This document shows positions 1 through 31,270 of a DNA stretch of 31,270 bases, piece after piece (position 1 is the stretch's first letter; each line of letters opens with the position of its first letter). The notes below the pieces were generated by a model. That model searched no databases and was not told the DNA's origin. It saw nothing but the letters and a program-made list of their open reading frames with translations. This DNA is from a virus. Location: positions 1-31,270 of IMG/VR virus record IMGVR_UViG_3300034198_006514. One strand, given 5' to 3'. The translations under genes were made by a program, and so were the position numbers.

Positions 1-216
1 AGAGAGAAATACAAGATATTAATTTATATAAGTCCTTATTATTAGTTTTTAATAGATTAGTATTAATATATTTATTATATTTATTATATATAGTATTACT
101 GTAAAAGCTTTTAATTAGACATAACTCTATCCGCATAGTTCCCCTGATTTGAAAATATATATTTACTCACAAAGATAATATTATATCCTAAGTTTAACTA
201 TCTGTCAAATGAGAAA
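1..216. other. AT-rich non-coding stretch at the left edge
   Basis: This stretch lies downstream of the last leftward gene. It is very AT-rich, with runs built from TTATTATAT-like units around 60-95. I find no open frame with a ribosome binding site on either strand, and no hairpin followed by a T-run that would serve as a clear terminator for the leftward transcripts. It may be the end of the early transcription unit or lead into a further region outside the window. Confidence 0.5.
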
Positions 217-552
217 TCAGTCGTCTTCATCATAATCATTTTCAAAAATGGAGGCAAGATCTTCTAGCGGGTAAGTGTAAAGCATGACAAGCACCTTGCA
301 GTCTTCATCTTCATTGGAGACGTATTCCCATACCGGAACAAATCCCGCCTTTGTTAGAAGCTTAACGAGGGTTTTCTCATCGTCTATGACATTCCAAATA
401 AAGACTTTTACAGGACTACCATCATCATCTGCTCTTGCCTGTTGGATGCCTTCCATGAAATCATAGATTTCTCTTACTGTTTTTGGGTTTCCTTCATAAC
501 CAGCAGACAGCTCAATCATTGAGCAGGTGTAGTTTAGGCCATGTTGGTTCAT
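217..552 (-). CDS. Acidic 111-residue protein of unknown function
   Basis: This protein has no family I recognise. It is strongly acidic, especially in the last 10 residues (a run of Asp and Glu), with a mixed alpha/beta pattern of hydrophobic strands (VKVFIWNV, CKVLVMLYTY) that suggests a small globular domain. The start is supported by AAGGA about 8 bases upstream of ATG. It is the last gene of the leftward arm and lies 16 bases after the primase gene, so it is probably co-transcribed with it. A role in replication or as a DNA mimic is possible from acidity and position, but this is only inference. Confidence 0.8.
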   Translation of the reverse strand: MNQHGLNYTCSMIELSAGYEGNPKTVREIYDFMEGIQQARADDDGSPVKVFIWNVIDDEKTLVKLLTKAGFVPVWEYVSNEDEDCKVLVMLYTYPLEDLASIFENDYDEDD

Positions 553-568
553 ACGAATATCCTTTTTT

Positions 569-1336
569 CTATCTTCCGTTTGTTAAAAAAGACTGTATTT
601 GTGAGTCGTTATATTCTTTTGGATCAAGATCACTTACAATGCTTGTAACACGATCAAAGAAAACAGTTGCGTTTTGCCTAAAAGCCATTGATTCTCGTAA
701 TTTGTCGTTATCAAGCCAGATCGACAAGTAAAAAAACATCTTCGACAAGGCCGACAGACGATCTCGTCCAATGTGAGAGCCCCAAAGAGGCATTGCTGTG
801 GTTTGGCGTGATACCTTTATGGCAGATATTAAGTCTTCTGTCAAGACACAGCTGCCATTATCCACAACATTTTTGCCTTTAATTACGTGAAAAACGTCCT
901 CGGACTGGCCTCGTGTGAGATACTTCGGGGCTGCTGGGTTCTTCGAGAACGACCTTCCTTGGTAGAAAAGAAGCTCAAACCCATCCCCATACACAGGAAA
1001 AATCAGCCTTTCTTGTAGATCGCTCCACATAAAGTTATGGTCAGCTATTTCATTGTCTGTTATCCCATATTTAGACAGCCAAGCACATACATCTGAAGGA
1101 AGAGCCAACGAAGCGTCATATGGAAGACGAACAACACCGGCCTTTAGATCAGCAGCGTCCCGATCAAGAAGACGTTTCTCAATGTCTCGAAGTGGGATGT
1201 TGTCTGAAGCAACGTAATAACCGCAGCTCCAGCACCACATGTGCCCATCATCAAAGACACCGAGATTGTTTCCTTTTCGGTCTCCACCTTGCTCCCTACA
1301 AGAAGGACAAGGCTCGTTTTTCTCCCACTGTGACAT
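569..1336 (-). CDS. Stand-alone DNA primase (zinc ribbon plus TOPRIM)
   Basis: The protein is a primase that would make RNA primers for lagging-strand synthesis. The sequence shows an N-terminal zinc ribbon with four cysteines (C10, C13, C35, C38) and an aromatic-rich spacer (MWCWSCGY). It continues into a TOPRIM-type core with acidic E167/D168 after a hydrophobic strand and a D209-x-D211 pair, the usual metal ligands. At 255 residues it matches the primase half of T7 gp4-like proteins; the RecA-type helicase half is absent, so a separate helicase is expected elsewhere. The start ATG lies one base after the TAG of the upstream gene, and GGGGT precedes it, so translation is probably coupled. 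Confidence 0.85.
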   Translation of the reverse strand: MSQWEKNEPCPSCREQGGDRKGNNLGVFDDGHMWCWSCGYYVASDNIPLRDIEKRLLDRDAADLKAGVVRLPYDASLALPSDVCAWLSKYGITDNEIADHNFMWSDLQERLIFPVYGDGFELLFYQGRSFSKNPAAPKYLTRGQSEDVFHVIKGKNVVDNGSCVLTEDLISAIKVSRQTTAMPLWGSHIGRDRLSALSKMFFYLSIWLDNDKLRESMAFRQNATVFFDRVTSIVSDLDPKEYNDSQIQSFLTNGR

Positions 1337-1337
1337 A

Positions 1338-2105
1338 CTACCCCGCTATTTGTTTTTGGATAAGCTCAGCAAGAGGGTTGATTGGGGGTGTAGTCAACAT
1401 CGAAGCCACACCAGAGCAATCATGCACCTCACCTGTCACACGATCATTTCCCCAACCTGTGCGCGATACCGTAGTCTTTCTCCGTTCTTCCACAATCGCT
1501 GCCAGCTTCTGTAATGAGGGAAGAAACGAATCAAAGCTAAGGAAATAGCCGTCCTTCTCAGGGCTCTTTTTCTTGATTTCTTCATCCCAATCCCCGTTTA
1601 GTTCTTCGTAACAGCAGAAGCGAAACAGGAGGGTGTAAATACCAATAAGGTATGAGTTATCTTGCCAACGCTCGTCTGCCTCAACAACAAAGGTCTGCGA
1701 ACCACAATCTACAGGCCGGTGAAAAATCGTAGGTTTAAAGCCGTTATGTTTTTCTACAGGAACACCAATCCTATCCCAGTTTGCAAGGAACTTTTCTAAG
1801 GGGACTACTGGAAGACGCACGGAAAGGAGTGTCCTGCTCTTTTCATACGACTGTGTGCTGTTGTCCCATTCAAACCCATAGATCTTGTAAGGTGTCTGAT
1901 TAAACTCGGTGGAATGGAGAGCATCTGAGAAATAATCACGACACTTAGCCGGAAGCATAATTTCAACAAACTTGCCGTCGTTCGTCTCATTGACAAAGGC
2001 AAATTTAATGGGCTGCGACTGGGCTATTTCAGAATACCCATACTCGTTTTTTGGGAGGACAAAAGGAACAAAAGCATGGTTAGTCGCGGTCATTGTTGTG
2101 CTCAT
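1338..2105 (-). CDS. Unknown 255-residue protein, co-transcribed with primase
   Basis: I do not recognise a family. The protein is mixed alpha/beta with no signal peptide or membrane segment. The frame is open back to an ATG at 2129, but the ATG at 2105 has AAGGGA about 6 bases upstream and is preferred. Both starts overlap the end of the preceding zinc-ribbon gene. The C-terminus carries a Thr/Pro-rich stretch before a final helix. Its place directly before the primase suggests a replication or recombination accessory role (for example a single-strand-binding-type protein), but no motif proves this. Confidence 0.75.
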   Translation of the reverse strand: MSTTMTATNHAFVPFVLPKNEYGYSEIAQSQPIKFAFVNETNDGKFVEIMLPAKCRDYFSDALHSTEFNQTPYKIYGFEWDNSTQSYEKSRTLLSVRLPVVPLEKFLANWDRIGVPVEKHNGFKPTIFHRPVDCGSQTFVVEADERWQDNSYLIGIYTLLFRFCCYEELNGDWDEEIKKKSPEKDGYFLSFDSFLPSLQKLAAIVEERRKTTVSRTGWGNDRVTGEVHDCSGVASMLTTPPINPLAELIQKQIAG

Positions 2106-2274
2106 CAGCTTCCCTTTCAGTGTCATCATTGGAAATAAACGGCTCGTTTACCGGCACATCATCAGAAATATAACTAAAACAATTATCACAAAGATCAATC
2201 ATCTCCCCCGTCGCGATGGATTTACGAACACTCTCACGATTGCTTAGTGCGTTGTTGCAAGAAAGGCAGCGCAT
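2080..2274 (-). CDS. Small zinc-ribbon protein (64 aa)
   Basis: Two cysteine pairs, CLSC near residue 3 and CDNC near residue 29, are spaced as in small treble-clef or zinc-ribbon knuckles, followed by an acidic tail rich in Asp, Glu and Asn. This arrangement is common in phage-encoded nucleic-acid-binding or adaptor proteins. The gene begins shortly after the ATP-grasp gene ends and its 3' end overlaps the start of the next gene, indicating an operon with translational coupling. The exact function is unknown. Confidence 0.75.
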   Translation of the reverse strand: MRCLSCNNALSNRESVRKSIATGEMIDLCDNCFSYISDDVPVNEPFISNDDTEREADEHNNDRD

Positions 2275-2285
2275 GTAGTTCCTAA

Positions 2286-3056
2286 TTAGTTATTATTAAG
2301 TGCTTGTTGGATTGCGCTCACATATCGTGAGACTGTCGTTCCCTCAAGGCCAGGGGCTGTATTCACTTCAAGAACATAGGCCTTACCTTCATGTTCGTTC
2401 CAGATAACGTCAACGCCTCCAAAGTCAAGGCCAAGCGCAAGCACAGCAAGACGTGCCTGTTCTTTTACGTCATCAGGAACTGTAATGCCTTCTCGGCAAA
2501 ATACCCAACCATTTTCCTCTGTGCGTATCTTTGAGTTTGACTCTGCTCCTTTCCTCCTTTTCTTCTGTTGAGCATCAAAGACAACCCCGTTACAAACGTG
2601 AACGCGGAACTCCGCTTTCTTGGGTTTGTATTTGGTATACAAGGGACAGGCTTGGAACTCCTCTGGGCTTGACATAAGAACAATTCCCTGTCCTCGTGTT
2701 CCTGTCAGGGTTTTACGGCCCACAACAGTTGTCCCTTCAGACAGCCATTGGGCTGCTACGCTGCTGACCGTAGTTGCTTCAGGACAGCGCACTTCCTTGG
2801 CTATAAGGTGAGCAAAAGCTTTCTTCTTGTTGACAGCAAGCCCCACCTTCTCTGGAGGGTTAAGCCAGCGGCTACCTGCTGCAACAGCCTTGCCAAACCA
2901 AGCCGGCATAGTGCCGTTACCCCAGTTTAAAATGACATCCCAAGGCCGTGGGCGGTATTTTCCTGTAGGGAAAACACGAAACGACCCAGTTGCCTTGGCA
3001 ATGTTTCTTGCCCCTTGTGAGGACATCTTATACGGAAAAACAACAAGACGTGGCAT
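2286..3056 (-). CDS. ATP-grasp ligase of the phage amide-bond cassette
   Basis: The protein has the layout of an ATP-grasp carboxylate-amine ligase. It shows a lysine-rich segment near residues 77-79, a lid with V-x-x-K and a glycine-rich loop (113-126, TLTGTRGQG), a strand with E149-R151, and the metal site D216 plus E230-x-N232. Such enzymes activate a carboxylate as acyl-phosphate and join it to an amine. The 256-residue length fits a RimK/YheC-type core with a short N-terminal domain. The start has AAAGGAA just upstream. It is the last of six neighbouring amide-chemistry genes, so it probably works in the same pathway, which is inference. Its substrate cannot be read from the sequence. 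Confidence 0.88.
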   Translation of the reverse strand: MPRLVVFPYKMSSQGARNIAKATGSFRVFPTGKYRPRPWDVILNWGNGTMPAWFGKAVAAGSRWLNPPEKVGLAVNKKKAFAHLIAKEVRCPEATTVSSVAAQWLSEGTTVVGRKTLTGTRGQGIVLMSSPEEFQACPLYTKYKPKKAEFRVHVCNGVVFDAQQKKRRKGAESNSKIRTEENGWVFCREGITVPDDVKEQARLAVLALGLDFGGVDVIWNEHEGKAYVLEVNTAPGLEGTTVSRYVSAIQQALNNN

Positions 3057-3078
3057 TTAGTTCCTTTCTTTTTTAAAC

Positions 3079-3095
3079 ATTACAAGGTTTGTAAC
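3079..3095. promoter_or_regulatory. Palindrome TTACAA-N3-TTGTAA, copy 1
   Basis: The palindrome has spacer GGT and sits in the 47-base gap 23 bases upstream of the ATP-grasp start. It is one of ten related palindromes between 3079 and 11731. Confidence 0.7.
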
Positions 3096-3103
3096 TTAAC
3101 AGC

Positions 3104-4483
3104 TTAGTGCATTGCTTGACGACGCACCTCTTCCACATCTCTATTGTTGACTGCAATAAAGACATCCGTGACCATAATCGAAAAGCCACTATTATCTGGC
3201 ATACGCTGGATTCCACGAATAGTTCCCTCAAGAATGTCAGCGTCCATCAAAGAGGCTACCCGTTCTTTGCCCGCAGTAAATCCTTTAACTTCCCACGTAG
3301 ACTCAGCCAGAACCGGTATACCCGTGATACAATACTGGGGCTGTTTCTTAGAGGTAGAGTAGAAGTCAATGGGCATCCACTGAAGCTTCTCGCCCACACG
3401 AAAAGACGTTTTAGACAACGGAGAAGTAACCGAATCCGGAAACATCTCTGCCTTTGTCTTCACTGGCTTTGTTTGATTAGCCGCGTGGTAGTTGGGAGCA
3501 CTTGGCGGCGGAAGATATGCCGGAGGTGGGGTATACGCAGCCGGTTTAGATATCGGCGTGACGTTACTCTTGCTCTTGAAAGGAACAGCCGGTGGTTCCG
3601 GAGCTTCCTCCATCTTACGCCAAACACCATTGACGAACTCCCAGCCTTCTCGAATATCGCCTTCTTTGTTTACCGTAGGTTCCACTTTGGGAACGGGAGA
3701 TTTATCCTCAACAACATCCTCGTATCCCTCCCAAGCAGAGCCGTATCCCCTGTAACTGTAAGTGCGAGTCAGGGGGGACTTATACTTGACCCGCTTGACC
3801 ACATCCCCAGCCAGATCTATACACAGATAGGTAAACGCAGGAAGTTCCTCAAAAACCGGAACTGTTTCCTTGTTTCTGTCCAAAATCCAGTGCATCATCT
3901 TGGGCTCGGAGGCAAACATCATCCGGTTAAATTGCTTTTGTGCCGCAATCCAAAGAGGACGATCATGGTTTCGCGCAATGTTGAGGGTCTTTTGCTTAAG
4001 ATCATACCAGACAATAGCATAGGCTCCCTCAAGCTGTTCAAGAACATCCAAAGTATCATAGGAAGCAAGAGCAACTGTCAGTCCGTGGCTGTCTACCTCC
4101 TTGCTTTTTGCCTCTTTACCAAAGGCCTCCAGATTTGAGATGAAGCCATTATGGACAAGCACAATATCACCGTGCTCAAAAGGATGGGCGTTTGTCGTGT
4201 TCCGCTTACCAAACGTGGCAAAGCGATTATGACCAAAGATAATAGGGTCACAGTCCTTTGCTGCATTGTCAAGCCACGGCATCACACCTTGGGCACGGAA
4301 CAGGCCAAAAGGATCACCCTCTATCTTACGAAGATCGTAGTTGCCATCCCGCATAACACGAACAATACCGGTGCCGTCTGTTCCACGAAGACTATCTCCA
4401 ATAAGTGCTTGTTTGAAGATGTCAAGATCACGAACAAACAGACCACCAGCACTGAAACAAGAAAGACCAACAATACCACACAT
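3104..4483 (-). CDS. Class II glutamine amidotransferase with C-terminal extension
   Basis: The N-terminus begins Met-Cys-Gly-Ile-Val-Gly, so Cys2 becomes the Ntn-hydrolase nucleophile after Met removal. The family signatures are visible in order: RGTDGTGI (33-41), GHNRFAT (about 84), NAHPF and VHNG (about 98-113). The domain (roughly 1-240) would hydrolyse glutamine and release ammonia. A Pro-rich linker (about 295-340, with PPPAYLPPPSAP) leads to an unassigned C-terminal domain of about 110 residues. At 459 residues it lacks the isomerase or synthetase modules of GlmS, PurF or AsnB, so it probably passes ammonia to a separate ligase; the two glutamine-synthetase-fold ligases nearby are the natural partners. 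The start has AAGGAAAG upstream. Confidence 0.92.
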   Translation of the reverse strand: MCGIVGLSCFSAGGLFVRDLDIFKQALIGDSLRGTDGTGIVRVMRDGNYDLRKIEGDPFGLFRAQGVMPWLDNAAKDCDPIIFGHNRFATFGKRNTTNAHPFEHGDIVLVHNGFISNLEAFGKEAKSKEVDSHGLTVALASYDTLDVLEQLEGAYAIVWYDLKQKTLNIARNHDRPLWIAAQKQFNRMMFASEPKMMHWILDRNKETVPVFEELPAFTYLCIDLAGDVVKRVKYKSPLTRTYSYRGYGSAWEGYEDVVEDKSPVPKVEPTVNKEGDIREGWEFVNGVWRKMEEAPEPPAVPFKSKSNVTPISKPAAYTPPPAYLPPPSAPNYHAANQTKPVKTKAEMFPDSVTSPLSKTSFRVGEKLQWMPIDFYSTSKKQPQYCITGIPVLAESTWEVKGFTAGKERVASLMDADILEGTIRGIQRMPDNSGFSIMVTDVFIAVNNRDVEEVRRQAMH

Positions 4484-4527
4484 AGAACTTTCCTTTTTAC
4501 AGAGTTAAAAATTAATTAGAGTTAGGG

Positions 4528-5796
4528 TTAGTTAGGGGGAACATACGGAACAATCTCGTCTTGCCACCACGCATTCACAGACTGATTAATGGAGCCTAAG
4601 GAGGCAGTGGGAGGAGGAACGTTGATTGCCATGCCGGTAGAAACAGGAGGCACTCCAGTTACCTCACCAACCAAAGCAGAAACCTCATCAAAAGACATCG
4701 TAGAGAGTGATTTTTTCTCCCCTTGTTTTGCTTTCTGTTTTAGCCAGTAGGCTGCCGCTTCCTCTTTAGTGCGAAGAACAAAAGCACTAACTCCACTGTT
4801 TTTAGGGAACTGATGTTGTGGATAGAACAGAGGATGGTTGTTAATCAGGCACTCTTTGGCAAAAGAGAATCCAGTGGACAGCTCCTGCTTCATGCTGTAA
4901 GTGTTGGGTAATACCGTAGTAAGCCCCCTAAACACAAGACGCTGGAAGTCTGCATAATTAGAAAATGTATTCATCTCCTTGATATAGTCAGTGATACATC
5001 CACGAGACAAGCGAACAGAAGCTTCTTTTAACGCAAGAATCAAGTCAACCCAAAGAGCAACTTTACCCGCATCCCATTCCCCATTAAGGTGCCGAAACTC
5101 CATTGTGCCGAGATCACGAAGACGCCCAATGTTCAAGGCCGAGTATTTTGACCAACGCTCAAACAATGTCGGGGTTATGTCATTCCCATTGCCGGTGTCG
5201 TTGAGGAGTAGGTTGATATCATTTGTCAAAAGCGTCCGTGTTAGAGGAACACAGAAAACACTTTTCTTCCTGTCCTCACAAGAGAAGCGAAACAAAGAGG
5301 ACTCAAACACAGTGTAAAGAAGAATAAGGTTTCCCAGTTCTGCCGTAGTCAGATCACCAACATCCAGATGGACATGGATACTGGTTCGCCAACTGAAAGA
5401 AGGCTTTTTCCCCAAACAACTGGACAAGAAAAGATACAAACTTGCCAACGAGGAACGCACGTCAGAAGCGTGAAGAATATGAGAAACAAACTCCCGCCCG
5501 TGGTTTCTTAAAGAACCATCGTTCTGGATAAGCCAATCAGGACTAGCCTTCGAGTCTAATGTAAAAGAAACATCCTCAATTTCAACCTCAAGGCCAACAT
5601 GGCCGTCAGTGCTGCGTAAAACGGGAATGTTTTCACGAAAAGCAGTAAAAGCATTCTCTTTTCGGCGATAGCCCCAATACCCACGAAGGTGTGTTTCCCA
5701 ACCATCTGGGACACGGGACGCGTGAATATCTTTTGCCGAAAGCAGCCCATAGATAGTGTTAATCTTTAGGGGAGGTTTTGATTTAATTGTCACCAT
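4528..5796 (-). CDS. Glutamine-synthetase-fold amidoligase (Amidoligase_2-like)
   Basis: The protein carries the metal and ATP ligand pattern of the amidoligase branch of the glutamine synthetase/COOH-NH2 ligase fold. It shows GLEVEIE (G68, E70, E72), NDGSLRNHGREF (D93, E102), a histidine pair SIHVHLD (H141, H143) and EFRHLNGEWD (R235, H236). These enzymes use ATP to form an amide between a carboxylate and an amine. The core ends near residue 300; the C-terminal about 120 residues are helical then Pro/Ser-rich and may bind a partner. AGGAGA precedes the ATG. It lies between the class II amidotransferase and a gene of unknown family, both on the same strand with short gaps. Confidence 0.85.
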   Translation of the reverse strand: MVTIKSKPPLKINTIYGLLSAKDIHASRVPDGWETHLRGYWGYRRKENAFTAFRENIPVLRSTDGHVGLEVEIEDVSFTLDSKASPDWLIQNDGSLRNHGREFVSHILHASDVRSSLASLYLFLSSCLGKKPSFSWRTSIHVHLDVGDLTTAELGNLILLYTVFESSLFRFSCEDRKKSVFCVPLTRTLLTNDINLLLNDTGNGNDITPTLFERWSKYSALNIGRLRDLGTMEFRHLNGEWDAGKVALWVDLILALKEASVRLSRGCITDYIKEMNTFSNYADFQRLVFRGLTTVLPNTYSMKQELSTGFSFAKECLINNHPLFYPQHQFPKNSGVSAFVLRTKEEAAAYWLKQKAKQGEKKSLSTMSFDEVSALVGEVTGVPPVSTGMAINVPPPTASLGSINQSVNAWWQDEIVPYVPPN

Positions 5797-5805
5797 GTTC
5801 TCCTG

Positions 5806-6516
5806 TTAGGCCTCTACTGTAATTCCTTGTGGGGTAAAATAATCAATATACTCCTGCCTCAAAAGCGGCTCAGTAACAGCAATCCGCCCCTCATTAATGA
5901 TCTGTCCCGACGGAATATCTTTGAACCAGATTGACCGTAGTGATGAGGCAACACCAAGAGACACAGCAAACTGTGGGCTCAAGGCAAAGCCAAACACATT
6001 GGGATCATTGTCCATCTTGCTCAGTCCATGTGACAAAGACCAGAAACGATCATTGCGAGACAGCAGTATTGTCCAATCTGCTACGGAACCTTCAAAGGCA
6101 TAGGCTGACCAGAAAGAAGGAATAACATGTTTGAATCCCAGCAAACCACGAACAGCTGAAGTTAGGCCGAACGATTCCATTGTTCCCGAACAGATGCCTT
6201 TTTTGTTCTGGCGAAGGGGTATCCGAGAAATATGGACAGCACCTTTCCGGTGGTTGCACCATCCCTCTACCGGAAACCAAAGCTCAAAGAGAACTTTGTC
6301 CTCAGTTAAAGCCACCTTTGCAGGTGTGTCGCCATAGCTTCGCAGTGTAAAATACCGCTTGTTCCCCGAACTTGTAAGATCAATACCAGAAACAGCACGA
6401 AGAACAGGAAACCGCTCGGTCTTGTAGTCCTGCGTAAGGACAACCGTGTCGTTTAAATAAAGACGCAGGTCATCCAGAGTTGCCTCTGGAAAAAGGCTGT
6501 CAATATGCTGTAGCAT
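5806..6516 (-). CDS. Unknown 236-residue protein inside the amide-ligase cassette
   Basis: I do not recognise a family. The chain is about 236 residues, mixed alpha/beta, rich in aromatic residues (Trp in VEGWCNHRKG, SVADWTILL, NDRFWSLSHG), with no signal peptide or membrane helix. The frame is open to a TTG at 6540, but ATG at 6516, one base after the stop codon of the upstream ligase gene, is the more likely coupled start. Lying between two COOH-NH2 ligase genes, it is probably a substrate carrier, partner subunit or additional enzyme of that pathway, or the modified target. That is inference from position only. Confidence 0.8.
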   Translation of the reverse strand: MLQHIDSLFPEATLDDLRLYLNDTVVLTQDYKTERFPVLRAVSGIDLTSSGNKRYFTLRSYGDTPAKVALTEDKVLFELWFPVEGWCNHRKGAVHISRIPLRQNKKGICSGTMESFGLTSAVRGLLGFKHVIPSFWSAYAFEGSVADWTILLSRNDRFWSLSHGLSKMDNDPNVFGFALSPQFAVSLGVASSLRSIWFKDIPSGQIINEGRIAVTEPLLRQEYIDYFTPQGITVEA

Positions 6517-6517
6517 A

Positions 6518-7423
6518 TTAGGCAAAAGCCCCCGTGCCAAAGTAAGCCGGAGAGTCGCATTTCTTCTTCATCAAGGTTTTGTCCAACGTGCGATAAACAA
6601 GACCAAAGCAGTGCAGCATCTCCCAAGCAATTTTCGTGTTGCCTGCATCAATAGCTCCTTTGATGCTGGCGCCGTAATCCTCCAAAAGAAACACGGCGTT
6701 CGGGGTATTCGCAACTTTAAAGGCCGTGACAACACCATCATAAGCCCACGACATCAGTTCGGATGAGGCAGTCCAGAAGTTAGACAGCACGCGGTATTCG
6801 ATACCGTAGTCTTTATCACGGAAAGCACCACCCTTACCATAAAGCTCTTTCCGGCGTGTGTCAACATCAATAAACAGACTAGGCAAGCCCAACGTAAGGT
6901 CGAGTGCCTTAACTATCGGCTCCTTGTCAAAAACAGACAGCTTGCTTGCAGGCTTGTCGTTCTTGTTAAAGGAAACGTGAATGTGGCCACCAGCTGTTCG
7001 CATTGTTTGGAGCAATGCGCTGCCAGTCTCCTTGGGAGAAGGATTAGCCGTGCGTGTCCACACACAGAAGTCAGGCTCACAACCAAGTTCCTGTGCTTGA
7101 CGGGAGCTAAGCTGTTCCTTGGTAAAAAGCATGGACGGAGCAATGGCAATGTCCAGACCCAACTCTGCCGTAAGGCTATCCAAGTAACCACGCATCGTTG
7201 TCAACTGGGATACAAAGGACTCCTTGGTTCCGGCGGGAGGAACGTTATACTCCAACATAACATTATCCTCCTGAACAGCGTATCCCTTACCCAGTGTAGC
7301 AACAGGTTTGGGTTTATGCTTTGTGCCACCAATAAGACCAACCGCAGGCACCGGAGTTTTGGTGACACGAGAAGTTAAAAAGACCTCTGTATCAGTTCCG
7401 ACTTGCAAAAGTTCAAAAGACAT
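6518..7423 (-). CDS. phiEco32-type COOH-NH2 ligase (type 2)
   Basis: The sequence matches what I know of the phiEco32-like amidoligase type 2 family, a glutamine-synthetase-fold ligase found mainly in phages. Visible signatures are VGTDTEVF (D11, E13), QEDNVMLEYN (E52, E58), GGHIHVS (145-151), the double arginine with YGKGGA (R190, R191, Y195-A200), and DYGIEYRVLSNFW (E209, R211). The length of 301 residues fits a complete domain. The family is predicted to join an amine to a carboxylate using ATP, and its natural substrate is not established. The start follows AAAAGGAAA. A TTACAA palindrome lies 22 bases upstream of the ATG, so this gene may be regulated with the others carrying that site. 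Confidence 0.9.
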   Translation of the reverse strand: MSFELLQVGTDTEVFLTSRVTKTPVPAVGLIGGTKHKPKPVATLGKGYAVQEDNVMLEYNVPPAGTKESFVSQLTTMRGYLDSLTAELGLDIAIAPSMLFTKEQLSSRQAQELGCEPDFCVWTRTANPSPKETGSALLQTMRTAGGHIHVSFNKNDKPASKLSVFDKEPIVKALDLTLGLPSLFIDVDTRRKELYGKGGAFRDKDYGIEYRVLSNFWTASSELMSWAYDGVVTAFKVANTPNAVFLLEDYGASIKGAIDAGNTKIAWEMLHCFGLVYRTLDKTLMKKKCDSPAYFGTGAFA

Positions 7424-7444
7424 AGATTTCCTTTTAAATAAAAT

Positions 7445-7460
7445 GTTACAAGGTTGTAAC
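7445..7460. promoter_or_regulatory. Palindrome TTACAA-N2-TTGTAA, copy 2
   Basis: This copy has spacer GG and perfect 7-base arms including the outer G/C. It lies 22 bases upstream of the phiEco32-type ligase start, between it and the class I amidotransferase gene. Confidence 0.7.
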
Positions 7461-7470
7461 GCTTAGTGGG

Positions 7471-8178
7471 TTACTTCAAAAGAAAAGCAGAAACAAGTTG
7501 ACGCGAATACTCGGCAAACTGACCGCTGATGTTCGCCCACTCGGGGTGCCCTTGTATTACAAGGCATCTTGTCTTTTTAAAGAAGCCAAACTCTACCTCA
7601 TGGGGAGGTATGCGAACCGTCTCGGATTCCTCCTCAAAATAACAGCGAGAGTGGTCGGCTTGGTGTGCCGTGTATCCAAGAAGGGTAAACTCATTTTCAG
7701 GTAAATCAAACGGCCACATCATTTGGTGATGGCAAGACGTAACATCTATTTCAATGTCCTGCCAAGCTTTTGGCACAGGTGAAGATTCAAGCTCGGGCAG
7801 AAAGACCTTGTGGTTCTGGTTGTGGTTGGTCACATGCTGAATCAACGAGCCGCCAGAAAGAACACACCCTAACTGAGCACCACGACAAACACCAACAATA
7901 CCAGCGCCGACTGCCACTGCCCGTTTAAAAATTGCTGCTTCAAGAGCATCCCGATTGTTATCAGAAGGCTCCGTCATTTCATTTCGTTTTGCGTTGTAAA
8001 GATTGGGGCTAACATCAGTGCCGCCCTCAAAGACAACAACGCAGTCTTTGCTGACTTGCCCCATGTGTTGAAAGATCATTGACGCACTGAAAAGTGAGCC
8101 AAAGACACGACCGGTGTGAAATCCCCGATCAACGATGAGTAAAGTGTTGTGTTTCTGGTCTTTACTTGGAGCTGCCAT
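7471..8178 (-). CDS. Class I glutamine amidotransferase / gamma-glutamyl hydrolase-like
   Basis: The chain shows the class I (triad) amidotransferase pattern: FEGGTDVSP (50-58), the nucleophile elbow GVCRGAQLG with C98, SCHHQMM (148-154) as in the gamma-glutamyl-GABA hydrolase family, and the His-Glu pair in GHPEW (H211, E213). It would hydrolyse glutamine or a gamma-glutamyl bond, either to supply ammonia or to trim a gamma-glutamyl intermediate as PuuD does. I chose ATG 8178 because it lies one base after the stop of the upstream membrane-protein gene, has GGAAGGA upstream, and begins just before the first core strand. The frame is open to 8346, but that extension overlaps the membrane-protein gene and is basic and low in complexity. 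It is the first enzyme gene of the cassette. Confidence 0.87.
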   Translation of the reverse strand: MAAPSKDQKHNTLLIVDRGFHTGRVFGSLFSASMIFQHMGQVSKDCVVVFEGGTDVSPNLYNAKRNEMTEPSDNNRDALEAAIFKRAVAVGAGIVGVCRGAQLGCVLSGGSLIQHVTNHNQNHKVFLPELESSPVPKAWQDIEIDVTSCHHQMMWPFDLPENEFTLLGYTAHQADHSRCYFEEESETVRIPPHEVEFGFFKKTRCLVIQGHPEWANISGQFAEYSRQLVSAFLLK

Positions 8179-8179
8179 G

Positions 8180-8404
8180 TTAATGTAGTGTCCTTCCGGT
8201 TGCTTGTTTCTTGATTCCAGGTCGCGGTATTTCTTTCCAAGTAGCGGCTGATGGTTTAGGTGCAAGTGGAGCCGGCGGCGGATACCGTAGTGGCTTGGCT
8301 TGCCGTGGCTTACGCCGACGCTCGGGCGGAGTGCTAGGTGGAGCAAAGAACGTAAACAAATACGCCCCGCCTAACAGAACAAACAACAAAAGAAAAGCGT
8401 CCAT
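8180..8404 (-). CDS. Small single-span membrane protein with Pro/Arg-rich tail (74 aa)
   Basis: Residues 3-20 form one hydrophobic segment (AFLLLFVLLGGAYLFTFF). It is followed by a Pro/Arg/Lys-rich cytoplasmic-looking tail with several PPxP-like runs. No family is recognised. ATG 8404 lies four bases after the previous stop; a GTG at 8419 is an alternative start. Its stop is one base from the class I amidotransferase start, so the two are probably translated together. It could tether the cassette to the membrane, but nothing in the sequence proves that. Confidence 0.65.
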   Translation of the reverse strand: MDAFLLLFVLLGGAYLFTFFAPPSTPPERRRKPRQAKPLRYPPPAPLAPKPSAATWKEIPRPGIKKQATGRTLH

Positions 8405-8408
8405 GTGT

Positions 8409-8582
8409 TTACTGACCACTTTTCTTGTCTGCTTTGGTTACACCCTTGTAACCCGATTTGGTTTTGGGTTGTGGTGTTTCCATGAGGCAGTCATGACCGC
8501 GTGGATAATTGACAGCCTTTTGCAGCACCAACAGCTGCGAGAAAGACGCCAGTGTTTTACCTGTTGCCGCTTGATGTTTCAT
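8409..8582 (-). CDS. Small basic protein (57 aa), unknown
   Basis: The ATG overlaps the stop codon of the preceding 53-residue gene (ATGA), a typical coupled start. The protein has an amphipathic N-terminal half and a Lys-rich C-terminus (KSGYKGVTKADKKSGQ). No family is recognised. The frame contains one degenerate TTACAA-type palindrome at 8437-8452. Support rests on overlap geometry and the otherwise complete packing of this arm; a shorter form starting at Met34 is possible. Confidence 0.5.
   Translation of the reverse strand: MKHQAATGKTLASFSQLLVLQKAVNYPRGHDCLMETPQPKTKSGYKGVTKADKKSGQ
8437..8452. promoter_or_regulatory. Palindrome copy 3 (one mismatch)
   Basis: The sequence reads GTTACAC-CC-TTGTAAC on the plus strand with a single arm mismatch. 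Unlike most copies it lies inside a small gene, but it is still 33 bases upstream of the next start codon (8404). Confidence 0.5.
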
Positions 8583-8740
8583 TCGTCAAGATCTCCAAAC
8601 TTACAGCACATGACATCGAGTTCATCTGAAGAACCAGCACAGTCCAGCATATTCCATTGTGCCCACTCAGCCGTGTTTTCCTCGAACGGGTTTTCTTCAA
8701 CAAAAACATCCGTGTCGTCTGCATCTAAGATATAAGCCAC
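8579..8740 (-). CDS. Small acidic protein (53 aa), GTG start, unknown
   Basis: A GTG start at 8740 has AAGGA about 7 bases upstream. The product is highly acidic (Asp/Glu throughout, e.g. DADDTDVFVEENPFEEN) with three cysteines, two of them adjacent (Cys45-Cys46). No family is recognised. Its stop overlaps the next start, and it follows the 94-residue gene by about 29 bases. Small acidic early phage proteins often bind host factors, but no target can be inferred here. Confidence 0.6.
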   Translation of the reverse strand: MAYILDADDTDVFVEENPFEENTAEWAQWNMLDCAGSSDELDVMCCKFGDLDE

Positions 8741-8769
8741 GTTTTATTCCTTTTCAGTAGGTGTAAAGT

Positions 8770-9054
8770 CTAGTCTTTGAGCATCTTGACTTCTTTGAGT
8801 TCCTGTGTTTCCCCATCAAAAACAAGGCATATGTGATCATGAACAGATTTTGTGTCACGATATATCTCAGGGCCTGCAAGGTGGACATACCGTAGTAAAT
8901 CGGGTTTTGGTTCAGGCTTTACCCGATATATACCATCCTCCTTCCAGAGTGGACGGTTGTTGTTACAGTTTACCCATTCTGAAACCGCATAATATTGAAT
9001 GATTGCGCCTTGTGCCCAAAGGACAATCAAGTCGTGGTGTTTGTGTTTTTTCAT
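8770..9054 (-). CDS. Conserved phage-type protein of unknown function (94 aa)
   Basis: The N-terminus MKKHKHHDLIVLWAQG, the following W-rich segment and the central IYRVKPEPKP resemble a widespread family of small phage and prophage proteins of unknown role that begin KHKHxDLIxxWAxGA and carry a YRxKP motif. The last third has a beta-type LVFDGETQELKEVKML end, also typical. The length is normal. The ATG is 11 bases after the stop of the upstream gene; the ribosome binding site is weak, suggesting coupling. Confidence 0.75.
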   Translation of the reverse strand: MKKHKHHDLIVLWAQGAIIQYYAVSEWVNCNNNRPLWKEDGIYRVKPEPKPDLLRYVHLAGPEIYRDTKSVHDHICLVFDGETQELKEVKMLKD

Positions 9055-9065
9055 GGTTGTGTATG

Positions 9066-9353
9066 CTAAAACCCATTCCTTAAAGTATGGTTACTAACAC
9101 GAAAACCCGAAACAAAGTTCGGGTCAGCTCTGGTAGTGCTCATGTGTAAGGTATGCGGTGAATCTCCTTTCATTTGTCCGTGTTTTAAAAAAGTAAGCTG
9201 GTCTTTCTCGCTCATTGTTGACACTTGCAAAGCGATGTTAGTCAACTCTGATTGTGTTTTAATACGGCTTTGCAAGCTAAACACAATTGACCGTTGACGA
9301 CGATCTAACTTCAAGGTGTTACACACCCTTTGAATCTGTTCGTGCGTTCGCAT
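9066..9353 (-). CDS. Unknown basic protein (95 aa)
   Basis: No family is recognised. The N-terminal half is strongly helical with many Arg, Gln and Lys residues (LKLDRRQRSIVFSLQSR); the C-terminal half is irregular and rich in Ser, Thr, His and Asn. AGGGGA lies about 6 bases before the ATG, and a TTACAA palindrome is centred about 37 bases upstream. The helical basic region could bind nucleic acid, which is inference. Confidence 0.7.
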   Translation of the reverse strand: MRTHEQIQRVCNTLKLDRRQRSIVFSLQSRIKTQSELTNIALQVSTMSEKDQLTFLKHGQMKGDSPHTLHMSTTRADPNFVSGFRVSNHTLRNGF

Positions 9354-9381
9354 AGAATCCCCTCTAGCGAAACTGTGCTGT

Positions 9382-9398
9382 ATTACAAACCTTGTAAC
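9382..9398. promoter_or_regulatory. Palindrome TTACAA-N3-TTGTAA, copy 4
   Basis: This copy has spacer ACC and lies 29 bases upstream of the 95-residue gene, in a gap of about 140 bases. Confidence 0.7.
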
Positions 9399-9452
9399 GC
9401 AACACAGATAAAAAAAGGGTTACGCCTAATTTCCCTTGTGCTGTAGTAGGCC

Positions 9453-9467
9453 GTCTAAATCTTAGAC
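9453..9467. other. Short inverted repeat in intergenic gap
   Basis: GTCTAA-ATC-TTAGAC is a perfect 6-base inverted repeat in the gap between the 27- and 95-residue genes. There is no T-run after it on either strand, so I do not call it a terminator. Confidence 0.35.
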
Positions 9468-9492
9468 AGTCAGCCGATTAAATAAACAAAAC

Positions 9493-9576
9493 CTAATCCC
9501 AGAAATCATCTGAGAAAACAGCAGCAACACTGAACCACAAAAGCCCAACGATAAACAACCACAAAGATTCTGCCAT
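9493..9576 (-). CDS. 27-residue hydrophobic peptide, probable membrane protein
   Basis: The ATG at 9576 is three bases after the stop of the 79-residue gene. The peptide is almost entirely one hydrophobic helix (LWLFIVGLLWFSVAAVF) with an acidic end (SDDFWD), and has no charged residue inside the helix. This is the profile of tiny phage membrane peptides that bind or inhibit host membrane proteins. It is too short for homology and is supported by composition and coupling only. Confidence 0.55.
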   Translation of the reverse strand: MAESLWLFIVGLLWFSVAAVFSDDFWD

Positions 9577-9579
9577 AGG

Positions 9580-9819
9580 CTAAGGCTCCCAATTAAGATG
9601 GAAACAAACAACGTCGAGAGCCTCCGAAAGGCTCCAAGCCATACGATCTAAAGGCCGTGGAGCACCAGACAGTTCAATTGAAAACCGAGTGCCAGTATTG
9701 CGAAGAACAGCAACACGAACACGACCAACAAAAACCCAAATCTGACGAGCCTGTCCGGCGTGCTGTATTGCTGTTGTGTGTAAATCTTCGGGGATAATCC
9801 CCAAACCCTTTGCTGCCAT
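9580..9819 (-). CDS. Unknown 79-residue protein
   Basis: Start ATG 9819 is chosen because GAGGAG lies about 9 bases upstream; the frame is open further up, but that part would run through the palindrome at 9842-9858. The product looks like a small beta-rich domain (IWVFVGRVRVAVLRN) with a C-terminal helix (SLSEALDVVCFHLNW). No family is recognised. The stop is almost adjacent to the start of the 27-residue membrane peptide. Confidence 0.65.
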   Translation of the reverse strand: MAAKGLGIIPEDLHTTAIQHAGQARQIWVFVGRVRVAVLRNTGTRFSIELSGAPRPLDRMAWSLSEALDVVCFHLNWEP

Positions 9820-9841
9820 TTTAGAATCTCCTCTAAAAAGA

Positions 9842-9858
9842 GTTACAAAGTTTGTAAC
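9842..9858. promoter_or_regulatory. Palindrome TTACAA-N3-TTGTAA, copy 5
   Basis: This copy has spacer AGT and perfect 7-base arms, and lies 23 bases upstream of the 79-residue gene. Confidence 0.7.
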
Positions 9859-9863
9859 ACCAG

Positions 9864-10019
9864 TTAAATAAACAAAAAACTCCACCAACGCAAACGACAC
9901 CGCCGGTTATTTAAACCAGCAAAGTGTCGATAATACGCAAATGGAAACTTCCGATCTGCCTTTTTATTCAGATCAATATCATGCTTGACCTGTTCCAAAA
10001 CGTCAGCACTGATAAACAT
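9864..10019 (-). CDS. Small basic protein (51 aa), unknown
   Basis: ATG 10019 is preceded by GTGAGG with a short 4-base spacer. The N-terminal half is an amphipathic charged helix (DVLEQVKHDIDLNKKADRK); the C-terminus is rich in Arg, Trp and Phe and could sit at a membrane surface. Two TTACAA palindromes lie 28 and 57 bases upstream of the start, the same relation seen at better-supported genes, which adds weight to this being a gene. No family is recognised. Confidence 0.55.
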   Translation of the reverse strand: MFISADVLEQVKHDIDLNKKADRKFPFAYYRHFAGLNNRRCRLRWWSFLFI

Positions 10020-10046
10020 AAAACCTCACTCGTAGTTATACTGCCT

Positions 10047-10063
10047 GTTACAAACCTTGTAAC
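10047..10063. promoter_or_regulatory. Palindrome TTACAA-N3-TTGTAA, copy 6
   Basis: This copy has spacer ACC and perfect 7-base arms, 28 bases upstream of the 51-residue gene. It is paired with copy 7. Confidence 0.7.
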
Positions 10064-10075
10064 GCTACCAAAACC

Positions 10076-10091
10076 GTTACAACCTTGTAAC
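10076..10091. promoter_or_regulatory. Palindrome TTACAA-N2-TTGTAA, copy 7
   Basis: This copy has spacer CC and perfect 7-base arms, about 28 bases centre to centre from copy 6. This is the only tandem pair in the set. Confidence 0.7.
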
Positions 10092-10193
10092 CACGCAAAC
10101 GCTGAACAAACCTGTGCCGATACAAGTTAGACTGGCGAGGTAGCAAAAAGTTTCAAAAAAGAACCAAAAAAAGACCAAAAAACAGTAAAAAAT

Positions 10194-10313
10194 TTACTCT
10201 TTTCTGGAGAGCCAAGTTACCGCAATTCCGCTATATAACGCTTCCTCACACGCTTCTAACATCATCATATCAGCCCGTTCAAACGACAACAACCGGATAT
10301 AATATTTAGGCAT
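10194..10313 (-). CDS. 39-residue peptide, unknown
   Basis: ATG 10313 has AGGAGA about 8 bases upstream, one of the better ribosome binding sites in this arm. The peptide is one helix with three consecutive methionines at positions 16-18 and an acidic centre (EACEEALYSGIAVTW). No family is recognised. The following roughly 55 bases (minus strand) are pyrimidine-rich and carry T-runs (TTTTTT), which may reduce read-through. Confidence 0.55.
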   Translation of the reverse strand: MPKYYIRLLSFERADMMMLEACEEALYSGIAVTWLSRKE

Positions 10314-10382
10314 AGTCTAATCTCCTGTTCTACCTGCCAATCTAACCTTTTAGCTACCCGTTTACTTGATTTTGTTACCGCT

Positions 10383-11210
10383 TTACCCGTTTACTACCTG
10401 TTGCGTGGTTGTTTCCGTTGTTTCCGTTTGTTTGCCTTCCGCTTCCGGCTTTTTGACAATGTCGGTAACATTATCGGACTGTTGCTTTTTAGCCGGTGTT
10501 GCCTTAGCTTTTGCTACCGCTTCCGCTTTCGCGGCATGTTGCTCCGCTTTGTTGCAAAGGTCAGCGATTTTCTTGCCAAGATTCGCATAGAAAGGCTCCG
10601 ACATTTTGCCCAATTCAGCGGCAAAGGTTTCACATTGGCGCACAATGGCAATCGGTGTTGCACCTTGCTTAATGGTAGCCAAGAGCGCACCTTGAAGCAT
10701 TGCCATTGATTCCGACACGCCCGACACGTTAAGCCGATTCAAAATCTTCGTGCGGTCTTCCGCTTGAATCTTTTTAATCGTGCCCGCCCGACTCGTGCCG
10801 GTTCCGGCTGTATCGCCCTTGTTTGCCATGTCGCGACATTTCGAGATAAACTGGTGATAATCGCCTTCCAGTTGACCAAGAACCAACATCGCATGAGCGT
10901 CACGTTCTTTATGCGTGTCAGAGGAACTGTTCAGATGTTCCACGTGAAACGCTTTAAACACTTGGCGCGCTTCCGATTTACGAACCTTTGCAGACCCTTC
11001 GGATTTTCCAGCTTTTGTCAGTGCCGCTTCATAGCCCGCGAGCCAATCGGCCGACTTCTGTTCATCTGCGTGAAGTTCAAAAGCCCTCGACAAGATTACA
11101 TCTCGTGTAACTTTGTCTGCTACGCCTTGCGCCTCTAGAATCTTCGCAGTGTCCGATTCTGCCATGATTGCGAAATCAGAAGAAAGGTTCGGTTTGATGA
11201 TATTTGCCAT
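10383..11210 (-). CDS. First gene of the leftward arm; unknown 275-residue protein
   Basis: I do not recognise a family. The protein is almost all helical, with a basic middle (GTIKKIQAEDRTKILNRL) and a long low-complexity tail (about 220-275) rich in Ala, Lys, Gln, Glu and Thr that is probably disordered. TAAAAGGAAA precedes the ATG, and a TTACAA palindrome lies 32 bases upstream. As the promoter-proximal gene of an early-type arm it may be an abundant DNA-associated or host-takeover protein. That is inference from position and charge pattern. Confidence 0.8.
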   Translation of the reverse strand: MANIIKPNLSSDFAIMAESDTAKILEAQGVADKVTRDVILSRAFELHADEQKSADWLAGYEAALTKAGKSEGSAKVRKSEARQVFKAFHVEHLNSSSDTHKERDAHAMLVLGQLEGDYHQFISKCRDMANKGDTAGTGTSRAGTIKKIQAEDRTKILNRLNVSGVSESMAMLQGALLATIKQGATPIAIVRQCETFAAELGKMSEPFYANLGKKIADLCNKAEQHAAKAEAVAKAKATPAKKQQSDNVTDIVKKPEAEGKQTETTETTTQQVVNG

Positions 11211-11241
11211 GATAGTTTCCTTTTAAGTTTGATCGGATGAT

Positions 11242-11258
11242 GTTACAAAGTTTGTAAG
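11242..11258. promoter_or_regulatory. Palindrome TTACAA-N3-TTGTAA, copy 8
   Basis: This copy has spacer AGT with one outer-base mismatch (G instead of C), 32 bases upstream of the 275-residue gene. Confidence 0.7.
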
Positions 11259-11450
11259 TTTTTGCGACCAAGTAAAAGGTAGCTAACAGGTTAGACTAGC
11301 TTCACATTGTTAAAGAACAAGACCGCAGCATCCGACGTGCGGCACCGTCGCCCACCAAACGCGCAACACGCCTTGCGTGTATGCAGTCCGCTTGTATAAG
11401 TAAGACCACCCAGTTTCGAAAAGGTTCAATCTTTTTTCATTTATTTTTGT

Positions 11451-11586
11451 TGTATTTTTACCACAGGTCAAGCGCACTGTATTGGTGCGGATTACAAGCT
11501 TGTAACCCTTTGACCAGTAGGGGATTACGTAAGCGCTCACTTAGAATACCCGATAAAAACAGTCGGATTTTCCTGTATTTTTACCA
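11451..11586. repeat. 13-base direct repeat in control region
   Basis: TGTATTTTTACCA occurs exactly at 11451-11463 and again at 11574-11586, 123 bases apart, with unrelated flanks. On the minus strand the unit is TGGTAAAAATACA, which resembles an extended -10 element but has no matching -35 at normal distance. It could be an operator pair or a leftward promoter element. Confidence 0.5.
11491..11506. promoter_or_regulatory. Palindrome TTACAA-N2-TTGTAA, copy 9
   Basis: This copy has spacer GC, making it a fully symmetric 14-base palindrome around AAGCTT. There is no start codon of a credible gene within 35 bases, unlike copies 1-8. Confidence 0.65.
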
Positions 11587-11715
11587 TTAAAAGGGGGTAG
11601 GGGGGGAAAACGGCTAGAGAGCGAAATAGTTTCCAGACTGCTTATACCGATAACACAAAAATAAAGGGTCTACTCCTAAATAATTACTGTCTTGGGGGAA
11701 TGTATTTATATTAAT

Positions 11716-11731
11716 GTTACAAACTTGTAAC
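11716..11731. promoter_or_regulatory. Palindrome TTACAA-N2-TTGTAA, copy 10
   Basis: This copy has spacer AC and perfect 7-base arms. It lies in the control region about 300 bases upstream of the rightward promoter, with AT-rich flanks. Confidence 0.65.
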
Positions 11732-11777
11732 AACTTTAAGTGAACTCTATTTGGCGCTCGGAGAAAACCGACTCCTC

Positions 11778-11811
11778 GCTTACGCGGGGATAAGCAGACA
11801 CCCCGCTTAGC
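11778..11811. other. GC-rich hairpin / alternative stem-loops
   Basis: GCGGGG (11784-11789) pairs exactly with CCCCGC (11801-11806). Overlapping it, GCTTA (11778-11782) can instead pair with TAAGC (11791-11795), which itself can pair with GCTTA at 11805-11809. Mutually exclusive stems inside an AT-rich, gene-free region suggest a structured RNA leader or an origin hairpin. No T-run follows. Confidence 0.45.
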
Positions 11812-11829
11812 CAGCTACAGACAACAGTC

Positions 11830-11957
11830 TAGACACTTAACGTAATTACGTAATTACGTAATACATAATATAAATCTAATATAATACATAATTACTAAAT
11901 ACATAATTACTATATATATATATACTATATACTATATACTGTATATATTAGACACTT
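11830..11957. repeat. AT-rich tandem-repeat block, possible origin
   Basis: The block contains CGTAATTA repeated head to tail (11841-11862), two copies of a 15-base unit AATACATAATTACTA (11883-11912), a TA run and an 8-base TATACTAT period (about 11913-11940). It is bounded by TAGACACTT direct repeats at 11830-11838 and 11949-11957. Easily melted repeats next to divergent promoters are typical of phage replication origins; the origin role is inference. Confidence 0.5.
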
Positions 11958-12008
11958 TATTTTCAACTAAGTTCAATTCTTTCTTAGAAATATATTTTCT
12001 CTTAGATC

Positions 12009-12037
12009 TTGACTTTAGTTTCGATTTGTGTTATAAT
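12009..12037 (+). promoter_or_regulatory. Strong sigma70-type promoter for the rightward arm
   Basis: The -35 box TTGACT (12009-12014) and the -10 box TATAAT (12032-12037) are separated by exactly 17 bases, close to the bacterial sigma70 consensus. Transcription would begin near 12044, about 50 bases before the tRNA-Gly gene, and could read through the tRNAs into the packaging genes. A host-type promoter means the host RNA polymerase could transcribe this arm without a phage polymerase. Confidence 0.85.
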
Positions 12038-12095
12038 ATTAGGACTGAGTGAAATCTTATCTAGATTTCTCTCTAAAAAAAATAATTTATAAAAA

Positions 12096-12169
12096 GCGGG
12101 TTTGGTATATAGGTTGTGCCTTAGCCTTCCAAGCTAAAGAACTGGGTCCGAGTCCCAGAATCCGCTCCA
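12096..12169 (+). tRNA. tRNA-Gly (anticodon TCC), CCA encoded
   Basis: The acceptor stem GCGGGTT pairs with AATCCGC (one G-T pair). The anticodon stem TTAGC/GCTAA encloses the loop CTTCCAA with anticodon TCC, reading GGA. The T stem CTGGG/CCCAG is perfect, discriminator T is followed by a genomic CCA, and total length is 74 bases. The T loop reads TCCGAGT, so position 55, normally T (pseudouridine), is C. The rest of the cloverleaf is intact, with a weak D stem. Confidence 0.92.
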
Positions 12170-12179
12170 CCCAATTCTT

Positions 12180-12256
12180 GCCTCTGTAGCTCAGTCAGCA
12201 GAGCACTTCTCTTGTAAAGAAGAGGTCGGGGGTGCAATTCCACTCCAGGGGCTCCA
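12180..12256 (+). tRNA. tRNA-Thr (anticodon TGT), CCA encoded, odd T arm
   Basis: The acceptor GCCTCTG pairs with CAGGGGC (one T-G pair). D-arm sequence TAGCTCAG...GAGC is canonical, and the anticodon stem CTTCT/AGAAG holds the loop CTTGTAA with anticodon TGT, reading ACA. CCA is encoded. The T arm departs from the rule: the loop region reads TGCAATTC, with G at the position of T55, and the arm has a mismatch and one extra base (77 in all). It may still fold with a longer stem (GGGGTG/CACTCC), or may be decaying. Confidence 0.85.
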
Positions 12257-12329
12257 CAATTCGATTTAAGCGAGTTTGACCTGAATCCGATACCGAGATA
12301 TACCCAACCCCTTCAAAGGTCCCCAAAAC

Positions 12330-12659
12330 GTGATTAAACGATTCCTAGCCACCCTTCTGATTGTCTGTCTCCTGCCTTTTCAAGCTTCTGCTCAATCTAT
12401 TGATGCTGACACTTGTATTCAGGTAGCCAACATCATGTATCAAATTGGGGAAGGAAAAAAGGAAGGAATCAAGTTGGAACAACAACTTAACTCTATGAGG
12501 GAAGCTGTTCCAGCTGGGGCTTTGAGGAAGTTCTACGAACAGTTGATTAAAGAAGCCTACCAAACTAAGAAAAGCCCTGAAGACTTTGCTCAGGACTTTG
12601 CCAATCGGTGTTTTAACGTTCGCGGTGACATTTCAAAACTAATGGGAAAGAAAACTTAA
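12330..12659 (+). CDS. Small secreted or periplasmic protein (109 aa)
   Basis: The GTG start has AAAGGT 9 bases upstream. Residues 1-21 are a clear Sec signal peptide: MIKR, a hydrophobic core FLATLLIVCLLPF, then an ASA-Q cleavage site. The mature part (about 88 residues) is helical, with two cysteines (DTCIQ and NRCFN) that could form a disulphide in the periplasm. I recognise no enzyme motif. An exported protein just before the terminase genes is unusual; roles in lysis, superinfection exclusion or envelope protection are all possible. Confidence 0.8.
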   Translation: MIKRFLATLLIVCLLPFQASAQSIDADTCIQVANIMYQIGEGKKEGIKLEQQLNSMREAVPAGALRKFYEQLIKEAYQTKKSPEDFAQDFANRCFNVRGDISKLMGKKT

Positions 12660-12662
12660 AAT

Positions 12663-13289
12663 TTGGCCTTTCAAGGAAACGATGTCTCCCCTGAAAAAAG
12701 AACAGGGTATTTTGTAGATGGAAAAGAGATAATTCTCTCTAAAACTAGAGGAAGACCCATGACTGGAAAAGGAATCCTTCCTCTCCCAGAGACTAAAAAG
12801 ATTGAAGTTGCAAGTGTCCTAGTAGTGACTGGTAGTTTTAAGAAAACAGCAGAACTAACAAAGCTAACTGAAGGCACGATCAGGGGTTGGAACAACCAGG
12901 AATGGTTCCAGAACCTGATGGCAAAGATTCGAAAAGAGAACGATCAGATAATTGACGCCAAAAGTTCTAAGATTATTCACGGAGCCTTGGAACAAATTGA
13001 AGATCGGCTTGAGAATGGGGACCATGTAGTCCTAAAAACAGGGGAAGTCATACGAAAACCTGTTTCCATTCGTGATTTAGCACTAGTTTCAGCAATTACG
13101 ATAGATAAACGGCAACTTTTACGCGGTTTACCAACCTCCAGAACAGAAAATATGTCTTCTGAGACACAATTAGCCCGTTTAGCGGAGAACTTTAAGTCCC
13201 TCGCTGAGAAAGGCAAGCCTCAAAAAGAGGTTGTTGTGGTTGAGGACGTAGAATACACTGAAGTTAATGAAAAAGATAAAGAAATTTAA
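12663..13289 (+). CDS. terS: Terminase small subunit (putative)
   Basis: The gene sits two genes upstream of the large terminase. Its middle carries a helix-turn-helix-like segment (about 53-75, TAELTKLTEGTIRGWNN), as expected for the DNA-recognition part that selects the packaging site. The N-terminus has a basic RGRPMTGKG patch, and the C-terminus is helical then acidic (VVVVEDVEYTEVNEKD), suited to docking the large subunit. The start is TTG at 12663, with only a weak GGGAAAG upstream; the next in-frame ATG (residue 33) would remove conserved-looking sequence. Length (208) is within the family range. Confidence 0.75.
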   Translation: MAFQGNDVSPEKRTGYFVDGKEIILSKTRGRPMTGKGILPLPETKKIEVASVLVVTGSFKKTAELTKLTEGTIRGWNNQEWFQNLMAKIRKENDQIIDAKSSKIIHGALEQIEDRLENGDHVVLKTGEVIRKPVSIRDLALVSAITIDKRQLLRGLPTSRTENMSSETQLARLAENFKSLAEKGKPQKEVVVVEDVEYTEVNEKDKEI

Positions 13290-13309
13290 CTTAAAAGGAA
13301 CTGAGGATT

Positions 13310-13369
13310 ATGCCAGCCGGAGAAAACCCTCGTCGAAACCGCACTCGCCCCTGTCCAAAAAGGAAGTAA
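13310..13369 (+). CDS. Possible 19-residue Arg-rich peptide
   Basis: A very short frame with ATG at 13310, AAGGAA about 11 bases and GAGGA 2 bases upstream, ends four bases before the HNH gene. It has many Arg, Lys and Pro residues and one Cys. It could be a real mini-protein, a leader peptide that sets translation of the HNH gene, or chance. The spacing from stop to next start favours a translated leader. Confidence 0.3.
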   Translation: MPAGENPRRNRTRPCPKRK

Positions 13370-13372
13370 GCG

Positions 13373-13648
13373 ATGCCGAGTTCACCGAATTATGTGAGAG
13401 ATTACAAACAAGAAGCCGCTACAGAATCTCCACAGAGGAAACGATATAGAGCCCTTCGGGTGCAAGCCCGTCGGGACTTTGAAAAGGCCCTAGGCCACAA
13501 GATTCCAGCAGGAATGGATGTGGACCATGATAAGCCACTAAGCAAAGGCGGATCAAATGCCGCTAAGAACTTGAAGCTCCAGAAGGCTAGTGATAATCGA
13601 AGCTACCCACGAACTAAGGGTGGTAAAATGAAAAGCGCAAAAGATTAA
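13373..13648 (+). CDS. Small HNH endonuclease
   Basis: This 91-residue protein shows the HNH pattern DVDHDKPLSKGGSN followed by AAKNLKLQKASDN-R. The DH pair is the catalytic part and the two Asn residues belong to the fold. The N-terminal half is a basic helix (QRKRYRALRVQARRDFEKAL). Single-domain HNH proteins beside terminase genes are common in phages and can assist terminase cleavage at packaging. AGGAAG is suitably placed before the ATG. The gene's last 17 bases overlap the open frame leading into the large terminase. Confidence 0.85.
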   Translation: MPSSPNYVRDYKQEAATESPQRKRYRALRVQARRDFEKALGHKIPAGMDVDHDKPLSKGGSNAAKNLKLQKASDNRSYPRTKGGKMKSAKD

Positions 13649-13661
13649 AGTTACAGCTGAT

Positions 13662-15161
13662 ATGATTGAGGGGTTCATGGGGAGTGTTCTTTCAGTTCGT
13701 CTGGATGAACCTGCCCCGACCCCGAGATGCCACCGAGAATGGTGGGAACTCTGTTGTTCCGAACATAAACGGGTTGCCATTGCAGCTCCTCGGGGACACG
13801 CTAAATCAACCGCAATCACAAAGGCCTATACACTGGCTTCAGCCCTTTTTAGGGATCGTCAGTTTATCCTGGTCATCTCAGACACCTACAAACAAGCGGT
13901 CTTGTTTCTAGGAGAGATTAAAAATGAACTCGCTACAAATGATCAACTCCGAGATCTTTTTGGTGTTGAAGACTTTCTGACCGACCGAGAAGATGACGTT
14001 ATTGTCCGTTTAAAAGACGGCCATATGTTCCGGATCATGGCTCTGGGATCAGAACAAAAGGTTCGAGGTCTTCTCTGGCAAGGCAAGCGTCCAGACCTAG
14101 TTGTCTCTGACGACATGGAAAACGACGAGATTGTGATGAACCCAGAACGGCGTGAGAAGTTCCGAAACTGGTTTAGTAACGCTTTGCTCCCAGCCCTTTC
14201 GGGCCGTGGTATTGTTCGTTGGGTTGGCACTATCCTCCACATGGACGCTGCTCTTGAGCGTGTCATGCCAAGGGATAGGGATGAGAATACCATCCACGAA
14301 TCCCTCCGATCTTACATGCGGTCCCCTAAAAACGGCTGGATGTCTGTGCGATATAAAGCACACAATGAGGATATGAGTAAGGTTCTCTGGCCTGTTAAAT
14401 GGTCAAAAGAGCGTCTCAGTGAACTTCGAAACATGTTCATCTCTCAAGGTAATCCGGAAGGATATTACCAAGAATACCTGAACAGGCCAATTGACCCCTC
14501 AAATACGTTCTTTAAGAAAGACGATTTTCAGGAGTTTGAGGCAGAAGATTACAAGAAAGATTGGGGATATTGTCCCACTTACATCTCGATTGACGGTGCT
14601 TTTTCAACAAAAGAAAAACGAGATTACACAGTTATTGGGATCGGATCTGTAGATGACTCAGGGATTCTTTACATTCGCCACATTGTTCGTGAGCGTCTGG
14701 ATTCAAAAGAAGTTGTGGACGCTATTGTTCGTTTACAAGAACGCTACAAGTTTAATACCTTACTTATTGGTAAGGGAGCTTACGAAAAGGGTATAGGACC
14801 CTTTTTAAGGGACCACATAGCAAAGAACGGGAAGTTTCTACACACAGAAGCTATCCCTGAAGTGGTCGATAAAAGAATGAGAGCCACTTCGATCCGCGGA
14901 CGTATGCGGGCAGGTGGTGTTCGGTTTAACAAGAAACCTTTTTGGTATCCTGACTTTGAACAGGAACTTTTAGAGTTTGACCGCGGAACACACGACGACC
15001 AAGTGGATATGATGTCCCTTTTTGGTCTTTACCTGGACCAGATGCAAACAGGAGCTTCCCGATCAGAGATAAAAGCTTACACCGAAGACGACGAATTTGG
15101 CGACTCTAGATTTCAAACTGAGGACTTGCTTGGCGGTAGGTCCGTAATGACTGGATATTAA
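13662..15161 (+). CDS. terL: Terminase large subunit
   Basis: This is the ATP-driven packaging motor and nuclease. Walker A is APRGHAKST (42-50), Walker B is DLVVSDDME (145-153), and the RNase H-like nuclease begins at SIDGAF (D311), with a late HDDQVD motif supplying the distal aspartates. Length 499 is normal. No ribosome binding site precedes ATG 13662, and the upstream codons, open from 13632, read IKVTAD in the same frame, which looks like the usual N-terminus of relatives. Translation may therefore start at ATT 13644 or by coupling. The usual acidic residue before GAYEKG appears to be Gly (LLIGKGAYEKG), which is worth checking. Confidence 0.93.
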   Translation: MIEGFMGSVLSVRLDEPAPTPRCHREWWELCCSEHKRVAIAAPRGHAKSTAITKAYTLASALFRDRQFILVISDTYKQAVLFLGEIKNELATNDQLRDLFGVEDFLTDREDDVIVRLKDGHMFRIMALGSEQKVRGLLWQGKRPDLVVSDDMENDEIVMNPERREKFRNWFSNALLPALSGRGIVRWVGTILHMDAALERVMPRDRDENTIHESLRSYMRSPKNGWMSVRYKAHNEDMSKVLWPVKWSKERLSELRNMFISQGNPEGYYQEYLNRPIDPSNTFFKKDDFQEFEAEDYKKDWGYCPTYISIDGAFSTKEKRDYTVIGIGSVDDSGILYIRHIVRERLDSKEVVDAIVRLQERYKFNTLLIGKGAYEKGIGPFLRDHIAKNGKFLHTEAIPEVVDKRMRATSIRGRMRAGGVRFNKKPFWYPDFEQELLEFDRGTHDDQVDMMSLFGLYLDQMQTGASRSEIKAYTEDDEFGDSRFQTEDLLGGRSVMTGY

Positions 15162-15166
15162 ACAGC

Positions 15167-17248
15167 ATGGCTGAAAAAGCAAGTAAAGCAGACTTACAAC
15201 AATTCGTCCAGAACAATAACCTTGCTGCTGATATGGATCAGAAGGATCTTGATACTATTGGCCTTAAGATCTGTGAGTGGTTGGATATTGACGAGCAAGC
15301 CCGCTCAGACTGGACCAAACGTAATGATCAGTGGCTGAAGCTTGCTACTCAAGTCGTAGAAACAAAAAACTATCCGTGGCCTAATGCGGCCAACGTTAAA
15401 TTCCCCCTGTTGACAACTGCTGCTATGCAGTTTGCTGCTCGGGCCTATCCTGCCCTTGTCCCAGGTCCTAATCTGGTTCAGGGGCTTGTTATTGGGCGTG
15501 ATATGGACTCCCAGAAACAGGAAACAGCCCAGCGGATCGGTCGCCACATGAGCTACCAACTTCTGTGGGAAATGGATGGTTGGGAAGAGGATATGGACAA
15601 GCTCTGTATGACGCTTCCTATTGTGGGTTGTATGTTTAAGAAAACTTACTTTGACCCTATCCAGCAAAAAAACTGCTCTGAGTTGCTCTTTCCAAACGAT
15701 TTGGTTATTGACTACTACGCCAAGTCCGTAGAGTCAGCTACCCGCAAATCTCAGATCTTGTGGCGGACAAACAACGAGATTTGGGAGCGGGTTCAGCGTG
15801 GTGTGTTCTTGGATATTCCGTATCCAGACCCCACAGGCAAGGCAAACACAGAAGCAAAAGATAAGATTGACGGAACACAGGAACCTTCCTTAACGCCTTC
15901 GACACCCCATCGTTTTATTGAGTGTCATTGCTGGTGGGACCTGGATGATGATGGTTACGATGAGCCTTACATTGTTACAGTTCACTATGAAACAAAAAAA
16001 GTAGTTCGGATAATTGCGAGGTTTGACAGCGATGGAATTGAAACAGTTGTCGATGCTAAAGGCAAGGAAAAGCTCGTCCGGATCAAACCAATTGAGTATT
16101 TCACAAAGTTTGGCTTTATTCCTAACCCTGATGGTTCTATCTATGACCTTGGCTTCGGTCTGCTTCTTGGCGGAATTAATGAGTCGATAAACACCTTAAC
16201 AAACCAGCTTCTGGATTCGGGAACTCTCAATAACCTTCAAGCTGGTTTCTTGGGACGTGGTATCCGAGTTCGGTCTGGAACCACACGCTTTATTCCTGGC
16301 GAGTGGAAACCTGTGGATTTTACTGGCGATGATATTAAAAAGCATATTTTTCCCCTTCCCACCAAAGAACCCTCTGAAGTCTTATTCAAGCTCTTGGAGA
16401 CCTTTGTTAGTTCGGGGAAAGAACTCGCCTCGGTCGCTGAGATCTTTGTTGGTAAAATGCCAGGGCAAAACACGCCGGCTACAACTACGATGGCTACGAT
16501 TGAGCAGGGCCTCAAGGTCTTTACCGCGATTTATAAGAGAATCTATCGTGCGCTTGCACAAGAATATCAGAAACTTTTCTACCTAAACCACGTAAACCTT
16601 CCTGAAGAATCGCTGTATTTTACACTCAATCAGCCCGAAGGTCCGCAAACAGACGCGGTAGCGCAGCGCGATTACGACACAAAGAACATCAGCGTTAAGC
16701 CTAATGCTGACCCAAATATCGTAAGTTCTGCTCAGAAACTGATGAAAGTTCAAAGCTACGGCTCGTTGCTTCAGCTTGGAACCCTCAACCCCAAAGAATA
16801 CACCAAACGATTCTTGGAGGCTGTTGAAGCTGAGAACATCAAATCCCTTATGGACTTCCAACCACCGCCCAGCGCAGATCAACAAAAGCTGGAAGGTGAG
16901 ATGAAACTGAAGCAAGCAGAAGCCCAGCAGAAAGCAATGCTAAATCAGCAAGAAGCACAGTTGAAACAGCTTGCTGCTGAGCTGGACGCTAAAGATAAGC
17001 AGCTCTCTATTGCCATAAAACAGGCAGAAGCAGAGCTGGACCAGAGAAAGTCGATGTCTGAACTGATGCGTGATGTAGCCCAAATGCGGTCAGATATGCA
17101 GCGTAAAGACATGGAACATGGTCAAAAGTTGATTCATTCAGAACGAGAACAACAGCAAAAAATGCGGCACACTGAAGATAAAGCCATCAGTGATGCGGCC
17201 GCAGCTAAGCTAAAAGCTGAAAGTGCCCCTAAAAAGGAAACTAAATAA
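15167..17248 (+). CDS. Portal protein (P22-type, long)
   Basis: The 693-residue protein follows the large terminase by five bases and has the features of podovirus portal proteins. These include an aromatic N-terminal clip region (KNYPWPNAANVKFPLL), an acidic middle (WWDLDDDGYDEPYIV), and the crown-proximal helix segment around 430-470 (PATTTMATIEQGLKVF). The last roughly 130 residues form a Gln/Glu/Lys-rich coiled coil, like the barrel helix of the P22 portal. Twelve copies would form the DNA entry ring at one capsid vertex and bind terminase and the neck proteins. Confidence 0.88.
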   Translation: MAEKASKADLQQFVQNNNLAADMDQKDLDTIGLKICEWLDIDEQARSDWTKRNDQWLKLATQVVETKNYPWPNAANVKFPLLTTAAMQFAARAYPALVPGPNLVQGLVIGRDMDSQKQETAQRIGRHMSYQLLWEMDGWEEDMDKLCMTLPIVGCMFKKTYFDPIQQKNCSELLFPNDLVIDYYAKSVESATRKSQILWRTNNEIWERVQRGVFLDIPYPDPTGKANTEAKDKIDGTQEPSLTPSTPHRFIECHCWWDLDDDGYDEPYIVTVHYETKKVVRIIARFDSDGIETVVDAKGKEKLVRIKPIEYFTKFGFIPNPDGSIYDLGFGLLLGGINESINTLTNQLLDSGTLNNLQAGFLGRGIRVRSGTTRFIPGEWKPVDFTGDDIKKHIFPLPTKEPSEVLFKLLETFVSSGKELASVAEIFVGKMPGQNTPATTTMATIEQGLKVFTAIYKRIYRALAQEYQKLFYLNHVNLPEESLYFTLNQPEGPQTDAVAQRDYDTKNISVKPNADPNIVSSAQKLMKVQSYGSLLQLGTLNPKEYTKRFLEAVEAENIKSLMDFQPPPSADQQKLEGEMKLKQAEAQQKAMLNQQEAQLKQLAAELDAKDKQLSIAIKQAEAELDQRKSMSELMRDVAQMRSDMQRKDMEHGQKLIHSEREQQQKMRHTEDKAISDAAAAKLKAESAPKKETK

Positions 17249-17250
17249 GT

Positions 17251-17511
17251 ATGAATATTGAGTTGGATGACATCTCACAGGAAGCGTGGGATGAGTGGAG
17301 AAAGAGCAAAGCAACACGAATCCTAGTTGCTGGTATCTTGAACACAAGGGAAGAGTTGAAAGAAGCAGTTGTAGAGAACCACCACAGCACGGATGCCGCC
17401 CGCCTGATTGACATGGGTAGGTGTCAGGCCTTTAAAGATGTTGTTGAGTTTATCATAGAGAAAAGGAAAAAACCAAATGTTGAAAGCGATAGCGCATCGG
17501 ATTATAATTAA
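17251..17511 (+). CDS. Unknown 86-residue acidic protein
   Basis: No family is recognised. The protein is helical and acidic (DDISQEAWDEWRKSK, NTREELKEAVVENHH). AAGGAA lies before its ATG, two bases after the portal stop. Its end overlaps the co-chaperonin gene by 35 bases. Small helical genes at this place in related phages are usually structural accessories, but nothing fixes its role. Confidence 0.75.
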   Translation: MNIELDDISQEAWDEWRKSKATRILVAGILNTREELKEAVVENHHSTDAARLIDMGRCQAFKDVVEFIIEKRKKPNVESDSASDYN

Positions 17512-17785
17512 ACCCGATCCTGTTGAAGAAGTAACGAGTTCTGGTATTGTTCTTGCAACAAACAAGAAACTGGAACAAGGAGCAACTGTAATTGGAACTA
17601 TCGTCGATATCGGCGAAGATGCGTGGAAAGCCTTCAAACCGCGAACTGCGTATGCTGGTCTTAATATAGGTGATCGAGTCTTTTATGCCAAGTATGCGGG
17701 CAAGATGATTCAAGAAGATCCCCAAAATGAAGACGAGATTTATCTAGTGGTGAACGACGAGGATATCGTCTGTAAGGTGATCTAA
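17477..17785 (+). CDS. GroES-like co-chaperonin
   Basis: The 102-residue chain matches the GroES (Cpn10) layout. It has an N-terminal strand with basic residues and P14 (RIIIKPDPVEE), a mobile loop with the hydrophobic tripeptide IVL (VTSSGIVLATNKKLEQG), a core GTIVDIGEDAW, and the NIGDRVFYAKYAGK and C-terminal strand pairs. Phage co-chaperonins such as T4 Gp31 replace host GroES so that GroEL can fold the major capsid protein. A position between portal and scaffold/capsid genes fits that job. No GroEL is present. AAAGGA precedes the ATG. Confidence 0.88.
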   Translation: MLKAIAHRIIIKPDPVEEVTSSGIVLATNKKLEQGATVIGTIVDIGEDAWKAFKPRTAYAGLNIGDRVFYAKYAGKMIQEDPQNEDEIYLVVNDEDIVCKVI

Positions 17786-17805
17786 ACCGGAAGGAAAGTA
17801 GACAT

Positions 17806-18669
17806 ATGTCTGAAGAACTTGGCATCATTGTTCCAGGAAGTCGTGAAGACATCCAATCACTTAAAGAACAAAAGGCAAGACAAGAAGGCTGGAAACCCCT
17901 CGAAGAGTTTGACGGTGATCCGACCGAATGGGCGGAAGCCGGAGAATTCCTAGCACGAGGCCCTCTCCTACGCGAGATTAAAGAGCTTAAAAAGCACATC
18001 AGTAAACAGCGGGAAGCAACTGATCGGGATATGCAGCTTATCTCAAAACAGTTTGCTCAAATGAGTTCAGCAGCTTATACAAAAGCCCTGGCTGATCTTC
18101 AAGCGCAGCGTGACATTGCTATTGAGGACCGAGACACGGCAGCTGTAAGGCAGCTGGATAAAGAGATTGACGACGTTAAGGTAGGCCATGCGCAAGCCCA
18201 AGCTACTGTAAATCAGACACGAACAACTCAGACAGTTGCAGCAACAGAAGAACTGAATGCGTGGCGTGGCGAGAACAAGTGGTTTGATTCTGATAAAGAA
18301 CTGCAAGACGAGGCTGTTGCGATTGGTGTTGGGTATCTTGCAAAGAACCCGAACAAGACCCAAGGCGATATGCTTTCTCATGTTGAAGACCGAATCAAGA
18401 AGATCTATCCCGAAAAGTTTAAACAGAAGGAATTTATGTCTGATAACGACACAAGTGAAACACCCCAGAAAGTAGAATCTGGAAATCTGCGGCCAAGCCT
18501 AGGCAATAAAAAGGGCAAAATGTCAGCTGCCGATCTTGACGACGATGAACGGGCTGTCATGAAAACACTCATTAAACGGGGTGTTCTGAAAGAGGTTGCA
18601 CTTAAAAACAAACGAAGTGAACAAGAAGAATTTCTTGCCCAACTAGCTGAAAGAAAGGCACAGGGTTAA
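17806..18669 (+). CDS. Capsid scaffold protein (putative)
   Basis: The position between portal and major capsid, the length (287), and the highly charged helical composition fit an internal scaffold that guides procapsid assembly and is then lost. Long helical stretches (about 60-135, with QAQRDIAIEDRDTAAVRQLDKE) and a basic C-terminal helix-turn (RGVLKEVALKNKRSEQEEF) resemble scaffold proteins that bind the coat by their C-terminus. GGAAGGA lies before the ATG. The function is inferred from composition and place, not from a conserved motif. Confidence 0.75.
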   Translation: MSEELGIIVPGSREDIQSLKEQKARQEGWKPLEEFDGDPTEWAEAGEFLARGPLLREIKELKKHISKQREATDRDMQLISKQFAQMSSAAYTKALADLQAQRDIAIEDRDTAAVRQLDKEIDDVKVGHAQAQATVNQTRTTQTVAATEELNAWRGENKWFDSDKELQDEAVAIGVGYLAKNPNKTQGDMLSHVEDRIKKIYPEKFKQKEFMSDNDTSETPQKVESGNLRPSLGNKKGKMSAADLDDDERAVMKTLIKRGVLKEVALKNKRSEQEEFLAQLAERKAQG

Positions 18670-18677
18670 AAGAGAAT

Positions 18678-19109
18678 ATGACAAAACCTGCACTTGAAGA
18701 GCGCCCAAGCAAAATCAACCGAGCGGCACGTCCAGAACGAACTCCCATTAATGGGTATCGTGATATTCTGAGTGTTGCCGGTAAAGAACCTGGATTCCAC
18801 TACTGTTGGGTAAATGAGGATAAAGTTCCTCGCTACGAATCGGCTTTGTATGAGTTCGTTACCCATGATGTTAAAGTTGGTGATCGGCGAATTAACGCCG
18901 CTTCACAGGTAGGTGGAAAAATTACCCTTGCAGTCGGTAATGGTGTTACAGCCTACCTTATGCGGGTTCTTGACGAGTATTACGATGAAGATATGGCAAA
19001 ACTTAATACCGAGCTTGATGAACTGGAAGCCGGATTGAGAGCGAACTTTAACAGTAAGGCAGACGGTCGATACGGAAACGTAGAGACCAAAGTCACAAAG
19101 GGCGGATAG
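18678..19109 (+). CDS. Head-module protein of unknown function (143 aa)
   Basis: The N-terminus is basic and rich in Arg and Pro (SKINRAARPERTP), then a mixed domain (PGFHYCWVNEDKVPRYESA) and a helical, acidic section (YYDEDMAKLNTELDELEAGL). Similar small proteins often lie between scaffold and capsid genes in this type of phage, but their function is not settled. The ribosome binding site is weak (AAAAGAG), nine bases after the scaffold stop. Confidence 0.75.
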   Translation: MTKPALEERPSKINRAARPERTPINGYRDILSVAGKEPGFHYCWVNEDKVPRYESALYEFVTHDVKVGDRRINAASQVGGKITLAVGNGVTAYLMRVLDEYYDEDMAKLNTELDELEAGLRANFNSKADGRYGNVETKVTKGG

Positions 19110-19187
19110 CACGTCTATCACGCTAACTGTTAGGCATATCCTCATCTAAACGTTTTAAAGTTTTAATAATCTAATAAGGATATAAAT

Positions 19188-19778
19188 ATGCCTAATACCT
19201 CACGTATTAGTGGTGCCCGTCCGGTTAAACACCTGAACGGGGGTCCCTGGAACGGACAAGTAAACATCTATGAAGTTCCTGTGGGCGAAACTGTAGCTAT
19301 TTTTAAAGGCGACTTTGTAAAAGCCTCTGACTCTGCTGGCACAGATGTTTTCCCTGTTTGCGAAGCTTACGGGACCGGCACTGAGGTTACGTCTGGACTG
19401 ATTCTTGGTGTGTGTATGGGTTTTGTCATTGATCCGACTAACCTTAACACTCCCCAATATCGGCTTGCTTCAACGAAACGATATATCTATGTTGCCGACG
19501 CTCCGGATCTTATTTTCCAGATCCAAGATGGTGCCACTGTGACTACACCTAAAGCCAGTGTTGGTTTGAACTGCGGTGTGAATACCACGGCTGGTAGCAC
19601 GACAACTGGTTTGTCGAATTACACAACGGGTGCAACTGCGGCCACGACAACCAACACTCTTCCTCTGAAGATTGTGGGTATTGTGAACGCCCCCGATAAC
19701 GAAGCAGCGGCCCAATACCAGCAACTGTTGGTGCTCATTAACCAACACTACTACATGGGCGGCCAGACGGCTGTTTAA
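19188..19778 (+). CDS. Putative head decoration/minor capsid protein
   Basis: The 196-residue protein lies directly before the major capsid gene. The N-terminal GARPVKHLNGGPWNGQVNIYEVP, and the following beta-rich, Thr/Ala-rich body (TTAGSTTTGLSNYTTG), look like proteins found in the same position in other podovirus-like phages and thought to be capsid cements. AAGGAT precedes the ATG. A 78-base gap upstream could carry a promoter, as it is AT-rich, but I see no clear -35/-10 pair. Confidence 0.7.
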   Translation: MPNTSRISGARPVKHLNGGPWNGQVNIYEVPVGETVAIFKGDFVKASDSAGTDVFPVCEAYGTGTEVTSGLILGVCMGFVIDPTNLNTPQYRLASTKRYIYVADAPDLIFQIQDGATVTTPKASVGLNCGVNTTAGSTTTGLSNYTTGATAATTTNTLPLKIVGIVNAPDNEAAAQYQQLLVLINQHYYMGGQTAV

Positions 19779-19795
19779 TTAAGGAGACTATATAA

Positions 19796-20707
19796 ATGGC
19801 TACTGTTACCTCAAGTAATTTTAGTAAGGCACTACAGGTAGGTGTAAATGCCTGGTATGGAAAAGCTTACGATGAATACCCCGTGGAATGGACATCTCTT
19901 TTTGACCAGTTCACAAGTCGTAAGGCTTTTGAAGAGGATGTCGGAACTTCTGGTTTCGGCCTTGCTCGCGTGAAAATTGAGGGTTCGCCTATCGAATATG
20001 ATACCGAATCGCAAGGCTTCACGTCGCGTTACACTCACGTTAATTACGGCCTTGGTTTTATCATCACTCGTGAAATGTTTGATGACGACCAATACGACGT
20101 GGTTGCTGAGAAGCGCGCTCGAATGCTTGCTTTTTCCATGCGCCAGACCAAAGAAGTAGTTGGAGCTAACGTGTATAACCGTGCTTTCACAGCGGGCTAT
20201 ACCGGTGGTGACGGACAGGTTCTTTTGAGCAGCGCCCACGTCAACGTGCGTGGCGGAACTTTCTCGAACATTCTGTCAACAGCTGCGAATATCTCGGAAG
20301 CTTCTCTGGAACAAGGGTGTATTGATATTGCCAAGTTCACAAACGATGCGGGCCTCCGTATTGCTGTGCAACCGCAGAAAATTATCATTCCGGTTGATTC
20401 CCAGTTTGAGCTTGAGCGTATTCTGAAAACACAGTATCGCGTTGGCTCGGCTAACAACGATATCAGTGCTCTCTATTCGATGGGTAAGTTCCCAGGAGGC
20501 ATGGTTGTCAATCACTACTTGACTTCCACAACCGCTTGGTTTATTCGGACAAATGCTCCGGACGGTCTCAAGTATTTCTCGCGGAAGGACGATGCTTTTG
20601 GCGAGGATAACGATTTCGATACTGACAACGCGAAGTTTAAAGCAACTTCCCGTTACAGCTTCGGATGGACTGATCCGCGTGGTTTGTATGGAACTGCTGG
20701 TGTCTAA
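19796..20707 (+). CDS. Major capsid protein (HK97 fold, Mu-like type)
   Basis: The 303-residue protein has the features of Mu-like major head proteins: an N-terminal SNFSKALQVGVNAWYGKAYDE, an E-loop region, GLGFIITREMFDDDQYD, and a central AHVNVRGGTFSN. The C-terminal part is a P-domain-like section ending in FGWTDPRGLYGT. It would form the icosahedral shell. AAGGAG is well placed before the ATG, in keeping with high expression. A stem-loop follows the gene. Confidence 0.9.
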   Translation: MATVTSSNFSKALQVGVNAWYGKAYDEYPVEWTSLFDQFTSRKAFEEDVGTSGFGLARVKIEGSPIEYDTESQGFTSRYTHVNYGLGFIITREMFDDDQYDVVAEKRARMLAFSMRQTKEVVGANVYNRAFTAGYTGGDGQVLLSSAHVNVRGGTFSNILSTAANISEASLEQGCIDIAKFTNDAGLRIAVQPQKIIIPVDSQFELERILKTQYRVGSANNDISALYSMGKFPGGMVVNHYLTSTTAWFIRTNAPDGLKYFSRKDDAFGEDNDFDTDNAKFKATSRYSFGWTDPRGLYGTAGV

Positions 20708-20722
20708 CCTTTAGTTTTACCT

Positions 20723-20774
20723 TGGGGTGTTGCAGTGAACGTAACTCTAGGAACTGGGTGCGCCTAGAACCCCA
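20723..20774 (+). other. Nested stem-loop after the major capsid gene
   Basis: TGGGG (20723-20727) can pair with CCCCA (20770-20774), enclosing an exact inner stem TCTAGG (20746-20751) with CCTAGA (20763-20768). No T-run follows, so it is not a standard terminator. It could protect the capsid transcript or act as a processing site. Confidence 0.45.
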
Positions 20775-20807
20775 TTAACACTTTTATAAATTGTTGGAGG
20801 ATTTATT

Positions 20808-21563
20808 ATGGCTTCAAATGGTGCTGGTTTTACCGAATCTATTGTATTTGCCCCTGTTTCAAACCAGGCTGGATACGCATATCGCTCACGCATGGGAATG
20901 ATTCCTAGTGCTGAGTTTGCAGTTTACATGGACGATTTCACTCAGGCGGTTACGACTAACCTTCCGGCTGGTTGGGACCAAGCAGTTATTGACACTAGTT
21001 CAACACTTGTAACAAGCACAACAGCAGGTTCTCTTGGGGCTACCGGAGGTGCTCTTATTGCTAACGGCGGCACGTCCGCTGGTGTAGCTGTGGCCGGAGA
21101 GAAGTGTATTCAGCTGACTGCTGGTAAACGTTTCTTCATGGAAACCCGAGTTCAAACCTCAATTGCGGCGGAAACAGAGGTTCAGTTTGGTCTTACCGAC
21201 TTGACTGCCGTTGTTAATCCGGAAGATCTGTGGACTACAGTTGCAAATAACTTGGTTGCTTTTGGCACACTTCCTGGCTCAGCTGCTCCTAAGATGTTAG
21301 CCGATAAAGCCAACTCAGGATCAAGTGCTGAGACTTCGACAGGCCTTTTGCTTAATACCACTTGGCATACCCTTGCTATTTTCTATAATGGAAGCACTCT
21401 TTATGGATACCAAGATGGTAAACTGATTGAGTCGTGGGCACAAGCAATTGCAACAACTGTTCCGACTGGTGTGGCTTTGGCTCCTTTCTTTGGTGCGCGG
21501 ACGGGTGCAACCGCAGGTAACGTAACCACGTTTGACTACCTCCGTTACGTCATCGAGCGATAA
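20808..21563 (+). CDS. LamG/jelly-roll-like structural protein
   Basis: The 251-residue protein has a short N-terminal tail then a beta-rich domain with segments DDFTQAVTTNLPAGWD, GKRFFMETRVQT, FGLTDL, NTTWHTLAIFYNGSTLYGYQDGKL and GVALAPFFGARTG. That succession is typical of concanavalin/LamG-like sandwiches, and similar proteins occur among head genes of other phages. It may decorate the capsid and bind carbohydrate. GGAGGA precedes the ATG. It is the first gene after the capsid stem-loop. Confidence 0.72.
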   Translation: MASNGAGFTESIVFAPVSNQAGYAYRSRMGMIPSAEFAVYMDDFTQAVTTNLPAGWDQAVIDTSSTLVTSTTAGSLGATGGALIANGGTSAGVAVAGEKCIQLTAGKRFFMETRVQTSIAAETEVQFGLTDLTAVVNPEDLWTTVANNLVAFGTLPGSAAPKMLADKANSGSSAETSTGLLLNTTWHTLAIFYNGSTLYGYQDGKLIESWAQAIATTVPTGVALAPFFGARTGATAGNVTTFDYLRYVIER

Positions 21564-21577
21564 TAAGTAACTATAGG

Positions 21578-21600
21578 GGGTATCTTCGGATGCCCTTTAT
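21578..21600 (+). terminator. UUCG-tetraloop terminator/attenuator
   Basis: GGGTATC, the loop TTCG and GATGCCC (21578-21595) form a 7-base stem with one G-T pair closed by a stable UUCG tetraloop, followed by TTTAT. The T-run is short, so it is probably a partial terminator that lowers expression of downstream genes relative to capsid genes. Confidence 0.6.
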
Positions 21601-21625
21601 TCCCAACCAAAGAGGAATCTAAAAT

Positions 21626-22264
21626 ATGCGACCACAGAAACTGGGTCCGTTTTCTCCTGTAACTACTTCGGCAGCGGGCCTTGCCTCTGCCGTTGCTTAT
21701 TCAGGAAACGGTTATACCCTTTCCGCAACAAGTGCTGGCGACAACTTGGCACACCTTATTACAGTCGGTGGTCTTGCTGCCACTGACCACAGTGCAAAAA
21801 CAATTACTGTTACAGGCACAGATGCTGAAAACAACGCTTTGTCTGAAAACATTGCCGGTCCTAACGGAGTGGCAACTGTAACAACAACTAAATACTTTAA
21901 AACTGTAACCTCTGTAACAATCTCTGCTACAACAGGTGCTGATACTTTTAACATTGGCTGGAACGTAGGGGCTGTTAGTCAGTGTTTGCCCTTGGATATT
22001 CGTTGTGTTCCGTTTAGTGTTGGTCTTATGACTGACATCAGTGGGACAATCAACTACACAGTCCAGCACACAATGCAAGACATTCTGAAAACAGTGGCTG
22101 CTGTAAATGCTACGTGGATTGCTAATGCAGCCCCAATGTCAGGAGCAACAGCAGACCAGACAAGCAACTACTCAACTCCGGTTACAGGAACTCGCCTGTT
22201 GATCAATTCTGTTACAAACGGAGCTACAATTCAATATGATGTTCTTCAAGGACTGGGGAATTAA
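21626..22264 (+). CDS. Beta-rich structural protein, unknown (212 aa)
   Basis: The protein is rich in Thr, Ala, Val and Gly with alternating strand patterns (KTITVTGTDAENNALSENIAGPNG, TVTTTKYFKTVTSVTIS), resembling Ig-like or decoration domains of phage heads and tails. A QHTMQDIL segment marks a possible short helix. No specific family is recognised. AGAGGA precedes the ATG, which follows the UUCG hairpin. Confidence 0.72.
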   Translation: MRPQKLGPFSPVTTSAAGLASAVAYSGNGYTLSATSAGDNLAHLITVGGLAATDHSAKTITVTGTDAENNALSENIAGPNGVATVTTTKYFKTVTSVTISATTGADTFNIGWNVGAVSQCLPLDIRCVPFSVGLMTDISGTINYTVQHTMQDILKTVAAVNATWIANAAPMSGATADQTSNYSTPVTGTRLLINSVTNGATIQYDVLQGLGN

Positions 22265-22266
22265 TT

Positions 22267-22776
22267 ATGGGTGTTTCTACTGAAAATGATTTCAGCAAAC
22301 TTGAAGAGATCCAAAAGATCTCTCTTTTCTTTGACGCCATTATGAACCCTGAAAAGTTTGTAAAGGTTGTGAAAGATGCTAAAGATATTTTGGAGGATTA
22401 CAAAAAGATCGTTGGTCCTTATACAACCATTAAAGCAGCCGAGGACTACAAATCAAAGATTGAACAGGCTCTTCGTGAAGAAGATGCGGTTCTTTCCGAT
22501 AAATATAACAGTATTGTTGAACGAGAAGCTGCTTTCGATTCCAAGATGGCCCAAAAGCTAACTGACATTGCTCGACAAAAAGCAGAGGCTGATCAAGCCC
22601 TGGCTGATTTAATCACTAAAGAACGGAGCATTCAAGAACAGTATAAAGACATCGCTTTAGAAAAGTCTGTGCTTGCTGCTGATAAAGCTGAGTTTCAAGA
22701 GTTTGTGGCCCAGCTTCAGAAAAAAGAACAGGAACTTTTGGATAAATCCGAAAAACTTAAATCCCTTTTAGGTTAA
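22267..22776 (+). CDS. Coiled-coil protein (169 aa), virion accessory
   Basis: After a short N-terminal domain the chain is one long charged helix (from about residue 60), rich in Ala, Glu, Lys and Gln with heptad-like spacing (QKLTDIARQKAEADQALADLITKE). It starts two bases after the previous stop. It could be a rod-like neck, tail or internal virion protein, or a chaperone for the large tail protein that follows. No family is recognised. Confidence 0.72.
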   Translation: MGVSTENDFSKLEEIQKISLFFDAIMNPEKFVKVVKDAKDILEDYKKIVGPYTTIKAAEDYKSKIEQALREEDAVLSDKYNSIVEREAAFDSKMAQKLTDIARQKAEADQALADLITKERSIQEQYKDIALEKSVLAADKAEFQEFVAQLQKKEQELLDKSEKLKSLLG

Positions 22777-22794
22777 GATGATATTGTTTTGTTA

Positions 22795-25700
22795 TGGGCG
22801 GGGTGATTAATGGCGACCCTCTATAGTAAAGCGTCCGCCGACTTCATGGCGCTCGGCACGTTCAACACGCTGGCGAACGGCACCGGCGCGGACACGATAC
22901 CGACCGCCGCCGATGACCTGATCCTGCAGAATGGCCACAACGTCACAATTGGCACGACGACGGCGGTGGCCAAGACCATCACGGCGCAGTCCGGCAGCAC
23001 GCTGACGCACAGCACTGCGGCGAACAGTAAGCTGGTGATGTCTGGGGCTGTCACGTTTCAATCAGGATCAACGCACACTTGCAATCTGAGTTCGGTGCCG
23101 TCCATTACGACTGATATTCAGTCAAACGGAACGGCTGGCACCGCCAACTGCATTTGGACATATGACGACGGCGCAAACTTCACACTCAAAGGCGCTCCAC
23201 GGACGCGGTGGACTACGCTGACTGCGGCAGTCACTGGCGGCGTTTCTACTTCGTGCTCTGTGGCAAACTCTAGCGGATGGCAGACAGGCGACCTCCTGAT
23301 ATTCGAGGACACTCAGCCTTACGTAAATTCATCGACGTTCAAAATTGACGTTCTGAATTCGTCAGGATCACCGACTGGTTTTGCTGCGGCCTTAACGTAT
23401 GACCACGCATCGGGTGGCACGGTTGGGAATTTCAGCAGCAATGTGCGTTTTCAGCCGGTGACGGTGACGGATGTTTTCTTTGAGCTTCGTTGTTTGTCGA
23501 ACGGCTTTGGAGCTTATATTCCGTGCAGTCGATCCGTTCAAGACGTTCTTTTCTACAACGTCTTGCTCAGACTTTCTGGTAGCGCCGATTCAGGTGCCTA
23601 CTCGTATATCGGCTCAAATGCGCACTACCAGTCCAACAGTAACGCTTTACTGGTGAACACCAATGTTTTGTCGCCGACCAAAGGTCTCAGCTACAACGAC
23701 TCCGCCCTTTATACCACCTTCAATACCCCAGTGATTATTGGCGGTTCAGGCGGCGGCGGCGGCTTGAGCTTCAGCAACTTATGTATCTTCCGTGCGGATT
23801 GGGGTATGCAGGCATTGTCGCCCGGAATGGCTTTTTCAGGTCTCCGTGCCAGTCACCTTGGCACCGTTTCCCCCGGCCTTTCTCCGGGCTATGCGGTCGT
23901 TGGAATGCGCCTAGACGATTCCTATTTCAATAATTCAGAAGGCCCTCTTTTTTTTACTGGAGAGATGGCCCTGACACGGTGCCAGATCGGCACTAAATTT
24001 GGCGCGACTCACCGCGCTGCAGGTGGCGATTATCGGTGGGGTGGTTTTTGCAAAATTGACATGACCGATTGCGAGTTTCAGACATCGGGCCTATGGGATG
24101 GGTCTCCGGATGGGAATTTAGGGTCTGAGTTTGACACCCTGATTGACGGCTCCTATCTGCGATTCAGGAATAAAAACCGAGACGTATCTGTGCAGGAATA
24201 TTACTCCCCTAGGGGTGCCGTTTTCAGAGATAACTCGGAGAAAAATCGGTCAACGTCGGCAATGAAGTTTCGCCCTCGCGCGCTTGGCAAAGACCTGCAA
24301 AAAACAGTTTCAATCCCCTGCGCCAACGGCGCAACCGTGCGCGTGGTTGGCTACTGCAAGGCCAGCACGGCGTTCTACAACGGCGGCGGCTCGAACTGGA
24401 CGCCGCCGACGGTATCGCTTTCCGGCACGATCAACGGCGTCACGCTGACGCCGCCGGCACTGTTTACTTCGACATATAACGGCGGCGTTGGTGGGTTCGA
24501 GTTTTTCGACATCAGCATCACAAACAGTTCGGGCGCGGATGGCAACGTCACTCTGACATTCACCGCGAACCCGAAATCTGTCATCACCGGCGACGTTTAC
24601 TTCGACGGCGTTCCGACCAGCGACGAGTTCATCACCAAGGCGCGGCATTACGGTTTCGTGTTTGATCAGACGTCCCCCAATGTTTCAGGGGTTAGCGCGG
24701 TGAGTGGTTCATCAGCGTGGTCTGCATCCGGTAGTGGCGCGGCATCACTGACTGCAGAAACAACGGCGATCGGCATCACCGGCGTCACCATCCCATCACC
24801 AAGCTCCAGCGCCAGCGCGATCGTTCTCACCGCAAGCAAGACGTTCCAGCAGGTCTACGACTATACGCAGGCGTGGGCCTGCACGACGGCAAACCTTGGC
24901 TATGCGGTTCCTTGTTCTGCTCCGGTGGCTGGCTCACTGATTGCGGCGGCGAACATCACGACGACAGGTTGCTCGCTGACCGGCAGTGGCAGCATTGCGA
25001 TGGGCGCTTACACGCTCACCAGCGAATTCACGGCGGGCGGCTATGCGTTCACCTATACGGGTGGCACCTATTCGCAGGCCACCGCAGGCGCTCCGGTATT
25101 CACTGGCGGCACGCTCTACATGCCGGCGCAGGGCGCGATCACGGTGGTCTATACTTTCACCGGCAACACGATGACGGTGAATTTCAACCCGTCAGCAAAC
25201 GGCGCGAATTACAACTTAAGTTCGGGCACGTTCACCGGCACGATCACGCTGACGAATACCTCGGGGCGCAACTGCACTGTGCAGTTGCCGACCGGCACGA
25301 CGGTATCAAACAGCACCAGCGGCGCGAACCTGATTACGGTGGTGTCGCCTTCGATTTATCAGTCCGTGACGATCACTGGCGCTGTCGCCGGCTCACGTAT
25401 CCAGCTATACGACACAACCCACAGTGTCGAACTCTACAACGGCACACCGACGTTCCCATATACGTGGACTGACCCAACGCCAGCTGCTTCGACACGAGCT
25501 ATTCGGCTCCGCGTTGCATATCAATCGACGGTCACGGCGAAGAACTTTATCGACGTGAACATTGGAACGTGCGCCACGTCAGGCGCGGGTAAAGACATCA
25601 GCTATCTCGTCGCGCAGAAAAACGATTTCGCCTACAACCTATACGCCATCAACGGCAGCACTGTTACAGGAATTGCAATTTCAGTCGGGCCGAACCGCTG

Positions 25701-25984
25701 CACGTTTACGGTAACAGGTGACCGCACAAACCCTGAGATCTACGCCTACCAGGTCTACTGGCAATTCACGTCGGTCGGCATAGCGCAGGAGACGGCGTTC
25801 ATTGAGTCTCCGACCGGTGTCGACTTCATCTACACCGACTTCAAGTGGAAGAACAACGGCGGATCGACTATCACGATTAGCAGCGGCTATCCAGTTGATT
25901 CTGTCACTGGGCTATCGTCTACGCTGATCGACACGACCGGCGGCAACATCTGTGTCGCACCGAACCACGTTGTTCTGGCGACCA
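22795..25984 (+). other. GC-rich horizontally acquired segment
   Basis: The G+C content and codon choice change abruptly just before the start of the large tail gene and revert within its last roughly 37 codons. Within the segment 23040-24300 is less extreme than 22810-23040 and 24300-25980, so it may itself be a patchwork. No insertion-sequence ends, target duplications or recombinase genes are visible, which favours homologous or illegitimate recombination. Confidence 0.65.
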
Positions 25985-26094
25985 CAGGAAGTGGTCCTTT
26001 AACAACAGCTCAGGCTGCCCAGTTGACAGCAATTGAAGGGGCCACTGTTGGAAATAGTCCTGTTGCTGGTGTAAGCCACACAAGCCCTAGGTAA
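22810..26094 (+). CDS. Large tail fibre/adhesin-like protein with foreign base composition
   Basis: The 1094-residue protein is almost all beta-structure, rich in Ser, Thr, Gly and Asn, as in phage fibres and receptor-binding proteins. The N-terminal 100 residues (AADDLILQNGHNVTIG, then repeated strand units) resemble the start of G8-like beta-helix adhesins; the C-terminal half (about 580-1000) looks like several Ig-like modules. Most of the gene uses GC-ending codons (24361-24420 is 41/60 G+C), unlike its neighbours (22441-22500 is 26/60). The last roughly 37 codons (from about 25985) return to the phage's own codon style. It appears to be a module taken from another phage or bacterium, probably to change host recognition. 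Confidence 0.82.
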   Translation: MATLYSKASADFMALGTFNTLANGTGADTIPTAADDLILQNGHNVTIGTTTAVAKTITAQSGSTLTHSTAANSKLVMSGAVTFQSGSTHTCNLSSVPSITTDIQSNGTAGTANCIWTYDDGANFTLKGAPRTRWTTLTAAVTGGVSTSCSVANSSGWQTGDLLIFEDTQPYVNSSTFKIDVLNSSGSPTGFAAALTYDHASGGTVGNFSSNVRFQPVTVTDVFFELRCLSNGFGAYIPCSRSVQDVLFYNVLLRLSGSADSGAYSYIGSNAHYQSNSNALLVNTNVLSPTKGLSYNDSALYTTFNTPVIIGGSGGGGGLSFSNLCIFRADWGMQALSPGMAFSGLRASHLGTVSPGLSPGYAVVGMRLDDSYFNNSEGPLFFTGEMALTRCQIGTKFGATHRAAGGDYRWGGFCKIDMTDCEFQTSGLWDGSPDGNLGSEFDTLIDGSYLRFRNKNRDVSVQEYYSPRGAVFRDNSEKNRSTSAMKFRPRALGKDLQKTVSIPCANGATVRVVGYCKASTAFYNGGGSNWTPPTVSLSGTINGVTLTPPALFTSTYNGGVGGFEFFDISITNSSGADGNVTLTFTANPKSVITGDVYFDGVPTSDEFITKARHYGFVFDQTSPNVSGVSAVSGSSAWSASGSGAASLTAETTAIGITGVTIPSPSSSASAIVLTASKTFQQVYDYTQAWACTTANLGYAVPCSAPVAGSLIAAANITTTGCSLTGSGSIAMGAYTLTSEFTAGGYAFTYTGGTYSQATAGAPVFTGGTLYMPAQGAITVVYTFTGNTMTVNFNPSANGANYNLSSGTFTGTITLTNTSGRNCTVQLPTGTTVSNSTSGANLITVVSPSIYQSVTITGAVAGSRIQLYDTTHSVELYNGTPTFPYTWTDPTPAASTRAIRLRVAYQSTVTAKNFIDVNIGTCATSGAGKDISYLVAQKNDFAYNLYAINGSTVTGIAISVGPNRCTFTVTGDRTNPEIYAYQVYWQFTSVGIAQETAFIESPTGVDFIYTDFKWKNNGGSTITISSGYPVDSVTGLSSTLIDTTGGNICVAPNHVVLATTGSGPLTTAQAAQLTAIEGATVGNSPVAGVSHTSPR

Positions 26095-26100
26095 AATAAA

Positions 26101-26403
26101 ATGAAAAAAACAATCTGGAAAAGCGGGGATTATAATGCAGTCTGTGACCGCTGTGGATTTAAATTCAAAGCCTCAGACTTACAAGAAACTTGGGATGGCC
26201 TCAAGGTCTGTAAAAAGGACTGGGAGATGCGTCACCCTCTTGATTTCCCTGTTGCTCAAAAAGGACCGGCCCCGCTTCCTTGGACACGTCCAGAAGTAAC
26301 AGATGTGTTCGTTGCGGCTTGCACTGTTGTCGGCCGTCAGGCAGTTCCTGGTTTAGCGCAACCAGATTGTGCAATACCTAACCTTGATCTTGGATATCGT
26401 TAA
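26101..26403 (+). CDS. Small zinc-knuckle phage protein (100 aa)
   Basis: The N-terminus has the pattern YNAVCDRCGFKFKASDL then a W-x-GLKVCKKDWEMRHP stretch, common to a family of small tail-region phage proteins with two Cys pairs or a Cys-Cys/Cys-His metal site (here CDRC and one later Cys, C39). The WxxRHP motif followed by a DFP segment is usual. The function is unknown; it is found beside fibre genes and may help assemble them. It starts six bases after the large tail gene. Confidence 0.78.
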   Translation: MKKTIWKSGDYNAVCDRCGFKFKASDLQETWDGLKVCKKDWEMRHPLDFPVAQKGPAPLPWTRPEVTDVFVAACTVVGRQAVPGLAQPDCAIPNLDLGYR

Positions 26404-26405
26404 AT

Positions 26406-27140
26406 ATGGCTTCTACAACTTTTGTTTCAAAAACAGGTGTTATTCCGGCAGACTGGTTGAATGATGTCAACACCCTTGTCTGGGGTGTCTTTGCCGGATC
26501 AACAACAATAGGCCAAGTTAAAACACTTCTTGGTGTTCTTGCAGCAGGTCCTATTACAACTTCAGGTCTAACCCAAGCCACAAGCAGGCTTCTTGGACGG
26601 ACCACAGCTTCAACCGGAGCTATTGAAGAATTGACAGTCGGTTCAGGTTTGACCCTTTCTGCCGGTTCTCTTGCAGTTTCAGGAGCTTTTACAGCAAGCG
26701 GTTTAACTCAAGCAACCAACCGCCTTCTGGGTCGAACAACGGCTTCTACAGGAGCCACAGAAGAAATCTCTGTTGGTAACGGTCTTACATTTAGCTCTGG
26801 CAGTATCTCAATTAGTGGTATTGCCCAATCAATAAAAAGCGCAGCTTACACAACAGTTCTTGCTGATGCTAACACACACCTTCTTCACCCGTCGGCAGAC
26901 ACAACAGCTCGTATCTTCACAATTGACAGCAATGCCACAGTGGCCTATCCAATTGGAACAGCCATTACGATTGTTAATCAGAACGCAGCGGGTGTTATCA
27001 CAATCTCAATCAACACTGACACAATGCGACTTGCCGGAGCAGGAACAACTGGAAGTCGAACTTTGGCAGCAAATGGTATTGCAACAGCTTTAAAGATTAC
27101 CTCGACAGAGTGGATCATCTCTGGAACAGGATTGACCTAA
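26406..27140 (+). CDS. Repeat-containing tail fibre protein
   Basis: The N-terminus (KTGVIPADWLNDVNTLVW) is like virion-attachment ends of many phage fibres. Residues 53-93 and 98-138 are a near-identical tandem repeat (SGLTQATxRLLGRTTASTGA...) with a 45-residue period. A beta-rich C-terminal domain (about 140-244) ends in a strand typical of fibre caps. It starts three bases after the previous stop. Likely a side or short fibre for host contact. Confidence 0.78.
   Translation: MASTTFVSKTGVIPADWLNDVNTLVWGVFAGSTTIGQVKTLLGVLAAGPITTSGLTQATSRLLGRTTASTGAIEELTVGSGLTLSAGSLAVSGAFTASGLTQATNRLLGRTTASTGATEEISVGNGLTFSSGSISISGIAQSIKSAAYTTVLADANTHLLHPSADTTARIFTIDSNATVAYPIGTAITIVNQNAAGVITISINTDTMRLAGAGTTGSRTLAANGIATALKITSTEWIISGTGLT
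26562..26819 (+). repeat. Tandem coding repeat in the fibre gene
   Basis: Two units (26562-26684 and 26697-26819) encode near-identical 41-residue blocks. Synonymous differences show they are not a recent exact duplication. Confidence 0.75.
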
Positions 27141-27142
27141 CC

Positions 27143-27943
27143 ATGAGTATTATTCAACAACTTCTTTTTGCCTATGGTGCCACTTTACCTGTTCCTGCAA
27201 CAGTTCGATATCTTGTTGTGGCCGGTGGCGGCGGCGGTGGAGCTGATCCCGCTTTAGGGTATAGGACTGGGGGCGGGGGTGCCGGTGGTTTTAGGACAGC
27301 TACAGGATTTGCTGTTAGTGCTTCAACACCCTATACTGTAACAGTTGGTTCTGGTGGGCCTCAAAATGCCCAAGGAGCCAACTCAGTGTTTTCCTCTATA
27401 ACAAGCACGGGTGGCGGATATGGTGTAAACCTTGTTCAAACAGTTGGTGGATCGGGGGGTTCTGGAGGAGGTGGTTTAGGAACAGCCGGAACAGGAACCG
27501 TTGGACAAGGCTCTGATGGGTCAACCTATGGGGATGTTGCTAATTCAGAAGGTGGTGGCGCAGGTGGTGGCGCAGGTGGAGCGGCCTCAAATCAAAATGG
27601 TGGTGTTGGCCTTTCTTCGGATATTACAGGCTCCACTGTGTTCTACGCCGGAGGCGGTGGAGGGCGACCTGGTCCAAGTGCTGGATATTCCCCGCTAGGA
27701 ACTGGCGGTAATGGCGGTGGTGGTGGTTGGGGTGCTCCAGGAACTGCTAATACTGGCGGGGGTGGTGGCGCTATAGGCGGTTCAGGAAGTGCTACTGGTG
27801 GTTCGGGAGTTGTAATCATTTCCTACCCAGACACACGAGCAGACCTTGCAAGTATCGGTGGTGGGTTATCTTATACAAGAACAGTCACTGGTGGAAACAA
27901 AATTTATACCTTTACATCAGGGACGGGGACAATCCAATGGTAG
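27143..27943 (+). CDS. Glycine-rich tail fibre/adhesin protein
   Basis: From YLVVAGGGGGG (about residue 22) most of the 266 residues form glycine-rich repeats (GGSGGSGGGGLGTAGTGT and others) ending in GSGVVIISYPDTRADL and KIYTFTSGTGTIQW. This is the known glycine-rich fibre-tip domain type, built of polyglycine-II-like helices, in tail adhesins. I chose ATG 27143, two bases after the previous stop; the frame is open upstream but overlaps the preceding gene. It probably forms the receptor-contacting tip. Confidence 0.8.
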   Translation: MSIIQQLLFAYGATLPVPATVRYLVVAGGGGGGADPALGYRTGGGGAGGFRTATGFAVSASTPYTVTVGSGGPQNAQGANSVFSSITSTGGGYGVNLVQTVGGSGGSGGGGLGTAGTGTVGQGSDGSTYGDVANSEGGGAGGGAGGAASNQNGGVGLSSDITGSTVFYAGGGGGRPGPSAGYSPLGTGGNGGGGGWGAPGTANTGGGGGAIGGSGSATGGSGVVIISYPDTRADLASIGGGLSYTRTVTGGNKIYTFTSGTGTIQW

Positions 27944-28173
27944 AGATAACTAAAGAAGATATTCGAGAAATCATTGACAACGCCATCGAACGACATTCCT
28001 TGTCAGACGACCATCAATTTATTAAAACACTCATTGCAAGAGAAAAACGAAACCAAGAACTGTTTGAGAAGATAAAAGCCCACGTTATTGGGTGGAGTTT
28101 TCTTGTAACAGTTTCCTTCCTCGCGGCAGTTCTTTGGGATGACGTTATGCGGTTTCTTAAAAAGGTAGTTTAA
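27937..28173 (+). CDS. Small single-span membrane protein (78 aa)
   Basis: The N-terminal half is a charged helix (KEDIREIIDNAIERHSLSDD), the middle is basic (REKRNQELFEKIKAH), then comes one hydrophobic span (VIGWSFLVTVSFLAAVLW) and a basic end. This resembles a family of small phage proteins of unknown role with one C-terminal transmembrane helix, sometimes placed near fibre or lysis genes (DUF6127-like). It could act as a holin-like protein, but one span and no lysis partner nearby leave this open. The start overlaps the previous stop by seven bases. Confidence 0.7.
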   Translation: MVEITKEDIREIIDNAIERHSLSDDHQFIKTLIAREKRNQELFEKIKAHVIGWSFLVTVSFLAAVLWDDVMRFLKKVV

Positions 28174-28174
28174 T

Positions 28175-29194
28175 ATGGCAACTAGCGGTGTAGTTACTTT
28201 TCGCCCAAATCGAGACCAGATTATTACCCAAGCACTTATTCAAGTTGGTGCTATTGATCCCGAGAACAGCTCCCAATCACCTACAGCAATTCAAATTACA
28301 AACTCCTCAATGATCCTCAACTCTCTTGTTAAACAGTGGGAGACAGAAGGATTGGAGTTGTGGGAGACACGATATGGTGTAGTGTTCCCGCAAAAAGGAC
28401 AATGGGTGTATGCTCTGGGTCTTCCAGGTCCAGGCGGAGATCACGCAACAGAAACAACAGCCCTTGGTGTTGGCGGGTTTTTACAAACAACCTTGTCAAG
28501 TGCAGGAGCGGCTCTTGGATCAACAGTGATTCTTACAACCCTTTCCTCTGCTTCTTCAGCAGGGGTTTCGGTGTTTACTGTTGCTAATACTTACGTTATT
28601 GGGATTCAGTTGGACACTGGATACATCCACTGGACGACTGTGAACGGAGCGCCTTCAGGTAACACTGTGACCTTGACAGCCGCGCTTCCCTCGACTGCTT
28701 GCAGTGGAAATACTGTCTATTGTTACCAGACAAAGATGACACGTCCCCTTCGAGTAACCAACGTCCAGCTAGGAGCAATCTCGCCAACCTCAAGCACGGT
28801 TCCTCTTACACCCCTTAGCCGTGCTGATTATAACCGCATGGCAAATAAAGCAACAGAAGGAACACCAACACAATTTTATTTTGATCCCCAAAGAAACACA
28901 GGGTATCTTTATTTTTACCAAGCTTTGGGTCAAGTCACCCGTCCGCTTTATGTTGAATACCAGCGTCCGATTGAAGACTTCTTGACAGCTACCGATGACT
29001 ATGACCTTCCCCAAGAATGGGCAATGGCTCTTATTTACAACCTAGCTCTCTTTCTTGCCCCCAGCTACACTGTTCCACAATCACAATTTAAACAGATTCA
29101 ATTCCTTGCTGACCAATGTTATGAGCAAATCTGTGGTTGGGATCAAGAAGTAACGTCTTTCCGAATCCAACCAAACCCTAACGGACAAGCTTAA
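28175..29194 (+). CDS. P22 gp4-like head-to-tail adaptor
   Basis: The N-terminal NRDQIITQALIQVGAIDP and the following SSMILNSLVKQWETEGLELW match the start of P22 tail accessory factor gp4-like proteins, which bind the portal after packaging and seal DNA. The middle (YALGLPGPGGDH, then Ser/Thr-rich strands) is an insertion relative to short gp4; 339 residues is long for the family. The C-terminal part (PLYVEYQRPIEDFLTATDDYDLPQEWA) is also family-typical. It is directly before a gp10-like gene, as in P22. Confidence 0.82.
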   Translation: MATSGVVTFRPNRDQIITQALIQVGAIDPENSSQSPTAIQITNSSMILNSLVKQWETEGLELWETRYGVVFPQKGQWVYALGLPGPGGDHATETTALGVGGFLQTTLSSAGAALGSTVILTTLSSASSAGVSVFTVANTYVIGIQLDTGYIHWTTVNGAPSGNTVTLTAALPSTACSGNTVYCYQTKMTRPLRVTNVQLGAISPTSSTVPLTPLSRADYNRMANKATEGTPTQFYFDPQRNTGYLYFYQALGQVTRPLYVEYQRPIEDFLTATDDYDLPQEWAMALIYNLALFLAPSYTVPQSQFKQIQFLADQCYEQICGWDQEVTSFRIQPNPNGQA

Positions 29195-29195
29195 T

Positions 29196-30674
29196 ATGCC
29201 TCGTTATAGCCGTGCCGGATCAAAAAAACAGTTTGTCGGAGCTGTCGGTGAAGGAAAAAAAGAGGCCCAAACAGTCAAAATTCCGGCTATTGGGAGTCTT
29301 CTTTTTCGAGGAACAGCTGCGGATAAAGACCAGAGGTTTATCAATGGTTACTTTGACGTTCTAAAGAATCCAGAGACAAACAAGACTTATTATTACTTTA
29401 CAAAAAGACCTGGACTAAATCCAACTGGAGCTATCCGACCAAAGGGTGCTTCAGGTGTGGCTCGTGGGTGTGAGTCGTGGAACAATCGCATTTACAGCGT
29501 TTACGACAATAAAATCTACTCTGACACTACAGACCTTGGGGTTACTTTAACAACCTCTACAGGTCGTGTTGGTATTACAATCACACGTCCAGGAGCAGCC
29601 AACCAGTATATTTGCATTAACGATGGGGTAAAGTTGTATGTGATCAATGCTGCCAACACCGTAACAACAGTCACTGTAAACTTTCCAACCCCGAACACAA
29701 CAGATCTTGTGTATATGGATGGGTATATCTGCACTTTAAAGACAGACGGAACTGTCTGGGCTTGTAACGTGGATGATCCCACAACTTGGGATGCTTCCCA
29801 TTTCTTAACGGCTCAGATGTTTGGAGGCACTGGAGTGGGGATTGCCCACCAGAATAACCTCCTGTTTGTTTTCCTTGATAACTCAATGCAGGCTTTTTAT
29901 GATGCTCAAAATGCAACTGGAAGTCCTTTCAGCAACTATGAACAAGCTGCTCAACAAATTGGCTGTGCAAGTCAAAACAGTATTGCTCAAGACGAACAAT
30001 ATATCACTTGGGTGTCCAATTCTCGAAACGGTGGTTTTTCTGTCTATCGTATTGATGGCAGCACGGGTCTAAAAGAGATTGCAACTCCCGCAATACAAAG
30101 AATCTTAAACAACGAAAAGACAGGCATTGCAACTTGCTTTGCTTTTGCTAAGAGGGTTGCAGGTCGTTTTTTCTATGTTTTGAATTTAATGTCGGCAAAC
30201 CGAACATTTGTGTATGATTACGGAAATGATCTTTGGACAGAATACCAAGAAGCTGGCGCAACAAACCGATGGCCTATTGTTTCTGTTTGCCAGCACAATT
30301 ACCAAGCTTTCTGCCAACATGCTACTGATGGGTATATTTATCCTATGGATGCAGCTACCTATCAAGATAATGGGGTAAACTTTACCTATTTGATGCGCTT
30401 GGCTCGGGTTGACTTTGACACTGCTTCTAGTCGTAAGTTCTGCTCTGGGGTCAATGTTGTTGGGGATGTTCAATCAGACCCTTGTAACATATTTCTCCAA
30501 TACAGCGATGATGACTACGCTACAACAAGCACTGCACGGACTCTTTCAATGTCAAATCATCGTGTCTTTGCTACGCAGTTTGGAAGTTTCTTCCGAAGAA
30601 GTTGGCAAGTAAGCTACACAGGAAATACCCCAATGCGTATTGAAGCATTGGAACTTGAAGTTAGTATAGGATAA
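29196..30674 (+). CDS. P22 gp10-like packaged-DNA stabilisation protein
   Basis: The 492-residue protein has an N-terminal DQRFINGYFDVLKNPETNKTYYYFTKRPGL segment and repeated blade-like strands (GVARGCESWNNRIYSV, YICINDGVKLYVIN, YITWVSNSRNGGFSVYRIDG), as in gp10-like tail hub proteins, which continue the neck below gp4 and are beta-propeller rich. The C-terminal end is a beta-rich domain with RIEALELEVSIG. Length is close to P22 gp10. One base separates it from the gp4-like gene. Confidence 0.82.
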   Translation: MPRYSRAGSKKQFVGAVGEGKKEAQTVKIPAIGSLLFRGTAADKDQRFINGYFDVLKNPETNKTYYYFTKRPGLNPTGAIRPKGASGVARGCESWNNRIYSVYDNKIYSDTTDLGVTLTTSTGRVGITITRPGAANQYICINDGVKLYVINAANTVTTVTVNFPTPNTTDLVYMDGYICTLKTDGTVWACNVDDPTTWDASHFLTAQMFGGTGVGIAHQNNLLFVFLDNSMQAFYDAQNATGSPFSNYEQAAQQIGCASQNSIAQDEQYITWVSNSRNGGFSVYRIDGSTGLKEIATPAIQRILNNEKTGIATCFAFAKRVAGRFFYVLNLMSANRTFVYDYGNDLWTEYQEAGATNRWPIVSVCQHNYQAFCQHATDGYIYPMDAATYQDNGVNFTYLMRLARVDFDTASSRKFCSGVNVVGDVQSDPCNIFLQYSDDDYATTSTARTLSMSNHRVFATQFGSFFRRSWQVSYTGNTPMRIEALELEVSIG

Positions 30675-30676
30675 AC

Positions 30677-31069
30677 ATGGCCTTTCCACCAATTCCCCTT
30701 AAAGACATTAAAGATCTTCCGTTCTCTTTTCAGGAGTGGTTACGACAACTTCAGAACTTAATAGGTGGAACTTCAGGAAGTGTTCCTTGGGACAGTGTTT
30801 CTAAAACGGGTGCCTCAATAGCGGACATCCCTATTCGGAATCATAACAACCTTCAGAATATTCAAGGTGGTGGTCCGACTGATTACAGACATCTAACAAC
30901 AACCCAACTGGGCTCAATCTCAGGATTAGGAGCAGTTAAGCTGCTTGGGGGCACAGGTGTTCCAGCGGGCGGTTTGGGAGCAAATGGTAACTTTTACTTT
31001 AGAGATGATGGTGGAGTAGGAACTCATATCTACTTTAAAGTGGCTGGTGCTTGGACCGCAATAGCTTAA
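30677..31069 (+). CDS. Small tail protein of unknown function (130 aa)
   Basis: The N-terminus (LPFSFQEWLRQLQNLI) is an amphipathic helix, then a Gly/Asn-rich region with HNNLQNIQGGGPTDYRHLTTTQL that resembles the short collar/spike pieces seen in many phage fibres. The C-terminal domain ends in a beta-strand FKVAGAWTAIA. AGGATAA lies before ATG. Probably a tail-tip or neck component. Confidence 0.72.
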   Translation: MAFPPIPLKDIKDLPFSFQEWLRQLQNLIGGTSGSVPWDSVSKTGASIADIPIRNHNNLQNIQGGGPTDYRHLTTTQLGSISGLGAVKLLGGTGVPAGGLGANGNFYFRDDGGVGTHIYFKVAGAWTAIA

Positions 31070-31094
31070 TTTAAATACTTTAGGACTTACAATT

Positions 31095-31270
31095 ATGGCA
31101 CTTATTCGATACCCAAAAATGGACGGCGGCGGCTCTGATGATGAGGGCGGCTATCAGGCGTATCTTGATCCGGCGACAGGAGGGGGGTATAAAAAGGTTA
31201 CTATCGGTAGCGACGAAGGCAACCAGATCACGTATCAGCCGCTGAACAAGACGTGGGAATACATGAACAA
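31095..31270 (+). CDS. Partial tail-region gene, cut by window edge
   Basis: An open frame begins at ATG 31095 and runs off the right edge (58 complete codons). The start reads ALIRYPKMDGGGSDDEGGYQ and continues as a Gly/Asp-rich beta-type region. From about codon 11 the base composition becomes clearly GC-rich, as in the large tail protein. No ribosome binding site is strong (GGACTTAC). Function is unknown; a fibre or internal virion protein is likely. Confidence 0.65.
   Translation, partial: MALIRYPKMDGGGSDDEGGYQAYLDPATGGGYKKVTIGSDEGNQITYQPLNKTWEYMN

Follow-up and report, generated by a model that had tools for sequence, protein, structure and literature searches.

Phages of the phiEco32 and LUZ24 type carry a set of ligase and glutaminase-fold genes that has been named the 'peptidoglycan modification' cassette or module, and peptidoglycan has been proposed as its target at the level of a hypothesis (PMC5498523, PMC11945000). 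In SU10, a relative of phiEco32, the module is grouped with the early genes, and mass spectrometry detected its ATP-grasp, GATase and GGCT-like (gamma-glutamyl cyclotransferase-like) proteins (PMC4281155). No established product of the module was found in the literature searched, in line with the original prediction for the DNA analysed here, a viral stretch of 31,270 nucleotides (positions 1 to 31,270 of IMG/VR record IMGVR_UViG_3300034198_006514; hereafter the window). That prediction placed a six-gene amide-bond cassette on one strand at 2286-8178, and all six ORFs were found there on the minus strand. The genes of the module and its flank are listed below.

7471..8178, minus strand: G1, C26-type class I glutaminase-fold protein, probable gamma-glutamyl hydrolase (235 aa; PF07722)
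6518..7423, minus strand: CN, phiEco32-type COOH-NH2 ligase (301 aa; PF14395, phrog_3815; glutamine-synthetase/glutamate-cysteine-ligase fold in a predicted model)
5806..6516, minus strand: U, conserved module protein, function not assigned (236 aa; family HMM, phrog_11055/4877)
4528..5796, minus strand: AL2, Amidoligase_2, second GS-type ligase (422 aa; PF12224)
3104..4483, minus strand: GAT2, class II (Ntn, Cys2) glutaminase-fold protein (459 aa; PF13522)
2286..3056, minus strand: ATPg, RimK-like ATP-grasp ligase (256 aa; phrog_2599)
1338..2129, minus strand: U2, 263-aa protein between module and primase, function not assigned (from the order strings)
569..1336, minus strand: DNA primase-type gene, module flank, context rather than part of the pathway (phrog_47, 6.3e-23)

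Read from 8178 to 2286, the six module ORFs are separated by 47, 1, 9, 44 and 47 bases. The junctions had been described as short or overlapping; they are short, but an overlap of U with the preceding gene arises only if U starts at an upstream TTG (6540). The module is encoded beside replication genes. A primase adjoins it in most of the related loci, and the neighbouring ORF clusters belong mainly to replication-type or uncharacterised families. U2, for which no Pfam, PHROG, PADLOC or NCBIfam match was obtained, is present in approximately 20 window-type loci and occupies the interval that often holds GGCT in other loci. No PADLOC model for an anti-phage defence system was matched.

Pfam and PHROG profile searches agreed with the families assigned originally (C26, COOH-NH2_lig, Amidoligase_2 and GATase_6, with RimK just under its cut-off and phrog_2599 for the same protein), and Cys98, His211 and Glu213 of G1 and Cys2 of GAT2 lie exactly at the predicted positions. 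Conservation in relatives showed that the catalytic residues of the module enzymes are intact, and the claim of three ATP-dependent ligases in a conserved amide-bond module stands. CN matched PF14395 (3.6e-8) and phrog_3815 (1.5e-66). A sequence-profile search of solved structures gave no match for CN, which was matched by fold only: its predicted model (pLDDT 91.6) has the fold of glutamine synthetase (GS) and glutamate-cysteine ligase (GCL), matching GS, GCL, YbdK and GmaS at E about 1e-5 to 1e-4. Residues E13, D53, E58, H147, H149, E209 and R211 of CN are conserved at 99-100% in relatives. For AL2 (PF12224, 6.1e-9) there was likewise no match to solved structures by sequence, and E70, E72, E102, H141, H143, E233 and R235 are invariant in 88 relatives. 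The third ligase, ATPg, matched phrog_2599 at 1.2e-74, with K77, E149, R151, K165, D216 and E230 conserved at 100% and N232 at 97%. The common label of RimK or S6 glutamate ligase was rejected for ATPg, which scored 18.2 against a threshold of 331 for NF007764 and 20.8 bits against 21 for Pfam RimK (PF08443, 3.2e-4); the NCBIfam MptN (3.9e-13) and RimK family (1.9e-9) matches were also below their cut-offs.

The two glutaminase-fold proteins were analysed in the same manner. G1 carries a Cys-His-Glu triad (C98/H211/E213, conserved at 95/95/100% in 66 relatives) and matched Peptidase_C26 (gamma-glutamyl hydrolase/PuuD; PF07722) at 5.7e-18, above the cut-off, compared with only 0.026 for GATase. 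Its nearest solved chains include PuuD (6vtv), Lin1909 (3fij) and a 7d4r-type 'probable glutamine amidotransferase'. The NCBIfam models for gamma-Glu-GABA hydrolase and gamma-glutamyl-CDP-amidate hydrolase both matched below cut-off, and the PuuD equivalog gave 25.7 bits against a curated cut-off of 266. Judged from these profiles, G1 is probably a gamma-glutamyl hydrolase; it is not PuuD, although it may work in a PuuD-like way. GAT2 matched GATase_6 at 8.4e-17, has the GlmS glutaminase domain as its nearest PDB match, and C2, R87, N112, G113 and D131 are conserved at 99-100% in relatives. The common label GlmS/GFAT was not retained for GAT2, since the C-terminal sugar isomerase (SIS) domains are missing and the match covers the N-terminal glutaminase part only. 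The protein instead carries a C-terminal extension of approximately 220 aa of a type not recognised. By its domain content GAT2 appears to be a free-standing class II domain, which may be a gamma-glutamyl hydrolase too; its match to the NCBIfam EgtC model is weak.

U is a conserved member of the module. Its family HMM was positive in 99 of the 103 loci sharing the window's gene order and identified LUZ24 gp17 and phiEco32 gp85 as homologues, in addition to the phrog_11055/4877 match; tblastn against phage records gave no match, and Pfam none that was meaningful. The predicted model (pLDDT 84.5, with input rows from IMG/VR and window sequences only and none from phage records) consists mostly of beta strands, with a motif R-x3-RQ-x-x-(K/R)G. 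No PDB fold matched it with E<0.001 (best E 0.04), and Tudor-like barrels, with low TM-scores, were treated as noise.

We then compared 139 distinct loci, 103 of which have the gene order of the window. The four core enzymes (CN, AL2, GAT2 and ATPg) occur together in 133 of the 139, as expected from the proposal that these genes travel together, and so the grouping is not due to chance. CN is found in >300 sequenced phage records, including those of Pseudomonas, E. coli and Vibrio phages, and sits inside this module in those examined closely. A scan of genome contigs gave 10 loci, all on metagenome-assembled contigs that may or may not be viral. Among the 103 window-order loci, 48 contain C26 only and 49 GGCT only, with three holding both and three neither, and thus exactly one of the two is present in 97. 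This anticorrelation gives a Fisher p of ~6e-22 on raw counts that ignore relatedness. On the tree there are only four and five changes, with one to four independent pairs and a non-significant sign test; we therefore report the alternation as a pattern rather than as a significant test. C26 and GGCT are unrelated families that remove gamma-glutamyl groups, and the fact that the set nearly always has one of them is a new clue; this exchange limits the probable chemistry to gamma-glutamyl groups. Loci with a different gene order mostly hold both C26 and GGCT (25 of the 33 in which GAT2 or ATP-grasp is the next core gene after CN), indicating that the two need not share one step. The original interpretation was right about a conserved multi-ligase amide-bond module, and missed both the known phiEco32/LUZ24 cassette and the C26/GGCT alternation.

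Gene content, families, intact catalytic residues, gene order and the fold of CN in its predicted model are what we observe; which reactions take place, in what sequence, on which acceptor and to what end we infer as follows. The module would add and remove gamma-glutamyl groups in the course of assembling a peptide-like conjugate, for which a cell-wall precursor is the probable acceptor (probability approximately 0.45). CN would spend ATP on activating a gamma-carboxyl group, in the manner of glutamate-cysteine ligase and GmaS, and couple it to an amine; AL2 and the RimK-like ATPg would make two further amide bonds; GAT2 and the C26 protein (GGCT in sister phages) would then cut the gamma-glutamyl amide and release the finished product. 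PuuD, Cj1417 and EgtC cut gamma-glutamyl amides in cellular pathways and serve as models for this last reaction, and by analogy G1 and GAT2 may both do so; GAT2 may still supply ammonia. U would be a binding or scaffold subunit working with the neighbouring ligases. That the module handles gamma-glutamyl groups is likely. The cell wall as acceptor is a more tentative assignment, at somewhat less than even odds; the most likely acceptor would be a peptidoglycan precursor peptide, with its D-Glu-gamma-meso-DAP bond as a natural substrate of such chemistry. Among the domains recognised in the six module proteins, none is of a murein-binding, transport or membrane type, which we count against this explanation.

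The main rival, which we consider on the unlikely side, is a module that produces a soluble metabolite protected by a gamma-glutamyl group (an amine, thiol or dipeptide), a GS-fold ligase adding gamma-Glu and C26 or GGCT removing it. Such protection has precedents in PuuA-PuuD, butirosin BtrJ-BtrG and ergothioneine EgtA-EgtC. The alternation of two unrelated gamma-glutamyl-cutting families fits this rival, as do the proximity of G1 to PuuD and the gamma-Glu-CDP-amidate hydrolase, the fold that CN shares with GCL and GmaS, the weak EgtC match of GAT2 and a glutaredoxin gene adjoining the RIO-1 module; however, when neighbouring ORFs were clustered, no gene dedicated to making amines or thiols was recognised as a conserved neighbour of the module. 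Less likely still is its fullest form, a protection pathway to a small diffusible compound new to phages, in which the glutaminase-fold proteins would all cut gamma-glutamyl amides and C26 and GGCT would be interchangeable last steps. Were this true, hundreds of phage genomes would be mislabelled by the term 'peptidoglycan modification'.

Attachment of an amino-acid tag to a protein of the host or the phage, with ATPg as an S6-type glutamate ligase and C26 or GGCT trimming the tag, appears quite improbable. GGCT enzymes act on small substrates. ATPg does belong to RimK-like families, and peptide tagging by phage R2K ATP-grasp ligases has been proposed by the Aravind group (PMC4431377, PMC7824862), but its RimK and MptN matches are far below cut-offs and its Pfam R2K_3 match is weak.

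The original prediction also named two different ammonia sources. This is doubtful, because G1 matches gamma-glutamyl hydrolases (C26 rather than the GATase profile) and not ammonia-donating subunits, and GAT2 has no recognisable synthase domain. A module that amidates carboxyl groups, with G1 and GAT2 as true ammonia donors for the two GS-type ligases, is therefore very unlikely in our estimate, even though GAT2 conserves the glutamine-binding residues of class II GATases and, in Gram-positive bacteria, GatD and AsnB-type GATases amidate peptidoglycan. GGCT, which makes no ammonia, takes the place of G1 in sister phages, and free ammonia can serve as a substrate for GS-fold enzymes, including GS itself. 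A DNA base modification guarding the genome from restriction is barely credible despite the adjoining primase and the restriction-modification resistance of phiEco32-type phages, which have no known modification pathway (PMC11990801), since ordinary enzymes cut the virion DNA of phages that carry this module: RsaI, HpaI, EcoRV, SmaI and HaeIII in the case of tf (PMC3517423), and 11 of 16 enzymes in that of the LUZ24-like U17 (PMC11945000). The BASEL authors favour a dCTP deaminase and a nucleotidyltransferase instead.

Our preferred reading, the gamma-glutamyl-based building of a conjugate, has cellular parallels in PuuA-PuuD (the gamma-glutamylputrescine pathway), Cj1417 (gamma-Glu-CDP-amidate hydrolase) and EgtA-EgtC (ergothioneine synthesis), in which a C26- or class-II-fold hydrolase takes off a gamma-glutamyl group that was added or carried beforehand; the similarity is at the fold or family level, below curated cut-offs and with no shared operon. 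Among phages, the RIO-1/PSA-HP1 cassette has the same enzyme families next to a primase, but the order differs (GGCT-GAT2-CN-U-AL2-ATPg in RIO-1), the AL2 and ATP-grasp ORFs overlap and a glutaredoxin gene lies nearby. C26 is absent from LUZ24, phiEco32, RIO-1 and Bas92, whereas the 50,174-base record holding the window contains the C26 protein and no match to GGCT (PF06094). We did not take GGCT, present in described module members, as a strict requirement for membership; the state of the window module is shared by 48 of the 103 window-order loci, and we accordingly treat it as a variant. A similarity search of phage records with the window DNA found no near relative. The window has the four core genes together, in an order and with a primase adjacency equal to those of LUZ24 and phiEco32, and its amidoligase module is almost certainly of the phiEco32/LUZ24 type. 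The module is not new, as the same genes occur in the same order, with GGCT replacing C26, in phiEco32, LUZ24, UFV-P2 and Bas92. phiEco32 and Bas92 (gp86-85-84-83-80-77, U being gp85) differ further in longer GAT2 and ATP-grasp proteins and extra small genes. The E. coli phage Bas92 (PQ850610) is one of a group isolated with a laboratory K-12 strain; the strain in use for this group has its O16 antigen restored. LUZ24 and UFV-P2 (Bruynoghevirus-type, gp16-gp24) share the order CN-U-AL2-GAT2-ATP-grasp-primase, but in LUZ24 GGCT follows the ATP-grasp gene, where the window has C26 before CN. The described phage CVT22 shares the window's state, with C26 and no GGCT, and SCYZ1 matches the window in gene set and gene order.

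The original prediction placed six genes at 8178-2286, and all were found there on the minus strand, in the order G1 (a C26-type class I glutaminase-fold protein), CN (a phiEco32-type COOH-NH2 ligase), U (a conserved module protein), AL2 (Amidoligase_2), GAT2 (a class II glutaminase-fold protein) and a RimK-like ATP-grasp ligase, with intergenic gaps of 47, 1, 9, 44 and 47 bases. Pfam and PHROGs bore out the families named, and the catalytic residues listed (C98, H211, E213 and Cys2) were correctly positioned. In per-enzyme alignments of 66-92 relatives each, the G1 triad C98/H211/E213 was kept in 95/95/100%. The residues C2, R87, N112, G113 and D131 of GAT2, E70, E72, E102, H141, H143, E233 and R235 of AL2, and E13, D53, E58, H147, H149, E209 and R211 of CN were likewise kept, and in the ATP-grasp enzyme K77, E149, R151, K165, D216 and E230 were conserved in 100% and N232 in 97%. 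The predicted CN model (pLDDT 91.6) folds like glutamine synthetase, glutamate-cysteine ligase, YbdK and gamma-glutamylmethylamide synthetase (match probability 1.00), with moderate TM-scores of 0.36-0.49, as expected when a 300-residue enzyme is compared with larger ones.

The window belongs to an IMG/VR virus record, and its bases 1-17423 recur without a difference inside a 50,174-base record. Terminase, portal, major head and head-closure proteins of tailed-phage type are encoded on the plus strand, the minus-strand arm includes a primase, and further features are as follows.
12096-12256, plus strand: tRNA-Gly(TCC) and tRNA-Thr(TGT), near the junction of the minus-strand arm with the plus-strand structural arm
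22810-26094, plus strand: 1094-residue ORF of the structural arm, without a PHROG match
2080-2274, minus strand: 64-residue, zinc-ribbon-like protein carrying two CxxC pairs, encoded between U2 and the ATP-grasp gene; 12 of the examined loci hold relatives
1338-2129, minus strand: U2, 263 residues, no family match found; retained between module and primase in ~20 window-type loci

We collected loci from IMG/VR and phage records via the COOH-NH2 ligase and classed their ORFs using HMMs built in this analysis. The genes travel together: among 139 distinct loci with sufficient flank, 133 had AL2, GAT2 and ATP-grasp all beside CN, and 103 showed CN followed by AL2, as in the window. U was found in 99 of these 103, and LUZ24 gp17, phiEco32 gp85 and RIO-1 gp12 are further members; therefore U belongs to the module and, where the genes run in this order, to its core. 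Its predicted model (pLDDT 84.5) is beta-strand-rich and had no significant match in the PDB, and no catalytic pattern stood out in its alignment, the best-conserved feature being an R-x3-RQ-x-x-(K/R)G motif. We propose a binding or scaffold role. At L055 (10725-12362) U lies inside a much longer, 545-residue open frame, a possible fusion or domain gain. Some modules (L023, L030, L054 and similar) have a second GAT2-like gene downstream of AL2, and L050 and L063 a second AL2-like gene upstream. In Leptolyngbya phage Lbo-JY46 (L016, 2754-6963), nicotinate phosphoribosyltransferase and PRPP synthetase genes directly precede a module with three class I glutaminase-fold proteins. The phiEco32-type group (L096, L322), reported to resist restriction-modification, also carries the module.

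The suggestion of two different ammonia sources is doubtful. G1 matched Peptidase_C26 at 5.7e-18 and the general class I GATase profile at only 0.026 (Pfam), its nearest solved structures were C26-type proteins, including the gamma-glutamyl hydrolase PuuD, and its NCBIfam matches, both under cut-off, were gamma-Glu-GABA hydrolase and gamma-glutamyl-CDP-amidate hydrolase. Judged by these similarities, G1 is probably a hydrolase and not an ammonia source. GAT2 may still be such a source. It corresponds to the N-terminal glutaminase part of GlmS only, profile and structure-database comparison recognised no synthase domain, and it weakly matched the EgtC model (8.3e-4). EgtC is a gamma-glutamyl hydrolase with a class II domain, and GAT2, as a free-standing domain of this class, may by analogy act likewise.

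G1, probably of gamma-glutamyl hydrolase type, alternates with gamma-glutamyl cyclotransferase (GGCT). In the 103 window-order loci, 48 had C26 only, 49 GGCT only, three both and three neither; on the CN tree each trait changed only 4-5 times, and an independent-pairs test had no power. C26 generally lies immediately upstream of CN, whereas GGCT turns up on either side of CN, in the interval separating GAT2 from ATP-grasp, or downstream of ATP-grasp. GGCT was absent from the full 50-kb record containing the window, and C26 from the full records of LUZ24, phiEco32, RIO-1 and Bas92. In other gene orders the two usually coexist (25/33 loci). The alternation suggests, short of proof, that gamma-glutamyl removal is a required step. 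Most likely, amide formation would fall to the GS-fold ligases, through ATP-dependent activation of a gamma-carboxyl. The ATP-grasp enzyme would add another unit, C26 or GGCT, perhaps with GAT2, would take the gamma-glutamyl group off, and U would assist as a binding subunit.

As acceptor we favour a cell-wall precursor, because published proposals point that way and the D-Glu-gamma-meso-DAP link suits this chemistry; the strongest rival is a soluble gamma-glutamyl-protected metabolite as product. DNA modification is unlikely because virion DNA of tf and U17 is cut by many restriction enzymes, although phiEco32-type phages strongly resist restriction-modification without a known pathway (PMC11990801).

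The module is real, functional-looking and widespread, the C26-bearing version of a kind already described and reportedly first proposed by Iyer et al. in 2009. No product is reported in the literature found, in agreement with the original prediction. Published annotations of LUZ24-like phages, UFV-P2 among them, show this gene set (PMC3890496). A paper on a Pseudoalteromonas phage calls it a 'peptidoglycan modification cassette' of seven genes, lists it in RIO-1, phiEco32, 7-11, PA11, tf, LUZ24, PaP3 and CW02, and offers the hypothesis that it prevents superinfection (PMC5498523); a 2025 paper makes the same proposal for phage U17, adding a possible part in preparing lysis (PMC11945000). In the phiEco32-like SU10 the module is among the early genes, and mass spectrometry detected the ATP-grasp, glutamine amidotransferase and GGCT-like (YtfP/UPF0131) proteins (PMC4281155). 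This analysis refines the picture by placing U at the core in this order and by describing G1 as a probable gamma-glutamyl hydrolase-type protein alternating with GGCT; Bas92, which carries the module, is usable as a laboratory model.
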